DNA from: Vibrio japonicus
GTDB lineage: Bacteria > Pseudomonadota > Gammaproteobacteria > Enterobacterales > Vibrionaceae
Assembly (NCBI RefSeq): GCF_024582835.1
Contig: NZ_CP102097.1
Coordinates: forward strand, 930,001-994,000
DNA length: 64,000 bases
Direction: 5' to 3'
The notes under the pieces are model-generated. The model saw nothing but the letters and a program-made list of their open reading frames with translations, did no database searches and was not told the DNA's origin. Below are positions 1 through 64,000 of this stretch, piece by piece. Every line of letters starts with the position of its first letter. The stretch's first letter is position 1. Position numbers and translations under genes: made by a program.

Positions 1-1
1 T

Positions 2-880
2 TCTGTAGCGGTAATGCACGATGATGGTTCTCAATCAGTCAAAGATGGAAAAACACTGAAACTTTCCACTGCAGGTGAAGCTAGCTTAAAAGCTTGTGAC
101 GGTGACCTAAAGTGTGAAATGGATATCAAAAACAACAGCGCAAACTATGAAGAAACTGACGCATTCAAAGACGAGACAGTTTCAGGTTACACTTTAGACC
201 TTCGTTACGCTGGTATCGATCTGTGGGAAGATGCAAACCTTGAATTGGCAGTGGCTTACGATTTTGCCTCTGAAGCGAAAGATCAAACAGTTCTAGCGGA
301 TGATGGTGTCCTTTTAACTGCTGTTTTGGGTCAAGGTCTATCAAATGGCTTTAACCAAACCGTACTGCAATACGGTACTGCGTCATACGGTGCGCAAATG
401 GCGACTTACGGTGCAGGTGGTTGGTATGACCGTTCAGGCAAAAATAACGATGCCGATGGCTACCGTCTAATTAACTGGGGTGTGGTAGGTCTTGGTGACG
501 CATGGGAACTAGGACACGTAGTCATGTTTGCTCAAGCGTCTGATGCATTTGCCAAAATTGGCGGCGTAGAAGCAACTGGTGACATTACGGCGTACAATGC
601 AGTAATTCGTCCTGTATACAAATGGGATGAGCATATGAAGACGGTTTTTGAAGCGGGTTATTTCTACGATGAAATGGACGTTAATGGCGGCGGTGAAAAC
701 AAAGCTGCTGGTTCAAAGCTAACAGTAGCACAAGCTTGGTCTGCTGGTTCTAGCTTCTGGGCGCGTCCAGAAATCCGTGTATACGGTTCATACTTCATGG
801 ATCACGAAGCAGATAGCTTTGCTAGCAACACTGATGACTCAGAGTTCTCTGTTGGTATCCAAATGGAAGCTTGGTGGTAA
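2..880 (+). CDS. lamB: Maltoporin LamB, C-terminal part (5' end outside window)
   Basis: This is the C-terminal ~293 residues of an outer-membrane maltodextrin porin; the frame stays open to the left edge, so the start lies outside the window. Aromatic-rich alternating beta-strand segments run to a terminal Trp-Trp, and the ending QMEAWW is the typical last strand of LamB. Known role: an 18-strand trimeric barrel that lets maltose and maltodextrins diffuse to periplasmic MalE. It is followed by a good terminator and then malM. Unlike E. coli, where malK-lamB-malM form one operon, malK here lies on the opposite strand and points toward lamB-malM. Confidence is high for the family; which maltodextrin porin paralogue it is cannot be settled from the part seen. 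Confidence 0.93.
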   Translation, partial: SVAVMHDDGSQSVKDGKTLKLSTAGEASLKACDGDLKCEMDIKNNSANYEETDAFKDETVSGYTLDLRYAGIDLWEDANLELAVAYDFASEAKDQTVLADDGVLLTAVLGQGLSNGFNQTVLQYGTASYGAQMATYGAGGWYDRSGKNNDADGYRLINWGVVGLGDAWELGHVVMFAQASDAFAKIGGVEATGDITAYNAVIRPVYKWDEHMKTVFEAGYFYDEMDVNGGGENKAAGSKLTVAQAWSAGSSFWARPEIRVYGSYFMDHEADSFASNTDDSEFSVGIQMEAWW

Positions 881-913
881 TATAGTTTCCTAGTTTTATA
901 AGTCTTAAATAAT

Positions 914-940
914 AGCCGGCTTACGAAAGTCGGCTTTTTT
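914..940 (+). terminator. Intrinsic terminator after lamB
   Basis: A 7-bp stem (AGCCGGC / GTCGGCT, one G-T pair) is followed directly by a T run. It sits 34 bases after the lamB stop and 20 bases before malM, so malM is either expressed by read-through or has its own weak promoter. Confidence 0.8.
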
Positions 941-960
941 CGTCAAAAGTAGAGGTGTAG

Positions 961-1872
961 ATGAAACATTTAGTTCTGGGCTGCGCAATCAGTATGGCTT
1001 TGTTGGGCTGTGCGACGACAGAAACCGTTGTGTTTGATGCCAATAATGTTTCGGAAGTCGCAGAGTCTTACTCTCAAATTCAGTGGATTGATGTTGAGCC
1101 GACCAAGCGAGTTAACTTCTCGATTAATGAAAGAAATCAGAAGTATCAATTTGCATCCGGTATAAGCCCAATTGCGGCTTTTAATATTAATACCCAAGGG
1201 AAAGATCTCGATCTTGAAATAATCAGCCACTTTAAGAAAACCGTTTTTTATCCTAATGCGGTATTACTAAATGAAAACAATCAAATATTAAAAACGTTTA
1301 CGACTGAAGATTTCGAATATCAACATGCCTATGGGTTGGATGGGGACCGTTTGACGGCGGAAGTGACCATACAACCGGTGGGTGAGCAACGCGTTAAGCT
1401 TTTGCTATATACCACGCCAGCATTGATCGAAGAAAAGTCTGAGATAATGCACCCTGTGAAACTCGACGCGATTGCACGTGGTAACTATCCGCCGGACGTT
1501 CCAAATCCGTTAATTCCTCATGCTCAATATGGCGAGCTCAGTATTGTTGCGAAAGTTGACAGTGCAATTCTTGTAGAAGAGCCATTGACGGTGTCGAGTA
1601 CCGACACTGCGCACCAAAAGTTCAAAGAAGAACTGGCTAAAAATCAGCCCGTGCTAGAAAAGAAAGAGTTAATTCCAGTAATGGGGACTTCATTGGCTGT
1701 GGCAAGCCCTGCAACCCTTTCGGCCGAGCAGCAACAGTTCTATCTTTCTAGTATTGAAAACGCGGTAAAAGTTGGAATGCTTGACAAAGCATTGGCGTTA
1801 CTTGAAGAAGCGAAAGCCCTTAACGTTGAAGGTGCTCAACAGGTATTTGTTAGCGCAGTAAATAGCAAGTAA
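961..1872 (+). CDS. malM: MalM, maltose operon periplasmic lipoprotein
   Basis: The 303-aa product begins with a lipoprotein signal peptide whose lipobox LLGC ends at Cys17. The body matches the MalM family, with a segment close to the E. coli protein near residues 30-110, a Pro-rich linker near residues 175-190 and a helical C terminus. MalM is encoded with maltose genes but its exact job is not firmly known; a periplasmic sugar-related role is usually suggested. It follows lamB in the same direction across a terminator. The chosen start fits the signal peptide and a purine-rich AGAGGTG upstream. Confidence 0.88.
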   Translation: MKHLVLGCAISMALLGCATTETVVFDANNVSEVAESYSQIQWIDVEPTKRVNFSINERNQKYQFASGISPIAAFNINTQGKDLDLEIISHFKKTVFYPNAVLLNENNQILKTFTTEDFEYQHAYGLDGDRLTAEVTIQPVGEQRVKLLLYTTPALIEEKSEIMHPVKLDAIARGNYPPDVPNPLIPHAQYGELSIVAKVDSAILVEEPLTVSSTDTAHQKFKEELAKNQPVLEKKELIPVMGTSLAVASPATLSAEQQQFYLSSIENAVKVGMLDKALALLEEAKALNVEGAQQVFVSAVNSK

Positions 1873-1891
1873 TTGCCAGAATAAAACATAA

Positions 1892-1917
1892 GAAGCACTC
1901 AGTAATATGGGTGCTTC
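1892..1917 (+). terminator. Hairpin after malM without a T tract
   Basis: GAAGCAC pairs with GTGCTTC across a 12-base loop, 20 bases after malM. No T run follows, so it may be a 3' stabilising hairpin or a Rho-assisted end rather than a classical intrinsic terminator. Confidence 0.4.
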
Positions 1918-2090
1918 GGCGGTGAAGCTAAGTTCCTACTCCTATACGACACATTTTCTCTCTATCTCTTTTCTTCTTCCTCTACTTTCTGCGTCTCAGT
2001 CAAATATGCGTACTTCCAGATTATTGATGTTTCCTGCGCAATAACCTGAACATTTACCTATTACTTACAGCACCGGAAACCGCCAAAGAC

Positions 2091-2126
2091 AAAAAATCGG
2101 CTGGCACAATATATGTGACAGCCGAT
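2091..2126 (-). terminator. Intrinsic terminator after malK
   Basis: Read on the minus strand, ATCGGCTG-T-CACA pairs with TGTG-C-CAGCCGAT and is followed by TTTTTT. It lies about 30 bases past the malK stop and ends the malK transcript before it converges on malM. Confidence 0.85.
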
Positions 2127-2156
2127 GTGAGAATAGATATTTAGCGCTGATTATTC

Positions 2157-3275
2157 TTAATCGAACTCAACACCAGACTCTTTGTATAGTCGTTGGCACG
2201 CAGTCCCATTACTATGGAATAGGTGACAACGGTGTGCTGGAATGCCGACAGATAGCTTATCGCCAGTTTCAACAGAAAGCGTATCTGGTTGACGGTAGAT
2301 CATGTCTGCATCGGCGGCATCGATGTGCATGTAAACCTGAGTTTCGTTACCTAGTTTCTCAACAATGTTCACTTTGCCTTCGATTGTCGCATCCCCTTCG
2401 TTGGCTGGAACGAGGTGCTCAGGACGGATACCTAACGACATACGTTCGCCTTGATTCACGGTTGTGCCATCAACAGGAATCCAGAAAGCGGTTCCGTTTG
2501 CCAATTGAACCATCACACGCTCTTTTTCAACGGCTTCAATAGAGACGCTGATAAAATTCATTTTTGGAGAGCCAATAAACCCAGCAACAAAACGGTTTTG
2601 AGGATAGTGATACAGTTCAAGAGGTTTACCTACCTGTGAAACAAAACCTGCATCCAGAACGACAATTTTATCTGCCATGGTCATGGCTTCGACTTGATCG
2701 TGCGTTACGTAAATCATCGTACAACCAAGTTTGCGCTGAAGTTTTGTAATTTCAGAACGCATCTGAACACGTAGTGCTGCGTCAAGGTTTGAAAGCGGCT
2801 CATCAAGTAAGAACACTTGTGGTTGAGACACCAACGTACGTCCAATCGCAACACGCTGACGCTGACCACCAGATAGAGCTTTAGGTTGGCGTTCTAGAAG
2901 GTGGCTAAGTTGAAGGATCTCTGCGGCGTGTTCAACGCGTTTATTGATTTCGTTTTTATCTGCTTTAGCCAGTTTTAGGCCGAAAGACATGTTATCGAAG
3001 AGGTTTAAATGAGGGTAGAGAGCATAAGACTGGAACACCATTCCGACACCACGCTTTGATGGTTCTACATCGTTCATGCGCTCATCACCGATGTAAAGGT
3101 CGCCGGAGGTAATGTCTTCTAGACCAGCGATACAACGAAGCAGGGTAGATTTACCGCAACCAGATGGACCAACAAAAACGACAAACTCGCCTTCTGTGAT
3201 ATCTAAATCGACGTTTTTTGAAATTAAAACGTCGCCATAAGCTTTACATACATTTTTTAACGTGACACTCGCCAT
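2157..3275 (-). CDS. malK: MalK, maltose ABC transporter ATP-binding subunit
   Basis: A 372-aa ATPase of the MalFGK2 importer. Walker [10 protein letters not shown] at residues 36-44, signature LSGGQ at 134-138, Walker B VFLLDE at 154-159 and the switch His192 are all intact. The C-terminal third is the regulatory MOP-like domain typical of sugar-importer ATPases (MalK/UgpC/MsmX), which in E. coli binds EIIA-Glc and MalT. Length equals the E. coli protein. It is transcribed away from malEFG from a shared control region of about 680 bases. Confidence 0.96.
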
Positions 3276-3644
3276 CTAGCTCGCCCTCGGTCAATATTTT
3301 TATTTGTACTGTCAAACATTATATGAATATTTGCGAAGACAGTAACTGTAGGAATTGGGTAAGACGTGGATTCTATCTCTTATGTAAGAAAAATGGGTGA
3401 TGGATAACTCGCATCACCCGCCAAGGCCAATCATAAGTCTGCTTCCCCCTTACTTTAGTAAGTATCTCCCCCATTTCAGTCCGATCCAGAGATCAAATTC
3501 AATTCGAATACTTACGTAGTAATAGCAAACCCTGCGGCATTGTAAATCAGACAGTTAATTTGGTACTGACCAATCGACTACTGATAAGGGTTCTTACCAT
3601 CCACTCTTGGATGTGTGTAGTTTCCCTAGATTGAGTGTTAGGCG

Positions 3645-3700
3645 CATCCTCCCGACCTTATTTTTTGTAGGGGGAGTAGATGAGGATGAGGGAGAGGAGG
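3645..3700 (+). promoter_or_regulatory. Cluster of MalT-type boxes
   Basis: Against the E. coli MalT box GGGGA(T/G)GAGG, 3682-3691 reads GAGGATGAGG (9 of 10) and 3691-3700 reads GGAGAGGAGG (9 of 10), forming an almost contiguous direct repeat. Weaker 8-of-10 matches are GGGGAGTAGA at 3671-3680 and, on the minus strand, CGGGAGGATG at 3645-3654. Another GAGGATGAGA lies at 3853-3862. Repeated boxes fit cooperative MalT binding. Confidence 0.6.
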
Positions 3701-3746
3701 GGGTAAAAGGCGTAGCGAGATCGAGTTCAAATAAATGCAGTTGGTA

Positions 3747-3768
3747 AAATTGAAACTGATCACATAAA
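3747..3768 (+). promoter_or_regulatory. CRP-like half-site in mal control region
   Basis: TGAAACTGATCACATAA contains a good right half (GATCACAT) and a poor left half of the TGTGA-N6-TCACA consensus. Position between the MalT boxes and malE fits catabolite control, as in E. coli, but the match is only partial. Confidence 0.4.
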
Positions 3769-3951
3769 GAGTCATTTCTGTGACTTTCGTCCGATAGCTA
3801 TGTCGATGAGGATCACGAAAGTAGTCCATAATATTGAGGGCGTAGGGAGTAGGAGGATGAGACACCTTTCGGTTTGGCTAAAAATAGATGTCGAAATACG
3901 GTGAAACCTCCTGGTCCAACCCTACGAGAGAAATATAACAAGGATATGAAT

Positions 3952-5133
3952 ATGAAAAACGCCCTAAGCACAGTCGCTCTAGGTACGCTAGTTGCTCTTG
4001 GTTCATTCGGTGCAAATGCTGCTATAGAAGAAGGCCAACTGACCATTTGGATTAATGGCGATAAAGGTTACAACGGTCTAGCGGAAGTTGGTAAACAGTT
4101 TGAAGAAGATACAGGTGTTAAAGTGACAGTGGCTCACCCTGATGCGCTTCAAGATAAGTTCCCTCAAACTGCTGCGACAGGCGATGGTCCTGATATTGTG
4201 TTTTGGGCTCATGACCGTTTTGGTGGCTACGCAGAATCTGGCTTGTTGGCTGAGATCAAACCATCAAAAGCAATTAAAGACGGCATTGTAGACTTCGCAT
4301 GGGATGCAGTGAAATACGATGGCAAACTGATTGGCTATCCAGTTGCTGTTGAGTCTTTATCACTTATCTACAATAAAGATCTTGTGGCGAATCCACCTGA
4401 GAGCTGGGAAGACATTGCTAAGCTAGACGCTGAGCTTAAAAAAGATGGCAAGTCTGCGATTATGTGGAACCTAAAAGAACCGTATTTCACATGGCCACTT
4501 ATGGCAGCAGATGGTGGTTATGCGTTTAAATTTAGCTCCGCTGGATACGATGTTAAAGACGCGGGTATCGCTAACGCTGGCGTAAAAGACGCAATGAACT
4601 TTGTGAAAGGTCTTGTCGATAAAGGGGTGATTTCATCGGATATGGATTACTCGGTATCTGAATCTTCATTCAACCAAGGCCAAACTGCGATGATCATCAA
4701 TGGCCCTTGGTCTTGGGGTAACATCGAAAAGTCAGGCATTAACTACGGCGTGAGCACGCTTCCTAAATTTAACGGTAAGCCTTCTAAACCATTTGTTGGT
4801 GTACTAACAGCAGGCATTAGCACTGCGTCACCTAACAAAGACCTAGCAGTGGAATTCATCGAGAATTACCTATTGACCAACGAAGGTCTGGGTAAAGTGA
4901 ATGCTGATAAACCATTAGGTGCGGTTGCGCTTAAATCTTACCAGAATGAGCTGGATTCTGACCCACGCATTGCTGCTACGATGAACAACGCGATGAATGG
5001 CGAAATCATGCCTAACATCCCTCAGATGAACGCATTTTGGGGTAGCGCGAAAAACGCAATCATTAACATTGTAGATGGTCGCCAAACTGTAGACGAAGCG
5101 TTAGCGGATGCAGAAAAACAGATGATCAAATAA
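3952..5133 (+). CDS. malE: MalE, periplasmic maltose/maltodextrin-binding protein
   Basis: A 393-aa precursor with a signal peptide ending near residue 24 (GANA-A). The mature start, [19 protein letters not shown], is nearly identical to E. coli MalE, and the family blocks [18 protein letters not shown] and [14 protein letters not shown] follow. The ATG at 3952 is chosen because AAGGA at 3940-3944 is 7 bases from it; an in-frame ATG at 3946 is too close, and a longer upstream extension would spoil the signal peptide. It binds maltose in the periplasm and docks on MalFGK2. First gene of malEFG. Confidence 0.96.
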
Positions 5134-5148
5134 TTACTATCAATTTTT

Positions 5149-5177
5149 GGGGAGAGGGCAACTTCTCCCTATTTTCT
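5149..5177 (+). terminator. malE-malF intergenic hairpin
   Basis: GGGAGAGG pairs with CTTCTCCC, followed by TATTTTCT. A hairpin here is expected to protect or partly terminate after malE so that the binding protein is made in excess over the membrane subunits. Confidence 0.6.
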
Positions 5178-5206
5178 AAGTTTTATTATCGCTAGCAGGT
5201 TCCTCT

Positions 5207-6781
5207 ATGCAGTCAGTTCAAGGTACCGATGTTATGACATCAACAACAACGAGCTTGCCATCAAGTAAAAATGTATTCATTAAGTGGGCACTGCTTGGCA
5301 GTGTGGGCGTCCTTAATGGTTATGCAACGATTTTAATGTACTCGCGTGGTGAGATGGCGTTTGCGCTGCTTACCCTTATTCTAACCGCACTGGCCTTGTA
5401 TATATTCGGCAGCAAAAAAACGTATGCTCACCGTTATATCTATCCAGGCATCGCGGGTATGATCCTTTTCATCCTTTTCCCACTCGCGTACACAGTCGGT
5501 TTGGCATTCACTAACTACAGTGCCAAAAACCAGCTTACGCTAGAGCGTGCGCAAACCGTTTTGAAAGAGCGCACGTTTCAAAGTGGTGATAGCTACCCAT
5601 TCACGTTGTACAAGACTGAAAACGGCCACCGCATTGCTGTGGAGAAAGGCGATCAACTTTTGGCAACGGATGAATTTAACCTTTCCGCACTTTCAGCTGA
5701 AGATTTTGAATTAACACCCGTTGAGTCTGTTGCCGGTGAAAAAGAGAAGATCAGAGCCATCATTAGCAATAAAGATGCGCTAGGTAGCATTGATCTCCAC
5801 ATGCCATCAGGTGAAGACATCCGTATGAGTGGACTGCGTAAATTTGCGGCGGTCGTTCCTCTCTATACGCTTCAAGAAGATGGTGAATCTCTTTATAACA
5901 ATGAGACAGGCGAAACGCTGCGTCCAAATATGGAAGTGGGTTTCTATCAGCCAGTTGACGAGAACGGTCAATTTATCGGCTCAACGGTTTCACCTGGTTT
6001 TGTGGTAGAGATTGGTACGCACAACTTTGAACGTGTTTGGAAAGATGATGGCATCAAAGAACCGTTTATTAGCATATTTATCTGGACGGTGATCTTCTCT
6101 GCGGTCAGTGTTGCATTGACGGTGATTATCGGTTTGGTGTTAGCCAGTATTGTGCAGTGGGAGGCGCTAAAAGGACGTGCTATTTATCGCGTACTACTGA
6201 TTCTGCCATACGCTGTACCAGCCTTTATCTCTATTTTGATTTTCAAAGGTTTGTTTAACCAAAGCTTTGGTGAAGTGAACATGGTGTTGGAGGCTATGTT
6301 TGGCCTTAGCCCTTCATGGTTCTCAGACCCTTTCCTTGCGAAAACAATGATTATCATTGTGAATACGTGGCTGGGCTTCCCTTACATGATGATTCTGTGT
6401 ATGGGACTACTCAAAGCGATTCCGGACGATCTCTATGAAGCTTCGGCGATTGACGGTTCAAACTTTGTGACAAACTTTACCAAAATCACACTACCCTTGA
6501 TGATTAAACCGCTCACACCTTTATTGATTGCAAGCTTCGCGTTTAACTTCAATAACTTTGTATTGATTCAGCTTCTAACCCAAGGTGGTCCGAATATGAT
6601 TGGCACGTCAGAGCCAGCAGGTTATACGGATCTATTGGTTAACTACACGTATCGAATCGCGTTTGAAGGCGCTGGTGGTCAAGACTTTGGCTTAGCAAGC
6701 GCAATCGCAACACTTATCTTCTTACTTGTGGGTGCACTCGCGTTGCTTAACCTACGTGTAACGAAAGTAGCTCAGGACTAA
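5207..6781 (+). CDS. malF: MalF, maltose ABC transporter permease
   Basis: A 524-aa inner-membrane subunit. The N-terminal helices (residues ~22-105) are followed by a long soluble periplasmic insert (~105-285), the P2 loop that characterises MalF and contacts MalE, and then by the ABC permease core. The EAA coupling loop reads [20 protein letters not shown] around residues 408-427, and contacts MalK. A second in-frame ATG nine codons in (5234) is an equally possible start. It partners MalG. Confidence 0.95.
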
Positions 6782-6792
6782 GGAGGTTCAAA

Positions 6793-7683
6793 ATGGCAAT
6801 GGTACAAGGTAAATCTCTTAAATACCGTGTATGGGCAACCCATATCGCTATGTGGGCATTCCTATCGATGATTATCTTCCCACTATTGATGATCGTAGCG
6901 ATTTCGTTCCGTGAAGGTAACTTCGCAACAGGGAGTATTATTCCGGATAACCCATCCTTGGAGCACTGGAAATTAGCACTTGGTTTCTCGGTCACGAATG
7001 CAGATGGCTCAGTGACACCTCCTCCATTCCCAGTTCTCACTTGGTTATGGAACTCGGTAAAAGTGGCGGGCATTTCGTCTATATTGATCGTTGCTCTGTC
7101 TACCACGTCTGCTTACGCATTTGCCCGTATGAGATTTAAAGGTAAGAACACAATCCTTAAAGCGATGATGATCTTCCAAATGTTCCCAGCAGTACTGGCG
7201 CTAGTGGCACTTTATGCTTTGTTCGACAAACTTGGACAATATATTCCGTTCCTTGGCTTGAACACGCATGGAGGTCTGATTTTCTCTTACTTAGGTGGTA
7301 TTGCACTGCACGTATGGACAATCAAAGGCTACTTTGAAACGATTGATAACTCGCTAGAAGAAGCGGCAGCGCTTGATGGTGCAACACCGTGGCAAGCCTT
7401 TAGATTGGTACTGCTTCCGTTGTCTGTACCGATTCTAGCGGTCGTATTTATTCTTTCATTTATTATGGTCGTAGGCGAAGTTCCGGTAGCATCATTACTA
7501 CTTTCTGATGTAGAATCTTACACATTAGCGGTTGGTATGCAGCAGTATCTCTACCCTCAGAACTATCTATGGGGTGATTTTGCAGCAGCAGCAGTATTGT
7601 CTGCTTTACCAATTACGATCGTATTCTTACTTGCGCAGCGTTGGTTGGTCGGAGGATTAACCGCCGGCGGTGTGAAAGGTTAA
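6793..7683 (+). CDS. malG: MalG, maltose ABC transporter permease
   Basis: A 296-aa permease with six predicted membrane helices and the EAA loop [20 protein letters not shown] near residues 190-209. The length equals the E. coli protein, and the C terminus AGGVKG is the MalG tail that reaches into the MalK dimer. The ribosome site AAGGAGG overlaps the malF stop codon, so the two subunits are probably translationally coupled. Confidence 0.96.
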
Positions 7684-7695
7684 TAAGAACGATAA

Positions 7696-7724
7696 GGGCG
7701 GCCGAGAGGTCGCCCATTTGTTTC
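7696..7724 (+). terminator. Intrinsic terminator after malG
   Basis: GGGCGGCC-GAGA-GGTCGCCC forms an 8-bp stem (one G-T pair) followed by the T-rich ATTTGTTTCT, 12 bases after malG. Confidence 0.75.
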
Positions 7725-8104
7725 TCGACTTAACATCATTTGGTTTGGCCGCCGATCAGTTAAGAAGAAAACACTACTGGCGTTACGCATAGCTGGCTGT
7801 TAGCTAGATTCCTTACTATTTCACTACTAACAGTTTTTGTAACCATAGCCCGAGCAATGCTCGGGCTTTTGTTTTTGTGGCGGTGATTATAAAGGTCTTT
7901 TACTAACCATACTTTTGGTGTGGCAAAGCGTGCGAGGCATTACTCACAGTTATATGTAATGAGTTAGAAGTGACAATAGATTTGTTGACTGGTCTATAAA
8001 TATTGGTGGTTTGGCGCGAGAAAGAGTGGCGAGTGCCAGAAATAAGTTTTAAACGTTTTCAGGAAATGAGCGAAGCCGTCTACCCAATCCCATCATTTAC
8101 ATTC
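7725..8104. other. Gene-free stretch after the mal operon
   Basis: No credible reading frame. It holds a second strong plus-strand terminator (7847-7876) about 165 bases past malG. The 7725-7846 segment could be an untranslated tail or a small RNA, but no promoter stands out. Confidence 0.4.
7847..7876 (+). terminator. Second strong intrinsic terminator downstream of malG
   Basis: AGCCCGAGC-AAT-GCTCGGGCT is a perfect 9-bp stem with a 3-base loop, followed by TTTGTTTTT. It is either a backup for malEFG or the end of an unrecognised short transcript starting within 7725-7846. Confidence 0.8.
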
Positions 8105-8350
8105 TTAAAGCTCTCGGCTTGAAGGTGCGCATCCCATGTATTGCAGCAAAACGTAGATGCTTTCTTGGGAGAGTGCAACGCGACGAAAGAGATCTGCAAA
8201 CGTATCATCCCCACCAAAACACGCCTTGATATAGTGGTTGATTTCGGTATCTGCGTAACCTTCAACATACATAGTGCGAACCCACTGGTATTCAACCGCT
8301 TTTAGGTTAGACAACGTATTTTCACTCAGTGTAACTTCGCTTATGTTCAC
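8105..8350 (-). CDS. Small conserved-looking protein of unknown function (81 aa)
   Basis: Unrecognised. The predicted start is GTG at 8350, chosen because AGGA lies 6 bases upstream. The product is soluble with no signal peptide: a mostly helical N-terminal half (EYQWVRTMYVEGYADTEIN) and a phenylalanine/leucine-rich second half. The ribosome site and protein-like composition make it more likely real than the overlapping frame at 8080-8295. It stands alone on the minus strand between malG and a thioesterase gene. Confidence 0.55.
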   Translation of the reverse strand: MNISEVTLSENTLSNLKAVEYQWVRTMYVEGYADTEINHYIKACFGGDDTFADLFRRVALSQESIYVLLQYMGCAPSSREL

Positions 8351-8426
8351 TCACAGTCCTTTATACAATTATATGTGCTAGAGGATTAAATCAGATCAAT
8401 GTGAATGAATGATGACAGGAAAGTGT

Positions 8427-8450
8427 AAAAAAGAGGCATTAAAGCCTCTT
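8427..8450 (-). terminator. Terminator after the thioesterase gene
   Basis: On the minus strand AAGAGGC-TTTAAT-GCCTCTT runs into a T stretch, 16 bases past the stop codon at 8466. Confidence 0.8.
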
Positions 8451-8465
8451 GCAAGAATTAAAACC

Positions 8466-8951
8466 TTATTTAAGGTACTTAACGTGCGCTTCCATCTCTT
8501 CACCTATTTGTTGACGCATGTTCATAAGGCGGATGGCAGAGTCTCTTAGCTCTATGTCTTCAGGGGTTTCTGGCACCCACTCAGGAACGGAGGTAGGTTT
8601 ACCATTTTCATCGACAGCAACCATAATCACGATGCAGTGCGTAGTTAAACGGTTTTTCAGTTCTTTCGGGTCGCTGGCTTGAACATCAATCGCAATATGC
8701 ATTGAGCTTCGGCCTGTGTAGATCACCTTTGCGCTGACTTCAACGAGGTTACCGACGTGAATCGGCTGAACAAATCGAATTCCGCCAGCGTAGGCAGTAA
8801 TACAGTACTTACCGCTCCATCCTGCCGAGTTTGCGTATGCTGCTAAATCGATCCATTTCATTACGGCGCCACCATGGACTTTGCCGCCAAAGTTTACATC
8901 TCCGGGTTCAGCGAGAAAACGTAGGGTTGTTGTGCGTTGACCAGTGCTCAT
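8466..8951 (-). CDS. Acyl-CoA thioesterase, hotdog fold
   Basis: A 161-aa single-hotdog protein of the cytosolic acyl-CoA hydrolase (YciA/BACH-like) type. The family block GGKVHGGAVMKWIDLAAY, at residues 22-39, contains the helix start and the catalytic-region Asp35; the beta strands RFVQPIHVGNLVEVSAKV and SMHIAIDV follow. The predicted reaction is hydrolysis of acyl-CoA to free acid and CoA; the natural chain length cannot be read from the sequence. It is a single gene with its own terminator. Confidence 0.85.
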   Translation of the reverse strand: MSTGQRTTTLRFLAEPGDVNFGGKVHGGAVMKWIDLAAYANSAGWSGKYCITAYAGGIRFVQPIHVGNLVEVSAKVIYTGRSSMHIAIDVQASDPKELKNRLTTHCIVIMVAVDENGKPTSVPEWVPETPEDIELRDSAIRLMNMRQQIGEEMEAHVKYLK

Positions 8952-9201
8952 CTGTCAATCCTGTATTTGCTATATGTTTATTGTTAATAACAAAATGATT
9001 ACTCACGCGCAACACATATTCGACGGTCGTCTAAGATTTGTTTGGCATGTAATAGATGAAGGAATGAAAGACAGGGGAGAGCAGCAACATGCCGATAGTG
9101 AAGATGTCGTGAATCAGCTTTGGATGCGATCCGGTTCTTATCTGTCGCGTGCGCCCCAGTCCATACGGAATTTGCTTTATTGCATGACTTATTTGCAATG
9201 C

Positions 9202-9408
9202 CTATTTGGATACGTCCTCGTATTCGCCTTCGAGCACAGTGCCATGACTGCTGGTGTTAAACGTAGCCGAGTTGGCCTTACTTTTATTCAGTAATTTTTT
9301 ACCAGTAATGATTGCGAAGATTGTTACTGGTATCGCTAAAATAAGCCCCATCACCAGGGTTAACACACTAATAAATAGTACAACGATACTTGTGATTATT
9401 CTCTTCAT
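9202..9408 (-). CDS. Small membrane protein, unknown (68 aa)
   Basis: Residues 4-36 form one long or two closely packed membrane helices (IITSIVVLFISVLTLVMGLI...), followed by a basic stretch GKKLLNKSK and a polar acidic tail ending EGEYEDVSK. AGAGG lies 7 bases before the ATG. Orientation is predicted with a cytoplasmic tail after the Lys-rich segment. Family not recognised; it resembles small stress or envelope peptides only in layout. Confidence 0.6.
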   Translation of the reverse strand: MKRIITSIVVLFISVLTLVMGLILAIPVTIFAIITGKKLLNKSKANSATFNTSSHGTVLEGEYEDVSK

Positions 9409-9474
9409 AGTGAACCTCTTCTGTTTCGTCTATTAGGCTAATTTATCATCAATGAATCAAAGATGAACAAATGC

Positions 9475-9504
9475 AAAAAAGCCACTTTCAGTGTATGAAA
9501 GTGG
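9475..9504 (-). terminator. Strong intrinsic terminator after the gap-like gene
   Basis: On the minus strand GCCACTTTCA-TACAC-TGAAAGTGGC, a perfect 10-bp stem, is followed by TTTTTT. It lies about 75 bases past the GAPDH stop, beyond another hairpin at 9543-9563. Confidence 0.88.
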
Positions 9505-9542
9505 CAATAACATAGGGATTATTATAAGAGTTGTGGAGGTTT

Positions 9543-9563
9543 GCTCCTGACAGCGCCAGGAGC
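9543..9563 (-). other. Stem-loop just after the gap-like stop codon
   Basis: GCTCCTG and CAGGAGC form a perfect 7-bp stem with a 7-base loop. No T run follows on either strand, so it is likely a 3' stabilising structure upstream of the true terminator. Confidence 0.45.
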
Positions 9564-9576
9564 TTAATTCTTCGAA

Positions 9577-11013
9577 TTATTTGCTAGGGTAAGTTTTGTA
9601 ACGTACGCCCATCATTTGTTCCATACAGTGAACAACCTGGCAGCTGTAACCGAATTCGTTATCGTACCAGATGTACAGTACGCAACGGCTGTCTTGCGCG
9701 ATAGTTGCAGCGCCGTCAACAACACCAGCGAAACGAGAACCCACAAGGTCTGTAGATACAACTTCTGTAGACTCTGTGTAGTCGATTTGCGCTGAAAGCT
9801 CAGACTTTAACGCCATTTCACGTAGGTACGCGTTTAGCTCTTCTTTGTCTGTGCCCTTTTCAAGGTTCAGGTTAGCAATAGCCATAGAAACGTTTGGCGT
9901 TGGTACACGAATCGCGTTGCCTGTTAGTTTGCCCGCAAGCTCAGGTAGTGCTTTCGCTACCGCTTTCGCAGCGCCAGTTTCTGTCAGTACCATGTTTAGC
10001 GATGCACTACGGCCACGACGCTCGCCTGAGTGGAAGTTATCAATCAGGTTTTGGTCGTTAGTGAATGAGTGAACAGTTTCGATATGACCTGATGTCACAC
10101 CATACTTATCATTCATCGCTTTTAAGATTGGTGTAATAGCGTTGGTCGTACAGCTTGCTGCAGAAACGATCTTATCTTCTGGCAGGATAACATCTTGGTT
10201 AACGCCGAATACTACGTTCTTAATGTCGCCTTTACCTGGAGCAGTAAGCAGAACTTTTTCCGCACCTTTACAATCCAAGTGTTGGCTAAGGCCGTCAACG
10301 TCACGCCAAACACCAGTGTTGTCAACAATAAGAGCGTTGTTAATGCCAAAGCTAGTGTAGTCCACTTCTTCTGGCTTGTTCGCGTAGATGAACTGGATGT
10401 AGTTACCATTCGCGATGATTGCTTTGCGCTCTTCATCTACGATGATGCTGCCGTTGAATTGACCATGAACAGAGTCACGACGTAGTAGGCTTGCACGCTT
10501 CTCTAGGTCGCCTTTCTTACCACCACGTACAACAACAGCACGCAGACGAAGTGGGTAACCTGGACCGCTTTTCTCAACTAATAGTCGAGTCAGTAGTCGG
10601 CCGATACGACCAAAACCATAAAGGACAACATCACGTGGTTCGCTAACAGTTTGACCATCCATTGCGCCTAGTAGCTGGCTATGAAGGAAGTCTTTAACAC
10701 CGTGTTCGTCGTCACGACCTTGCCAAAACTCATGCGCCAACTGGCCAACATCGATACGGCATGGAGACAGTTCCATTTCCGAAAGTGCTTTGATAAGAGG
10801 AAGAGTTTGCTCTGGAGAGAGAGGAGTACCTGTGTAGCGGCGAGCTAGACGGTGAGTCTTGATAATATCAATTGTCGCTGCATTCACTAGCGTTTTACCA
10901 AAAAGTAAAACTTCTACGCCTTTCTGACGGTAAAGCTGACCAAGTAGTGGCGAGATGATTTCCGCAATCGTTTGGCTAGTTTGCCAGTCTAGTAGATGTT
11001 TCTCTGGACTCAT
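9577..11013 (-). CDS. Long glyceraldehyde-3-phosphate dehydrogenase variant
   Basis: A 478-aa GAPDH-family protein, about 140 residues longer than GapA. Residues 1-125 form an extra mostly helical N-terminal domain. The Rossmann motif YGFGRIGRLLTRLL begins near residue 130, and the active-site block SCTTN has its nucleophile at Cys288, followed by VHSFTNDQ with the catalytic His equivalent. The C-terminal block IWYDNEFGYSCQV is standard. The strand after the nucleotide loop reads RAVVVRGGKKG, without the acidic residue typical of NAD-specific GAPDH. Known family reaction: oxidative phosphorylation of glyceraldehyde-3-phosphate. Whether this paralogue works glycolytically, gluconeogenically or on another aldehyde is unknown. 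Monocistronic, with a 600-base upstream region. Confidence 0.85.
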   Translation of the reverse strand: MSPEKHLLDWQTSQTIAEIISPLLGQLYRQKGVEVLLFGKTLVNAATIDIIKTHRLARRYTGTPLSPEQTLPLIKALSEMELSPCRIDVGQLAHEFWQGRDDEHGVKDFLHSQLLGAMDGQTVSEPRDVVLYGFGRIGRLLTRLLVEKSGPGYPLRLRAVVVRGGKKGDLEKRASLLRRDSVHGQFNGSIIVDEERKAIIANGNYIQFIYANKPEEVDYTSFGINNALIVDNTGVWRDVDGLSQHLDCKGAEKVLLTAPGKGDIKNVVFGVNQDVILPEDKIVSAASCTTNAITPILKAMNDKYGVTSGHIETVHSFTNDQNLIDNFHSGERRGRSASLNMVLTETGAAKAVAKALPELAGKLTGNAIRVPTPNVSMAIANLNLEKGTDKEELNAYLREMALKSELSAQIDYTESTEVVSTDLVGSRFAGVVDGAATIAQDSRCVLYIWYDNEFGYSCQVVHCMEQMMGVRYKTYPSK

Positions 11014-11645
11014 TTTTCGTTGGACCTTTCGCTTTTGGGGACTGACTCTACCCGCGTTGTAGGGGAGGCGAGTAGAGCTTGGAATATATTGTATTCATTT
11101 TGTAATTTTTATGGGGCAGGATTGTAAGCCCACCTCCCCTTATTCTGCTAGTAAAAATAATGATAGGTGAATACGCTGTTAACGCGGAGCTTTGTAGCGA
11201 TATTAGCTGTAAATTTGTCGTCGTTTGGACTATTGACAATAAAAAAGTGTGCTAGTTAATTTTCATCAAAAAATACCAATAGCACTTTAATGGCGGTAAT
11301 GAATGAAAATTTACGTATTCATTTGTGACTACAAGTGCATTACAAACAGAAATGGTAAACGAAAAAAGGCACTATGCAGTGAGTGTGGTTACAAAGTTGA
11401 TATTTGCCCGTTTAGACCATGAAAACGCGAGGAAATTTTTGTATTTCTTTGAACTGAGTGAGTGTTTCTTATGCGCTCTACAAACTAAGTTTGCATGGTT
11501 TGGTTCAAAGTGACGGAAATTCACAGAGGATAATGAGAGAGATTTGGTTGTTTACACGCCACCAACACGTTTGAATGTTGGCAGCGTCAGGCATTATTTG
11601 AGTAGCGGCTAAATTTAAAGTGACGCCTCAGCGTTGCAGCAAGAA
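11014..11645. other. Gene-free stretch upstream of the gap-like gene
   Basis: No convincing gene. On the minus strand AGGGGAGG (about 11133-11142) and CCTCCCCT (about 11061-11068) could pair in the leader of the gap-like mRNA. On the plus strand TTGACA at 11233-11238 with TTAATT about 17 bases later resembles a sigma-70 promoter, but nothing recognisable lies downstream. Short frames here lack ribosome sites. Confidence 0.35.
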
Positions 11646-12119
11646 TCAATCAACTTTTTTAAGCTGTGGAGGGTATTCTGATAGTTCATTAAGTGGAAGC
11701 CAGTTTACTTTAACGCCAGCTTGAAGAAACATTTCTTGGCTCACTTTAATTTTGTCGCCCCAGCGAGATAGAAAGTCCACCGTTTGCTCTGGGCAGTGGA
11801 CAGCCGATATGCCTGTTTGAATAATCTTTGCTGCACAGTTAGGGCAAGGAAAATGCGTTACCCATATTTCACAACCATCAAGATCGCGTTTAGCAAACAA
11901 GATGGCGTTTTCTTCAGCATGCAGAGTTTTAAGATATTTCATTTCTCTATCGTCGGTTATTGCACTGTCTGAAATACCATGTGGGTAGCCATTAAAACCG
12001 ACAGAAACAATACGGTTCTGCTTGGTAATGACCGCGCCGACTTGAGTGGATGGGTCTTTACTCCACGAGCCAACAAGTTCAGCCATTTGGTAAAAACGTT
12101 GCGCCCATTTAGAAATCAT
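11646..12119 (-). CDS. dCMP deaminase family protein
   Basis: A 157-aa zinc-dependent cytidine/deoxycytidylate deaminase. The zinc and proton-shuttle motif is His67-Ala-Glu69 (LHAEENAI), and the second zinc motif is PCPNC with Cys92 and Cys95. The N-terminal block KDPSTQVGAVI and GFNGYPHGI match ComEB-type dCMP deaminases. Predicted reaction: dCMP to dUMP, feeding thymidylate synthesis. Members of this family are also found in phage and competence contexts; nothing nearby indicates this here. It stands alone on the minus strand. Confidence 0.85.
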   Translation of the reverse strand: MISKWAQRFYQMAELVGSWSKDPSTQVGAVITKQNRIVSVGFNGYPHGISDSAITDDREMKYLKTLHAEENAILFAKRDLDGCEIWVTHFPCPNCAAKIIQTGISAVHCPEQTVDFLSRWGDKIKVSQEMFLQAGVKVNWLPLNELSEYPPQLKKVD

Positions 12120-12487
12120 TCAAATTTTCCTCTAGGAAATGTTTATCTGCCTAACGTACTGATAGGCATGGAATAGGTTAATTGTGATAGAGATCGCCTA
12201 ATAATATCCTAATTTCTTGCTCGAGAGTCCAGCAAAAAAGGTGGTCAGCGGAGTGTTTGTCGCGCACAAACTCATCATGGAGTGATTTGTATCACGCTTT
12301 GTTTTGATGTGGTGCGAACTACTTTTCAGCGATCGGTCATATTCGTTGTGAGAGATCTCTTACAAAGATGTGAGTTTAAATCGTATATTCTCTGAGGATA
12401 TTTCAGTTAAATTTTATAAGATGTTGATATTTAATGGTTTAATTTTGTTGGTTGATTGGGTGAATGCAAGCGAGCCAAAAACTTACG
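12120..12487. other. Gene-free stretch upstream of the CsrB-type RNA
   Basis: About 370 bases without a credible gene. It contains the GacA/VarA-type palindrome at 12347-12364. A 90-codon frame that starts here runs into the small-RNA gene and is rejected. Confidence 0.5.
12347..12364 (+). promoter_or_regulatory. GacA/UvrY/VarA-type upstream activating site
   Basis: TGTGAG-AGATCT-CTTACA matches the published GacA-family palindrome TGTAAG-N6-CTTACA except for one base, with an internal AGATCT palindrome. It lies about 175 bases before the predicted start of the CsrB-type RNA, which is the usual distance for this activator site in front of Rsm/Csr RNAs. Confidence 0.7.
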
Positions 12488-12515
12488 TTGTTAAAAACGG
12501 CTGCTGGCATATTCT
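12488..12515 (+). promoter_or_regulatory. Predicted promoter of the CsrB-type RNA
   Basis: TTGTTA (12488-12493), a 16-base spacer and TATTCT (12510-12515) place transcription initiation near 12522. The assignment is by eye. Confidence 0.45.
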
Positions 12516-12521
12516 TGAGTT

Positions 12522-12935
12522 GTCAGCAGGAAGCAGACATGGAACAGGAAAGACCCAAGGATTGGTCATCTTCAGGAAGAAGATTCGATTGTTTAGGATG
12601 AGCAGTCGGCACGGAAAGCAAAGGACATTGGCTGGACGCTAGTAACTAGGATGGTTACTCAAGGACAAACAATGGACGCTTAAAGGACTAAGGCAATTTC
12701 TGTCAGGATGACAGAGTCAGGGACACCGCTTAAGGATAAAGCGATGAGAGTTAGCGAGGATTGCTAACGGGCTGGATTGCCAAGGACACCGCTAGGAAGG
12801 CGATGATAAGGAAAGAGCTGAAGGATTCAGCGTACTATCAGGGAATAGATGCAGGGAGCACCTATTAGTAGCCGGATTGCTGCGAGTAAAGATTAAACCC
12901 CACTAGGCGAAAGCTTAGTGGGGTTTTCTTTTATC
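12522..12935 (+). ncRNA. csrB: CsrB-family regulatory RNA
   Basis: A stretch of about 410 bases with no protein-coding character carries 16 AGGA motifs and about nine further GGA motifs at regular 10-25-base intervals, many inside short inverted repeats (for example GTCAGGATGAC, TTAGCGAGGATTGCTAA, CGCTAGGAAGGCG). It ends at a strong intrinsic terminator. This is the signature of RNAs that titrate the translational repressor CsrA; Vibrio genomes carry several such genes under VarS/VarA control, and the upstream VarA-type palindrome agrees. It would raise translation of CsrA-repressed mRNAs when induced. Which Vibrio paralogue (B, C or D) it is cannot be told here. Confidence 0.88.
12895..12933 (+). 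terminator. Terminator of the CsrB-type RNA
   Basis: AAACCCCACTA-GGC-GAAA-GCT-TAGTGGGGTTTT forms a long GC-rich stem capped by a GAAA tetraloop and followed by TTTTCTTTTAT. Confidence 0.92.
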
Positions 12936-12938
12936 TTT

Positions 12939-13227
12939 GTTTTCATATTGCATTTTTGCAAGGCCCATAAAAAAGAAGAGCCAATCTCAAAAGGGTGAGA
13001 TTGGCTTGTATGAGTGTGAACATTTAGGTTCACTAACAACGTCAGTTGGCTAGGTGACCCCTGGCTTATTAAGGGTCGATATTATTAATGCAGCATATGT
13101 GCCAAGTTTTATAGGCGGTATTTCAATAAATTTCTAGTCCTTTAGTGTTAGATTTCTCTAATTCGATTGCATATTGAAAATGCAAAATGCAACTGTTTGC
13201 AATAGTGGAAAAATGGAAGGCATATCA
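12939..13227. other. Gene-free stretch between CsrB RNA and mgtE
   Basis: Holds the minus-strand terminator at 12967-13006 and an imperfect stem (GACCC / GGGTC, about 13056-13077), likely part of the mgtE 3' untranslated region. No gene seen. Confidence 0.5.
12967..13006 (-). terminator. Minus-strand terminator downstream of mgtE
   Basis: On the minus strand AGCCAATCTCA pairs perfectly with TGAGATTGGCT over a short loop and runs into CTTCTTTTTTAT. It is 220 bases past the mgtE stop and also shields the CsrB-type RNA from opposing transcription. Confidence 0.8.
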
Positions 13228-14574
13228 CTAAAGCATGACAAGGCTGGCGGTTCCTAAAAACGCAAAAAATCCAACGACGTCTGTTACTGTGGTCAAAATA
13301 ACGGAACCTGCCAAAGCTGGATCAAGTTTTAACTTGTCCAGAGCGATTGGAATCAATACACCAAACATCGCAGCGGTGATGATGTTGACGACAATAGCTA
13401 ACGCGATCGTTGCGCCTAAAATCATCGATTGGAACCACAACCCTGCGAGTGCCCCGATGATCACCGCCCATAAAAGCCCGTTGATTGATCCAATGCCAAT
13501 TTCGTTTTTTAACAGCGCCCAGCGGTTGCCTACAGTAATCTGATTTAACGCCATAGCACGTACCATCAGTGTTAGGGTTTGGCTGCCAGCGATGCCACCC
13601 ATTGAAGCGACGATCGGCATTAAGACGGCTAGCGCAACAACTTGAGCAATAACGTCTTCGAATAAGCCAATAGTGATCGAAGCGAGAATCGCAGTCATCA
13701 GATTAATGCCAAGCCAGACCCCACGTTTCTGTGAACTTTTTATCACAGGGGCAAACAGGTCATCACCTTCATCCATACCGGTACCTGCCATCAAGCGTGA
13801 TTCGTATATCTCGCGTTGGGTACTCAGTGCAAACTGCCAATCGACCTCACCAATAAGGAGTTGTTCGTCATCAATAACAGGCATTGTGGAGGTAGAAGAG
13901 TGCTCCAAGGCTTCGATGCTTTCCGCGAGGGTGAGTTTGGCGTTGAGTGTCACGACATTATCGCTCGACAGATTCTTTAGCCTTTCTGATGCCTCTGCAC
14001 GTAGCAAATCAATATAGCTGACAATGCCACGAAACTGTTTACGCTTATTGATTAAGTAAATTTGTTGGGGGGCGTCATAACTGTAACGCTCCATCAACGC
14101 TTTCGCTCTTTCTACTGAAATATTGAACGGAAGTGTGACTATTTTACGTTCGGCCCAACGTCCTAACTCATCATCGTCGTACTCTTTCGCTTGGTCGTAG
14201 AGTTCTAGCTCATCCTTTTCGATGAGTTGGAGTGCTTCGTTGATGATCTCATCCGGCAGTGAGTCGGCCCATTCGATCAACGACAAGTTGTCGAGCTTCG
14301 CCAGAGTGATCTTTAGCTCAGTGTCTGAAAGTGCAGCAATGATGGAGTTACGTACATCTGCACGCGCGTCGGTTAACACATCAATGTGCAGCTCCAATGG
14401 CAGACCCCGCCACAACCGTACACGGTCATCAATCGGGAATGCTTCCAAAATGAGCGCGATGGAACCTGTTTCGAGGCCTTCTTCAATATAGTCGTTTAAG
14501 ATTTGGTTTTGTTGCTCATCATCAGCACGAGCAATGGTCTGTATTTGATGAGATAGCTCTTGAAATTCGCTCAT
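13228..14574 (-). CDS. mgtE: MgtE magnesium transporter
   Basis: A 448-aa MgtE-family channel: acidic helical N domain (residues ~1-125), paired CBS domains (~135-255) that sense cytosolic Mg2+, and five membrane helices (~285-448). The pore signature reads MGGIAGSQTLTLMVRAMAL; the GGNxGxQ asparagine found in the best-studied MgtE is Ile here. The Asp of the last-helix pore (VTDVVGF) is retained. Length is normal. The start has GGAG 8 bases upstream. Single gene with a distal terminator. Confidence 0.92.
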   Translation of the reverse strand: MSEFQELSHQIQTIARADDEQQNQILNDYIEEGLETGSIALILEAFPIDDRVRLWRGLPLELHIDVLTDARADVRNSIIAALSDTELKITLAKLDNLSLIEWADSLPDEIINEALQLIEKDELELYDQAKEYDDDELGRWAERKIVTLPFNISVERAKALMERYSYDAPQQIYLINKRKQFRGIVSYIDLLRAEASERLKNLSSDNVVTLNAKLTLAESIEALEHSSTSTMPVIDDEQLLIGEVDWQFALSTQREIYESRLMAGTGMDEGDDLFAPVIKSSQKRGVWLGINLMTAILASITIGLFEDVIAQVVALAVLMPIVASMGGIAGSQTLTLMVRAMALNQITVGNRWALLKNEIGIGSINGLLWAVIIGALAGLWFQSMILGATIALAIVVNIITAAMFGVLIPIALDKLKLDPALAGSVILTTVTDVVGFFAFLGTASLVML

Positions 14575-14654
14575 CCGATTTACTCCGCAAGCTTACGGTT
14601 TAATTCACTGGGCACATGTTAGCAGAAGAGGAAAGCCGGGGAATTAGAATTTAT

Positions 14655-14679
14655 GAAAAAAGCCCAGAAATTCTGGGCT
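14655..14679 (-). terminator. Terminator after the yjeH-like gene
   Basis: On the minus strand AGCCCAGAA and TTCTGGGCT pair and lead into TTTTTT, seven bases after the stop codon. Confidence 0.85.
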
Positions 14680-14685
14680 CTTAAG

Positions 14686-15945
14686 CTATTCGGGTTTTGG
14701 TTGTTTAATGGGTCGCAGCTTTACCCAAGGAATAGAGAATAGCGCCAAAATGGTGAGTGCATAAAGCATAGCCCAGCCCAAGCAGATAAAAACGATGGTG
14801 CATAAAATTAATGCAATTCCTGCGAGTACTTTTCCAACCCCAGTAAGGAGCTTGTAGGCTGAGAGCATCGCCAACAGATAAATCAAAACGAAGACACTGT
14901 TGGCGAGTTTAAGAAAGAACTCAAGATCCAATCCAGAAAACTCCCCCACAACGCAGGAGATAACTAGCACCCCGCCAATGACAAGCGTTGCATTAGCAGG
15001 CACACCTTTAATTGATATTCTGGCAAGTGGGCTAGTTGGCCTGTATTCACGAGCTTGCGCCCACACCATGCGTGCGAGGCTTTGTGTATACAGGTTCACA
15101 CTGGCAAAACAGGCTGCAAATCCAAGTAAGCTGATCAGAACTTTGAACTGATTGCCAAACAGTTGTTCTGAGATCCAAGGAATCGAGGTACTTTCAAATT
15201 CCGGTGAGCCGTAAGCGCCCAGTTTTAGGATCACGACGGAACACGCCCAGTATGTGGCACCAGCGATAAAACTGCCAACTAAAATGGCTATTGGAAAGTC
15301 GCGCTGCGGGTTTTTAAACTCCTCTCCCATGTGGGCAAACGCTTCGATACCCACGAAACACCAGAACATGACGCCAAGCGCAGCGCCAATGGCCCAAACG
15401 GACTCCGAGTGAAGTACTGGCATGGAGATATCTTGAGTGGAGACATCGCTTTTCCACCAGAAAGCCGCCACAAGAGCGAAGACGCTCAGAGCAATCACCG
15501 TTTGCAACCGGCCTGACGATTTTGTCCCAGCCAAATTGACCACCATTAACAATACAACGGTAATGACTTGGGCAAGAATTGCGGAGTTTGCTGCGTCGGG
15601 CAACAGTTGTTGTAAAAAGCCAGCAGCCAGTGCGATAGCGGCGGGTACTCCAACGGGTATTACGCTAACGAACAACCAAGCGACGCTCTTTTCTAGTCGC
15701 TTATCAAACGCCTGGCGCACGAAATAAGCAGTACCTCCTGCGCTTGGGTATCGTTTGCCGAGCTGAGCAAAAGTGAGCGCAATTGGACATATCGCGATAA
15801 ACAGTAATCCCCATGCCCACAGTGACAAGTGTCCCGCAATACCAGCGGCGATCGCCGGAACCATAAATAGCCCAGTGCCTAACAACGTTGTCGAGAGTTG
15901 TCCTATTCCTGAAATAAGGGTTATTTCTTTTTTTAATTCGCCCAT
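14686..15945 (-). CDS. yjeH: YjeH-type amino acid exporter (APC superfamily)
   Basis: A 419-aa, 12-helix APC-superfamily carrier. The N-terminal block GELKKEITLISGIGQLSTTLLGTG and the residues after it closely match E. coli YjeH, which exports methionine and branched-chain amino acids. The ATG at 15945 is preferred because AAGGA lies 9 bases upstream; the upstream in-frame ATG at 15954 overlaps that ribosome site. It is divergent from an Lrp/AsnC-type regulator, which probably controls it according to amino-acid level; that link is inferred from position only. Confidence 0.82.
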   Translation of the reverse strand: MGELKKEITLISGIGQLSTTLLGTGLFMVPAIAAGIAGHLSLWAWGLLFIAICPIALTFAQLGKRYPSAGGTAYFVRQAFDKRLEKSVAWLFVSVIPVGVPAAIALAAGFLQQLLPDAANSAILAQVITVVLLMVVNLAGTKSSGRLQTVIALSVFALVAAFWWKSDVSTQDISMPVLHSESVWAIGAALGVMFWCFVGIEAFAHMGEEFKNPQRDFPIAILVGSFIAGATYWACSVVILKLGAYGSPEFESTSIPWISEQLFGNQFKVLISLLGFAACFASVNLYTQSLARMVWAQAREYRPTSPLARISIKGVPANATLVIGGVLVISCVVGEFSGLDLEFFLKLANSVFVLIYLLAMLSAYKLLTGVGKVLAGIALILCTIVFICLGWAMLYALTILALFSIPWVKLRPIKQPKPE

Positions 15946-16140
15946 AGTATCCATTCCTTGAGATATAGCGGTAGCTTACTCAATAACCTCGGGATAAGCA
16001 GCCATCATTTCGTCGTAGATAGCCGTCAATTTAACGGAATCACAGCCAAATTTATGCAAAGTGACGGCTTTATTGGCAGACGTATTTGTGTCACATTACC
16101 TGAAATCAACAGGATAAGTTGAGTTATGACAGGAAGTAAT

Positions 16141-16590
16141 ATGGATAAGTTTGATCGCCAAATCGTAGAAATACTAAAACATCAGGCTCGCGCATCAGTG
16201 AGTCACATCGCCCGAGAAGTGAACCTTTCCCGTTCTGCCGTGACGGCCCGCATTCAAAAGCTCGAAACAGATAACGTCATTTTGGGTTATCACGCACAAC
16301 TTGCACCGGTGAAGAACGCACCCAAGATACAAGCTTATATGGCGCTTAAGTTTGACATGTCTGCGACCATTCATTATTGCGAAACCTATGCGAACCGAAT
16401 CTATCAGATTGACGGCGTGAAATGGTGCCATGCTATCAGTGGCGAAACCGATATGATGCTGTTTGTGGAAGTTGCTAGCATGGAGCGTTTAAACCAGATT
16501 AGAGACGAGTTGCGAGCGATTCCTGAGCTTCGTCACTTGATGACCCACACCGTACTGACTGAATTTTTTAATACCGCGCATGCCTCTTAA
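16141..16590 (+). CDS. Lrp/AsnC-family transcriptional regulator
   Basis: A 149-aa regulator: N-terminal winged helix-turn-helix (residues ~2-60, with LSRSAVTARIQKLE as recognition helix) followed by the RAM ligand-binding domain (~65-145). The ATG at 16141 has AGGA 6 bases upstream; an in-frame ATG at 16126 has none. Divergent from the YjeH-type exporter, a common pairing in which Lrp-type proteins control amino-acid efflux. Its last 11 bases overlap the next LysR gene. Confidence 0.88.
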   Translation: MDKFDRQIVEILKHQARASVSHIAREVNLSRSAVTARIQKLETDNVILGYHAQLAPVKNAPKIQAYMALKFDMSATIHYCETYANRIYQIDGVKWCHAISGETDMMLFVEVASMERLNQIRDELRAIPELRHLMTHTVLTEFFNTAHAS

Positions 16591-17503
16591 TCATATTAAT
16601 CTTAATTTACTGCGTTCGTTGCAGGTCTTATTGGATGAATGCCATGTTAGCCGCGCAGCGGAGCGTTTGAATATCACGCAATCTGCTGTTAGCCGTCAAC
16701 TTTCTCAATTGCGTGAACTGTGCCGCGATCCACTGTTAGTCAGAGATGGGAATGCGCTAGTTCCCACACCAAGAGCGGTGGCGATACAAGCGAGATTGAA
16801 TGACCTACTCGGGGAGTTTGAAAGCTTACTGAGCGATGACCTATTTGACCCGAAAACGTGGAAGCAAGAGTTTGTTATCTCATCCAGTGACTACGTTGCG
16901 CAGCACATCATGCCGGATGTGGTTTCCGTGATGGTCGAGCAGGCTCCCAATGTGAACATCGCGTATCGCTTGTGGCAACCGGACTATTTGCAGCAGTTCA
17001 ATGCGAGCGGTATCGACTTAGCCTCAACTATGCTGCCGGAACAACCAGAGAGTCTGAGCAGTATTAAGATCGGTGAGGACAAATCGGTGTGCTTAATGCG
17101 ACAAGGGCATCCGTTATTGGAGAGTACAACCGTCAGTTGCGATAACCTCGTTGCTTATCCACATTTAAAAGTGACGGGTGGGGGAGACAAGGACTCCAGC
17201 GCCGACGTCGTTCTCAATGAACTGGGTTTTCAGCGACGCATCGCGTTGAAAGTGCCGTTTTTTTCTGCTGCTATTAATGCATTAATGTCCAGTGATTATC
17301 TGATGATTGTCCCTGAGCACATAGCGGTAAACCTTTCCAATGACTACCCATTAGCCTATTGTCCATTGCCTTTTGAAACACCGCACCATCAATATTGGTT
17401 GATGTGGCATCCCAAATATGACCAAGACAAAGCGCACCAATGGATGAGAGAGTTAGTGTTAAAGGCAATGCGCACGTCACGCTATTCGATTGGTATGACT
17501 TAA
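16580..17503 (+). CDS. LysR-family transcriptional regulator
   Basis: A 307-aa LysR-type protein. Residues 1-62 carry the winged helix-turn-helix (LNITQSAVSRQLSQLREL), followed by a periplasmic-binding-like effector domain. The start overlaps the Lrp gene by 11 bases, so the two may be co-translated. The target and ligand are not evident; the next gene, a LysE-type exporter on the same strand 89 bases on, is a candidate. Confidence 0.88.
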   Translation: MPLNHINLNLLRSLQVLLDECHVSRAAERLNITQSAVSRQLSQLRELCRDPLLVRDGNALVPTPRAVAIQARLNDLLGEFESLLSDDLFDPKTWKQEFVISSSDYVAQHIMPDVVSVMVEQAPNVNIAYRLWQPDYLQQFNASGIDLASTMLPEQPESLSSIKIGEDKSVCLMRQGHPLLESTTVSCDNLVAYPHLKVTGGGDKDSSADVVLNELGFQRRIALKVPFFSAAINALMSSDYLMIVPEHIAVNLSNDYPLAYCPLPFETPHHQYWLMWHPKYDQDKAHQWMRELVLKAMRTSRYSIGMT

Positions 17504-17592
17504 AATCATAGTGATTATTCTTAAGTTTGATTTCAAATCATTATGTGTGTGGATTAAGTTAAACATATCGGTAACACAACAGGACAACAATA

Positions 17593-18207
17593 ATGACGCT
17601 TACGATTTGGCTATCTCTTTTTACGATATGTTTGCTGGGTGCGATGTCACCTGGCCCAAGCTTGGCTATGGTGGCCAAACATAGCTTGGCGGGTGGTCGG
17701 GCAAATGGTCTGGCGACAGCGTGGGCGCACGCATTAGGCATCGGCATTTACGCATTTATTACATTAATTGGCCTTGCGGTCGTGTTGCAGCAATCGCCTT
17801 TGGTGTTTAAAGCGATCAGCTACGCGGGCGCGGCCTATCTGGCGTATTTGGGTTACAACGCACTACGCTCAAAAGGTGGTGTGGCAGCAAAACTGGAAGC
17901 GGGCGAGCAAAGCAGCATTTGGCAATCGGCGAAAGAAGGTTTTTTAATCTCTTTGCTGAGTCCTAAGATTGCGCTTTTTTTCACGGCGTTATTCAGCCAG
18001 TTTGTCGCTGTTGGTGATAGTGTGGGGGCAAAATCATTGATTGTCTTAACGCCGCTAGTTGTTGACGGGTTATGGTATACCTTTATTACGCTATTGCTCT
18101 CCAGTCCACGCTTATTGGATAAGATTCGTTCAAAAGCACAACTTATCGATAGACTTTCTGGTGCAGTTTTGATTCTCTTAGCAGTTAGAGTCGTGTTAAC
18201 TGTATAA
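17593..18207 (+). CDS. LysE/RhtB-family amino acid exporter
   Basis: A 204-aa membrane protein with about six hydrophobic helices and the family start block GAMSPGPSLAMVAKHSLAGG near residues 18-37. The family exports amino acids or homoserine lactone-like compounds. AGGA is 9 bases before the ATG. Regulation by the upstream LysR gene is possible. Confidence 0.88.
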   Translation: MTLTIWLSLFTICLLGAMSPGPSLAMVAKHSLAGGRANGLATAWAHALGIGIYAFITLIGLAVVLQQSPLVFKAISYAGAAYLAYLGYNALRSKGGVAAKLEAGEQSSIWQSAKEGFLISLLSPKIALFFTALFSQFVAVGDSVGAKSLIVLTPLVVDGLWYTFITLLLSSPRLLDKIRSKAQLIDRLSGAVLILLAVRVVLTV

Positions 18208-18250
18208 CGACGACGTAATAACAATTAAAATTTAAGATTCGTTTCTGATG

Positions 18251-18270
18251 GGAGCCAATTTGGCTCCTTT
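18251..18270 (+). terminator. Weak terminator-like hairpin after the LysE-type gene
   Basis: GGAGCCA-ATT-TGGCTCC with only TTT following. It overlaps the longest possible frame of the next gene and supports the later start used there. Confidence 0.4.
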
Positions 18271-18289
18271 CGTAGTAAGGGACAAAGTT

Positions 18290-19267
18290 ATGATTAAACT
18301 TGCTGTGATTGGGACAAACTGGATTACCGGCCAGTTTGTTGATGCTGCAATTAAAACTGGCGAGTACCAGTTAAGCGCAGTGTATTCGCGCTCAAAAGAG
18401 AAAGCGGAAGAATTTGCTAAGGCGTATGGTACGGTAGAACTGTTTGACGATTTAACTCAGTTTGCGAAATCTGACGCATTCGACGCGGTCTATATCGCGA
18501 GCCCTAATTCACTGCATGCGCCACAAGCAATGCAGATGATGAAAGCGGGCAAGCACGTTGTGTGTGAAAAGCCAATGGCTGCGAATGAAACGCTGGCGAA
18601 ACAAATGTATCAAGTCGCAGATGAGAACAAGGTGGTGCTGTTTGAAGCGTTTATGTCGCCTCACGCACCAAACTTCAAGCTACTCAAAAGCAATTTGAGT
18701 GCAATTGGCCAAATTCGCAAAGCGTTTATTACTTACTGCCAGTATTCTTCGCGTTATCCGAAATATTTGGCAGGTGAAAATCCAAATACGTTTAACCCAG
18801 CCTTCGCGAATGGCTCGATCATGGACATCGGCTATTACTGTTTAGGGTCGGCTGTAGAACTGTTTGGTGAACCGACGTCAGTAAAGGCAGAAGCGCAGCT
18901 ATTGGATTCTGGCGTTGATGGTAGCGGCAGTGTGATTTTAGGCTACGAAGGTTTTGATGTGGTGTTACAACACTCTAAAACCAGCGACTCTTACCTTCCT
19001 AGTGAAATTCAGGGAGAAAATGGCGCACTCATGATGGAGATGATTTCAACAGCGAAGCGACTGACGAAATTTACTCGCGGTGGAACTGGTGTTGATTTGA
19101 GCGTGAAGCAAGACCCAAACCCAATGTTCTATGAAGCCCAGGCTTTCGCTCAGCAGGTAAAAACAAAACAAATCGACCAAGAGTGCAAAACGCGTTCATT
19201 AATCGTCGCTAAATTATTAACAGAAATCCGTCGCCAAACTGGTGTGGTTTTCCCAATGGATGTTTAA
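18290..19267 (+). CDS. Gfo/Idh/MocA-family oxidoreductase
   Basis: A 325-aa NAD(P)-dependent oxidoreductase. The N-terminal Rossmann fold begins KLAVIGTNWITGQF, where GTNWIT replaces the usual GxGxxA loop, and the diagnostic CEKPMA motif of the family is at about residues 92-97. The C-terminal domain carries the substrate pocket (GSIMDIGYYCLG). Substrate is probably a sugar or cyclic polyol but cannot be assigned. The ATG at 18290 is used because a longer frame would begin inside a hairpin. Confidence 0.82.
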   Translation: MIKLAVIGTNWITGQFVDAAIKTGEYQLSAVYSRSKEKAEEFAKAYGTVELFDDLTQFAKSDAFDAVYIASPNSLHAPQAMQMMKAGKHVVCEKPMAANETLAKQMYQVADENKVVLFEAFMSPHAPNFKLLKSNLSAIGQIRKAFITYCQYSSRYPKYLAGENPNTFNPAFANGSIMDIGYYCLGSAVELFGEPTSVKAEAQLLDSGVDGSGSVILGYEGFDVVLQHSKTSDSYLPSEIQGENGALMMEMISTAKRLTKFTRGGTGVDLSVKQDPNPMFYEAQAFAQQVKTKQIDQECKTRSLIVAKLLTEIRRQTGVVFPMDV

Positions 19268-19280
19268 AGAGAAAAGTACA

Positions 19281-19679
19281 ATGCAAGCTGAAGTTAAATG
19301 GATCGAAGATTTTAAATTTTTAGGTCAATCTCAGTCAGGACATTCCGTTGTCATGGACGGTAATGGTGGTGCGACTGCGCCAAGCCCGATGGAAATGGTT
19401 CTTATGGCCGCTGGTGGGTGTAGCTCTGTAGACGTTGTTGATGGTCTAAAAGAAGCTGGACAAAAAGTGTCTGCGTGTACCGCAAAACTCACCACAGAAC
19501 GCCGAGAAACGGCACCACGTATTTTTACAAAAGTGAACGTTCACTTTGAAGTATCAGGCGAAGAACTAAGCGCCGATGTGGTAGAGAAAGTCACTGCTGA
19601 CTCACTAGAGAAATATTGCTCAGTCTGCCTAATGTTAGGACAAGGTGTAGAAATGACCCATAGCTGGGAAATTATCTAA
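19281..19679 (+). CDS. OsmC/YhfA-family protein
   Basis: A 132-aa OsmC-superfamily protein resembling E. coli YhfA. The conserved thiols are in GGCSSVDVVD (about residue 46) and KYCSVCLML (about residues 113-116), the pattern of thiol-dependent peroxidases of this family. Reaction on organic hydroperoxides is inferred from the family; YhfA itself is not well characterised. Thirteen bases downstream of the oxidoreductase, thus probably co-transcribed. Confidence 0.8.
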   Translation: MQAEVKWIEDFKFLGQSQSGHSVVMDGNGGATAPSPMEMVLMAAGGCSSVDVVDGLKEAGQKVSACTAKLTTERRETAPRIFTKVNVHFEVSGEELSADVVEKVTADSLEKYCSVCLMLGQGVEMTHSWEII

Positions 19680-19702
19680 GCTTTCGGCAGTATGTATCAA
19701 GC

Positions 19703-19729
19703 CGGACTGATTAAAGTCCGGTTTTTTTT
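19703..19729 (+). terminator. Intrinsic terminator after the OsmC-type gene
   Basis: CCGGACT-GATTA-AGTCCGG stem followed by eight T residues. Confidence 0.9.
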
Positions 19730-19741
19730 CACCTGAATAAT

Positions 19742-20656
19742 GTGCTCAATTTCAATGAGACTAAGGCGAAACAAGTGAGCCAATACAAATTTACCATTTG
19801 CGGAGTCATTGCCATCCTACTTTGGAGCGGTGTTATGGGCTTTGTCCGCAATGTAACGGAACTGCTGGGCCCTGTTGGTGGTGCAGCGTTAATCTATACT
19901 GTGGCGTCACTCTTTTTGATGGCGGTGATGGGCATCCCTCAAGTCAAACGTTATCCACCTAGATATGTGGTTATCTGCGGCGGACTGTTTGTTGCGTATG
20001 AGATCTGCTTGGCGTTAGCGCTGGGTATGGCAAATTCTAGACAACAAGCGATCGAAATGCTGGTCATCAATTATTTGTGGCCTGCGTTGACAGTGTTACT
20101 CGCCGTGATGTTTAGTGCTAAGAAAACCAATCTGCTGGTTTATCCAAGCATTGTTCTCGCGTTTGTCGGAGTGGCGTGGAGCATCACCGGAGATCAGGAT
20201 TTATCATTCACCCAGATCGCAACAAACGTGGCTACCAATCCTGCCACCTATGCTATGGCATTTGTTGGCGCGTTTCTTTGGGCAATTTATTGCAATTTGA
20301 CGAAGCGAATATCGAATGGGCACAATGGCATTACGCTATTTTTTGTTATGACCGCCGTGACCCTTTGGATTAAATATGCGCTCAGCGACGAACCTAGCAT
20401 GACCTTTACTTGGGAGGCGAGTGGGCTCTTGATCATCTCCGGCATCGCGATGGGGAGCGGTTACGCGTTGTGGAACTATGCGATCATTGGCGGGAACATG
20501 GTGCTTTTGGCAACACTGTCCTACTTTACGCCTGTGCTATCAACGATTCTATCGTCGTTTATTTTGGGTATTGCGCTGACACAAAGCTTCTTGCAAGGGG
20601 TAGTCATGGTCACCATTGGCTCTCTTATGTGTTGGTGGGTGACCCGAGAAAAATAG
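19742..20656 (+). CDS. yddG: YddG-type aromatic amino acid exporter (DMT superfamily)
   Basis: A 304-aa, ten-helix drug/metabolite transporter. Blocks such as LGPVGGAALIYTVASL, FVAYEICLALALG and AIEMLVINYLWPALT match E. coli YddG, which exports phenylalanine, tyrosine, tryptophan and some analogues. The start is GTG at 19742 in the longest frame; a later start a few codons in is possible. The stop is three bases from that of the convergent L,D-transpeptidase-fold gene. Confidence 0.85.
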   Translation: MLNFNETKAKQVSQYKFTICGVIAILLWSGVMGFVRNVTELLGPVGGAALIYTVASLFLMAVMGIPQVKRYPPRYVVICGGLFVAYEICLALALGMANSRQQAIEMLVINYLWPALTVLLAVMFSAKKTNLLVYPSIVLAFVGVAWSITGDQDLSFTQIATNVATNPATYAMAFVGAFLWAIYCNLTKRISNGHNGITLFFVMTAVTLWIKYALSDEPSMTFTWEASGLLIISGIAMGSGYALWNYAIIGGNMVLLATLSYFTPVLSTILSSFILGIALTQSFLQGVVMVTIGSLMCWWVTREK

Positions 20657-20659
20657 CCG

Positions 20660-21139
20660 TTACCAATAAATCTCAATCGGAGTACCAAGGTCGATAAGTT
20701 CAATAAACTCATCCATCTCTTGATTAGTTAAAGCGATGCAACCGTCTGTCCAATCAAAGCTTTGGATAAAATTTGCCGACTTGGTCTCACCATTTTTGAG
20801 ACCATGGATTTTAATATTGCCACCGGGGTTTACGTTAAACCTACGCGCATTCTCGCGATCTTGAGCGTTAGGATAGCTAATGTTCACAGAGCGATAGTAA
20901 CGTGATTCTTCAAGTATATGATCTAAGACGTAGAGACCTTCAGGTGTACGCTGGTCGCCTTCTTTGACCTTATGACCTTTCGGCTGTTTGCCGAGTGCAA
21001 TGCGAAACTCTTTGATCACTTGATCACCATCGAGTAGGTACATTCTACGCTTGGATTTATCGACTTTAATCAGGTCCACATTCGCCCAACTAGGCAGACT
21101 TAGTAAAATAGTGAATAGCAGAGCTAACTTACGCTTCAC
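20660..21139 (-). CDS. L,D-transpeptidase-fold protein (YkuD domain, YafK-like)
   Basis: A 159-aa exported protein: signal peptide residues 1-19 (ending PSWA), then a YkuD catalytic domain. The active-site motif is IHG (His112) plus TDGCIAL, with nucleophile Cys134. The compact single-domain form is closest to YafK, which in E. coli (DpaA/LdtF) releases Braun lipoprotein from peptidoglycan rather than making cross-links. Either cross-linking or cleavage is possible. A terminator-like hairpin lies 52 bases upstream of its start. Confidence 0.82.
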   Translation of the reverse strand: MKRKLALLFTILLSLPSWANVDLIKVDKSKRRMYLLDGDQVIKEFRIALGKQPKGHKVKEGDQRTPEGLYVLDHILEESRYYRSVNISYPNAQDRENARRFNVNPGGNIKIHGLKNGETKSANFIQSFDWTDGCIALTNQEMDEFIELIDLGTPIEIYW

Positions 21140-21190
21140 AGAACAGATTCCTTCAATGGATTATTTATTGTTGTTTATCCGATTGTATCG

Positions 21191-21219
21191 AACAAAAACG
21201 ACGCCGTAGGAGGCGTCGT
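21191..21219 (-). terminator. Orphan minus-strand terminator upstream of the YkuD gene
   Basis: On the minus strand ACGACGCC-TCCTAC-GGCGTCGT is followed by TTTTTGTT. It lies upstream of the minus-strand YkuD gene with no gene before it, so it is a possible attenuator, an end for antisense transcription, or the end of a short RNA. Confidence 0.6.
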
Positions 21220-21435
21220 GAAATTAGTGTGAGCGCAATGCTAGATTCCATTTACTGTCAATGCAAGTTCTGGAAATAAGATCATAAAACTTTAACGGCT
21301 ATCATAACTGGGCAACTTGAGTTGAATAAATTGCGAGTGAGTTAACATAGAAAATCCAATAGTGTTTGTTTGCCAAAGACTTACTGCTACTTTTTTGAGC
21401 GAAAAAAGATAATAAATTTGCTTTAGGCTAGGCTG

Positions 21436-23538
21436 ATGTACTCGCGAAAATTCCTCAAAAAAATCTTAGCCGCCAGAAACCAGCGGCTTTTAGCACAGCT
21501 ACTTATTCAATATGTCGAAGAACAGCTACAGACAGATCGTATATGCATTTTCCATCAACGAAGAGAAAGCAAGCAAAGTCACATTCTATATGGAAACAGC
21601 CCATCTCATTCAATAGAACTTTTTTCTGATATCTTCTGGAATTGGGCGTCTCAGTTCGATATGTCTGATGGATTGATCCCAATGGTATCGAATACAGACC
21701 ATGAGAACGCTTTCGAACAAAGGGGTGAAACGAGCTATTTGTTCGTTCTTGATCATCACCCAGAAATAAGGACGTGTATGGTGGTTGAACATGTCGCAAT
21801 AGGATTGAACGAAGAAGTAACGCAGCGTATTGAAATCGAAGTATTGCAAATGTTTGCTGCCCGTTGGCAGTGTGTACGCGCAGAATCAGAAGTCGCTAAG
21901 CAGTTTAGGGAAAGAGACAGCAAAGAAGCGCAATATCTTGATGTTATTAAACAGCGTGAGCATTTTATTGATCATATGAGGCGGGTTCAGCAAGCCGCGC
22001 TTGAGATTGCCAATCCCTATGATCTGGATGACTTCTACCGTATGGCCGTTGAAACTGTGCGTAACAAGTTAGGATTTGACCGTGCGGCTTTCATGCTACT
22101 CGACATCAAAAAACGCTGTTTTAGCGGAACTTATGGTACGGATGAATTGGGTAACACAGTCAGTGAACACCAGACTCAGTATGACCTTCACCAGCTGGAT
22201 TCTAAGTATGTAGATGCACTTTTGGAAGGGCAAACACACCTGCTAATCGAGGAGGATGCGCCTTTATATACAGCAGGGGTCGTTGTTGGTCAGGGGTGGA
22301 ATGGAATGCTCATTCTTCGTAATGGCGAAGAGATCATCGGTTGGCTAGCACTTGATAATTACATTTACCGTGAGCCTGTTACAGCCTATCAAAAACAGAT
22401 GCTTGAGGCATTTGGTGCTCTGCTATCTCAAATTTATATCCGTAAAAGACAGGAACAGAATGTCCGCATGCTTCACGCAAGTATGGTGGAACTCTCGCGC
22501 TGTATGACCGTCAGTGATGTGTGTAAATCGGCGGTGACGTTTGCGATTACAAAGTTGGGCATTGATCGTTTCGCTGTTTTCTTAACCGATGAAAATTGTA
22601 CCTACATGCAAGGCACGTGGGGAACAGATGTAGAGGGTAACGTTGTTGATGAATCTTACTACCACTGTGAAACCGTAAATTGTGATATCGTGAATGCGGC
22701 GCGGATCAATCCCAATGATGTGGTTTTTGAAGAATCTGTATCCATTTATCACGACTTTCATGTGGTTGGGTTTGGATGGACAGCGATGACATTATTAGTC
22801 GATCAAAATGGTATGCCTATCGCCTTTATTGCTGCTGATAATCTTTTAAAGCGCACCCCGCTGACACTTCAACTTCGAGAAGTTATTCGTATGTTTGCTT
22901 CGAACATTACCGAGGTACTTCTTCGCGTAACAGCGCAAGAGGCGATACACGAGCTCAATGAACACCTTGAGCGCGAAGTGAAAATCCGTACTCATGAGCT
23001 GCAAAAAGCGAACGAACGGTTAGAACTAATGGCGAAAATGGACCCGCTAACCCGACTGGGTAATAGACGAATGTTCGAAGCGCTTCTCGAAGATGTGTGT
23101 CTAGAATCTCAGAGCCGGAGCTATCACTACGGTTTAATTTTGGTGGATCTTGACCATTTTGGCTTATACAACAACCATTATGGACACATGCAAGGCGATA
23201 TTGCTCTAATGCGTGTCGGAAGTATCTTGCAGAATTATACGCAATCGGAGAGTGAAGTTTTTTGCCGGATAGGGGGCGAGGAATTTGCGCTATTGGTGTC
23301 AAATCAGGACGAATCCAGCGTAGCCCAGCTAGCTGAAAGCGTCAGGCGAAGCATTGAAAATGAAAAAATCCCTCATAAGTTGAACACTAGCAGTACGTAT
23401 TTGACCGCTTCTGTTGGGTATGCAGTGAAAGCTCTGGAGCGGGAAAGCTTCAACTTTGACGATCTTTATGAAGAGGCTGACAAGGCGCTCTACAAGGCCA
23501 AAGAAAATGGCCGTAATAGTGTAGTGGGAGCAGCGTGA
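21436..23538 (+). CDS. Two-GAF diguanylate cyclase (GGEEF)
   Basis: A 700-aa cytoplasmic signalling protein without membrane segments. Residues ~1-160 form an unassigned N-terminal domain, ~190-330 and ~345-490 are GAF-like sensory domains, ~490-530 a coiled linker, and ~535-700 a GGDEF domain. The active loop is GGEEF at residues 613-617, so it should make cyclic-di-GMP from GTP. The product-inhibition I-site RxxD is replaced by SESE at 604-607, so feedback inhibition at that site is not expected. Ligands of the GAF domains are unknown. Transcribed alone. Confidence 0.9.
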   Translation: MYSRKFLKKILAARNQRLLAQLLIQYVEEQLQTDRICIFHQRRESKQSHILYGNSPSHSIELFSDIFWNWASQFDMSDGLIPMVSNTDHENAFEQRGETSYLFVLDHHPEIRTCMVVEHVAIGLNEEVTQRIEIEVLQMFAARWQCVRAESEVAKQFRERDSKEAQYLDVIKQREHFIDHMRRVQQAALEIANPYDLDDFYRMAVETVRNKLGFDRAAFMLLDIKKRCFSGTYGTDELGNTVSEHQTQYDLHQLDSKYVDALLEGQTHLLIEEDAPLYTAGVVVGQGWNGMLILRNGEEIIGWLALDNYIYREPVTAYQKQMLEAFGALLSQIYIRKRQEQNVRMLHASMVELSRCMTVSDVCKSAVTFAITKLGIDRFAVFLTDENCTYMQGTWGTDVEGNVVDESYYHCETVNCDIVNAARINPNDVVFEESVSIYHDFHVVGFGWTAMTLLVDQNGMPIAFIAADNLLKRTPLTLQLREVIRMFASNITEVLLRVTAQEAIHELNEHLEREVKIRTHELQKANERLELMAKMDPLTRLGNRRMFEALLEDVCLESQSRSYHYGLILVDLDHFGLYNNHYGHMQGDIALMRVGSILQNYTQSESEVFCRIGGEEFALLVSNQDESSVAQLAESVRRSIENEKIPHKLNTSSTYLTASVGYAVKALERESFNFDDLYEEADKALYKAKENGRNSVVGAA

Positions 23539-23561
23539 CTGATGGGGTTGGAAGGATGAAT

Positions 23562-23600
23562 CGAAAAAAAAGGCCATTCTAGGGGGATTGAACGGCCTTT
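23562..23600 (-). terminator. Terminator of the nanE transcript
   Basis: On the minus strand AAAGGCC and GGCCTTT pair over an 18-base loop, followed by TTTTT. It lies past the decayed nagA remnant downstream of nanE, as if it once ended a nanE-nagA operon. Confidence 0.6.
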
Positions 23601-23621
23601 CAGGAGTTCTAGGCTTGGCAC

Positions 23622-23890
23622 CTAGTTATTGTATAGGGTTCTGTCGACTTGTTCTGGCGCTAATGTAATGAAGTTGACTCCATTATTTAGCCAACGGCCT
23701 TCTAAATGAATCCTTAATAAACCAACGACTTTCTGCTCTATGCCTTGCCGAGATCGTTCAAATCAATATGAGGACTGAGTAGGTCGATGGGATAACTTCA
23801 ATGATTCCAGTGTGATAAAACACCAAGGTGTGTTGCTTTAAATAGCGTTTACCGTCAAACAATGTGTTTGGGGTAATGGCTTTAACATGA
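23622..23890 (-). pseudogene. Decayed nagA remnant (N-acetylglucosamine-6-phosphate deacetylase)
   Basis: Downstream of nanE the minus strand keeps two protein-like fragments in different frames. The first, [20 protein letters not shown], resembles the NagA N terminus. The second contains LLRIHLEGRWLN and FITLAPEQVDRTL, matching the NagA blocks GLHLEGPWLN and VTLAPE, which in an intact NagA lie far apart with metal-site residues between them. Large internal deletions and a frame change show a dead gene. It directly overlaps the nanE end, the order expected for an amino-sugar operon. Assignment is by recalled family motifs, not a search. Confidence 0.65.
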
Positions 23891-24601
23891 GGCTTTTCTT
23901 CTCACTTCTGGCTTTTTTTCCACGTCAGCAACAGCATCAAGATACCAAGAGGTTGCCACCTCGAGGCGTGTTAATGCAGATCCAACGGTCACAGAGAGTG
24001 CTCCTGCTTCAATCGCTTGTTTACATAGTTCTGGAGAATTGAATCTACCTTCAGCCATAGTGAGGTAGCCTGCTTGAGCAAATGCAGTCACGAGGGCCAA
24101 ATCTGGCTCTTCTGGTACGGACGCGCCAGTGTAACCAGAAAGTGTTGAGCCAATCAATTCAATACCTTGCGAGTGAGCCCAAAAACCGTCCGCAAACTCT
24201 GCGCAATCGGCCATACCAATACAACTTGATTGAGCGATAGCCTCTGCGATCGCTTGTCGACTTTCTGGTCTTACGCGATCAGTCGCATCAAATGCGATAA
24301 CAGCCGCACCAGCAGCTTCTAGTGCTTTTACATCATCAACAAATGGGGTGATACGTACGGGGCTGTCAGGTAAGTCTCTTTTTACAATACCAATGATTGG
24401 GATCGAAACGGCTTTAGCGACAGCGTCGACTCGCTCGACACTTTCAATTCTTAATGCGGGAGCACCTGCCATTTCAGCGGCTTTCGCCATAGCGACGACA
24501 AATTCAGTGGTATCTAGTGGGCTTCCTTCAACTGGTTGAATCGAAACGACAATAGTATTGGCCAACGTTTTGGCAATCTCAGTGATATCCCAGCTCTTCA
24601 T
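23882..24601 (-). CDS. nanE: NanE, N-acylglucosamine-6-phosphate 2-epimerase
   Basis: A 239-aa TIM-barrel enzyme converting N-acetylmannosamine-6-phosphate to N-acetylglucosamine-6-phosphate. Family blocks: [14 protein letters not shown] at the first strand, [29 protein letters not shown] and the phosphate-site [17 protein letters not shown] at 24601 is chosen because AGAGG is 7 bases upstream; the longer frame from 24652 adds 17 basic residues without a ribosome site. Divergent from the PTS gene. With nagA dead next door, deacetylation would rely on a copy elsewhere. Confidence 0.9.
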
Positions 24602-24652
24602 TATTTGCCTCTTTAAATAATTCTTTTGGTCAGAATTTGTTTTACATCGCAA

Positions 24653-24829
24653 TCATACTAATGAAAAACTTTTTTATCCATAATGAAGAAAATATTTTTT
24701 ATTTAGATCACAAATTTTCTTCGTGCCGTTTGAAGGAAATTTTTATTGAGCTAATAATTAACTTGTTTAAAGGAAGCTGCTGAGCGGTTTTCTATGCAAG
24801 ATTAGTAACTAAAAGGGTTTGGATGGCAG
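24653..24829. promoter_or_regulatory. Divergent nanE / PTS control region
   Basis: Very AT-rich, with repeated TGAA/TTTT arms (around 24660-24700) of the kind bound by RpiR/NanR-type repressors, and TTTAGATCACAAA (24702-24714), a CRP half-site. Both sites are by-eye matches. The RpiR gene 3' of the PTS gene is the natural candidate regulator. Confidence 0.4.
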
Positions 24830-26437
24830 ATGAACGGTATCTTTTCTGTATTACAAAAAATCGGTAGGGCATTTATGTTGCCTATTGCCGTATTACCGAT
24901 GGCGGGGATCTTATTAGGCGTTGGTGGTGCATTTACCAGTGGACCCCTGATTGAAACCTACAATTTGACTTTCCTTGCACCGGGAACGATTGCCAATCAG
25001 TTCTTGGTGCTTTGCTTTAAGGCGGGTCTATTTGTGTTTGTAAACTTGCCACTGTTATTCGCTATTGGTGTTGCCATTGGTATGGCAAACAATAACAAAG
25101 AAACGGCGGCTCTTTCGGCCGTACTTGGTTTCTTGTTATTCCATACTGTTATCGGAGCTGTGCTGGGTTTCCAAGGATTTTCACCGGAAACGACCAATGT
25201 TGAAGCTTTGATTGCGGCTGGTGCCAATGCGGATGAGGCAGTGGGTTTGGCTTCTCTCTATACAAAAGAGCTCGGTATCTTTACCCTACAAACTGGCGTA
25301 TTTGGTGGTATTACATGTGGCCTATTGTCTGCATTTATCACGAACCGTTTCTCCAATGTGACGCTGCCTGATTACTTGGCATTCTTTAGCGGTAACCGCT
25401 TAGTGCCAGTCATGACAATGCTGTTTTTTATCCCATTAGCATTTTTGTTCCCAATCATTTGGCCACCAATTTTCAAATCTATTGTTTTTGCAGGTGAAGC
25501 CTTCTCAGCAATGGGTTACATCGGTACGTTCTTCTATGGTTCATTGATGCGTCTACTGAACGTATTTGGTCTGCATCATGCGATTTATCCACTGTTCTGG
25601 TACACCGAGCTAGGTGGCGTGCAAGAAGTGGCGGGTGACATTGTCGCTGGTGGTCAAAAGATTTTCTTCGCTCAATTAGCTGATCCGTCAACGGTTCATT
25701 TTAGCTCTGAAGCAACTCGTACAATGACTGGTGGTTTCTTACCAATGATGTTTGGTCTACCAGCGGCGGCACTTGCAATGTACCGCTGCGCGGATGACAA
25801 GAACAAAGCCAAAGTAAAAGGTATCCTGTTCTCAGCAGCATTAACATCATTCTTAACTGGTATAACGGAACCATTAGAATTTACCTTCTTGTTTATTGCT
25901 CCAGTATTGTATGCAGTGCATGCAGTATTAGAAGGTGTCGCTTACATGTTAATGCACATGCTAGATGTAGCGGTAGGTATTACCTTCTCACGCGGTATTA
26001 TCGACTTTACTTTCTTTGGCCTGTTGCAAGGTACAGCTAAGACATCGTATCAATGGATTCTGATTCTTGGCCCGTTCTACTCAGTGATTTACTACTTTGT
26101 GTTCAGCTATATGATTCGTAAGTTCAATTACTCAACACCAGGTCGTAACGATGCTGAAAGCAAACTTTACACTCGTAAAGATTACAATGGCAAAGAGAGC
26201 GTGCTCATTGATGAAATCGTGGCAAACTTAGGGGGCCAAGAAAACATTACGTCGATTGACGCATGTATTACGCGCCTACGTATTACGGTCAAAGATAGTG
26301 AGTTGCCCGCAAGTGATGAGGTTTGGAAGTCACTCGGTGCTAAAGGTGTGATTCGTTCCGGCAATGGTATTCAGCTGATTTACGGTACACAAGCTGAAAC
26401 TTACAAGAATCAGATAATTGAAAAATATCCTTTATAA
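24830..26437 (+). CDS. PTS EIIBC sugar transporter, glucose/N-acetylglucosamine family
   Basis: A 535-aa membrane permease with EIIC (residues ~1-410, about ten helices, including the GITEPLEF substrate motif) and a C-terminal EIIB domain (~455-535) whose phosphorylated cysteine is Cys479 in IDACITRLR. No EIIA domain is fused, so phosphate must come from a separate EIIA such as Crr. Subfamily alone suggests glucose or N-acetylglucosamine, but pairing with nanE and an RpiR regulator suggests N-acetylmannosamine or a related amino sugar. Substrate is therefore an inference. Confidence 0.88.
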   Translation: MNGIFSVLQKIGRAFMLPIAVLPMAGILLGVGGAFTSGPLIETYNLTFLAPGTIANQFLVLCFKAGLFVFVNLPLLFAIGVAIGMANNNKETAALSAVLGFLLFHTVIGAVLGFQGFSPETTNVEALIAAGANADEAVGLASLYTKELGIFTLQTGVFGGITCGLLSAFITNRFSNVTLPDYLAFFSGNRLVPVMTMLFFIPLAFLFPIIWPPIFKSIVFAGEAFSAMGYIGTFFYGSLMRLLNVFGLHHAIYPLFWYTELGGVQEVAGDIVAGGQKIFFAQLADPSTVHFSSEATRTMTGGFLPMMFGLPAAALAMYRCADDKNKAKVKGILFSAALTSFLTGITEPLEFTFLFIAPVLYAVHAVLEGVAYMLMHMLDVAVGITFSRGIIDFTFFGLLQGTAKTSYQWILILGPFYSVIYYFVFSYMIRKFNYSTPGRNDAESKLYTRKDYNGKESVLIDEIVANLGGQENITSIDACITRLRITVKDSELPASDEVWKSLGAKGVIRSGNGIQLIYGTQAETYKNQIIEKYPL

Positions 26438-26453
26438 CAAATGATTGAGAGTA

Positions 26454-26484
26454 GAACCCAGCACCAGCTGGGTTCTTGTTCTTT
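26454..26484 (+). terminator. Terminator between the PTS gene and the RpiR gene
   Basis: GAACCCAGC-ACCA-GCTGGGTTC is a perfect 9-bp stem followed by TTGTTCTTT. It excludes the longest RpiR frame, which would start before it. Confidence 0.85.
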
Positions 26485-26530
26485 CAAATTGAGTTATACT
26501 CGCAGCGTTAATTTTGGAATCAAGAGCACT

Positions 26531-27379
26531 ATGAACGCACCATCTCAAGTTAATCTCCTCTCTCGTCTCCGTTATGGGATGGAAGGTTTCAGCCCTAAAT
26601 TAAAGAAAGTGGCTGATTTTATTGTATCTAACGCTGATAGCGCTCAATACCTAACCATTACTGAGCTGGCAAGAGAAACAATGACAAGTGAAGCGACGGT
26701 GATTCGCTTGTGCAGAGACTTAGGTTTTAAAGGCTATTCGGATTTTCGTATGGCGTTGGCGATTGAAATTAGCCAACCGAAGGCCGTGAAAACAAGTGAT
26801 GCGCCAAAAGAAGAGGGTGATCGAGTTGATAGTGCGACTCAAAGCGCGATTACCAGTTTGCAGGACACCAGTGCTTTGATTGACCGTAAGCAGATTGATC
26901 GCATTTGTAAGATGATTCATGAGGCTGACAACATTCATTGTGTGGGTGTTGGTGCATCGAGCATAGTTGGTCGTTATTTATCGTTCCGCTTAACGCGTAT
27001 TGGTAAGAACTCAACGATGTTTGAAGATACCCACATTGCTGCAATGCGCGCGATTAAATCTAAACCAAACTATTTGTGGTTTGCCATCTCAAGCTCAGGG
27101 TCAACTAAAGATGTGGTTTACGCTGCGACAAGAGCAAAGAGCCAACAATCTCCTGTGGTGAGTTTAACTAATATTCGCCACAGCCCATTGTCGGTTACCT
27201 CTGATGAAGTATTGGTAGCAGCAAGGCCAGAAGGTCCATTAACCGGTGGTGCGTTTGCTTCGAAAGTGAGTGCATTGCTATTGGTGGATATTTTGATTAA
27301 TCAGCTGGTGGCGGAGTATGAAGAGTACGCCGAGTCCGTTAAAGATACTGCTGAAGTCACTATGGCCTTCATGGTGTAA
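26531..27379 (+). CDS. RpiR/MurR-family regulator with SIS domain
   Basis: A 282-aa regulator: N-terminal helix-turn-helix (residues ~1-77; TITELARETMTSEATVIRLC) and a SIS sugar-phosphate-binding domain (~115-260; VGVGASSIVGRYLSFRL and AISSSGSTKDVV). The ATG at 26531 is used because a strong terminator lies inside the longer frame; TTATACT at 26494-26500 could be its own -10 element. It probably senses an amino-sugar phosphate and controls nanE and the PTS gene. Confidence 0.86.
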   Translation: MNAPSQVNLLSRLRYGMEGFSPKLKKVADFIVSNADSAQYLTITELARETMTSEATVIRLCRDLGFKGYSDFRMALAIEISQPKAVKTSDAPKEEGDRVDSATQSAITSLQDTSALIDRKQIDRICKMIHEADNIHCVGVGASSIVGRYLSFRLTRIGKNSTMFEDTHIAAMRAIKSKPNYLWFAISSSGSTKDVVYAATRAKSQQSPVVSLTNIRHSPLSVTSDEVLVAARPEGPLTGGAFASKVSALLLVDILINQLVAEYEEYAESVKDTAEVTMAFMV

Positions 27380-27413
27380 CTTCAACCTTATTTTGACTTA
27401 CAGCATAACAAGA

Positions 27414-27440
27414 AAGAGGCACTTGATTAGGGTGCCTCTT
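27414..27440. terminator. Bidirectional terminator between rpiR-type gene and small ORF
   Basis: AAGAGGCAC and GTGCCTCTT form a perfect 9-bp stem; the minus-strand copy continues TTTCTTGTT. It serves convergent genes on both sides. Confidence 0.7.
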
Positions 27441-27451
27441 CTCATATAACG

Positions 27452-27619
27452 CTAGGGTGTGATAGAAAAAATATCCTTTGTAGAAACTCCTGTCCCCTTG
27501 AAGGCTTCGATGGCTGCTTTGCGGCTACTTGCCGTCACTTCAAATTTAGCCATGTTCGCGCCATCAAAATAGAGGATTATGTATTGGCGATCTTGCTCGT
27601 ATTTCTCAACAGCCGACAT
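27452..27619 (-). CDS. Small protein of unknown function (55 aa)
   Basis: Starts MSAVEKYEQDRQYIILYFDG and is soluble with a beta-then-helix layout. The ATG at 27619 is preferred: the six codons before it in the longer frame spell the ribosome site AAAGGAGGGCGG. Thirty-five bases downstream of batD on the same strand, so it may be the last gene of the Bat operon. No family recognised. Confidence 0.55.
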   Translation of the reverse strand: MSAVEKYEQDRQYIILYFDGANMAKFEVTASSRKAAIEAFKGTGVSTKDIFSITP

Positions 27620-27654
27620 CCGCCCTCCTTTTCTCAAATACCAATATTATGACG

Positions 27655-29288
27655 TTAAAGTTCTGGCAGTTTCGCAGAGGCATTTTTTGGCTGCGCTGCC
27701 TGCTTCTCGATTGTCGAGATCAGCTCGAATATCGTTCGGTTATCCCATTTATCGTTACTTGCAGAGTAATGATGACGATTCATTCCCTCTAACTCAGCGT
27801 TAAATGCGTCTAACAGCGATTTATCTTGAATAGAAATTTCCTTTAGCCACTCTTTAGCATAATAGCTCGTTCGCACGAAATCTTCTTGTCTCAGCGCTTC
27901 TGTAAGGTGACTTTTGTTACTTAAGCTTGCGGTTACTTTGGGCTGAGTCACAGTTGGTGCACGAGTAGCCCTTCTCCAGAGGACCAAAGTAATCAGCCAG
28001 AGCACACCAAATAGAGCGGTTAGGTACGGCCATATTCCTGTGTCTTTTATGACAGTAGCGTCGACAGGATCAGGCGTATTATTAACAAAGGCAGGCTCAC
28101 CCACATTAATGGAATCGCCTTGTGAGACAGAGAGGGTGATACCGTCGATGTTGGAGCTCTCTTGTTGCTTATTTGTGCTGTTCCACCAGTTCACGGAGAT
28201 ATCGTTGAGATTAATTTCTCCTTGCTGTTGCGGGATTAACACTTGAGTAAGCGTCATTCGCGTGACGCCGTTACCCATTTCTTTGAATTGAGGTTTTTCC
28301 TGATATACACGCAGTGAGTCTGGGTAATTGACCGTAAGATTAGGGAAGCGTTCAGCTGTAATGCCCTGAATATCAAGGTTTATCTCTCTTGTAATGGATT
28401 CACCGACTTTGGTGTTGTAGGTACCCGCCGAAATCGTGTGGCCTTCAGAGTCGATCCAGCGTTGTTCAAGTGCCAGATTCGCTGCTGGAAGCCAATTCCC
28501 CTTGTAACCTTCGGGAATGGGGTTAACGACTATCTCAAGTTGTTTGGCTTTTGTTGATGCATCAATCAGGCGGGTGCTTCCCGAGCGATTATTTCCGTGC
28601 ACAACGCTTCCAGAAAAGCCAATCCCACTCAGTGAATAGTTACCAGGTTGATTTGCGGCGACTCGGTAATTTTGCTCTACGACCGTGACTTCTATGCCGT
28701 CTGATACGGCTTGGTATTGTTTTGCCTCACCCAAAGCGGTCAGGGTAAGTCCGTTTGATTGAGGTGGAATGATGTTGGCATTTTGCAAACGTCTTGGATC
28801 GGTTTTTATCACCAATCTTGTTTTAAGCAGCGCACTCTCATTCGGGTACAGCTCTTGTCTGTCTAGAGACGTTTGTAGCTCGACTAAGTCGCTGACCTGC
28901 GGCTCATTAGAGTCAACATTCACTTGGATGGTAATCGGTTGTGATGTCGCTCCTCCTACAGTAAATGCAGGGATTGTCACGACCCCAATTCGTTGCGCCG
29001 CGAGCGAGATGTTCCACTCACTGCGGGAGCTATGAGAGCCGTTGATGATATTGATAGAAGTCCCAAAGCTAGGTCTACCCAAATAAAAATCTTTCTCTAG
29101 CACAGAAAAATCAATGTCATCAGAAGAGACTTTTTTATCTACCACTACCCTCAGCTGGAACACTTCGTTTTTTACCACTTTCGTTTTGCTAACGGTGACT
29201 TGAATGTTTGCGGCCAGTGAAACAGGGCTCGCGATAAGGCTGAATAAAGCGAGTAAACCGACCAAATAAAGTTTGATATGTTTCATCA

Positions 29289-29295
<7 letters not shown>
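27655..29295 (-). CDS. batD: BatD-family protein
   Basis: A 546-aa envelope protein. Signal peptide residues ~4-29 (ending SLAA), then tandem immunoglobulin-like beta domains (~30-390), one membrane helix (~425-445) and a cytoplasmic tail. The start IQVTVSKTKVVKNEVFQLRV is the typical BatD first domain. BatD is encoded with BatA/B/C and MoxR in many bacteria and linked to envelope or aerotolerance functions, with no defined biochemistry. Its ATG overlaps the stop of the preceding VWA-TPR gene by 7 bases. Confidence 0.85.
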
Positions 29296-31164
<1,869 letters not shown>

Positions 31165-31172
<8 letters not shown>

Positions 31173-32136
31173 GGTTTCTCCTCATCATAAGCAAAACAAT
31201 AAAACCAAAGAACGCAATGGATAGAGGGACGGTGAACCACTCCGTTTGTGGTCGCCAAGTCTGTGTTGCCTGTGAAATTGGCTCTAGACTATTAATGGTG
31301 TCGTAAATCGTTGCTAGCTCATCGGCGTTTCTTGCCCTGAAGTATTGACCACCCGTGATGTTCGCAATCTCCATAAGCGTTTTTTCGTCCAAGTCTTGCG
31401 CGGTATTCACTTTGCGCGTCATAAAGAACTCTTTCACCACCATTTCGCCCGCGCCCACACCGATGGTGTAAATCGTCGCGTGATATTTTTTGGCAATGTT
31501 GGCGGCTTCAATCGGGTCAAGTACACCGGATGTATTACTACCATCACTGAGTAGAATCATCACGCGTTGCGGTGCGTCACTATCAATGAAGGTTTTTGTT
31601 GCAAGACCGATCCCTTCGCCAATTGCGGTCTTTTCACCGATCAAACGCAGCACCAATTGATCCACTTGATCAGAAATGGTCGCTCTATCTAAAGTCAGCG
31701 GCGTTTGTAAGTAGGCATGATCGGCAAATAAGACCAAACCGAGTCGGTCGCCTTCTCTTTGTTTCGCAAAATCGCTGACGACTTTCTTTACGGCTGAAAG
31801 ACGGTCAATGTAATCATCACTGCCGTCATTCATATCTTCTTTACTCATGGAGTAGGAGAGATCAAGCACCAACATCAGGTCTCGGTGCTTAGGCTGAGTC
31901 GTCACAGGTTCGCCATACCAGACGGGCCTTGCTAGCGCGCATACCAATCCGATCCAAATGATGGCGGCGATAATTCGAGTGAGTCCGTTTTTGGGTGTTG
32001 GACTCGCGTCTGCTTTGGGAATGTAGGGCAGATAAATCGGCGTTGCCTGCTTAGCTGCAGGTATTAAAAAATACACCAAAAAAGGCAGTGGAAGTAGAAG
32101 AAGGCTCCACCACCAGACTAGCTCAAAACTTGCCAA
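31165..32136 (-). CDS. batA: BatA-type VWA membrane protein
   Basis: A 323-aa protein: N-terminal helices (residues ~8-28 and ~55-70), a VWA domain (~85-275) with an intact MIDAS DLSYSMS and the strand MILLSDGSNTSG, and a C-terminal helix (~300-318). VWA domains bind partner proteins through a metal ion; MoxR-type ATPases are the usual partners. Its stop overlaps the next gene start by 8 bases, indicating coupled translation. Confidence 0.87.
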
Positions 32137-32137
32137 G

Positions 32138-32602
32138 TCAGTTTCTCCTTGTTTTAGGGGGTAACGCCTTCTCTACCCAATCCATGCAGTGGCGAACCAA
32201 TTCGTCAGAATTCTCAATGGGTTCTTTTGAGTACAGAGCTTGTTGCCAAAGGTGTTGGTTAGCAACAAAGCGTGGCGTGTCTATTTGAGAATCCAGAAAT
32301 TCATACCAGTCATTGCCAGTTAATTGGGCAATATCCGCTCTTGGGTAATAGCAAAATGCCGCTTGGCGGAGCAGCTCTATCGCTTCAGAAGGCCTAGTAC
32401 ATGTGTTAAGAAGTCGCAATGCGGTTATTTTCGGTGCCTGACGCTTTTTGTTCCGACGTATGACAAGCCAAGTCACCAGAATGAGCATTAAGCTGGTGGC
32501 AATTAACGCCAACCAACCCCATGACAGAGGAAGCCAGCTCGGTGGCTCTGGTAAATGCATTGGTTGAAGGGGTAGAGGTGACGTTTGAGTCTCGTTGCTC
32601 AT
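32138..32602 (-). CDS. DUF4381-family membrane protein
   Basis: A 154-aa protein with one membrane helix (residues ~25-48; WGWLALIATSLMLILVTWLV) after a Pro-rich start, and a cytoplasmic helical domain. This position between DUF58 and BatA genes, together with the Pro-Trp-rich start, is typical of DUF4381 members of Bat operons. Function unknown. Adjacent genes are within 1-3 bases. Confidence 0.75.
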   Translation of the reverse strand: MSNETQTSPLPLQPMHLPEPPSWLPLSWGWLALIATSLMLILVTWLVIRRNKKRQAPKITALRLLNTCTRPSEAIELLRQAAFCYYPRADIAQLTGNDWYEFLDSQIDTPRFVANQHLWQQALYSKEPIENSDELVRHCMDWVEKALPPKTRRN

Positions 32603-32605
32603 TGA

Positions 32606-33523
32606 TTAAAATCCGTGTAACTGTTGAGAAAGAGCAACATCACTTGAAAGCGCAGAAAAGCTCATACCTAAGCTGTGAGCCAACTGGATCAACTGTTGCT
32701 GCTGCTGAGAGAAAGCGGACTCTATACCGTCGCGAGTTTTAGTAGAAGAAAAATCTAGCCAGCGAGTGGTGTTTTTGTCTGACACTTGTTCCGTGCCACG
32801 ATAATGGGTAATACCACGCTCAAGAGGGTCGAAGATTTGCACAAGTCGAACTCGATTGTGTTGTCCTAGCCGTCTAAGTAGCAGCTGCGATTCGCCATCT
32901 AACCGAATAAAGTCGCTGAGTAGCACGATTTCGCTCCCTTTTGGGCACATTCTCGCGAGTGTATGAAGTCCTAGACTCATTGAAACACGACTATTTGATG
33001 GTTGTGTCAGTTGCTGGTTATGAAACTTCACTAATCCCTGTGCTATGGCTAAAGCGCCCTTATTTCGCCCAACAGGCTTGAACTCAATAATTTGGTCGCC
33101 AGTGTCGATAATGGCACCGACGCGATCTTGTCTCGCAACGCTCAGCCAAGTAATTAAACTCGCCATGTGAGACATCAATACGGACTTCAGCATTAATTGA
33201 GACCCAAACATCATACTGGCACTTAAATCGAGATAGAGCACAATGGGCTTTTCTCGTTCTTCGCTGAAGAGTTTCGTGTGTGGTTTTCCAGTTCGCGCGG
33301 TGACTCGCCAATCAATTGCACGGATATCGTCTCCGGCTTGATACTGGCGCACTTCGCTAAAGTCCATCCCTCTGCCTAGCTGGCGGCTTTGGTGCTGGCC
33401 AAGCATTTGTGACCACAAGCTTTTTGCAGGTGGCAGCCACTTTACGCATTGCTGTTTGTAGTACAGCAGCTCGTCGAGTGTCAGATTGACGCCATCACTG
33501 TGTGGAGGTAATGCATTTTCCAT
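32606..33523 (-). CDS. DUF58 protein (VWA-like)
   Basis: A 305-aa cytoplasmic protein of the DUF58 family. The diagnostic block GRGMDFSEVRQYQAGDDIR followed by IDWRVTARTG is at residues ~46-74; a VWA-like fold with LYLDLSASM (~90-98) follows. ATG at 33523 is chosen because AAGG lies 8 bases upstream and the longer frame overlaps the moxR 3' end. DUF58 proteins are regular partners of MoxR ATPases. Confidence 0.85.
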   Translation of the reverse strand: MENALPPHSDGVNLTLDELLYYKQQCVKWLPPAKSLWSQMLGQHQSRQLGRGMDFSEVRQYQAGDDIRAIDWRVTARTGKPHTKLFSEEREKPIVLYLDLSASMMFGSQLMLKSVLMSHMASLITWLSVARQDRVGAIIDTGDQIIEFKPVGRNKGALAIAQGLVKFHNQQLTQPSNSRVSMSLGLHTLARMCPKGSEIVLLSDFIRLDGESQLLLRRLGQHNRVRLVQIFDPLERGITHYRGTEQVSDKNTTRWLDFSSTKTRDGIESAFSQQQQQLIQLAHSLGMSFSALSSDVALSQQLHGF

Positions 33524-33533
33524 CACAACAACC

Positions 33534-34490
33534 TTACGCACTACCAACCAGTGACAATAACTTGTTGATCACTTGGTTCGGATGAATGCCCTCAGCTTGC
33601 GCATGATAACTAAGCAGCAGTCGGTGTCGAAGTACCGGAAACGCCATTTGCTGAACATCCTCAGGAGAAACAAAATCTCGGCCGTTTAACCAAGCGTGAG
33701 CGCGTGCGCAGCGGTCCAACGCAATGGTTGCGCGCGGGCTTACACCCATTTCAATCCAATGACTTAATGTATCGTCATACTTCTTAGGTTGGCGCGTCGC
33801 CATCACAAGGCGAATGATGTATTGCTCCACGCTTTCTGCCATGTGGGTATTCAACACTTCCTGACGCGCAGCAAAAATATCATTTTGACTAATGACGGGT
33901 GGCGTTTGGGTCGTATCACCTTTCGCTTCACCACGGTTAAGGCGCAGAATCTCAAGTTCGCTCTCGGCGCTTGGGTAATCCACATCAAGGTGCAGCAAAA
34001 ATCGGTCGAGCTGAGCTTCTGGGAGAGGATACGTGCCTTCTTGTTCAATCGGGTTTTGAGTTGCCATGACTAAAAAAAGCGCTGGCAAGGCATAGGTTTT
34101 ACGCCCAGCGGTGATTTGTTTTTCCGCCATTGCTTCTAGCATGGCTGCCTGTACTTTCGCTGGCGCACGGTTAATCTCATCGGCCAGAATCAGCGAATTA
34201 AAAATAGGTCCAGCCTGAAAGGTAAACTCCCCCGTCTCAGGGCGGAAGATATCGGTGCCCGTTAAATCAGCAGGTAACAGATCTGGAGTAAACTGGATTC
34301 GGTGAAAGTCACCTTCGATGCAATCTGCGAGGGATTTGACTGCGCGGGTTTTTGCTAGCCCAGGAGGTCCTTCGACCAAAATGTGACCATCGGCAAGTAA
34401 GGCGACCAATAGCTGATTCACTAATTCGGTCTGTCCGATAACTTGGCTATTTAGGTACTCACGTAGTTGCAAAAGCGCTTCTGAATGCAT
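33534..34490 (-). CDS. MoxR-family AAA+ ATPase
   Basis: A 318-aa AAA+ ATPase heading the operon. Walker A is GPPGLAKT (residues ~40-47), Walker B LILADEINRAP (~106-116), with sensor block ATQNPIEQEGTYPLPEAQLDRF (written in parts: ATQNPIEQ then LPEAQLDRF). MoxR proteins act as chaperone-like ATPases that assemble or activate VWA-containing complexes, here most likely BatA/BatB. Divergent from the chemoreceptor gene. Confidence 0.92.
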   Translation of the reverse strand: MHSEALLQLREYLNSQVIGQTELVNQLLVALLADGHILVEGPPGLAKTRAVKSLADCIEGDFHRIQFTPDLLPADLTGTDIFRPETGEFTFQAGPIFNSLILADEINRAPAKVQAAMLEAMAEKQITAGRKTYALPALFLVMATQNPIEQEGTYPLPEAQLDRFLLHLDVDYPSAESELEILRLNRGEAKGDTTQTPPVISQNDIFAARQEVLNTHMAESVEQYIIRLVMATRQPKKYDDTLSHWIEMGVSPRATIALDRCARAHAWLNGRDFVSPEDVQQMAFPVLRHRLLLSYHAQAEGIHPNQVINKLLSLVGSA

Positions 34491-34856
34491 CGATTTGTTT
34501 CTCCTGATTTTTTCACTTAGTGGATGTTAACCCCAAAAAGTTCCTCGTTGATGACTTAACTCTGTGCAAGTGGACAAAAAAGAGTCAAAAAGTGACTGGC
34601 GAGAGAAAAATATCACAATTTTTTATGACTAAATAATATATGGGGCTATTTCTTTAATTCCAAAGCGTTACGCTCAAACGCCCCAAAATAAAAACGTTTG
34701 CGCTAAATTCGACTGGAGAATTTTGCATTTAAGAGCGTAAAGGAATGATGTCCAGTGTCGATATAAAAGGCCTAAGGTTCGGCGTCTCGATTAACGGTTT
34801 AGAGTGCTGCTGACAAGAAAACGTTCACATCATTGCTTCAATAGGCAGATAAATAT
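34491..34856. other. Divergent region between moxR and chemoreceptor genes
   Basis: About 365 bases, AT-rich, without a gene. It contains a flagellar-sigma-type promoter in front of the chemoreceptor (34738-34764). Confidence 0.5.
34738..34764 (+). promoter_or_regulatory. Sigma-28 (FliA)-type promoter for the chemoreceptor
   Basis: TAAA, exactly 15 bases, then GTCGATAT; the flagellar consensus is TAAA-N15-GCCGATAA. Located about 90 bases before the chemoreceptor start, as expected for motility-coupled expression. Confidence 0.55.
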
Positions 34857-36770
34857 ATGAAACTTAATTCCATCACAATTAAGCAAAAGGTGGTTGCAGG
34901 CATTACTTTTGCTGTGCTGGCATCCACAGTGATTGTCGGTGTTTTAGCTCAGAACCAAGCTCGTGGTGTGCTTGAGCATCGTCTTATCGACATTGAACTT
35001 CCGTCAATGCTCGATCAGGTTAGCGACCAAATTGATTATGAGGTTACCCAGTTATTATCAGCCGCTGAACAGTTAGCCAACAACGAATTTATTCAACAAG
35101 CGGTTAATACCACGCAAGTTGACGCGTTTGATGAAGCGCTGCTTGTTAAAGAGTTAAACAATGTGCGCCGTCAGTACGGTTTGAATGACGCTTCTGTCGC
35201 GAACCGCAATACCGCTAACTACTGGAACCAAAATGGATTCTTGCGCCAACTCAACCAGCAGCAAGACGGTTGGTTCTTTGGGTTTACTCAGTCAGGTAAA
35301 TCGACCTCGGTGAGTATTTTCCAAGAAGCCAACGGTGAGGTGAAGATGTTCACCAACTACCAGAACGTCAGCGGTCACACGATGTCTGGTCTGTCTAAAT
35401 CGATGAATGATATGGTCTCTTTACTCAACAGTTTTAAGATCGAAAAGACAGGTTTCGTTTTCTTAGCCGATGAAAAAGGCCAAGTAAAAATTCACCGCGA
35501 CAGCAGCAAAGCGAGCTCGTCGTTAAGCAACCTGTTTGGTCGAGAGTCATCTCAGCTGTTGAATAAATCGAGCTTCAACCTGATCCAAGCGGACTACCAA
35601 GGTGAGCGCGTATTTGTCGCGACCACGCATGTGCCATCCATGAACTGGTTTGTGGTTGGTGTGGTGCCAGTTAAAGAAGTGTTTGCCGATTTAGATAACG
35701 TGGCTAAGCAGATGATGATCACAACGGCGATTGTTGCTGGTTTATTTATTCTTATGGGCCTGTTTTTAGCAAACAGCATTGCGCGTCCAATCCGTGCGAT
35801 TGCAGAGCGTTTCAGCGATTTAGGTAAAGGCGATGGTGATTTGTCACAGCGTATTGAAGTGAAAGGCAGTGATGAGGTTGGTCAGCTATCGCAAGGCTTC
35901 AATGGTTTTATCGAAAAAATCCACGATTCGATGAAAGAAGTCGCCTCGACCAGTCATGCATTACAGTCGGCGGCAGATGGCGTGTCAGTGAAATCGACGA
36001 CGACCCATAATAACAGCCAGATGCAACGCGATCAGACGATTCAGGTTGTTGCCGCTATTAACCAAATGGGTGCGACGATCAGTGAGATTGCCTCTAACGC
36101 CGCAACGGCAGCAGAAACCGCGACACATGCTTCTGACAACACTCAAGTGGGTCAACATGTCGTGAACAAAGCAAAAGATGCCATCAGCCGTTTAGCAATG
36201 GATATTGAGAACACGGGTATGGTCGTAGAGCAGCTTGCTTCAACAACGCAGGATATTGGTTCGATTCTGGATGTTATTCGTGATATCTCTGAACAGACCA
36301 ACTTATTGGCACTCAATGCTGCGATTGAAGCTGCGCGAGCGGGTGAACAAGGTCGTGGTTTTGCGGTTGTCGCGGATGAAGTTCGTAATTTGGCAAGCCG
36401 CACTGCAGATTCGACAGAAGAGATCCAGAAGATGATTAATCAGCTTCAAAGTGACGCGCAAGACGCCGTGACAGCGATGCAAGCGGGCAAAGTGGTCACG
36501 AGTGAAGGCGTATCATCGTCGGATGAAGCGGTGGAAGTTCTGATCAGTATTTCAGAGCGCATTCACGATATTTCGGATCGCAATACTCAAGTGGCAACCG
36601 CAACCGAAGAGCAATCTACGGTTGTTCATACCATCAACCAAAATATTGAAGAGATTAACTCAATCAATGAAGTGACGACTGGTACAGCGGAAGAGCTAGC
36701 AGAAGCCAGCGCGGATCTGAAAGCGTTGTCTAAGCGCCTAGACAGCTTGGTTGGCGGCTTCAAACTGTAA
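34857..36770 (+). CDS. Methyl-accepting chemotaxis protein
   Basis: A 637-aa transmembrane chemoreceptor. TM1 ~10-30, periplasmic Cache-type sensor ~31-280 ([18 protein letters not shown] and [14 protein letters not shown]), TM2 ~283-303, HAMP ~305-357, then the coiled signalling domain with tip [19 protein letters not shown]. The ligand is not predictable. No CheR-docking pentapeptide is seen at the C terminus. A sigma-28-like promoter and a good terminator bracket it. Confidence 0.93.
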
Positions 36771-36792
36771 TCTTTTTACAGAAACTAGAATA

Positions 36793-36829
36793 ACTGGGGT
36801 TAAGTAGGTAAACTTGACCCCAGTTTTTG
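36793..36829 (+). terminator. Terminator after the chemoreceptor gene
   Basis: ACTGGGGTTAAGT pairs with ACTTGACCCCAGT (13 bp, one G-T) and is followed by TTTTTG. Confidence 0.88.
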
Positions 36830-36851
36830 TATTGAAAAGGTAAGTGGGATC

Positions 36852-37052
36852 ATGAGTGATTTCGAAAAAGAACTTGAGCTAATGTCGCAAGAAATGGGTG
36901 ATGAACCTGAAGTGGCACTGCCTTCACTGGAAGAGCAGAAAGCGATTGCTGCTGAACTTAAAAAGCTGGAAGCAGAAGGCAAGCTGACGCCAGAAGTGCT
37001 TGAAGCGCATTTCGGTAAATTTTACGCCAAGACAGATACGCCGATTCACTAG
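36852..37052 (+). CDS. Small acidic helical protein (66 aa), unknown
   Basis: A highly charged, Glu/Lys-rich protein predicted to be mostly helical (LEEQKAIAAELKKLEAEGKL), with no signal peptide or membrane segment. It begins only 22 bases after the chemoreceptor terminator, so it relies on read-through or a promoter inside that region; AAAGG is 11 bases upstream of the ATG. Followed by its own terminator. No function recognised. Confidence 0.7.
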   Translation: MSDFEKELELMSQEMGDEPEVALPSLEEQKAIAAELKKLEAEGKLTPEVLEAHFGKFYAKTDTPIH

Positions 37053-37092
37053 TATCGGATTCTTACCTTTTAAGTAAGAAAATCAAATTATT

Positions 37093-37117
37093 AAGGTCGC
37101 TTATTGCGGCCTTTTTT
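37093..37117 (+). terminator. Terminator at the left edge of the accessory island
   Basis: AAGGTCGC-TTATT-GCGGCCTT (one T-G pair) followed by TTTT. It isolates the island from the upstream core genes. Confidence 0.85.
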
Positions 37118-37427
37118 ATACTAAAAATTTAATGATGGCGATAAAGTGGCGGTAGTCATGGTACGTGTTTGTCAGGGTGTCTTAGTCGATAAGATTCGTA
37201 AAACTACGGTTTTTTACTTCCATCTTTTAAGTTGCGGATTGACATAGTAAATAGCACTTTAACTGTGTATAAAAACAGGTCAACCGATGTAAAATGAACA
37301 GCAATCTTCATCAGTGAAATGAATCTCGAAGATTGGTTTGATTTGTAATCTATCAGGATAACCAATAATGGCAATTTACGAGTAAGTCTGTAAAATACGC
37401 CGGCTAAGTTTTTTATGAGTGGTTTGA
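37118..37427. other. AT-rich leader region of the accessory island
   Basis: No gene of useful length. It holds TTGACA (37239-37244), an SOS-box-like palindrome (37263-37278), and two minute frames: MAIYE with AGGA in front (37368-37385) and MSGLNDN (37415-37438), which overlaps the methyltransferase start by 11 bases. These may be translation-controlling leader peptides or chance. Confidence 0.45.
37263..37278 (+). promoter_or_regulatory. LexA/SOS box-like operator upstream of the methyltransferase
   Basis: CTGT-GTATAAAA-ACAG fits the gamma-proteobacterial LexA rule CTGT-N8-ACAG exactly, with a TA-rich centre and the favourable flanks AA before and GT after. It begins 18 bases after TTGACA, where LexA would cover the -10 region of that promoter. 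The start of the methyltransferase gene lies 150 bases downstream. Confidence 0.65.
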
Positions 37428-38609
37428 ATGACAATTAAAGCGATAGATTTATTTGCTGGCGCTGGTGGTTTTACACTTGCTGCACTTGATGCAGGGGTAG
37501 ACGTGCTTGCAGCTATCGAGTTTGATAAGGCGGCTGCTCACACGTATAAAGAAAACTTTATCAACGCTCGCAAGCAAAAAATTGACTTACGTGCCGGAAA
37601 AGACTTTGGTGATATCAACAATGTAGCTCCTTTAGAGCTACGAGAGAGCTTAAATCTAAAGAAGGGGGAATTAGATTTGATATTGGGTGGTCCTCCATGC
37701 CAAGGCTTCTCTACACATCGTATTAAAGGTGCTGGTGTTAACGACCCACGTAATGCTCTGCTGCTTAGATATTTTGAGTTTGTTAATGAATTCAACCCCA
37801 AAGCTTTCTTAGTTGAGAACGTCGCAGGCTTGTTGTGGGAACGCCATAAAGACTTTTTAGATAAGTTTATCTCTCTTGCTGAAGATGCAGGTTATATCAT
37901 CAAGTTCTGTGGCATTGTGAACGCGAAGGATTATGGAGTACCACAGAATAGAAAGCGTGTCTTTATCTATGGATTGCGCCAAGATTTAGATAGAGATGAT
38001 GATCATGTTTTCCCTCCTGAGCCAACTCATTTTTCTGAAGCAAGTGGGAAACGCCCTCTATGGGAAACTGCATCTAGTGTTTTTGAAAAAATTCCTAAAG
38101 ACTTATACGAACAGTATTGGGAAGAATATTTTAAGAACAAAACGAAGTACTCATATGAGCAAACAATGGATCTTCTTAGCTCTCTTACACCTGGCAGAAA
38201 GGTTGAAGAAGATGATCTATGTAATGTTCACATGCAGCCTACTGCTAAGATGATGGAGCGGTTTTCAGATACCCCCCTTAATGGTGGTCGTGAAGATGCT
38301 GGAGAAAAGCACCGACTAAAGTGTCATTCTGGTGAGTACAAAGGTCATAAAGATGTTTATGGGCGTATTTTGATCCATCTGCCAAGCAATACTATCACCA
38401 CTGGTTGTAATAACCCGTCAAAGGGTCGATTTGTTCACCCGTGGTTAAATCATGGGATGACATTACGGCATGCAGCGAGGTTACAGTCTTTCCCTGACGA
38501 GTTTAATTTTTATGGAAGCTCAACGGAAAAAGCCCGGCAAATTGGTAATGCAGTACCGCCATTACTTGGTAAAGTACTGATAAGTGACATATGCAGTAGA
38601 TTGAATTAA
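37428..38609 (+). CDS. DNA (cytosine-5) methyltransferase
   Basis: A 393-aa Dcm-type enzyme with all key motifs: I DLFAGAGGFT (residues 7-16, S-adenosylmethionine site), IV GGPPCQGFS (~88-96, catalytic Cys), VI ENVAG (~127-131), VIII QNRKRV, IX RHAARLQSFPDEF and X QIGNAVPPLLG. It should methylate cytosine C5 in a short, unknown target; the specificity region (~200-320) does not resemble Dcm. No Vsr gene follows. Start has only a weak AGTGG ribosome site. Base composition is more AT-rich than the flanks, suggesting transfer. A terminator separates it from the ATPase pair. Confidence 0.94.
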   Translation: MTIKAIDLFAGAGGFTLAALDAGVDVLAAIEFDKAAAHTYKENFINARKQKIDLRAGKDFGDINNVAPLELRESLNLKKGELDLILGGPPCQGFSTHRIKGAGVNDPRNALLLRYFEFVNEFNPKAFLVENVAGLLWERHKDFLDKFISLAEDAGYIIKFCGIVNAKDYGVPQNRKRVFIYGLRQDLDRDDDHVFPPEPTHFSEASGKRPLWETASSVFEKIPKDLYEQYWEEYFKNKTKYSYEQTMDLLSSLTPGRKVEEDDLCNVHMQPTAKMMERFSDTPLNGGREDAGEKHRLKCHSGEYKGHKDVYGRILIHLPSNTITTGCNNPSKGRFVHPWLNHGMTLRHAARLQSFPDEFNFYGSSTEKARQIGNAVPPLLGKVLISDICSRLN

Positions 38610-38612
38610 ATA

Positions 38613-38641
38613 AAGTGCCTACAATGTTAGGCACTTTTTTT
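38613..38641 (+). terminator. Terminator between methyltransferase and GHKL ATPase genes
   Basis: AAGTGCCTA-CAATGT-TAGGCACTT is a perfect stem followed by TTTTTTA. It ends four bases after the methyltransferase stop region and only 18 bases before the next ATG. Confidence 0.88.
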
Positions 38642-38658
38642 ATAGATAACCATCTGAT

Positions 38659-41600
38659 ATGACAGAAAAACCAACAAAGAGATCTGTTTCTTTCAAGGCA
38701 CAAGCACGAACGATAGATCATCTAGGTAAAGGTCAAATTGCCGATGCCCCAACGGCTGTCAGTGAGCTTTGGAAGAACTCTTACGACGCCTATGCTCGGA
38801 ATGTAGCTTTGCACTTATTCGATGGCGATATCAAATGCGGTGCCATAATTGATAACGGTTGCGGCATGACATACGACCAGCTTATTAATAGTTGGCTGAC
38901 TGTTGGCACTGCTTCGAAAACTCAGAAGAAATTACTTCCAGAAGAAGATAGATTCGGTCTTGATGACAGATTTACACAGGGTGAAAAAGGAATTGGTAGA
39001 TTATCTACAGCATTTCTTGCACCAGTAACGCTGATCGTGACAAAAAAAATGAACACTAGGTTTTCAGCTGTACTGATCGATTGGCGTTTATTTGAAAACA
39101 CTTATCTTGGCCTGAATGATATTAAAGTGCCTATGGAAGAGTTTGATAGCTTGGAGCAGTTGCCAGAAATATGTTCTGGCTTACAAAAAGAGATGATCTC
39201 GAATCTTGCGTTAGAACCTGAAACAGAAGACGAGAAACTTCTACGTCGAATGTGGGAACTATTCACTGTAGACGAGAAAGAAGCGTTTGAATTACGTCAC
39301 AATCCAAATAGTAAAGAGCTGTTTGTTTCTACAGAAGACAAAGTTAGGGACCTGTGTCATAACTTTAAGTTCAATGTAGACTTCACTGATAGCTGGCTAC
39401 CATTGCTAACGAAAGTTGAAGAATTAGATGGTTCGCAGCATGGTACGGCATTGTACTTGTTAGATCTTGGAAGAGACTTAGAGCTACTTACTAATCGTGG
39501 AGATATGAGTAGAGACTCATCCGAATATCAAGATGTCCAGACAGACTTAGTCGATACACTCAGAGCATTTGTTGACCCATTTAATCGACATAGAACGATT
39601 AATAACGAGTTTTATTACGAGATAATTGGGTTTGATTCGTATGGGTATTCGTTGGGTGAAGAAAACATAATTCTAAATTATGAAGATGTATTTGGATACG
39701 AGCAATTTGAAACCTTAGAACATCGAGTCGAAGGCAGTATAGATGAAAAAGGGTGGTTTAGAGGAAAAGTAACAGCGTTTGGAAAAGATCACTCAGATGT
39801 AGTAATTCCTTGCCGCTCACCTGGTATGGATATTTATACGAAAACTGGATCATTTGACTTAAAGTTTGGTTCATTTGAATTTGAAATTTCAAAGTCAACG
39901 CATGATGTTGACCACCATCTACTCCTCAGAGACCAGGCTGAAAAATACGCAGGGTTTATGATATTCCGTGATGGTCTAAGAGTTTTACCTTATGGTAGAA
40001 CAAACAATGATTTTTTTGGAATAGATGAGCGTCGAAACAAAAATGCAGGCCGGTACTATTGGGCTACTCGACGAATGTTTGGTCAAATTGAATTAGACCA
40101 AAAAAAGAATAAGCGCTTGATTGATAAAGCTGGTCGAGAGGGGTTTGTTAAAAACCAAGCGGCTAGAGAACTAAAAGCGCTGGTTATGAACCTTCTTGTC
40201 CACGTTGCAGATAGCTATTTTGGTACTAAATCTGATGAACGTAAATCAGTTTTAGAACAATTATCTAAGGATAAAAAAAGGCAGAATAGAGCTCGTAATT
40301 CATCAGCTAAAATCACTAAACAAGCATTTAACCATGCATTAGAAACCAATCTTCCGAAACTGAATATACAAGTTGAAAATGCTCGTAACGTTCATAAAGA
40401 GCTTGAAAAAGGCATAGAAGTTTCTCTGCATCATTTAGATGAGTTGGCGTCCCAGATTGATAAACTAGAATCTCTACGCCCAGATCTAAAGGCTCCAAAT
40501 AAGCCCGCAAAATTAAGTGATTCTCAAGAAGTACAATATCGTAGCTACCGTGACCTTTTTGGTGAGCTAAGCGAATTGCTGCAAACATGTCGTGAACGTT
40601 TAAACAAAATTGAATCGCTTAGCCAGCAACGAAGCCCAATGGAAAGTGCACAAAATAAATATGACTCAAGTGACGCTGCTATTTCAAAGCAAGTTAATCG
40701 CTATGCCAAAGCGATAGACAGTACGCTAGAACGTCTTCAAGCCACTTGGAAGCATGAAGTCCGAATGGATCGGGATGCTTACAAGAATCAGGCTATAAAT
40801 ATTTTGGATGCCGTTACTAACTCCAGTGATACTGAGTTTGTTCTCAATGAGCTTGATAAAGTGTATAGAGAGTTAGCCGATGATATTTCGACAAAATATG
40901 AAGGCTTTCTATTTGCTTTAGAAAAGTTGGAACGGGGTGTTGATATTGAATCCGCATTCAATCTTGCAGAAGAGGAAAGAGAGAATGCTGAACGAGAAAT
41001 TAACCAGATTCGTAATCTAGCTCAACTGGGGATTAGTTTTGAAATTCTTGCACATGAGTTGAGTGCACAGGATAAAGCGGTAACTCGTTCTCTAAACTCT
41101 ATGAGTTCCGACGCAAAAAAAGAAATTGGCTTTAAGAATGCGATGCGAGCACATAAGCAATTTACAGATTATTTGCGCTTTTTATCGCCTCTAAAACTAT
41201 CAGGTTATCAAGTTAGAGATGATATACATGGTCTAGATATAGTTAAAAATATAGCAAACTTCTTTACTGATCAGTTTGAAAAGCAAAATGTACATCTAAA
41301 TATTAGTGATTCATTTAAACGAATGAAAATAGTCGATGTGCAGTCTCGAATTATCCCAGTGTTTATTAACTTGGTTAACAATGCTCTGTATTGGGTAGGA
41401 ATGGCAGAAGGCGAACGTAAAATCAAAATTGATATCATCAACGATTTGGTTGTTATAGCTAACAACGGGCCTGCAATAGATCCGGAGGATGTGAAAAATC
41501 TCTTCCAGCTTTTTTATAGCCGGCGCCCGAATGGGAACGGTGTAGGTTTATACCTGTCACGACAGAACTTAGCTGTTGCTCGTCATAAAATATGGTACGC

Positions 41601-41676
41601 AGAAAACCCAGAAGAAAAGCTTATTAAGGATGGGGCCAATTTTGTTATTCAGTTTCGCGAAATGGAAGTAAAATAA
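38659..41676 (+). CDS. MORC/Hsp90-like ATPase fused to a histidine-kinase-like module
   Basis: A 1005-aa cytoplasmic protein with two different GHKL ATP sites. The N-terminal one has Glu36 and Asn40 in ELWKNSYDA, DNGCGM at 65-70 and GEKGIGR at 108-114, the pattern of Hsp90/MutL/MORC-type ATPases. Residues ~530-790 are largely coiled-coil. Near 793-802, FEILAHELSA resembles a histidine-kinase H-box with His799. The C terminus is a kinase-type ATP lid: Asn907/908 (NLVNNALYW), NNGPAID (935-941, an Asn where kinases have Asp), FQLFYSRR and GNGVGLYLSR (959-968). No Shine-Dalgarno precedes the ATG. Its stop codon abuts the next start. A sensor ATPase role in phage defence is inferred from the methyltransferase neighbour and published prokaryotic MORC associations with restriction-modification loci. 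Confidence 0.85.
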   Translation: MTEKPTKRSVSFKAQARTIDHLGKGQIADAPTAVSELWKNSYDAYARNVALHLFDGDIKCGAIIDNGCGMTYDQLINSWLTVGTASKTQKKLLPEEDRFGLDDRFTQGEKGIGRLSTAFLAPVTLIVTKKMNTRFSAVLIDWRLFENTYLGLNDIKVPMEEFDSLEQLPEICSGLQKEMISNLALEPETEDEKLLRRMWELFTVDEKEAFELRHNPNSKELFVSTEDKVRDLCHNFKFNVDFTDSWLPLLTKVEELDGSQHGTALYLLDLGRDLELLTNRGDMSRDSSEYQDVQTDLVDTLRAFVDPFNRHRTINNEFYYEIIGFDSYGYSLGEENIILNYEDVFGYEQFETLEHRVEGSIDEKGWFRGKVTAFGKDHSDVVIPCRSPGMDIYTKTGSFDLKFGSFEFEISKSTHDVDHHLLLRDQAEKYAGFMIFRDGLRVLPYGRTNNDFFGIDERRNKNAGRYYWATRRMFGQIELDQKKNKRLIDKAGREGFVKNQAARELKALVMNLLVHVADSYFGTKSDERKSVLEQLSKDKKRQNRARNSSAKITKQAFNHALETNLPKLNIQVENARNVHKELEKGIEVSLHHLDELASQIDKLESLRPDLKAPNKPAKLSDSQEVQYRSYRDLFGELSELLQTCRERLNKIESLSQQRSPMESAQNKYDSSDAAISKQVNRYAKAIDSTLERLQATWKHEVRMDRDAYKNQAINILDAVTNSSDTEFVLNELDKVYRELADDISTKYEGFLFALEKLERGVDIESAFNLAEEERENAEREINQIRNLAQLGISFEILAHELSAQDKAVTRSLNSMSSDAKKEIGFKNAMRAHKQFTDYLRFLSPLKLSGYQVRDDIHGLDIVKNIANFFTDQFEKQNVHLNISDSFKRMKIVDVQSRIIPVFINLVNNALYWVGMAEGERKIKIDIINDLVVIANNGPAIDPEDVKNLFQLFYSRRPNGNGVGLYLSRQNLAVARHKIWYAENPEEKLIKDGANFVIQFREMEVK

Positions 41677-43584
41677 ATGCCTGAATTATATAGAAATAAA
41701 ATTGTAGAAGCATTTCGTGACAATGCTATTCGATCTGTTTTACTTATTGATGATGAGTATTTGCCATTTGAAAATCTGGTTGCTACGAGCACTTCATTTC
41801 GCGATGAATTAGAGTCTATTTCTGGTGATGTTAATCCTACTATTTCAGGTAAAGAAGTAGTTTATCAAGCTAAATTGAGTCGATTACGAACTCTGCTAAA
41901 GCAAGCAAGTAGTACTCTAATGAGATCTGACGTTGCTAAAGACTTTGTTAGTTTCTTTCATCAGAAACGACTTATCTGTGATGTTGAAGATAGAACAGAT
42001 AGTTTAGATAAAGATAAGGTTCGAAAGAGTGATCTTATTGTTTTAGATTATTATCTACAGAAACCTGGCGTGACAAATAACCCTGCCGAATATTCTCTCA
42101 AGCTTATTGACGAATTAAGTGAAAGTAAGCACATGAATATCGTAGTTGTTTATACTAAAGAGAATCTTGATGATGTGTGGTTTGAAGTTGCGGCCACGTT
42201 ACGTGGCAGTTATGAGAGTGATATAGAAGCCTTCTTATCTGACCCAGAACTATATGATGAATGGAAAAACAACCAACAAGACTGGGAAGGTGAATGGGCT
42301 CACATTGTTTCAAAAGGTATACATGAGAAATTCTTAAAATCTGAACATAACTTGAACCAATTAACTCAAGGTCTATGCGATGCATGTGATGACAAAGGTT
42401 ATGAACACCCCCAATCAAAACATGTTGAGTGGTTACTAGAGCAAGCAATTAAGCCATATAATAAGAATAATTGTCCTACTTCTACGTTTGAAATTCACGG
42501 TAAACGTAAAAAGTGGTTACAAGCTGGAGATGTGTTTGTTGTCTTTTGTAGTAAAGATACTGGTGAAGGTGACCAAAGGCGAGATACAACCCCAGAAGAG
42601 GTTTGGGAACTCATTCAGGAAACCTTGATTGATTGGTATCCTAGCTTTTACCGTGTAGTTACATCGGAGTTACAAAACCAGATTGAAGATGCTAATCTTT
42701 CGATGGAAAAAGTGTTAGCCGCAGGGAATACTGAACAGATAGCTTCTCTATGGGGGGTCTTAAGAGTAGAAGACTCTTTACGAGAGCAAGCCAGTAAAGA
42801 GTTGCTAAACAACTTACTTAATGATGTCGTTGATAAGATTCAAAATAGTTCAGAGTTGCTTAAGTTTATAACAGAAACAGCTAATAGTGTTGATGATAAT
42901 TTACCAGAGTTTATTAGCTTCGAAACTAATAAAGAAAGACATCAAAACTATCTACAGAATATAGTTGAGTCAGCGAGTAAAAACCTAAAAGTTCCCGAAG
43001 AAAAAGTAACTAAAGAATTTCGCGGACAGGTTCTACATGCCTTTAATGAACAACTTAGTATAGAAAAAGAATTACCCGATCATATTTCTACGGGCGTTAT
43101 TCTTAAAGATACAGAAGAAGGTTCTTATTACTTATGCATCGCACCGAGTTGTAACACTGTGCCAAAACAAACTACGGGAGAGGTAGCCAAGCGAATGAAA
43201 CCGCATAGGCCAATGCGATTTATAAGAATGGCTAACGTGACCAATAAATTATTGGATAAACTAAAAGTTGCTCATCAATCTGACGTTATATTTGTGAGTG
43301 ATAATGGTGAAAGACTAGCACTTGGAATTTATGAAAGTAATGACGTTCCTACTATCGAACAAGGTGTCGTAGTTCATCACGACACTGCTCTAATTGCGTC
43401 TGGGGAAACCAAAGATGTACAATTTTTGATAACGAACCCTGAAACTTCACTCTTAGAAGTAGTCACTAGGAAATTCAAACTTGTAGCCAAGCTTCGCCCA
43501 GCATTTTCATCTCGATACCAAAATTATCAAATACAATATGAAGCTCGTATTGGGGTGGATTTGGTAAGTGCCAATATGAAATAA
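41677..43584 (+). CDS. Receiver-like domain protein paired with the GHKL ATPase
   Basis: A 635-aa protein. Its N terminus looks like a response-regulator receiver: the strand SVLLIDDEY with Asp25-Asp26, the strand LIVLDYYL with candidate phospho-acceptor Asp124, and VVVYTKE with Thr160. The spacing between the acidic pair and Asp124 is 98-99 residues, about twice the normal value, so there is an insertion (~30-110) or a divergent fold. Residues ~170-635 match nothing recognised; no nuclease, helicase, HTH or membrane motif is seen. GGAAG is 8 bases upstream of the ATG, which directly follows the ATPase stop, so the pair is translationally coupled and probably forms a complex or a phosphotransfer pair. 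Confidence 0.75.
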   Translation: MPELYRNKIVEAFRDNAIRSVLLIDDEYLPFENLVATSTSFRDELESISGDVNPTISGKEVVYQAKLSRLRTLLKQASSTLMRSDVAKDFVSFFHQKRLICDVEDRTDSLDKDKVRKSDLIVLDYYLQKPGVTNNPAEYSLKLIDELSESKHMNIVVVYTKENLDDVWFEVAATLRGSYESDIEAFLSDPELYDEWKNNQQDWEGEWAHIVSKGIHEKFLKSEHNLNQLTQGLCDACDDKGYEHPQSKHVEWLLEQAIKPYNKNNCPTSTFEIHGKRKKWLQAGDVFVVFCSKDTGEGDQRRDTTPEEVWELIQETLIDWYPSFYRVVTSELQNQIEDANLSMEKVLAAGNTEQIASLWGVLRVEDSLREQASKELLNNLLNDVVDKIQNSSELLKFITETANSVDDNLPEFISFETNKERHQNYLQNIVESASKNLKVPEEKVTKEFRGQVLHAFNEQLSIEKELPDHISTGVILKDTEEGSYYLCIAPSCNTVPKQTTGEVAKRMKPHRPMRFIRMANVTNKLLDKLKVAHQSDVIFVSDNGERLALGIYESNDVPTIEQGVVVHHDTALIASGETKDVQFLITNPETSLLEVVTRKFKLVAKLRPAFSSRYQNYQIQYEARIGVDLVSANMK

Positions 43585-43628
43585 AGAAAGCGGCTATAAT
43601 CAGTTATTACTATTTAAGTTTCTGTTCT

Positions 43629-43654
43629 AAAGCCGCATAATGCGGCTTTCTTTA
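43629..43654 (+). terminator. Terminator at the right edge of the accessory island
   Basis: AAAGCCGCA-TAA-TGCGGCTTT perfect 9-bp stem followed by CTTTAT, 45 bases after the receiver-like gene. Confidence 0.85.
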
Positions 43655-43686
43655 TAATGGCAACTCTTCAATTGTTTGGAAGCCCC

Positions 43687-43809
43687 ATGTTCATTGTTTA
43701 CCGACTACTTAAACTGGCCGCGATTTGTGCGGTTTTCTTCTCTATCTACGACTTGATTGCCTTCGGCGAAATCACTTGGGTATCTCGTTTTCTGAGTGAG
43801 TTTAAGTAA
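43687..43809 (+). CDS. Putative 40-aa membrane peptide
   Basis: A short frame, MFIVYRLLKLAAICAVFFSI then YDLIAFGEITWVSRFLSEFK. It has one predicted membrane helix (residues ~8-27), positive charges before it, GGAAG 5 bases upstream of the ATG, and a perfect terminator starting two bases after its stop. These three points support a real small gene; function unknown. Confidence 0.5.
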   Translation: MFIVYRLLKLAAICAVFFSIYDLIAFGEITWVSRFLSEFK

Positions 43810-43810
43810 C

Positions 43811-43837
43811 AAAAAACCGCCAGCTGGCGGTTTTTTT
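43811..43837. terminator. Bidirectional terminator between the 40-aa ORF and pyrC
   Basis: AACCGCCAGCTGGCGGTT is a perfect palindrome flanked by A run on the left and T run on the right, thus active on both strands for the convergent genes. Confidence 0.92.
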
Positions 43838-43866
43838 ATTAAAGTGGCAGGTTGTGGTTGTCGAAG

Positions 43867-44895
43867 TTACTTAACCGTCCAGCCGATGGTTTCACCTGCT
43901 CGGATTGGCACAACAATGTCGTCGCCAAATGGCATGCTTTCTGCGACTGGCCATTCTTCTTTTGTCAGAGTGACGGTGTCTGAATTGCGTGGAACGCCGT
44001 AGAAGTCTGGGCCATTGTGGCTGGCAAATGCTTCTAAGTTTTCCAGCTTACCTTCCAGTTCGAACACTTCTGCGTACAGCTCCAATGCAGCATGAGCCGT
44101 GTACGAACCCGCACAGCCACATGCGGCTTCTTTATTGCCTTTTGCGTGTGGTGCTGAGTCTGTGCCCAAGAAGAACTTTTTGCTTCCGCTTGTTGCTGCT
44201 TCAATCAGCGCTTTTTGGTGGGTATTGCGTTTAAGAATCGGCAGGCAGTAGAAGTGTGGCTTGATACCACCAACCAGCATGTGATTGCGGTTGTAAAGCA
44301 GGTGGTGCGCAGTAATCGTTGCGGCAACATTGTCACCTGCGTTGCTAACGAACGTCGCGGCATCAGCGGTTGTGATGTGCTCTAAAACAATTTTTAGATT
44401 AGGGAAGTCGTTAACGATTGGGGCAAGAACGGTATCAAGGAACTCTTTCTCTCGGTCAAAAATATCGACATCATGAGTGGTAACTTCGCCGTGTACCAAC
44501 AGTAGCATGTCCACTTCTTGCATCGCTTCTAGCACATGGTAAATGTTTTTCGCTGAAGTCACACCGGAATCGGAGTTTGTGGTTGCGCCCGCTGGATAAA
44601 GTTTTGCAGCGACGACTTTGCCCGATGCTTTTGCTTTACGAATTTCATCCGGAGTTGTGTTATCGGTGAGGTAAAGCGCCATAAGCGGCTCAAATTGATC
44701 AGAAGGCTTCTGCGCCATAATGCGGTCGCGGTATGCCAGCGCCATTTCTGTTGTGGTTACAGGTGGGATTGTGTTTGGCATGATAAGCGCTCGTCCATTG
44801 TAGCGGCTGATGTCACGCACAGTATCCTTTAAAACGTCACCGTCGCGAAGATGAACATGCCAGTCGTCAGGACGTGTAATCGTAAGTGTTGTCAT
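43867..44895 (-). CDS. pyrC: Dihydroorotase PyrC (class II)
   Basis: A 342-aa zinc amidohydrolase of pyrimidine synthesis, converting carbamoyl-aspartate to dihydroorotate. Metal ligands begin with the HVHLRD motif at residues 13-18; [17 protein letters not shown] carries the carbamylated Lys, and VHGE, HITT and GTDSAPH supply the rest. ATG at 44895 is used since GGGAG is 6 bases upstream; the 39-residue extension of the longest frame has no ribosome site. Pseudo-PurR box upstream. Single gene, core-genome position. Confidence 0.95.
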
Positions 44896-44955
44896 TATTG
44901 CTCCCACCATAATGTAAGTTGTCTGATTGGAGCCTAAACAAAGCGATAACTCTAA

Positions 44956-44971
44956 AAGCAAACGCTTACGC
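44956..44971 (-). promoter_or_regulatory. PurR-box-like operator upstream of pyrC
   Basis: AAGCAAACGCTTACGC resembles the PurR operator core GCAAACG-TTT-C. It is about 60 bases before the pyrC start; E. coli pyrC is PurR-regulated. By-eye match only. Confidence 0.4.
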
Positions 44972-45262
44972 TTAGGCGACAGGATGATAGAGCAAAGCGA
45001 GGGGCATTTCACCCCCTTTTTTTGAAACGGGCGTGAGTTATGGTAACCAAACCTTTGCTTATCGCGTTATTTCATCGTCAGCCACAGGTCGCGAATACTG
45101 CCGGGAAGTGCAGCAGTGCATTAATGTTTTTCTGTTGTTTTTTAAGGAAATTATCCAAAATAAACAAAGTGTTGCTTTTATGAGGCTTGTAAATAAGGGG
45201 CGAAGACAAGGCGAGAGAATTGCGTATAATGTTCACACAATAACGAATACGAAGGATCAGTA

Positions 45263-47080
45263 ATGTCAGTTCCCACTCTTTCTCAAATCAACGTATTTCC
45301 AGTCAAGTCTGTTGGGGGTATTGCACTTTCCACCGCATGGGTTGAAAAACAAGGACTTACCTTTGACCGTCGATTTATGTTGGCGTTTTCTGATGGCTCT
45401 ATGGTCACCGCAAGAAAATACCCACAAATGGTGACAGTGCAATCCAGTTTGACGCCTGATGGTTTGATTTTTAGCGCACAGGGGAAAGCATCGCTACGTA
45501 TTCGTTACTCCGACTTCAAAATGCAGGAAGCCCCCGCGCAAGTGTGGAATGACTCTTTTACCGCATACACAACAACCGATGACGCAGATGACTGGTTCAG
45601 TGACGTGTTAGGCCAAAGGGTCGAGCTTTTATACTGTGGCGAACAGTCGAATCGCGTACGAGAAAAGCTCGGCCACAACGTGAGCTTCGCTGATGGCTAT
45701 CCGCTGTTGGTGATAAGCGAAGCATCGTTGGAAGAGCTTAACCGACGTAGTCCTGAGCACCACTCAATGGATCAATTCCGAACGAATCTGGTCGTTTCTG
45801 GGACGGAACCTTTTGGTGAAGATGGTTGGAAGCGAATTCGAATCGGAGAGGTCGAGTTTGAATCTGTGAAGCCTTGTGAACGATGTGTACTTACCACAGT
45901 TGATGTGAAAAAAGGCGAATTTCGTAGCAACAAAGAACCCCTGAATACGCTTTCCCAGTTCCGCGCTAACGATCGGGGAGGAGTGTTTTTTGGTCAGAAT
46001 CTCGTTGCCAAAAACGAAGGGATGATCCGCGAAGGGGACGAAATTGAAGTTTTAGAGTTTAAAGAGAAAGAGTACTACCCAGACAACTCACCTGAAAAAT
46101 TCGTAATGACCTGTGTTGAACGTGAAGAAATCGCACGTGATTTTGTCACCTTCTGGCTAGAACCGCAGCATGGTGATACGCCCAATTATCTTCCGGGCCA
46201 GCATTTGCCGATTACCGTTGATGTCGGTGGAGAAACGATAGGGCGTCGTTATACTTTATCTTCGAGTCCTTCTCGCCCTGGGCGTTTGGCGATCTCGGTT
46301 AAGCGTGTGGATGGCGGTCGAGTGTCTAATTGGTTGGTGGACAACTTAAACGTTGGTACAACGCTGAGCTGCGAACAACCTGATGGCAGCTTTCATCTGG
46401 ATGAGAATAACGACAAACCACTGCTGCTTCTTTCGGCAGGAAGTGGTGTGACGCCAATGATGTCGATGCTTCGTTACCTGTCTGATCACGAACAAATTCG
46501 CGATGTGGTGTTTTATCATCAATGTCGAAGTATTGAAGATATTCCATGTAAGGAAGAGCTGGACGAGTTGAAACGCAAGCATCCGGGGCTGACTGTTTTG
46601 ATTTCGTTGTCACAAGCGCCTATCGACTGGTTTGGTTTAAAAGGTCGATTGTCATTAGCCCACATCAAGCAGATAAAAGATGCAGAGCAACGCCAAGTGT
46701 TTGTATGTGGCCCAGATGGATTCATGCAGAAAGCGAAAAATCTGTTGCTGAAAAAAGGCTTGCCCGAGGCGTGTTATCATCAGGAAGCGTTTGGTGTGGG
46801 TGAGATCAGCCAACAACCATTTAAACAAGTGACGATCAGTGTTAACGGCCGCCTATTTAGTGGAGACAATCAAAAAACACTACTTGAGCAAGCAGAAGAT
46901 GCTGGAGCACCGATCGCAAATAGTTGTAGAGCTGGATTATGTGGCGCTTGTAAGGTGACGGTTGAATCCGGAAAAGTGCACCAGCCGGATGTCCCAGCCT
47001 TACAGGATCATGAAATTAGTATGGGTGTGGTATTGGCGTGTTGCTGTGTACCTGAAACGGATATTGAAGTCGTTAGCTAG
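45263..47080 (+). CDS. YcbX-type MOSC protein fused to ferredoxin-reductase and 2Fe-2S domains
   Basis: A 605-aa fusion. Residues 1-80 are a MOSC N-terminal beta barrel and ~100-260 the MOSC domain, with the candidate molybdenum-ligand cysteine in KPCERC (Cys205 or Cys208). Residues ~275-380 bind flavin (RRYTLSSSPS), ~385-495 bind NAD(P)H (LLSAGSGVTPMMSM), and ~520-605 hold a plant-type 2Fe-2S cluster (Cys555, Cys560, Cys563, and one of Cys593-595). E. coli YcbX has MOSC plus 2Fe-2S only and reduces N-hydroxylated bases using a separate reductase CysJ; here the whole electron chain is in one polypeptide. Detoxification of N-hydroxylated compounds is the likely role. Confidence 0.85.
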   Translation: MSVPTLSQINVFPVKSVGGIALSTAWVEKQGLTFDRRFMLAFSDGSMVTARKYPQMVTVQSSLTPDGLIFSAQGKASLRIRYSDFKMQEAPAQVWNDSFTAYTTTDDADDWFSDVLGQRVELLYCGEQSNRVREKLGHNVSFADGYPLLVISEASLEELNRRSPEHHSMDQFRTNLVVSGTEPFGEDGWKRIRIGEVEFESVKPCERCVLTTVDVKKGEFRSNKEPLNTLSQFRANDRGGVFFGQNLVAKNEGMIREGDEIEVLEFKEKEYYPDNSPEKFVMTCVEREEIARDFVTFWLEPQHGDTPNYLPGQHLPITVDVGGETIGRRYTLSSSPSRPGRLAISVKRVDGGRVSNWLVDNLNVGTTLSCEQPDGSFHLDENNDKPLLLLSAGSGVTPMMSMLRYLSDHEQIRDVVFYHQCRSIEDIPCKEELDELKRKHPGLTVLISLSQAPIDWFGLKGRLSLAHIKQIKDAEQRQVFVCGPDGFMQKAKNLLLKKGLPEACYHQEAFGVGEISQQPFKQVTISVNGRLFSGDNQKTLLEQAEDAGAPIANSCRAGLCGACKVTVESGKVHQPDVPALQDHEISMGVVLACCCVPETDIEVVS

Positions 47081-47087
47081 AACGTAT

Positions 47088-47117
47088 ACAGCCCTGATTA
47101 CTCACAGGGCTGTTTTT
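47088..47117 (+). terminator. Terminator after the YcbX-type fusion
   Basis: ACAGCCCTG-ATTACTCA-CAGGGCTGT followed by TTTTA. Confidence 0.9.
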
Positions 47118-47148
47118 ACTGTGCTATTGGATACTTGGGTGTTGGAGG

Positions 47149-48048
47149 TTAAATCTGCTCAAGGCTTTGAGTTGGCGGTAGCGGTTTCTTCGCCCGTTTT
47201 ACCTGAGATAAAACAACCCCACCAATCACCATGGCTCCGCCAATAAGGTGGAAGTTGTGAATCGTTTCTCCCAACCACAGTGCTGCGAGAGTAATGGTCA
47301 CGACAGGGATAAGGTTCATAAACATGGCGCTGGAGTCTGCGCCGATCAAGTCAATCGCTTTGACCCACATCCAAGGTGCCGCGACCGATGCCGCAAGGCC
47401 TGCATAGGCGATAAGTGGTAAAGACGCCGTTGGCGGAGCCAACTCTTGGCTGGATAGCCACAGTGGAACCAGCATAATCAAAGCCAACACCCCTTGGGTG
47501 TAGACTAGAGTCCAGTTGGACAGCGGCATCTTCCAGCGCTTTAGCAATACGCAGTACGCCGCGTAACACAACGAAGTGAGTACCATCAGTCCATCTCCAA
47601 GCGCGATACTGCTGTGTAAGAAAAAGGCCACATCACCTTGCCCGAGCATAAACGCCAAACCGGCAAGTGCGATAACACTGCCGACAATACTATTGGCTGA
47701 TATGGGTTTACCCAAAATCGGTAAACTCATAAATACGCTCATCAGTGGGACAAGCGATGTGATCAACGCCATATTGGATGCGCTGGTGGTCAGCCCTGCG
47801 TAGTAACCGAGTGATTGGTTCAGTACCATACCAAGTAATGCCAAAACGCTCAGTTTGAATAGGTGAGGCTTGATCACCTGCCACTGTCTGATCACCGTTG
47901 GTAAACAGAAAGGGGTGAGAACCAATACCGCGACCAACCAGCGGTAAAAACTCATCGCGCTGGGCTCAATCGCTTCGGAGGCCATTTTATTGATGATGGT
48001 ATTGCCACCCCATATACAAACGGTAAGAAAAGGCAGTAAATAGACCAT
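47149..48048 (-). CDS. EamA/DMT-family transporter
   Basis: A 299-aa membrane protein with ten hydrophobic helices in two EamA repeats (residues ~1-135 and ~150-285). The family exports amino acids or small metabolites; substrate unknown. Divergent from an AraC-type regulator 100 bases away, which probably controls it. Confidence 0.85.
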   Translation of the reverse strand: MVYLLPFLTVCIWGGNTIINKMASEAIEPSAMSFYRWLVAVLVLTPFCLPTVIRQWQVIKPHLFKLSVLALLGMVLNQSLGYYAGLTTSASNMALITSLVPLMSVFMSLPILGKPISANSIVGSVIALAGLAFMLGQGDVAFFLHSSIALGDGLMVLTSLCYAAYCVLLKRWKMPLSNWTLVYTQGVLALIMLVPLWLSSQELAPPTASLPLIAYAGLAASVAAPWMWVKAIDLIGADSSAMFMNLIPVVTITLAALWLGETIHNFHLIGGAMVIGGVVLSQVKRAKKPLPPTQSLEQI

Positions 48049-48148
48049 GTGAGCTCCATCGCGATATTAACGGTAGAGAGTAGTGTGACAGGTCGGTATA
48101 ATTATAAGTATCTCCAAAACGACATTGTAAGCCACAGGAAGACAAAGT

Positions 48149-48937
48149 TTGAGAAAGTCGGTAAAACACCTCCACCCTTCGTTATCCATCGATAAAGCAC
48201 CATCGGATGTGTTTATGAATTTCGAAGCGTTTTTGTCCAACACGGAAACCCGTATGCACAGCCACCCTTGGGGGCAGGTGCAGCTGATCAGTGGCGGAAT
48301 TCTGGAGATGGAAGCGGAAGACACGCGCTTTCTCGCTCCGCCCCATTTAGCGATTTGGGTGCCTGCCGGGATCCGGCATACCAGCTTTAACCGTAAGCCA
48401 ATCTCATATTGCTCACTCAACATCGCACAAGCGCTGACCAAAAACTTTCCAGAGTGCACGAGCTTAATCAAGGTAACGCCGATTGTGTCTGCGATTATCG
48501 ACGACTTTCGCCAACGCGGTATCAATGTGGCACAAACGCAGCAAGACAAACGTTTGGTGCAGGTATTGCTCGATCAGCTTGCCACGCGAGACACCCAACA
48601 TCATTTTTTACCAGCTACGGATAACAAATATTTGGCCAAAATATTGGCAGCGGTGGAAGAGAACCCAATTGATAACACCAGCTTGTCAGAATGGGCCGAG
48701 CGAGTGCACACCACTGAACGAACATTGGCGCGCCACTGCCAATCAGAACTGGGGATGAGCTTTACCGAATGGCGACTGAGAGTGAGGTATCTCTATTCGA
48801 TGGAGTTGCTGCGTGATGGTCGCTCGGTGAAAGAGGTTGCGCTAACCTTAGGCTACAACCAAGCCAGCCCATTTATTTCCATGTTTAAGAAATACTCCGG
48901 GCAAACCCCGGAGCAATACAAAAATCAGCTTTTATAG
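48149..48937 (+). CDS. AraC-family transcriptional regulator
   Basis: A 262-aa regulator with an N-terminal cupin-like domain (residues ~30-110; HSHPWGQVQLISGG) and a C-terminal double helix-turn-helix (~160-262; SLSEWAERVHTTERTLARHC and VKEVALTLGYNQASPFISMF). The predicted start is TTG at 48149, with AGGA 9 bases upstream. Divergent from the DMT transporter, its probable target. Confidence 0.85.
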   Translation: MRKSVKHLHPSLSIDKAPSDVFMNFEAFLSNTETRMHSHPWGQVQLISGGILEMEAEDTRFLAPPHLAIWVPAGIRHTSFNRKPISYCSLNIAQALTKNFPECTSLIKVTPIVSAIIDDFRQRGINVAQTQQDKRLVQVLLDQLATRDTQHHFLPATDNKYLAKILAAVEENPIDNTSLSEWAERVHTTERTLARHCQSELGMSFTEWRLRVRYLYSMELLRDGRSVKEVALTLGYNQASPFISMFKKYSGQTPEQYKNQLL

Positions 48938-49039
48938 TTGGGCATCTTAGACAGGATAGTTGTCGTTTTGGGCAGATAAGTTGTCACGGTCTACCGTTAG
49001 TTTGGTACATCAAAGCTGCTCTACTTCCTCAACATCCCT

Positions 49040-50761
49040 CTACTTCTTTAACATCCCAAAGAGCCCTCGACACAAACTAAACAAACAGCTTTCCTGTACA
49101 TCCAAAATAATGTTGTTTCGATAGTAAGGGCTTAGGTCGACGCCCATGCCGACACCGTAGATTTCTATTTTATTCCGCTTTGTTTCGCGCTCTATAACCT
49201 GTTTTAAATGATTATCGAGGTAAAATTGGTCGTTGGCCGAGCTCGTGGCGGTGTCCATAGGGCAGCCATCGGAGATGACGATGAGTATCTTTCGCTGCGC
49301 GCCTTGTGCAGTTAGACGTTGAGCGGCAAACTGTACGGCTTCTCCGTCAATGCCTTCTTTGAATATGTCGGCTTTTCGTAAGCTGGCGATGCCGAGTCGT
49401 GCTCGTCGCCAATGAGTATCGAAGTCTTTGAATACAATATGTCGAAGTTCGTTTAATCGACCAGGGTGTTTTGGCTGTCCTTGTTGTAGCCATTGTCGAT
49501 AAACTTTCCCGCCGTTCCAATTTCCTGTGGTGAAACCAAGGATTTCAAAAGGGATTTCGGTTAGGCCTATGGATTTAAGCAGGGTGTCCATCAACAAGCT
49601 CATTTTATGACTGTGCTTTTGCATGGAGCCAGAGCAGTCCATCAAAAACGTAATGGCGCATTGATGGGATGCACTGAGTTCTGGTTGTGAGAATATGGTG
49701 CGTTCAAGCGGAGAAGTGACCAGTTTAGTAATGGTGTTGGCGTTGACGATCCCTTCTTCCAGATGATCTTGGCGTTTGTTTCGCTGCGGGGTTTGGACAA
49801 TGCTAGACAATATTGCGGCTAAACGACGAGTGTTAACCTGCCTTGCCATCATGTCGTCGGTGAGCTTTTGTCGTAGTTCAAGCAGTAACGCCTGTCTCAC
49901 CAAGGTTTCAGCGCCAACCTCTCGGTCAAACTCTCGACTAAAAACTTGATAATGAGATCCGGCGAGCTGGAACGCTTTACTGCTACCAGTGATATCCGCA
50001 TCGTAGTCTTGGTCTTCAATGTCCCCGTCTACAATGAGCGCCAGTTGGGCAAGGATTTTAATGTCTTCTTCAACGGTAGGAGTGGTTTGATTGCTGGATT
50101 GTTCTTGCTCTTGAGCGATCAGTTCGCTGGCGAGAGTGACAAGTTGGTTGGCATAAGTGGCGAACAAACGCTGATCTAGTCGATGTCTTTTTAGTTGTAC
50201 CAGACAAGTGCCTATGATCGGTACAATTCCAGCTCGAGTGGATTCAATCGCGTCGGCGATAGGTTCCGAAACAGGTATCCCGGTTAAACGAGAATGGATG
50301 ACCTGCATAAGCGTAAAAAGAAGCATACCAAGACGAGATTCAGTGAAACCATTCTGATGATACTGCTCACTCCAATAACAGAAGTTGAATCGAGTACTCG
50401 CTTGAACACCTGCTAGGTAATGCGGCACCTGGGACTCGATTCGGATTTGCTCGCAAAAATCAAACAGTAAACGTTCAACTTCGCTGTTGGGGCGTTGCGA
50501 GTAATGGAGCTCTGCGTCTGACATCAAAAGGCGCAATGCTGAAGAATCGATCTTACCCTGCATCGACATTTTGCTCTTGGTTAGCTCATGCCGAGAAACA
50601 AAAGTAAGGTCATTGGTGTGCGCTGAGAGAAAGTAGCAAGGTTGATCGCCTTTATACAAACGCTCGCCTCTATAGTTAAGTGTGAGATTTCCGCTGATCG
50701 CTCTGGCCACGGAGACACTAAGATCGAGGATCTTTTTCTGTTGAGACGACACACTAGCCAT
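49040..50761 (-). CDS. CobT-like VWA protein
   Basis: A 573-aa protein with a C-terminal VWA domain of the CobT type: MIDAS in FLMDCSGSMQKHSH (near residue ~375), then FTTGNWNGGKVYRQW, ILIVISDGCPMD and IYGVGMGVDLSPYY. The start at 50761 overlaps the upstream gene stop by 8 bases (ATGGCTAG), so both are coupled. CobT with CobS loads cobalt into the corrin ring in aerobic B12 makers, but no CobN or other cobalamin genes are here. A maturation or remodelling role for a nearby enzyme is inferred. Confidence 0.78.
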   Translation of the reverse strand: MASVSSQQKKILDLSVSVARAISGNLTLNYRGERLYKGDQPCYFLSAHTNDLTFVSRHELTKSKMSMQGKIDSSALRLLMSDAELHYSQRPNSEVERLLFDFCEQIRIESQVPHYLAGVQASTRFNFCYWSEQYHQNGFTESRLGMLLFTLMQVIHSRLTGIPVSEPIADAIESTRAGIVPIIGTCLVQLKRHRLDQRLFATYANQLVTLASELIAQEQEQSSNQTTPTVEEDIKILAQLALIVDGDIEDQDYDADITGSSKAFQLAGSHYQVFSREFDREVGAETLVRQALLLELRQKLTDDMMARQVNTRRLAAILSSIVQTPQRNKRQDHLEEGIVNANTITKLVTSPLERTIFSQPELSASHQCAITFLMDCSGSMQKHSHKMSLLMDTLLKSIGLTEIPFEILGFTTGNWNGGKVYRQWLQQGQPKHPGRLNELRHIVFKDFDTHWRRARLGIASLRKADIFKEGIDGEAVQFAAQRLTAQGAQRKILIVISDGCPMDTATSSANDQFYLDNHLKQVIERETKRNKIEIYGVGMGVDLSPYYRNNIILDVQESCLFSLCRGLFGMLKK

Positions 50762-51746
50762 GGCTAAGCTGCTCCATACCAGAGCTGACGGATGGATTGG
50801 CAATCAAAGCCTCACCAAAACAGCGGAAGTAGTATTCGCTAACAAGCTGTTTTTCTTCTTCTTCACATCGATTTAGAAATGACAGTCTGAACGCGGTTGC
50901 GACGTCCTTAAAGATACGAATGTTCTCTGCCCATGTCAGTACCGTTCTGGGTGACATTACAGTAGATAAATCTCCCGCCATAAAACCATTTCTAGTCATT
51001 CCGGCAGTGGCGATCATTTGCTCAACGAGCTGCAAACCTTGTTCATTATTGAGTTCAGGATTTTTGGATAGCACGATGTTGGCTTCGTGTTTAGGGTCAA
51101 GGTAGTTCAGAGTGGCGATGATATTCCATCTATCCAACTGACTGTGATTGAGCACTTGTGTACCTGAATACAAACCGGAAAAATTGCCAAGACCTAGCGT
51201 ATTACATGTGGCGAACAATCGAAAGTAAGGGTGCGGGGTAATGACGCGGTTTTGTTCCAATGAGGTGTATTTGCCATCTTGCTCCAGCAATTGTTGAATA
51301 ACGAACATCACGTCTGGTCGCCCTGCATCGTATTCGTCTAATACCAGTGCGATAGGCCGCTGGATACTTTGTGGAAGGACGCCTTCTTTAAATTCGGTGA
51401 CTTGCATGCCGTCTTTGATGACGATGCTGTCTTTCCCGATGAAATCGAGTCTGCTCAAATGGCCATCAAGGTTTATTCTCAAGCAGGGCCAATTCAGTCG
51501 AGCTGCCACTTGTTCAATATGAGAAGACTTACCGGTGCCGTGCGTGCCTTGAATGAGAGTGCGACGATTGGATGAGAAGCCCGCTAGGATGGCCAAGGTC
51601 ACCTCAGGGTCAAAACAGTAATTTGGATCGATCTGCGGAACATACTCTCCGGCGTGCTCAAATGCCCATACCGTTAAGTCACTGTCTATACCAAAACACT
51701 CTCTCACACTGACTTGCCTTGTAGGTACCAATTCCGTTTCTTTCAT
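50754..51746 (-). CDS. CobS-like AAA+ ATPase
   Basis: A 330-aa MoxR-class AAA+ protein resembling CobS. Walker A GTHGTGKS (residues ~68-75), Walker B ALVLDEYDAGRPDVMF (~133-148) and sensor ATCNTLG (~180-186). The ATG at 51746 has AAGGA 7 bases upstream; a GTG one codon earlier is also possible. Coupled to the CobT-like gene and divergent from xsc across 270 bases, sharing a control region with palindromic operator and CRP-like site. Most likely an ATPase that works on the VWA partner to activate a metalloenzyme; not assigned. Confidence 0.8.
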   Translation of the reverse strand: MKETELVPTRQVSVRECFGIDSDLTVWAFEHAGEYVPQIDPNYCFDPEVTLAILAGFSSNRRTLIQGTHGTGKSSHIEQVAARLNWPCLRINLDGHLSRLDFIGKDSIVIKDGMQVTEFKEGVLPQSIQRPIALVLDEYDAGRPDVMFVIQQLLEQDGKYTSLEQNRVITPHPYFRLFATCNTLGLGNFSGLYSGTQVLNHSQLDRWNIIATLNYLDPKHEANIVLSKNPELNNEQGLQLVEQMIATAGMTRNGFMAGDLSTVMSPRTVLTWAENIRIFKDVATAFRLSFLNRCEEEEKQLVSEYYFRCFGEALIANPSVSSGMEQLSHG

Positions 51747-51858
51747 CACTCATTCCTTCTATATACCTGGCAAATTACCAGCAACTGTTGTTGATGTTCA
51801 GAGATTATGAATATCTCAATCCAAGTTAACGACACTTTCTGTACAAAAAAATGTTAAC

Positions 51859-51880
51859 AATGTGATCTAGTTTTGTTAAT
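51859..51880 (+). promoter_or_regulatory. CRP-like site between cobS-like gene and xsc
   Basis: AATGTGATCTAG is a perfect left half of the CRP consensus AAATGTGATCTAGATCACATTT; the right half (TTTTGTTA) is poor. Suggests catabolite control of the sulfonate locus. Confidence 0.45.
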
Positions 51881-51900
51881 TGGAATAATTCATTCCAATT
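51878..51900 (+). promoter_or_regulatory. IclR-type palindromic operator upstream of xsc
   Basis: AATTGGAAT-AATTC-ATTCCAATT is a perfect 9-bp inverted repeat. It resembles the IclR-family operator TGGAAAT-N-ATTTCCA. It lies 115 bases before the xsc start, and an IclR-type regulator is encoded 10 kb downstream in the same locus. Confidence 0.55.
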
Positions 51901-52014
51901 AAAGATAAATCGTTGACGGGGAAAAATTCTCCTACTAAGGTGAATGTGACTGCAAAAAAGAGACAATTTATTCCGAAAAATGAAATTCAAGTTCAACTCA
52001 AGGAGAAGGGAAGA

Positions 52015-53826
52015 ATGAGCGAGCAAGAAAAACGCACGGTTGTATCCGGCACTACAACGATGACACCATCAGAAGCATTTGTTGAAACTATGGTTGCTAA
52101 TGATGTTACTGATATGTTCGGCATCATGGGCTCAGCATTTATGGATGCAATGGATATCTTTGCTCCTGCTGGCATTCGATTAATTCCAGTGGTACATGAG
52201 CAGGGTGCTGCTCACATGGCAGATGGTTACTCACGTGTATCAGGTCGTCACGGTGTGGTTATCGGTCAAAATGGCCCTGGTATCAGTAACTGTGTTACAG
52301 CGATTGCGGCTGCTTATTGGGCACACAGCCCAGTGGTTATTGTCACGCCAGAAACAGGCACAAAAACAATGGGATTGGGTGGTTTCCAAGAGTGTAACCA
52401 ACTTCCTATGTTCCAAGAGTTTACTAAATATCAAGGTCACGTAACGCACCCAGAGCGTATGGCGGAATACACAGGTCGCTGTTTTGATCGCGCTATGAGT
52501 GAAATGGGTCCGACTCAATTGAATATTCCACGTGACTATTTCTACGGCGAAATCAAAACAGAGATTCCACAACCAGCTCGACTAGATAGAGGTCCAGGTG
52601 GCGAAAAGTCACTCAATGAAGCAGCGGATCTGATTGCCGAAGCGAAATTCCCAGTCATCATTTCTGGTGGCGGTGTGGTCATGGCCGATGCTGTTGAAGA
52701 ATGTGCGGCACTGGCAGAAAGACTGGGCGCACCAGTAGTGAATAGCTATCTGCACAACGATTCATTCCCAGCAAGCCACCCATTGTGGTGTGGTCCACTT
52801 GGCTACCAAGGCTCTAAAGCAGCGATGAAGCTGATGGCTCAAGCGGATGTGGTTATTGCATTGGGTACGCGTCTTGGTCCATTTGGTACGTTACCTCAAC
52901 ATGGTATGGACTACTGGCCGAAGAACGCGAAAATCATCCAAATTGATGCCGACAATAAGATGCTTGGCCTGGTTAAGAAAATCTCTGTGGGTATTTGTGG
53001 TGATGCTAAAGCTGCCGCGGTTGCACTAACAGAACGTCTAGAAGGTCGTAAACTACTTTGTGATGAGAACAAAGCGTCTCGCCAAGACACAGTCGCAACG
53101 GAAAAAGCACTGTGGGAGAAAGAGCTGGATGAGTGGACACACGAACGTGACCCATTCAGTTTGGATATGATCGAAGAAAACGCGCAAGAAACGCCGTTCT
53201 CTGGTGGTGAATATCTGCACCCACGTCAAGTGCTTCGCGAGCTTGAAAAAGCCATGCCGGAAGATGTAATGGTATCTACCGATATCGGTAACATTAACTC
53301 TGTTGCTAACAGCTACCTACGTTTCGAAAAACCACGCAGCTTCTTTGCCGCAATGAGTTTTGGTAACTGTGGTTATGCCTTCCCAACCATCATTGGTGCG
53401 AAAGCTGCGGCACCACATCGTCCTGCTGTTTCTTATGCTGGTGACGGTGCTTGGGGTATGAGTCTAATGGAAACTATGACGTGTGTTCGTCATAACATTC
53501 CTGTGACTGCTGTGGTATTCCACAACCGTCAATGGGGTGCTGAGAAGAAAAACCAAGTGGACTTCTACAACCGTCGCTTCGTAGCCGGTGAGCTAGACAA
53601 CCAAAGCTTCGCTGAAATTGCGAGAGCAATGGGTGCTGAAGGTATCACGGTTGATAAGCTGGAAGATGTAGGTCCAACACTTCAAAAAGCCATCGACATG
53701 CAGATGAACGAAGGCAAAACAACGATTATCGAAATCATGTGTACACAGGAATTGGGCGACCCGTTCCGTCGTGACGCACTATCGAAACCTGTTCGCTTCC
53801 TAGATAAATACAAAGACTACGTATAG
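52015..53826 (+). CDS. xsc: Sulfoacetaldehyde acetyltransferase Xsc
   Basis: A 603-aa thiamine-diphosphate enzyme converting sulfoacetaldehyde plus phosphate to acetyl phosphate plus sulfite. N-terminal TPP-binding block GIMGSAFMDAMDIFAPAGIR, central domain, and C-terminal ThDP-Mg motif GDGAWGMSLMETMTC through HNRQWGAEKKNQ. ATG at 52015 has AAGGAG 10 bases upstream; the longer frame adds a Lys-rich segment with no ribosome site. Key enzyme of taurine and other C2-sulfonate breakdown; followed by a YeiH-type exporter. Confidence 0.94.
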   Translation: MSEQEKRTVVSGTTTMTPSEAFVETMVANDVTDMFGIMGSAFMDAMDIFAPAGIRLIPVVHEQGAAHMADGYSRVSGRHGVVIGQNGPGISNCVTAIAAAYWAHSPVVIVTPETGTKTMGLGGFQECNQLPMFQEFTKYQGHVTHPERMAEYTGRCFDRAMSEMGPTQLNIPRDYFYGEIKTEIPQPARLDRGPGGEKSLNEAADLIAEAKFPVIISGGGVVMADAVEECAALAERLGAPVVNSYLHNDSFPASHPLWCGPLGYQGSKAAMKLMAQADVVIALGTRLGPFGTLPQHGMDYWPKNAKIIQIDADNKMLGLVKKISVGICGDAKAAAVALTERLEGRKLLCDENKASRQDTVATEKALWEKELDEWTHERDPFSLDMIEENAQETPFSGGEYLHPRQVLRELEKAMPEDVMVSTDIGNINSVANSYLRFEKPRSFFAAMSFGNCGYAFPTIIGAKAAAPHRPAVSYAGDGAWGMSLMETMTCVRHNIPVTAVVFHNRQWGAEKKNQVDFYNRRFVAGELDNQSFAEIARAMGAEGITVDKLEDVGPTLQKAIDMQMNEGKTTIIEIMCTQELGDPFRRDALSKPVRFLDKYKDYV

Positions 53827-53891
53827 GTCACAGGGAGTATGTCCGGCCATTTTCTGGCCGGGCATTTTGAACACACGGAGAGGTGGAAGCG

Positions 53892-54926
53892 ATGATTTCG
53901 AAAACCATAAAAATGCCTAGAACACTGTATGGAGACGCGACGGGCATCGCACCGGGTTTATTACTCAGTATTGTAATAGCCGCAGCGGCAACGTTTGTTT
54001 CTGATCACTACGGCGGTCCTAAGTTTCTTTATGCACTATTACTGGGTATTTCTCTGCATTTTCTCTCTGACCATGAAAAATGTGGCGCTGGCATTGAGTT
54101 TGCGGCTAAGAAATTGGTTCGAATTGGTGTTGCCTTATTAGGTGTACGCATTGCCTATAGCGATGTCAGCACTATAGGACTTGATGGCGTAGGTATTCTA
54201 GCAGGTGCTGTAGTACTGACGATCTTGTTCAGCCTATTGTTCGCAAAGTTACTTAATGTTTCTGGCACATTTGGGTTACTTGCAGGTGGCGCAACGGGGA
54301 TCTGCGGTATTTCAGCAGCGATGGCGATTTCATCTACGATTCCACAGAGCAAAGAGAACGAGCAATATACATTAATGACGGCTATTGGTGTCGCTGCGTT
54401 TTCAACGATTGCCATGATTCTTTATCCATTTGTAGTCACTTCACTACAGTTATCACCGAGTGAAGCGGGCATGTTTTTGGGTGGATCCATTCATGATGTC
54501 GCTCAGGTAGTCGGCGCGGGCTTTATGCTATCAACCGAGATCGGGGATGCGTCAACATTAGCGAAAATGTTCCGAGTCGCGATGTTAATGCCAGTGATAT
54601 TGTTAATTGCATTGTCGTTCCGTGCTCAGAGACAAAGTGATGGCCAAGAATCGCGTATTAACGCACCAATAATACCGTTCTTCCTGATGGTGTTTATTGC
54701 ACTGATTGTCATCAATAGCTTTAACCTAGTACCTCCTTCAGTGTCAGAAGGTATGTCTGAGATTTCTAAGTGGTGTCTCGTTATTTCTATTGCCGCTCTA
54801 GGCGTAAAAACATCATTTGAGAAGCTTTTCTCTCTAGGATGGAAACCAATTATATTGCTTTTATTTAATGCAATGTTTATCGCTGGATATATGTTGACGG
54901 TTATTTATATTCAGAGAATGGTTTAA
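53892..54926 (+). CDS. YeiH-family (UPF0324) putative sulfate exporter
   Basis: A 344-aa membrane protein with about ten helices. Blocks GISLHFLSDHEKCGAGIEFAAK (split: ISLHFL, CGAGIEFAAK), VRIGVALLGVRI and LAGGATGICGISAAMAI match YeiH. In several taurine degraders a member of this family exports the sulfate formed from sulfite; that role is inferred here from position 65 bases after xsc. AGAGG is 8 bases before ATG 53892, which is preferred over the GTG at 53883. Confidence 0.82.
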   Translation: MISKTIKMPRTLYGDATGIAPGLLLSIVIAAAATFVSDHYGGPKFLYALLLGISLHFLSDHEKCGAGIEFAAKKLVRIGVALLGVRIAYSDVSTIGLDGVGILAGAVVLTILFSLLFAKLLNVSGTFGLLAGGATGICGISAAMAISSTIPQSKENEQYTLMTAIGVAAFSTIAMILYPFVVTSLQLSPSEAGMFLGGSIHDVAQVVGAGFMLSTEIGDASTLAKMFRVAMLMPVILLIALSFRAQRQSDGQESRINAPIIPFFLMVFIALIVINSFNLVPPSVSEGMSEISKWCLVISIAALGVKTSFEKLFSLGWKPIILLLFNAMFIAGYMLTVIYIQRMV

Positions 54927-55166
54927 TTATTATTTAATGAATTTAATAGTAATGACACATTAATATATCGATCGGAAGAATATAAATCCGGTGTGATAAT
55001 CCCAAGTTTAGGCAAGGTGAATAGCAACAACCTTAGACGAGTATAATAAAAACTCCTTTCAACAATGGAAGTTTACGGAATGCCGATATTGGGTTTTCGT
55101 GAAGTCAATGAATAGCTATTAATGTTTACCCTCGGCAAATATAAATTACTAAAGGAGTGAAAATCC
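54927..55166. other. AT-rich spacer after yeiH-type gene
   Basis: 240 bases with no gene. Contains AAGGAG of the next small gene at its end and no obvious terminator. Confidence 0.4.
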
Positions 55167-55355
55167 ATGAGTGCATTAAATAAAACGACAATGACTGTTG
55201 AGGAAAAAATGACGAATATAGATTCTGAATCTAGTTCGGAAAATAACTCAGAACGTCAAAATAGTGAAATTAGAAATGGTCTTAAAGTCAATGTTTTTGA
55301 TAGAAAACTAGAACAATATGGGCGTACGTATAATCAAGATTTTGACTTTGATTAA
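55167..55355 (+). CDS. Small polar protein of unknown function (62 aa)
   Basis: A soluble, acidic protein rich in Ser, Asn and Glu (SESSSENNSERQNSEIRNG), predicted largely disordered and ending DFDFD. AAGGAG lies 9 bases before the ATG. Its position between sulfonate genes suggests a locus-specific role, but no family is recognised. Confidence 0.5.
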   Translation: MSALNKTTMTVEEKMTNIDSESSSENNSERQNSEIRNGLKVNVFDRKLEQYGRTYNQDFDFD

Positions 55356-55615
55356 AAAATGAGCTGTGAAAAATAAACAAGCGTTTGAATTATCAGTTGA
55401 TGGTCAACGCCTTTAAAAATAACTAGGTCAATAATTAAATTATAAAATGCTCAATATGTGAGCTTGGAGTTTGTACATACCATAACTGAAAGTTAGAGTA
55501 GGGGGTTGTTATAAAAAAGTTAACCTCCTGTAGTAGTGTAAATATTCTAATAAGACGGCAGCATAGTACTGCCCTGTATTAAACCAATAACGAAAACAGA
55601 AAAGGATTCTGAAAC
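55356..55615. promoter_or_regulatory. Probable control region for tauX
   Basis: 260 bases without a gene before tauX. No clear palindrome; AAGGATT is 12 bases before the tauX start. Confidence 0.35.
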
Positions 55616-56041
55616 ATGAACATGCAAACCAATACCGCAACATTATTGCAGGAAAACCAAGTCGACACGGCATTTTTGCAGTCTTTTAGTGATGCTTGGA
55701 ATAACCACGACATTGACGCCTTAATGTCATTTATGACTGACGATTGTGTCTTTCACACAGTCGCAGGAGATGGCTTGCTTGGAAACACTATCGAAGGATA
55801 CGAAGCGGTTCGCAATAGCTTCGAATCGGTTTGGCAGAATTTCCCAGATGCAGCTTGGAGCGATCCAGTGCACTTTGTTTGCGGAGATCGTGCAGTATCA
55901 GAATCAACTTTCTCAGCTACCAATCCAGACGGTACGGTAATTGAAGCACGTATGGTGGACGTATTTACTCTGCGTGATGGAAAAATCAGTGTAAAAAATG
56001 CCTTTAGAAAAGCTCGACCAGTAATCACACCCAACAAGTAA
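55616..56041 (+). CDS. tauX: Taurine dehydrogenase small subunit TauX (NTF2/SnoaL-like fold)
   Basis: A 141-aa SnoaL/NTF2-like protein (FSDAWNNHDIDALMSFMTDDC, GDGLLGNTIEGYEAVRNSF; strands DRAVSESTF, DVFTLRDGKISVKNAFRK). It directly precedes the large-subunit gene, as tauX precedes tauY in published taurine degraders. Assignment rests on gene order and fold more than on a unique motif. Confidence 0.72.
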   Translation: MNMQTNTATLLQENQVDTAFLQSFSDAWNNHDIDALMSFMTDDCVFHTVAGDGLLGNTIEGYEAVRNSFESVWQNFPDAAWSDPVHFVCGDRAVSESTFSATNPDGTVIEARMVDVFTLRDGKISVKNAFRKARPVITPNK

Positions 56042-56090
56042 ACGCGGTAACCACTATCCGTTCAGGTGTTATGACAAGGAGAGTCGAATT

Positions 56091-57542
56091 ATGAGTTTAG
56101 TAATGGAACAACCAGCAGTCGATGCTGTAGAAACTAAGGCGAAAAGCACCCAAGCGAAAGATACATACGATCCTAAATATGATCCACTAAAGGACAAAAC
56201 GCCGGGTCATGGTAAAGAGTACGCCCCAACTTACTGGGTGGATACGGCGGGAGCTCCTCCGGAAGACGATGGTCCAATCACATCAGATATGGATGTTGAT
56301 GTTGCCATTATTGGATCTGGGTTTACAGGTTTAAGCGCTGCAATTCACCTTGCTGAAATGTATGGGATTAAAGCAACGGTTATCGAGGCAAATCGCTTGA
56401 GTTGGGGGTGTAGCACCCGTAATGGCGGTCAGGCTCAATGTGCGTCAGGACGACTAAAGCGCTCTCAGTGGATTGAACGTTGGGGCCTTGAAACGGCTTT
56501 GAAAATGCACCGCGAGTGTGTGGATGGCATGAACACATTCAAAGAGCTTATCAAGGATATCGACTGCGACCCGCAACCTGGTGGCCACCTATATGTAGCC
56601 CATCGTCCAAAGATGATGCCGGGATTAGAGAAAGAAGCAAAATTGCTTCGCGAAACGTTCAACTACGATGCGCAAATTCTAGATGCTGAGACGGTAAAAC
56701 GTGACTACGTCGGTGATCAAGAAGCGGCAGGTGCAATGCACGAGCCAGAAGGTATTGGTATTCATGCGGGTAAGTTGGCCTTTGGTTACTTGAGAAAAGC
56801 GCGAGCGCTGGGTGTGAAGGTCCATCCTGCGAGCCCTGTGATGGGGTGGGAAACTCGCGGTGGCGTGCACTACCTCAAAACACCAGGTGGTGTGGTGAAG
56901 GCTCGCTCGGTGGGGGTTTGTACTGGCGGTTATACCAGTCAAGGTCTGCACTCGGAGTTAAAAAACCGTTTGCTTCCAGTCTTATCTAACTCAATGGTCA
57001 CGCGTCCTTTAACGCAAGATGAAATTGCCGCGTGTAACTTCAAAACCAATCAGGTGATTACGGATACTCGCGTACTTCGTCATTACTATCGTTTACTTCC
57101 AGACAATCGAGTTCAGATTGGAACTCGTAGCGCTATTACTGGCAAGAAGGCGCCAGAGAAGAAATATGAAGACATGTTACGTGCAGACCTTACTCGAAAA
57201 TTCCCAGCATTGGACCAGATCAACATTGATTACTCATGGTGGGGATGGGTGGACGTAAGCCACGACATGATGCCAAGAATCTATCAACCTAATCCATCAC
57301 AATCCATATTCTACGCCTTAGGTTATGGCGGCAATGGCGTGATGTATTCAGCACAAGCCGGTAAACGTCTGGCTCAGTGGATTGGAGGAGAGGGACACAA
57401 ACTCGACTTACCAATATTCGAATCAAAACTTCCGTTTCCAAACGTGAGGGAAGTGGTGGAATCGGAGATGTTTGCACCATTTCGACGAGTAGGACAGCGA
57501 TTCCTTTACCAGTGGTATTCGCTAAAGGATGAAGTGCTGTAA
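56091..57542 (+). CDS. tauY: Taurine dehydrogenase large subunit TauY (FAD oxidoreductase)
   Basis: A 483-aa DAO-family flavoprotein. The FAD Rossmann motif is GSGFTG at residues 75-80 (DVAIIGSGFTGLSAAIH), followed by SWGCSTRNGGQAQCASGR and the C-terminal FAD block YALGYGGNGVMYSAQAGK. No signal peptide. Predicted reaction: oxidative deamination of taurine to sulfoacetaldehyde, feeding Xsc; an alternative amine substrate cannot be excluded by sequence alone. A 49-base gap from tauX. Confidence 0.82.
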   Translation: MSLVMEQPAVDAVETKAKSTQAKDTYDPKYDPLKDKTPGHGKEYAPTYWVDTAGAPPEDDGPITSDMDVDVAIIGSGFTGLSAAIHLAEMYGIKATVIEANRLSWGCSTRNGGQAQCASGRLKRSQWIERWGLETALKMHRECVDGMNTFKELIKDIDCDPQPGGHLYVAHRPKMMPGLEKEAKLLRETFNYDAQILDAETVKRDYVGDQEAAGAMHEPEGIGIHAGKLAFGYLRKARALGVKVHPASPVMGWETRGGVHYLKTPGGVVKARSVGVCTGGYTSQGLHSELKNRLLPVLSNSMVTRPLTQDEIAACNFKTNQVITDTRVLRHYYRLLPDNRVQIGTRSAITGKKAPEKKYEDMLRADLTRKFPALDQINIDYSWWGWVDVSHDMMPRIYQPNPSQSIFYALGYGGNGVMYSAQAGKRLAQWIGGEGHKLDLPIFESKLPFPNVREVVESEMFAPFRRVGQRFLYQWYSLKDEVL

Positions 57543-57656
57543 CACTCAAAGCATGTCTCCAAAATAGGGAAATGATGACGACCAGGAAAGTTGTACCAGG
57601 TCACCTTGTAAGCAAAGTACAGACTGGATGTCTGTACGAAATTAAAGGTTAAGACT

Positions 57657-58658
57657 ATGAAACTTATTAAAAACAAAATCATTGCGGGCGTGACAATTGC
57701 AGCGACAGCAGCGTTTTCATACACAGCTTCGGCAGCAAACTTCAAAATGGCTATCGGCGATGCTGCTGGCGGAACGCAATGGGAATTAGCCAAGACTTTT
57801 TCTGAGTTAATGGAGAAAAAGACAGATGGCAAAGTGAAAATTGACCTATTCCCAAATGGACAATTGGGTAATGAACAAGACACCGTTAATGATGCAGCTA
57901 TCGGTCTATTAGATTTTTCAGTGTTAGCAATTAACAACGTGACTCCGTTTTCACCAACGGTTGGCTTATTAACGATGCCGTATGTGATTCAAAGCCCAGA
58001 AGACGCTGTGCTTTTGACACAAGGTCAGGTTGGTCAGGAATTGGTAGACAACACCATTCGTGATGCGGGTGTTCGAATTGTTGGTTGGGCGTATTCAGGC
58101 TTTAGAGTATTGACCAACTCGAAGAAGCCAATCGCATCGCCAGAAGATCTAAAAGGGCTGGTGATTCGTGTTCCTCGTAACGAAATCATGATTGCTTCTT
58201 ACCAAGCATGGGGTGTAAACCCAACACCAATGGCTTGGTCTGAAACCTTTACTGGCCTGCAACAAGGCGTAGTAGATGGTCAAGATAACCCATACATCAC
58301 TGTGTACGCGATGAAGTTTAACGAGGTACAAAAGTACGTTACCAACATCCGCTACATCTTTTCGCTTGAGCCGCTCATCATCAGTGAGTCTGTGTTCCAG
58401 CAACAAAGTCCTGAGATGCAAAAGACCATTCTTGAAGCGGGCAAAGAGGCAACAGATCACAGCTTTGCTTACTTAGAAGAAACGGAAAGCAAGATCCGCA
58501 AAGATCTCCAAGCTAAAGGTATGGTAATCACCGAGCCTGCGAACGGAGAAAAAGAATGGATCGAGAACGTCACCACTGCAGTATGGCCAAAATTTTACTC
58601 AAGTATTGGGGGTAAAGAGAAGCTAGATAACGTTCTTGAGCTACTGGGTAGACAATAA
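57657..58658 (+). CDS. tauK: TRAP transporter periplasmic binding protein TauK-like
   Basis: A 333-aa DctP-type solute-binding protein with signal peptide residues 1-27 (ending TASA). Family blocks: KMAIGDAAGGTQWELAKTF, VDLFPNGQLGNEQDTV-like strand, and GLVIRVPRNEIMIASYQAWGVNPTPM with the substrate-carboxylate/sulfonate Arg. Taurine is the likely ligand from gene context (tauK of tauKLM). A terminator-like hairpin after it would favour excess binding protein over the membrane subunits. Confidence 0.86.
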   Translation: MKLIKNKIIAGVTIAATAAFSYTASAANFKMAIGDAAGGTQWELAKTFSELMEKKTDGKVKIDLFPNGQLGNEQDTVNDAAIGLLDFSVLAINNVTPFSPTVGLLTMPYVIQSPEDAVLLTQGQVGQELVDNTIRDAGVRIVGWAYSGFRVLTNSKKPIASPEDLKGLVIRVPRNEIMIASYQAWGVNPTPMAWSETFTGLQQGVVDGQDNPYITVYAMKFNEVQKYVTNIRYIFSLEPLIISESVFQQQSPEMQKTILEAGKEATDHSFAYLEETESKIRKDLQAKGMVITEPANGEKEWIENVTTAVWPKFYSSIGGKEKLDNVLELLGRQ

Positions 58659-58669
58659 CGATTAGTTAC

Positions 58670-58705
58670 ACCCTATCTATCGGAGAACCGGTGGATAGGG
58701 TTTTT
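58670..58705 (+). terminator. Attenuating hairpin between tauK and tauL
   Basis: ACCCTATC pairs with GATAGGGT over a 16-base loop, followed by TTTTT. It probably lowers expression of the membrane subunits relative to the binding protein. Confidence 0.75.
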
Positions 58706-58780
58706 GCATGACTTACTCGTTTATCTGTTCATACACATTGAGCGACTGGTTGTCATGTAAAAATCAACATTGGAGGTTCT

Positions 58781-59329
58781 ATGTCAGTCGCTAAAACAAT
58801 TAGAAAACACTTAAACAACATTGAGGAGTACACGTGTTGTTTATTCCTAGCGAGCTTTGTCTTACTGCTGTTCACACAAATTTTATCTCGTCAGTTGTTT
58901 GACTATTCCATTCCGTGGGGCGATGAAGTCGCTACTTACATGTTTGTCTGGTTTGCTTATTTAGGTGCGGTGGTTGCCGCGAAAATGTCAGCTCATAACC
59001 GAGTAAGTTTCCACTTCAAGTTCTTTCCCCCGATCGTACAGACCATCAGCGAAACCATAGCCGATTTATTATGGCTGCTGTTCAACGGTTACTTTGTTTA
59101 CCTCTGCTACGACTTTGTATTTAACAAAATGAATCTATTCTGGAAATCGCAGACGACCGGTATCCCAATGAAGTACTTCTACATGATTTTACCGATCGCA
59201 TTTTCTCTGATGATGGTTCGGATCGTTTGGAACAACTATGAGCGTTTATGCAAAGGTGCCAAGAATGAAGATCCAGAAGTAAAAGAACTTCGCAAAATGA
59301 CCGCTCAAAAGTCACTGCAAGAGTCGTAA
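58781..59329 (+). CDS. tauL: TRAP transporter small membrane subunit TauL-like
   Basis: A 182-aa DctQ-type protein with four helices (residues ~18-40, ~52-72, ~93-115, ~128-150) and the WGDEVATYMFVWFAYLGAV block. GGAGG is 8 bases before ATG. Pairs with TauM; a charged C-terminal tail faces the cytoplasm. Confidence 0.87.
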   Translation: MSVAKTIRKHLNNIEEYTCCLFLASFVLLLFTQILSRQLFDYSIPWGDEVATYMFVWFAYLGAVVAAKMSAHNRVSFHFKFFPPIVQTISETIADLLWLLFNGYFVYLCYDFVFNKMNLFWKSQTTGIPMKYFYMILPIAFSLMMVRIVWNNYERLCKGAKNEDPEVKELRKMTAQKSLQES

Positions 59330-59344
59330 CAGAGAGATGTAATT

Positions 59345-60685
59345 ATGGAATCCTATTTAACTCTAATCCTATTTGGTGGCTTTTTAACGCTATTAATTCT
59401 AGGCGCACCAATTACCGTATCACTCGCAGGCGCATCCATGGCTGCCTATTTGATATTGGATAAAAACCCCATAGCACTCGTGCAAATTGCCTTTACTTCA
59501 GTGGGTAACTTCCCGTTAATGGCACTGCCATCCTTTGTATTGGCTGGCGCACTAATGGAAGCCGCTGGCATTTCCAAACGTTTGGTGGATATTGCTGAAA
59601 GTCTGGCTGGACCAGTGACAGGTGGCCTTGGGGCAGCAACGGTTGTGGCGTGTCTATTCTTCGGAGCAATTTCAGGCTCTGGCCCAGCAACCACAGCGGC
59701 GGTTGGTATGTTAATGGTACCAGCAATGGTTAAGCGTGATTACGAAAAAAGCTATGCTTCAGCAGTAACCGCTGCGTCAGGGGGACTTGGTATTATTATC
59801 CCACCGTCGATTCCGCTGGTTATCTTCGGTATCTCTGCCATGGGCTTGATGGCACCGCCAGAGGCCATTGCTCAACATGGTCAGTTTGCGTCACTATCGA
59901 TTCCTAAGCTGTTTGTCGCGGGCGTGATCCCGGGAATGATCATGGCATCAGCCTTGGTGATTACCAACTACATGATTGCTAAAAAGCAAGGCTATCAAGG
60001 TCTGACCGAGAACTGGTCATTTGGAGAAATCAGGCAATCACTACGCCGCGGGCTTTGGTCCATTCTGGCGCCGTTTTTGATCCTTGGCGGTATCTATAGC
60101 GGTATGTTTACCCCAACAGAATCGGCTGTGGTGGCTATTTTCTATTCGCTGTTTGTTGGCTTGTTTATTCACCGCGAACTTTCGTTTAAGAACATTCTTA
60201 AATCGCTGTCGACCACGACTTGGATCACTGGGCGCGTACTATTGATCTTATTTGCGGCAACCGTGTTCGGTCGCTTACTGATTGAACAGAAAATTCCAGT
60301 GGTGGTCGCTGAGTCTCTACTGAGCTTTACAGATAATATGTATCTTGTGTGGGCATTAACCATCACATTGCTGCTGTTTGTTGGCATGTTCATGGAAACG
60401 TTAGCGGCGATTATGATCATTGTGCCTGTCTTGCTTCCTATCATGTACATGTTGGGTGCTGACCCAACCCATGTAGGTATTGTCGTGGTGTGTACGTTAT
60501 CGATAGGGTTTGCCACGCCGCCCCTCGGGGAAAACATCTTTGTCGCCTCGGGTATCGGAGGAGCCACGGTGGAACAGATTACCGCTAAGATTCACCCATT
60601 TGTTCTTGCGTCGGTATTTGGTGTGTTTGTTATTGCCTTCTTCCCACAAATCACGCTTTGGCTACCGTCATTAGTCGGCTACTAG
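59345..60685 (+). CDS. tauM: TRAP transporter large membrane subunit TauM-like
   Basis: A 446-aa DctM-type carrier with about twelve helices. Typical blocks: LAGASMAAYLILDKN, GLGAATVVACLFFGAISGSGPAT and ASGGLGIIIPPSIPLVIFG, with PTESA in the middle. Sodium-coupled taurine uptake is inferred from gene order. Its end overlaps the longest frame of the next gene. Confidence 0.9.
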   Translation: MESYLTLILFGGFLTLLILGAPITVSLAGASMAAYLILDKNPIALVQIAFTSVGNFPLMALPSFVLAGALMEAAGISKRLVDIAESLAGPVTGGLGAATVVACLFFGAISGSGPATTAAVGMLMVPAMVKRDYEKSYASAVTAASGGLGIIIPPSIPLVIFGISAMGLMAPPEAIAQHGQFASLSIPKLFVAGVIPGMIMASALVITNYMIAKKQGYQGLTENWSFGEIRQSLRRGLWSILAPFLILGGIYSGMFTPTESAVVAIFYSLFVGLFIHRELSFKNILKSLSTTTWITGRVLLILFAATVFGRLLIEQKIPVVVAESLLSFTDNMYLVWALTITLLLFVGMFMETLAAIMIIVPVLLPIMYMLGADPTHVGIVVVCTLSIGFATPPLGENIFVASGIGGATVEQITAKIHPFVLASVFGVFVIAFFPQITLWLPSLVGY

Positions 60686-60696
60686 GAGAGATAACC

Positions 60697-61599
60697 GTGA
60701 ATATATTGAAACTGATTGTTATAGGTTGTGTGTTGTCTTCTGTGTTCAGTAGTGTGGCTTTGCGTGCGGAAGACAGCTCCGCCGTGAATGTACTGGATAT
60801 CACTGAGCCTCACGTAGCTAGCGATGCGGAAAAGCGCGCGAAAACCCTATTGGCTAAGGCGGTTATACATGTGCAAACTGAGGGGGAGGAGAGCGTAAAA
60901 GATTTCATGAGCGCCCCTGAATACGTAGACGAGGAACTGTACGTCTTTGCCTTGGGTATCGACGGTGTATTCTTAGCAAGTGGTGGCTCGTCGATGGTGT
61001 TGGTTGGCGATAGCGTTCTTGGTACCCAAGACGTTTACGGCAAACCGTTTTTTCGGGAAATGATCACCAAGGCCGTACGCGATGGTTATGGGGAAGTGAA
61101 ATACAATTGGACTAACCCGACCGACCGAATGGGAGAGCCTAAAACCACTTTCTTTGAGCGCGTTGGGGCAGTGATTGTGGCTGTCGGTTACCACCCAGAG
61201 CGTTCTGGTGCCGCCGAGGCGAAGCGGTTACTCGCTAAGGCGATGAAAGCCATGGTGGAATCTGAGCAGGAAAGTATCGATGAGTTTAACGATCCTGAAG
61301 GAAACTTTATTGAGGGCGATTTATACGTATTCGTGATGGACATGAATTCGGGTAAATTTCTTGCACATGGTGCGTCTCCGGAGTTGGTGGGACGCTCGCA
61401 TGATGAGATTTTAAGCCCTGATAATAAGCCTATTCTTACCGAATTACTGACGTTAGCTAAGGAAAACGGCCGAGGCGTTCATACCTATCAGTGGCTAAAC
61501 CCTCAATCGAATAAAGTTGAAACCAAGCACACTTTTTACCGAGTGCTAGACAATAAGCTCGTCGCTGTTGGTTACTACGTTAAATCAAACCTATCCTAA
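60697..61599 (+). CDS. Secreted tandem Cache-domain protein
   Basis: A 300-aa exported protein with signal peptide residues 1-24 (ending ALRA) and two similar Cache-type modules (~45-165 and ~170-300), each ending in a GxYGYVWxN-like strand (VKYNWTN; HTYQWLNPQSNK and LVAVGYYV). The GTG at 60697 is chosen because AGGAGAG lies 6 bases upstream and the signal peptide begins there. There is no membrane anchor or kinase/MCP output domain, so it is a free periplasmic binding protein. Last gene of the taurine TRAP operon; a co-receptor role is inferred. Confidence 0.75.
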   Translation: MNILKLIVIGCVLSSVFSSVALRAEDSSAVNVLDITEPHVASDAEKRAKTLLAKAVIHVQTEGEESVKDFMSAPEYVDEELYVFALGIDGVFLASGGSSMVLVGDSVLGTQDVYGKPFFREMITKAVRDGYGEVKYNWTNPTDRMGEPKTTFFERVGAVIVAVGYHPERSGAAEAKRLLAKAMKAMVESEQESIDEFNDPEGNFIEGDLYVFVMDMNSGKFLAHGASPELVGRSHDEILSPDNKPILTELLTLAKENGRGVHTYQWLNPQSNKVETKHTFYRVLDNKLVAVGYYVKSNLS

Positions 61600-61616
61600 T
61601 CCAACTCGCCATTCTT

Positions 61617-61652
61617 AATCGCTATCAACCATTGATTTGGCTGGTAGCGATT
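61617..61652 (+). other. Imperfect stem-loop after the Cache gene
   Basis: AATCGCTA pairs with TAGCGATT over a 20-base loop. No T run follows; it probably belongs to the 3' untranslated region before the terminator at 61681-61715. Confidence 0.4.
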
Positions 61653-61680
61653 CATTCCATTAGGTTTTGTTGTTTTGCCA

Positions 61681-61715
61681 GGCTAAGTGGTTACGGTATC
61701 CACTTAGCCTTTTTG
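61681..61715 (+). terminator. Terminator of the tauKLM-Cache operon
   Basis: GGCTAAGTGG-TTACGGTAT-CCACTTAGCC is a perfect 10-bp stem followed by TTTTT. Confidence 0.92.
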
Positions 61716-61736
61716 AGGGTGTTGGGAGGAGGGGGA

Positions 61737-62525
61737 TTAATGTTCGCCCCAATTATCGGCTTCTATTTTTGCTAGTGCTTTCGCTGCTTTTTGAAGTGTC
61801 GGTAAAAACTTAATGGCTTCATCGGGCTTAACGCGAATCACAGGGGCTTGTATTGCTAAACCAAGATTCGATTGTCCTGTCGGAGAGGGCACAAGCACAG
61901 CAATACAGACTAAACCGGGCAGAAACTCTTCATTATCAATGGCGAAACCTTGGATTTTTGCTTCCTCGATGTTTTTTTCCAATTCAGCGTAATCAGTAAT
62001 CGTGTTTACGGTATATTGAGTGAGAGGAACATTCTCAATAAGTCGTCGACGTTGTGATTTCGACATATGCCCTAGAAACAGTTTGCCCGTTGCAGAGCAG
62101 TGAGCCGGTACTCTCGACCCCGGATGCAAGTGGAAGCGAAGAGGAGCTTCTGTTTCTGCTCTATCGAGGTAGATGATCTCGCCGCTAGAAAGCGCGGTTA
62201 AATTACAACTTTCTCCCACCTCTTCTCTGAGGTTTTCAAGAATAGTACGTCGTGCACTGTGCATGGTGCTATTTAGCAATAAGTTCTCGGCTAGCTTTCT
62301 CAAACGAATGCCCGAGCTATAGTGCTTTTCATCCCCGTCTTTTTGAATGATGCCTGCGGCTTCTAACTGCTGCAACATACGATGTAGGGTTGGTTTTGGT
62401 AGTCCGGTTTCTTCTACTAATCCTTGAAGAGAGATGAACTCGTCTTTTTGCGCTATCACCTCTAACAGTGCAAAAAGTCTGAGCGTAGGAGTATCTCCTT
62501 GAACCTGTGGCGTTTCTGTTGGCAT
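61737..62525 (-). CDS. IclR-family transcriptional regulator
   Basis: A 262-aa regulator: N-terminal winged helix-turn-helix (residues ~10-75; ISLQGLVEETGLPKPTLHRM) and IclR ligand domain (~90-255; GSRVPAHCSATGKLFLG). ATG at 62525 has AAGGA 13 bases upstream, weak; the longer frame adds 15 non-matching residues. Divergent from pta, it likely controls the sulfonate genes, probably by responding to a C2 intermediate or sulfonate. Confidence 0.86.
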   Translation of the reverse strand: MPTETPQVQGDTPTLRLFALLEVIAQKDEFISLQGLVEETGLPKPTLHRMLQQLEAAGIIQKDGDEKHYSSGIRLRKLAENLLLNSTMHSARRTILENLREEVGESCNLTALSSGEIIYLDRAETEAPLRFHLHPGSRVPAHCSATGKLFLGHMSKSQRRRLIENVPLTQYTVNTITDYAELEKNIEEAKIQGFAIDNEEFLPGLVCIAVLVPSPTGQSNLGLAIQAPVIRVKPDEAIKFLPTLQKAAKALAKIEADNWGEH

Positions 62526-62570
62526 AGAGTCATTTATCCTTGTGATGCGTCGAAGTATTAGATTGTACAT

Positions 62571-62667
62571 TTCAAATTAATTTTTATCTATTTTTCGAAT
62601 AAAAATTGATCTTTTTTATTGATGAATTTAATGCTAAATTAAATTTCGGAACAAATTGTATCAATAA
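62571..62667. promoter_or_regulatory. Divergent iclR-type / pta control region
   Basis: Very AT-rich. Contains ATTTTT-CGAAT-AAAAAT (62590-62606) as an inverted repeat and AATTTCGGAACAAATT (62641-62656), possible IclR-type sites, though neither matches the perfect palindrome upstream of xsc. Confidence 0.35.
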
Positions 62668-62682
62668 ATGGATGTGTTTTAT

Positions 62683-63732
62683 ATGAAGGCGATGGAAAGG
62701 ATTATCAAAAAAGCTCACTTAGATCTTAAGCGAGTGGTGATGAGCGAAGGTGAAGACCCTCGCGTGCTTGCTGCAGCGCGTATGGCCGTGGATAAGCAAT
62801 TGGCATACATTACTTTGGTTGGTGATGAACAAACGATTGCCATGACTGCGGAACGGCACAATGTGAGTCTTGCGGGTATTCAAATTGTTTCTACTCAGGA
62901 TTCGCCTCTTACAGAAGTGTTGGCTGAGCGCCTATACCTTTTGCGTAAAGCGAAAGGCATGTCCTACAACGAATCCCTAGAACAGGTGAAAAATCCTCTT
63001 ATTTTTGCCAACTTAATGGTGAGAGAAGGACTTGCTGACGGCACAGTGAACGGCGCTGTTTATACTACCTCCGATGTGGTGCGTGCGGCTTTGCAAATTA
63101 TCGGCCCTGCACCGGACTGCGAGTTAGTGTCGAGCTTCTTTTTGATGATGCTGTGCGAACCGTTTCACAACCTCAAAGGTGGGTTGATATTCAGTGACTG
63201 CGGACTGGTGATTGATCCGAATGAAACTGAGCTTGCATCCATTGCCATCGCCGCGTCTGCCAGCGCTAAATCGCTATTAATGGAAGAACCTAAAGTGGCC
63301 ATGCTGTCTTTTTCGACCAACGGCAGCGCGAAACATGAGTCTGTCGACAAAGTTCGCAGCGCAGCGCAGATAGTGAAAAAACGTTGTCCCGATATCGCCG
63401 TGGACCAAGACGTTCAGTTGGATGCCGCGATCGTTACTGAGATTGCAGCTAAAAAACTGCCGGATTCGCAAGTGAAAGGTCAGTCTAACGTTCTGATCTT
63501 CCCCAATTTAGAAGCGGGAAACATAGGCTACAAGTTGGCAGAAAGATTAGGCGGTGCGGTAGCAATAGGTCCTTTGTTACAAGGGTTGAACCAGCCTGCG
63601 AATGATCTATCCCGGGGATGCAGCGCTGAAGATATTTTTAATGTGATTGCGGTTACCGCGGTTCAAGCTCAACAAGATGGGAAGATAGACCAAGTTTCAC
63701 CCGCCTCAATAAAAGAAGGCATCACCAACTAG
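62683..63732 (+). CDS. pta: Phosphate acetyltransferase Pta (short form)
   Basis: A 349-aa single-domain phosphotransacetylase, without the N-terminal extension of the long enteric Pta. Blocks: VMSEGEDPRVLAAARMA, VREGLADGTVNGAVYTTSDV, PKVAMLSFSTNGSAKH and LIFPNLEAGNIGYKLAERL. It converts the acetyl phosphate released by Xsc to acetyl-CoA. ATG at 62683 is preferred for protein similarity (an in-frame ATG 5 codons earlier is also possible). Short Pta enzymes next to xsc are typical of sulfonate catabolism. Confidence 0.9.
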   Translation: MKAMERIIKKAHLDLKRVVMSEGEDPRVLAAARMAVDKQLAYITLVGDEQTIAMTAERHNVSLAGIQIVSTQDSPLTEVLAERLYLLRKAKGMSYNESLEQVKNPLIFANLMVREGLADGTVNGAVYTTSDVVRAALQIIGPAPDCELVSSFFLMMLCEPFHNLKGGLIFSDCGLVIDPNETELASIAIAASASAKSLLMEEPKVAMLSFSTNGSAKHESVDKVRSAAQIVKKRCPDIAVDQDVQLDAAIVTEIAAKKLPDSQVKGQSNVLIFPNLEAGNIGYKLAERLGGAVAIGPLLQGLNQPANDLSRGCSAEDIFNVIAVTAVQAQQDGKIDQVSPASIKEGITN

Positions 63733-63741
63733 GGAAAAGAA

Positions 63742-64000
63742 ATGGAATTACAGACGTTACTCGCCATTCTTGCCGCCATAGTGATTGGCACTTACTTTCA
63801 GACCGTGACTGGCTTTGGTCTCGGTATCATTGTGATCGGTTTAACCGTGAGCCTTAATTTGGTTGCACTGCCCGTTATCGCCGCAGTAGTGAGTATCGTT
63901 ACCTTGTTCAATTGCCTAGTGGCATTGGTGGGTAAACCCTTGTCTGGAGAACTTAAAATCACTCTGGCTTTAGTGGTGGGTATCGTTCCTGGCGTGATTG
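63742..64000 (+). CDS. TauE/SafE-family exporter, N-terminal part (truncated by window)
   Basis: The open frame MELQTLLAILAAIVIGTYFQ continues into TVTGFGLGIIVIGLTVSL and LVALPVIAAVVSIVTLF to the window end (86 residues visible). The TGFGLG motif after a first helix is typical of the TauE/SafE sulfite or organosulfonate exporter family. It starts 10 bases after pta with AGGG upstream, so it is co-transcribed. It may export sulfite from Xsc. Confidence 0.78.
   Translation, partial: MELQTLLAILAAIVIGTYFQTVTGFGLGIIVIGLTVSLNLVALPVIAAVVSIVTLFNCLVALVGKPLSGELKITLALVVGIVPGVI

Follow-up and report, generated by a model that had tools for sequence, protein, structure and literature searches.

A two-component-like gene pair encoding the HEF_HK and Response_reg_2 domains, and its link to a C5-methylase, was described in 2021 (Bellieny-Rabelo et al., PMC8011034). 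In the part of that paper available to us, both were introduced as Pfam domains without a tested function or effector, and a literature search found no functional assay of the pair since then. The locus examined here lies in a 64,000-nucleotide stretch of Vibrio japonicus DNA (the window). An earlier note, made from the letters of this stretch, had put forward its methylase, 1005-aa protein and 635-aa protein as a candidate undescribed system, a claim that has to be withdrawn because the pair and its link to the methylase are already present in the 2021 account. The gene trio is known since that year; what is added here is a predicted toxin-like end, free methylase exchange and a built-in terminator. 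These three features suggest how the cassette could act in phage defence. The main reading, to which we assign a probability of about 0.5, is that of a mobile, methylase-linked defence cassette in which a clamp-kinase acts through a receiver on a toxin domain and the choice of target is borne by the methylase.

Layout and conservation of the three genes

The cassette contained three ORFs on the + strand, encoding proteins of 393, 1005 and 635 aa, with the receiver ORF starting on the first base after the kinase stop codon (41676/41677). The features of the cassette and its borders were as follows.

36852-37052: left neighbour, a 66-aa gene
37093..37118, + strand: left border, a terminator-like hairpin 3' of the 66-aa gene (MFE -12.5, z -4.2)
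37208..37427, + strand: upstream region travelling with the methylase, a possible promoter region (DNA identity with L061)
37428..38609, + strand: C5-cytosine DNA methyltransferase, 393 aa (PF00145, DNA_methylase, 4.9e-63; TIGR00675, 3e-50)
38612..38641, + strand: internal terminator-like hairpin, candidate module-exchange boundary (MFE -13.6, z -4.4; 0/200 shuffles equally good)
38659..41676, + strand: MORC/MutL-like ATPase plus histidine kinase, 1005 aa (HATPase_c_3, HATPase_c)
38752..39096, + strand: N-terminal GHKL ATPase, residues 32-146 (HATPase_c_3, PF13589, 2.4e-13)
41023..41196, + strand: HEF_HK region with putative phospho-His H799, residues 789-846 (PF19191, 2.9e-4)
41341..41658, + strand: C-terminal kinase catalytic domain, residues 895-1000 (HATPase_c, PF02518, 9e-15)
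41677..43584, + strand: receiver protein, 635 aa (Response_reg_2, PF19192, 8.2e-20)
41728..42642, + strand: receiver domain with a large insertion, residues 18 to about 322
43081..43545, + strand: C-terminal barrel, proposed effector, residues 469-623 (CcdB/MazF-like predicted fold)
43629..43655, + strand: right border, a terminator-like hairpin (MFE -12.6, z -2.7; 3/200 shuffles equally good)
43687-43809: right neighbour, a 40-aa membrane peptide, with pyrC beyond

Both the ORFs and the Pfam domains agreed with the three-gene make-up given in the earlier note, in which the 1005-aa and 635-aa genes abut. Its description of a block more AT-rich than its neighbours was borne out by GC contents of 0.36 to 0.40 in 2-kb intervals of positions 37001-44000 versus 0.44 to 0.49 in the adjoining intervals, and the hairpins and flanking ORFs of the terminator-bounded block that it had placed between a small gene and the membrane-peptide/pyrC pair were found. 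A hairpin with a T-run was present at each end of the cassette.

Fifty-five cassette stretches were fetched at length, two of which were duplicates (L089 of L008 and L090 of L015), leaving 53 loci. L066 was uncounted, having a family match below the cut-off and a wrong-strand frame, and the sub-threshold L081, L082 and L084 were likewise kept outside the set. All 53 loci were found via the receiver protein; with loci found in this way, the kinase adjoined the receiver in 53/53 and a methylase was immediately adjacent in 48/53, as expected of the conserved neighbours that the earlier note had proposed. Conservation and co-variation were analysed in 43 of the 53 loci, omitting L006 (receiver frame broken), L017, L018, L019 and L029 (no adjacent methylase), L023 (methylase in two pieces), L024, L026 and L030 (distant methylases) and L055 (kinase in two frames).

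Flanking genes were surveyed in 51 of the 53 loci (without the window and L010) and comprised 251 ORF-called genes of 100 to 1000 aa, with at most three per side. Vsr was the only strongly recurring family (15/251 genes, among the 25 commonest families listed per batch), and no constant fourth gene, nuclease or helicase, recurred like Vsr among the families listed. HNH_2 was detected in 3/125 genes of one batch and was absent from the 25 commonest families listed for the other. Several of the 251 genes matched PADLOC defence families, as raw matches with no measured enrichment over background, and the claim of a defence-locus context was upheld to that extent.

The kinase and receiver proteins

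Matches of the 1005-aa protein to HATPase_c_3 (50.7 bits) and HATPase_c (55.5 bits) were both above the Pfam cut-off, indicating two GHKL domains in one protein, while the HEF_HK match, at 21.7 bits, was under the cut-off of 24.1. Kinase residues identical in 43/43 loci were N40, D65, G67, G69, G108, K110, G111, G113, K490, H799, N904 and N908, and the GHKL motifs (the first six of these) were intact throughout. The invariance of K490 is only suggestive of an S5 domain after the GHKL domain. Solved relatives by sequence were sensor kinases, matching at residues 860-985 (3a0t, 2.2e-7), and residues 17-80 matched the solved PMS2 (0.0028). Searches with PADLOC 2.0.0 matched the kinase to JetC only (2.8e-4) and gave no match for the receiver protein. 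As regards type II R-M features, a C5-methyltransferase was present; no nuclease domain was found, and the only nuclease-named models to match (the BbrUII/HgiDII restriction-enzyme model NF050001 and the MutL models) covered nothing beyond the GHKL part and scored well short of their cut-offs. The earlier statement that no nuclease is evident therefore holds at the domain level, which leaves room for an unrecognised nuclease.

Response_reg_2 matched residues 18-185 of the receiver protein with 72.1 bits (cut-off, 27), and D25, D26, D124 and T160 were present in 43/43 loci; the receiver alignment was built from 86 of 120 listed homologues. In the C-terminal part, G473, C492, R624 and G626 were invariant in 43/43. 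Structure prediction suggested that the C-terminal domain has a CcdB/MazF-like toxin fold, which fits the effector or relay role put forward earlier for the 635-aa protein. No sequence-level link of this domain to CcdB/MazF toxins was found, and no solved structure matched the receiver protein by sequence (one chance-level hit, E 1.3). The idea that the domain is common elsewhere was rejected, as a profile search gave seven proteins (95-279 aa, including two labelled partial), every one clearly a member of this family.

The conserved His and Asp residues and a neighbourhood rich in R-M genes would also be expected of a signalling system that regulates R-M genes and has no effector of its own, as speculated in PMC8011034. 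This explanation is unlikely, since no restriction enzyme was a constant neighbour among the 251 flanking genes (Vsr alone recurring strongly), the insertion in the window held no further R-M gene and the C-terminal domain, with its toxin-like predicted fold, matched no DNA-binding family in Pfam.

Exchange of the methylase between cassettes

Motifs I, IV, VIII, IX and X of the methylase were located. Six methylases of the 43-locus set failed the PPCxG pattern and were not taken as inactive because they carried APCQ or SPCQ. Kinase and methylase identities were compared in an earlier set of 36, including L006 (for which the receiver value is meaningless), and methylases that were 87-93% identical were found paired with kinases only 25-31% identical. 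Between the window and L061, DNA identity was 85% from -219 to +1217, with kinases just 31% identical. A co-variation search detected no kinase segment that tracks the methylase recognition region. Judged from these alignments, the methylase is swapped freely between kinase-receiver arms, and hence target choice probably resides outside the kinase, in a methylase that serves either as mark or as reader. Elsewhere the same methylase adjoins an ABC/OLD-like ATPase, which supports assigning the restricting role to the kinase-receiver pair. The internal hairpin or a variant of it was present in 17/39 loci with an upstream methylase, and a T-A pair of this hairpin was changed to A-T in L056, L060 and L087.

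These data bear on a further explanation, in which the 1005-aa protein is a GHKL restriction enzyme of the BbrUII/HgiDII type that reads the methylase site and cuts DNA, with the receiver as a control subunit. NF050001 was indeed the best NCBIfam match of the N-terminal GHKL part (1.3e-16), but the match covered residues 17-153 and reached 60 of the 550 bits required. The failure to find a separate nuclease domain, the service of closely related methylases by divergent kinases and the failure of any kinase segment to follow the recognition region make such an enzyme improbable. For the defence cassette with methylase-borne target choice, the natural swaps L067/L071 and L054/L068 can be used directly to ask whether a methylase needs its matching sensor, a question relevant to the way new specificities arise in DNA-marking defences.

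Mobility, proposed working and known systems

A pyrC match was present in 60/61 genus members, and 16 of these stretches were inspected for the insertion site. The site was empty in six, in which 64-80 bp separated the same two small genes and contained a single hairpin, corresponding in place to the left-border hairpin. The other 10 differed in spacing or order, lacked one gene in the stretch or ended early. As six relatives carry the small-gene pair with one hairpin and no cassette, the island represents a single clean insertion, about 6.6 kb long. Occurrence was patchy, with the cassette in 12/196 Vibrio genomes. Phage records contained no cassette relative at 1e-5, viral contigs contained one and plasmids contained two distant relatives; a near-DNA search of plasmids matched flanking genes only. 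A Citrobacter query was also run against complete E. coli genomes in a near-DNA search, which detects close DNA only and is no proof of absence; it found none.

A mobile insertion with empty sites, patchy presence and a toxin-like predicted domain would also suit selfish addiction, whereby loss of the methylase causes the clamp-kinase to detect unmarked host DNA and to free the toxin, the cassette being kept regardless of phage defence. We give this a low probability; the machinery is the same as for defence, which stays compatible, and several flanking genes match defence families, albeit without a background control.

The defence cassette could work as follows. The C5-methylase, from its family, would mark host copies of the target, and the 1005-aa protein connects a MORC/MutL-type ATPase, which would act as a clamp, through a long middle part to a histidine kinase. 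Engagement of unmarked or foreign DNA would close the clamp, and on closure H799 would be phosphorylated and would pass its phosphate on to D124 of the receiver protein, both conserved residues. Phosphotransfer would free the C-terminal CcdB/MazF-fold domain, which may halt growth by cutting RNA or by poisoning a target such as gyrase. The hairpin 3' of the methylase may keep the kinase-receiver arm low while methylase is made. A tentative extension is that such cassettes form a nuclease-less restriction class, in which an exchangeable methylase might give specificity to a sequence-blind clamp-kinase that frees the toxin domain by phosphotransfer and the terminator between the modules might act as expression throttle and recombination joint. 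A response regulator that carries a toxin-fold effector and is fed by a MORC-type clamp-kinase would unite epigenetic marking, two-component signalling and growth-arrest toxins in one three-gene unit.

Detocs is a phosphorelay defence with two-component logic. The proposed cassette would have this logic for defence in common with it, and a search against the models in PADLOC 2.0.0, whichever Detocs components that release includes, gave no Detocs match to the kinase or the receiver protein. The C-terminal domain differs from CcdB/MazF toxins by its attachment to a receiver domain and by its own four invariant residues, and likeness to the BbrUII/HgiDII enzymes is limited to the N-terminal GHKL segment. 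The paraMORC proteins (Iyer et al. 2008, PMC2292703) likewise have a GHKL ATPase at the N-terminus and are encoded close to DNA methylases and Vsr-type endonucleases; in the available part of that account, their C-termini are nuclease, TIR or other and they occur with helicases, whereas the C-terminus of the 1005-aa protein is a histidine kinase. The order of the domains, the adjacency of the genes, the conserved His and Asp and the C5-methylase upstream are common to the cassette and to the HEF_HK/Response_reg_2 system of PMC8011034. An effector, methylase exchange, an internal terminator and an insertion site are absent from the available part of that account.

Insertion of a three-gene cassette

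The cassette comprises a C5-cytosine DNA methyltransferase (methylase; 393 aa), a 1005-aa kinase and a 635-aa receiver protein, and the three genes were as the earlier note described.

37428-38609, + strand: methylase gene (Pfam C5 DNA methylase)
38659-41676, + strand: kinase gene (Pfam, two GHKL ATPases either side of a weak HEF_HK match)
41677-43584, + strand: receiver gene (Pfam Response_reg_2)

The kinase occurred once in full in the host genome (4.24 Mb, three contigs). Base composition bore out the AT-rich block that the note had described, and T-run hairpins were found at either end of it, where terminators had been placed. A second AT-rich dip (GC, 0.392) was observed at 54001-56000 of the window. 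The insertion site was compared among relatives by way of pyrC, which was matched in 60 of the 61 members of the genus, and the neighbouring stretches were read in 16. Six of these 16 stretches had a chemoreceptor-like gene, the 66-aa gene found left of the cassette and the membrane peptide found to its right in consecutive order, with only 64 to 80 bp and a single terminator-like hairpin between the latter two. The corresponding place in the window spans about 6.6 kb and is flanked by a hairpin on each side. These results indicated that the three-gene cassette is an insertion and that the accessory island of the earlier note consists of exactly this cassette. In one further stretch (L129, genome G007), about 10 kb of other genes lay between the 66-aa gene and pyrC, indicating rearrangement of the site neighbourhood in that genome.

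Conservation of the cassette and exchange of the methylase

Loci were obtained from genome contigs (n = 26), one viral contig and family searches at genus, family, order and class rank, which gave matches in 12 of 196, 13 of 197, 14 of 394 (12 above the cut-off) and 5 of 369 (4 above the cut-off) genomes, respectively. Kinase and receiver genes were adjacent in all 53 loci, the window included; the L006 receiver and the L055 kinase are each split into two frames, and the kinase frame called in L019 is short by 137 residues at its N terminus. The methylase was the next gene in 48 loci, one gene further off in L009, the fourth gene away in L018 and out of view in L017, L019 and L029, so that the survey proposed in the earlier note detected conserved co-occurrence among loci found through the receiver protein. 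The methylase reading frame is interrupted in L023, and one genome (G1001) carries two cassettes (L087 and L094) with differing kinase-receiver types and one methylase each. Apart from the methylase, no constant partner of the kinase-receiver pair was seen; among 251 flanking genes of 51 loci, Vsr occurred 15 times and other families reached at most four occurrences in either half. PADLOC matches in these genes, which are raw matches with no background rate, included methyl-directed restriction enzymes and AbiE, DRT, SoFic, JukB and MzaA models.

The N-terminal ATPase had invariant GHKL motifs in 43 complete cassettes, and kinase residues H799, N904 and N908 (the latter two being the asparagines of the kinase domain) and receiver residues D25, D26, D124 and T160 were likewise invariant. 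Kinase glycines 959-963 were kept in 42 cassettes and gapped in the remaining one, and K293 was aligned in 36, with gaps in 7.

Identities co-varied between kinase and receiver with a rho of 0.92, as against 0.21 (p 0.02) between methylase and kinase, or 0.13 (p 0.19) in 17 Vibrionaceae loci. Kinase and receiver trees had 31 of 40 splits in common; the methylase tree shared 8 of 40 with the kinase and 7 of 40 with the receiver, and methylase data rejected the kinase topology. The exact kinase tree was also rejected by receiver data, and the exact receiver tree by kinase data, indicating that this pair is not perfectly locked either. Among 54 methylase pairs at least 70% identical, the kinases were less than 40% identical in 31. 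The clearest case was L067/L071, from two genomes of one genus, in which the DNA of the upstream flank and methylase was 84 to 90% identical up to +1197, the kinase and receiver beyond were unrelated (26 and 13% protein identity) and the flank was homologous again within 50 bp past the receiver gene. The reverse was observed in L068/L069 (kinase, 94%; receiver, 93%; methylase, 59%). The closest methylase to that of the window came from L061 (87%; kinase, 31%), and the closest kinases came from L006 (89%; methylase, 77%) and L005 (86%; methylase, 74%). Overall, these sequence comparisons indicated that the methylase is exchanged between kinase-receiver pairs. Kinases of the window and L008, and of L005 and L008, were 71 to 73% identical and the receivers only 35 to 36%; the receiver protein, too, may at times be swapped or change much more rapidly.

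Kinase pairs with differing methylase recognition regions (n = 10) were compared with 43 pairs of like kinase identity and similar regions. No 25-residue kinase window collapsed, the largest difference between the two sets being at most 0.19. This result makes a recognition segment in the kinase less likely, with the limit that the 10 pairs derive from two clades and are not independent.

The intergenic hairpin and a second methylase partner

A terminator-like hairpin was detected between methylase and kinase.

38612-38641: hairpin directly 3' of the methylase stop, AAAGTGCCTA-loop-TAGGCACTTT plus T-run (MFE, -13.6; z, -4.4)

This hairpin or a variant was present in 17 of 39 loci with the methylase upstream of the kinase, across several kinase types. 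An A-T replaced a T-A pair in L056, L060 and L087 without loss of pairing, and degenerate versions occurred in L006 and L010. The scan found no such hairpin in the other 22 loci, chiefly non-Vibrionaceae but including L054, L057 and L070, often because the methylase and kinase genes overlap. Similarity between the window and L061 ended just past the hairpin, save for a short weaker match at the kinase start, as did that between L067 and L071. We propose that the hairpin could be both the joint of module exchange and a throttle. A terminator at this position would allow methylase synthesis to come first, which would suit self-protection.

The methylase family (E up to 1e-60) was detected in 14 of 196 Vibrio genomes, with Response_reg_2 being present in 11 and absent from 3. 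All three of the latter (L157, L158 and L159; about 5,900-11,600) had a 616- to 629-aa ABC/OLD-like ATPase convergent with the methylase, with a transposase-like gene between the two in one locus. In PADLOC, this ATPase matched HEC-04 (8e-35 to 7e-38) and ATPase-Toprim, along with many ATPase models at poorer scores. In L157 the pair has an HNH gene and a transposase-like gene next to it. The ATPase-linked methylases nested among those of kinase-receiver cassettes, with poor support for exact placement. The kinase-receiver pair and the ATPase thus appear, from gene order and phylogeny, to occupy the same slot beside the methylase.

Proposed mechanism and relation to known systems

In the proposed order, marking would be followed by sensing, phosphotransfer and a toxin-fold effector; what was observed of this mechanism is limited to anatomy, conservation, exchange and resemblance of fold. 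The cassette, termed undescribed in the earlier note, belongs to a family already in the literature (PMC8011034); the system is real but not new in name. The text consulted of that paper takes as its starting point a plant pathogen in which genes of this kind were more highly expressed, and gives neither a functional test nor an effector; literature searches gave two papers citing it and, among the entries listed, no later assay of the HEF_HK/Response_reg_2 pair. A panel of predicted but unvalidated systems in the 2026 DefensePredictor paper (PMC13092281) has "HATPase" and "REC" in its legend, which may or may not denote the kinase-receiver pair. For the working parts of the cassette, the present proposal is more specific than those in the papers found on this family.
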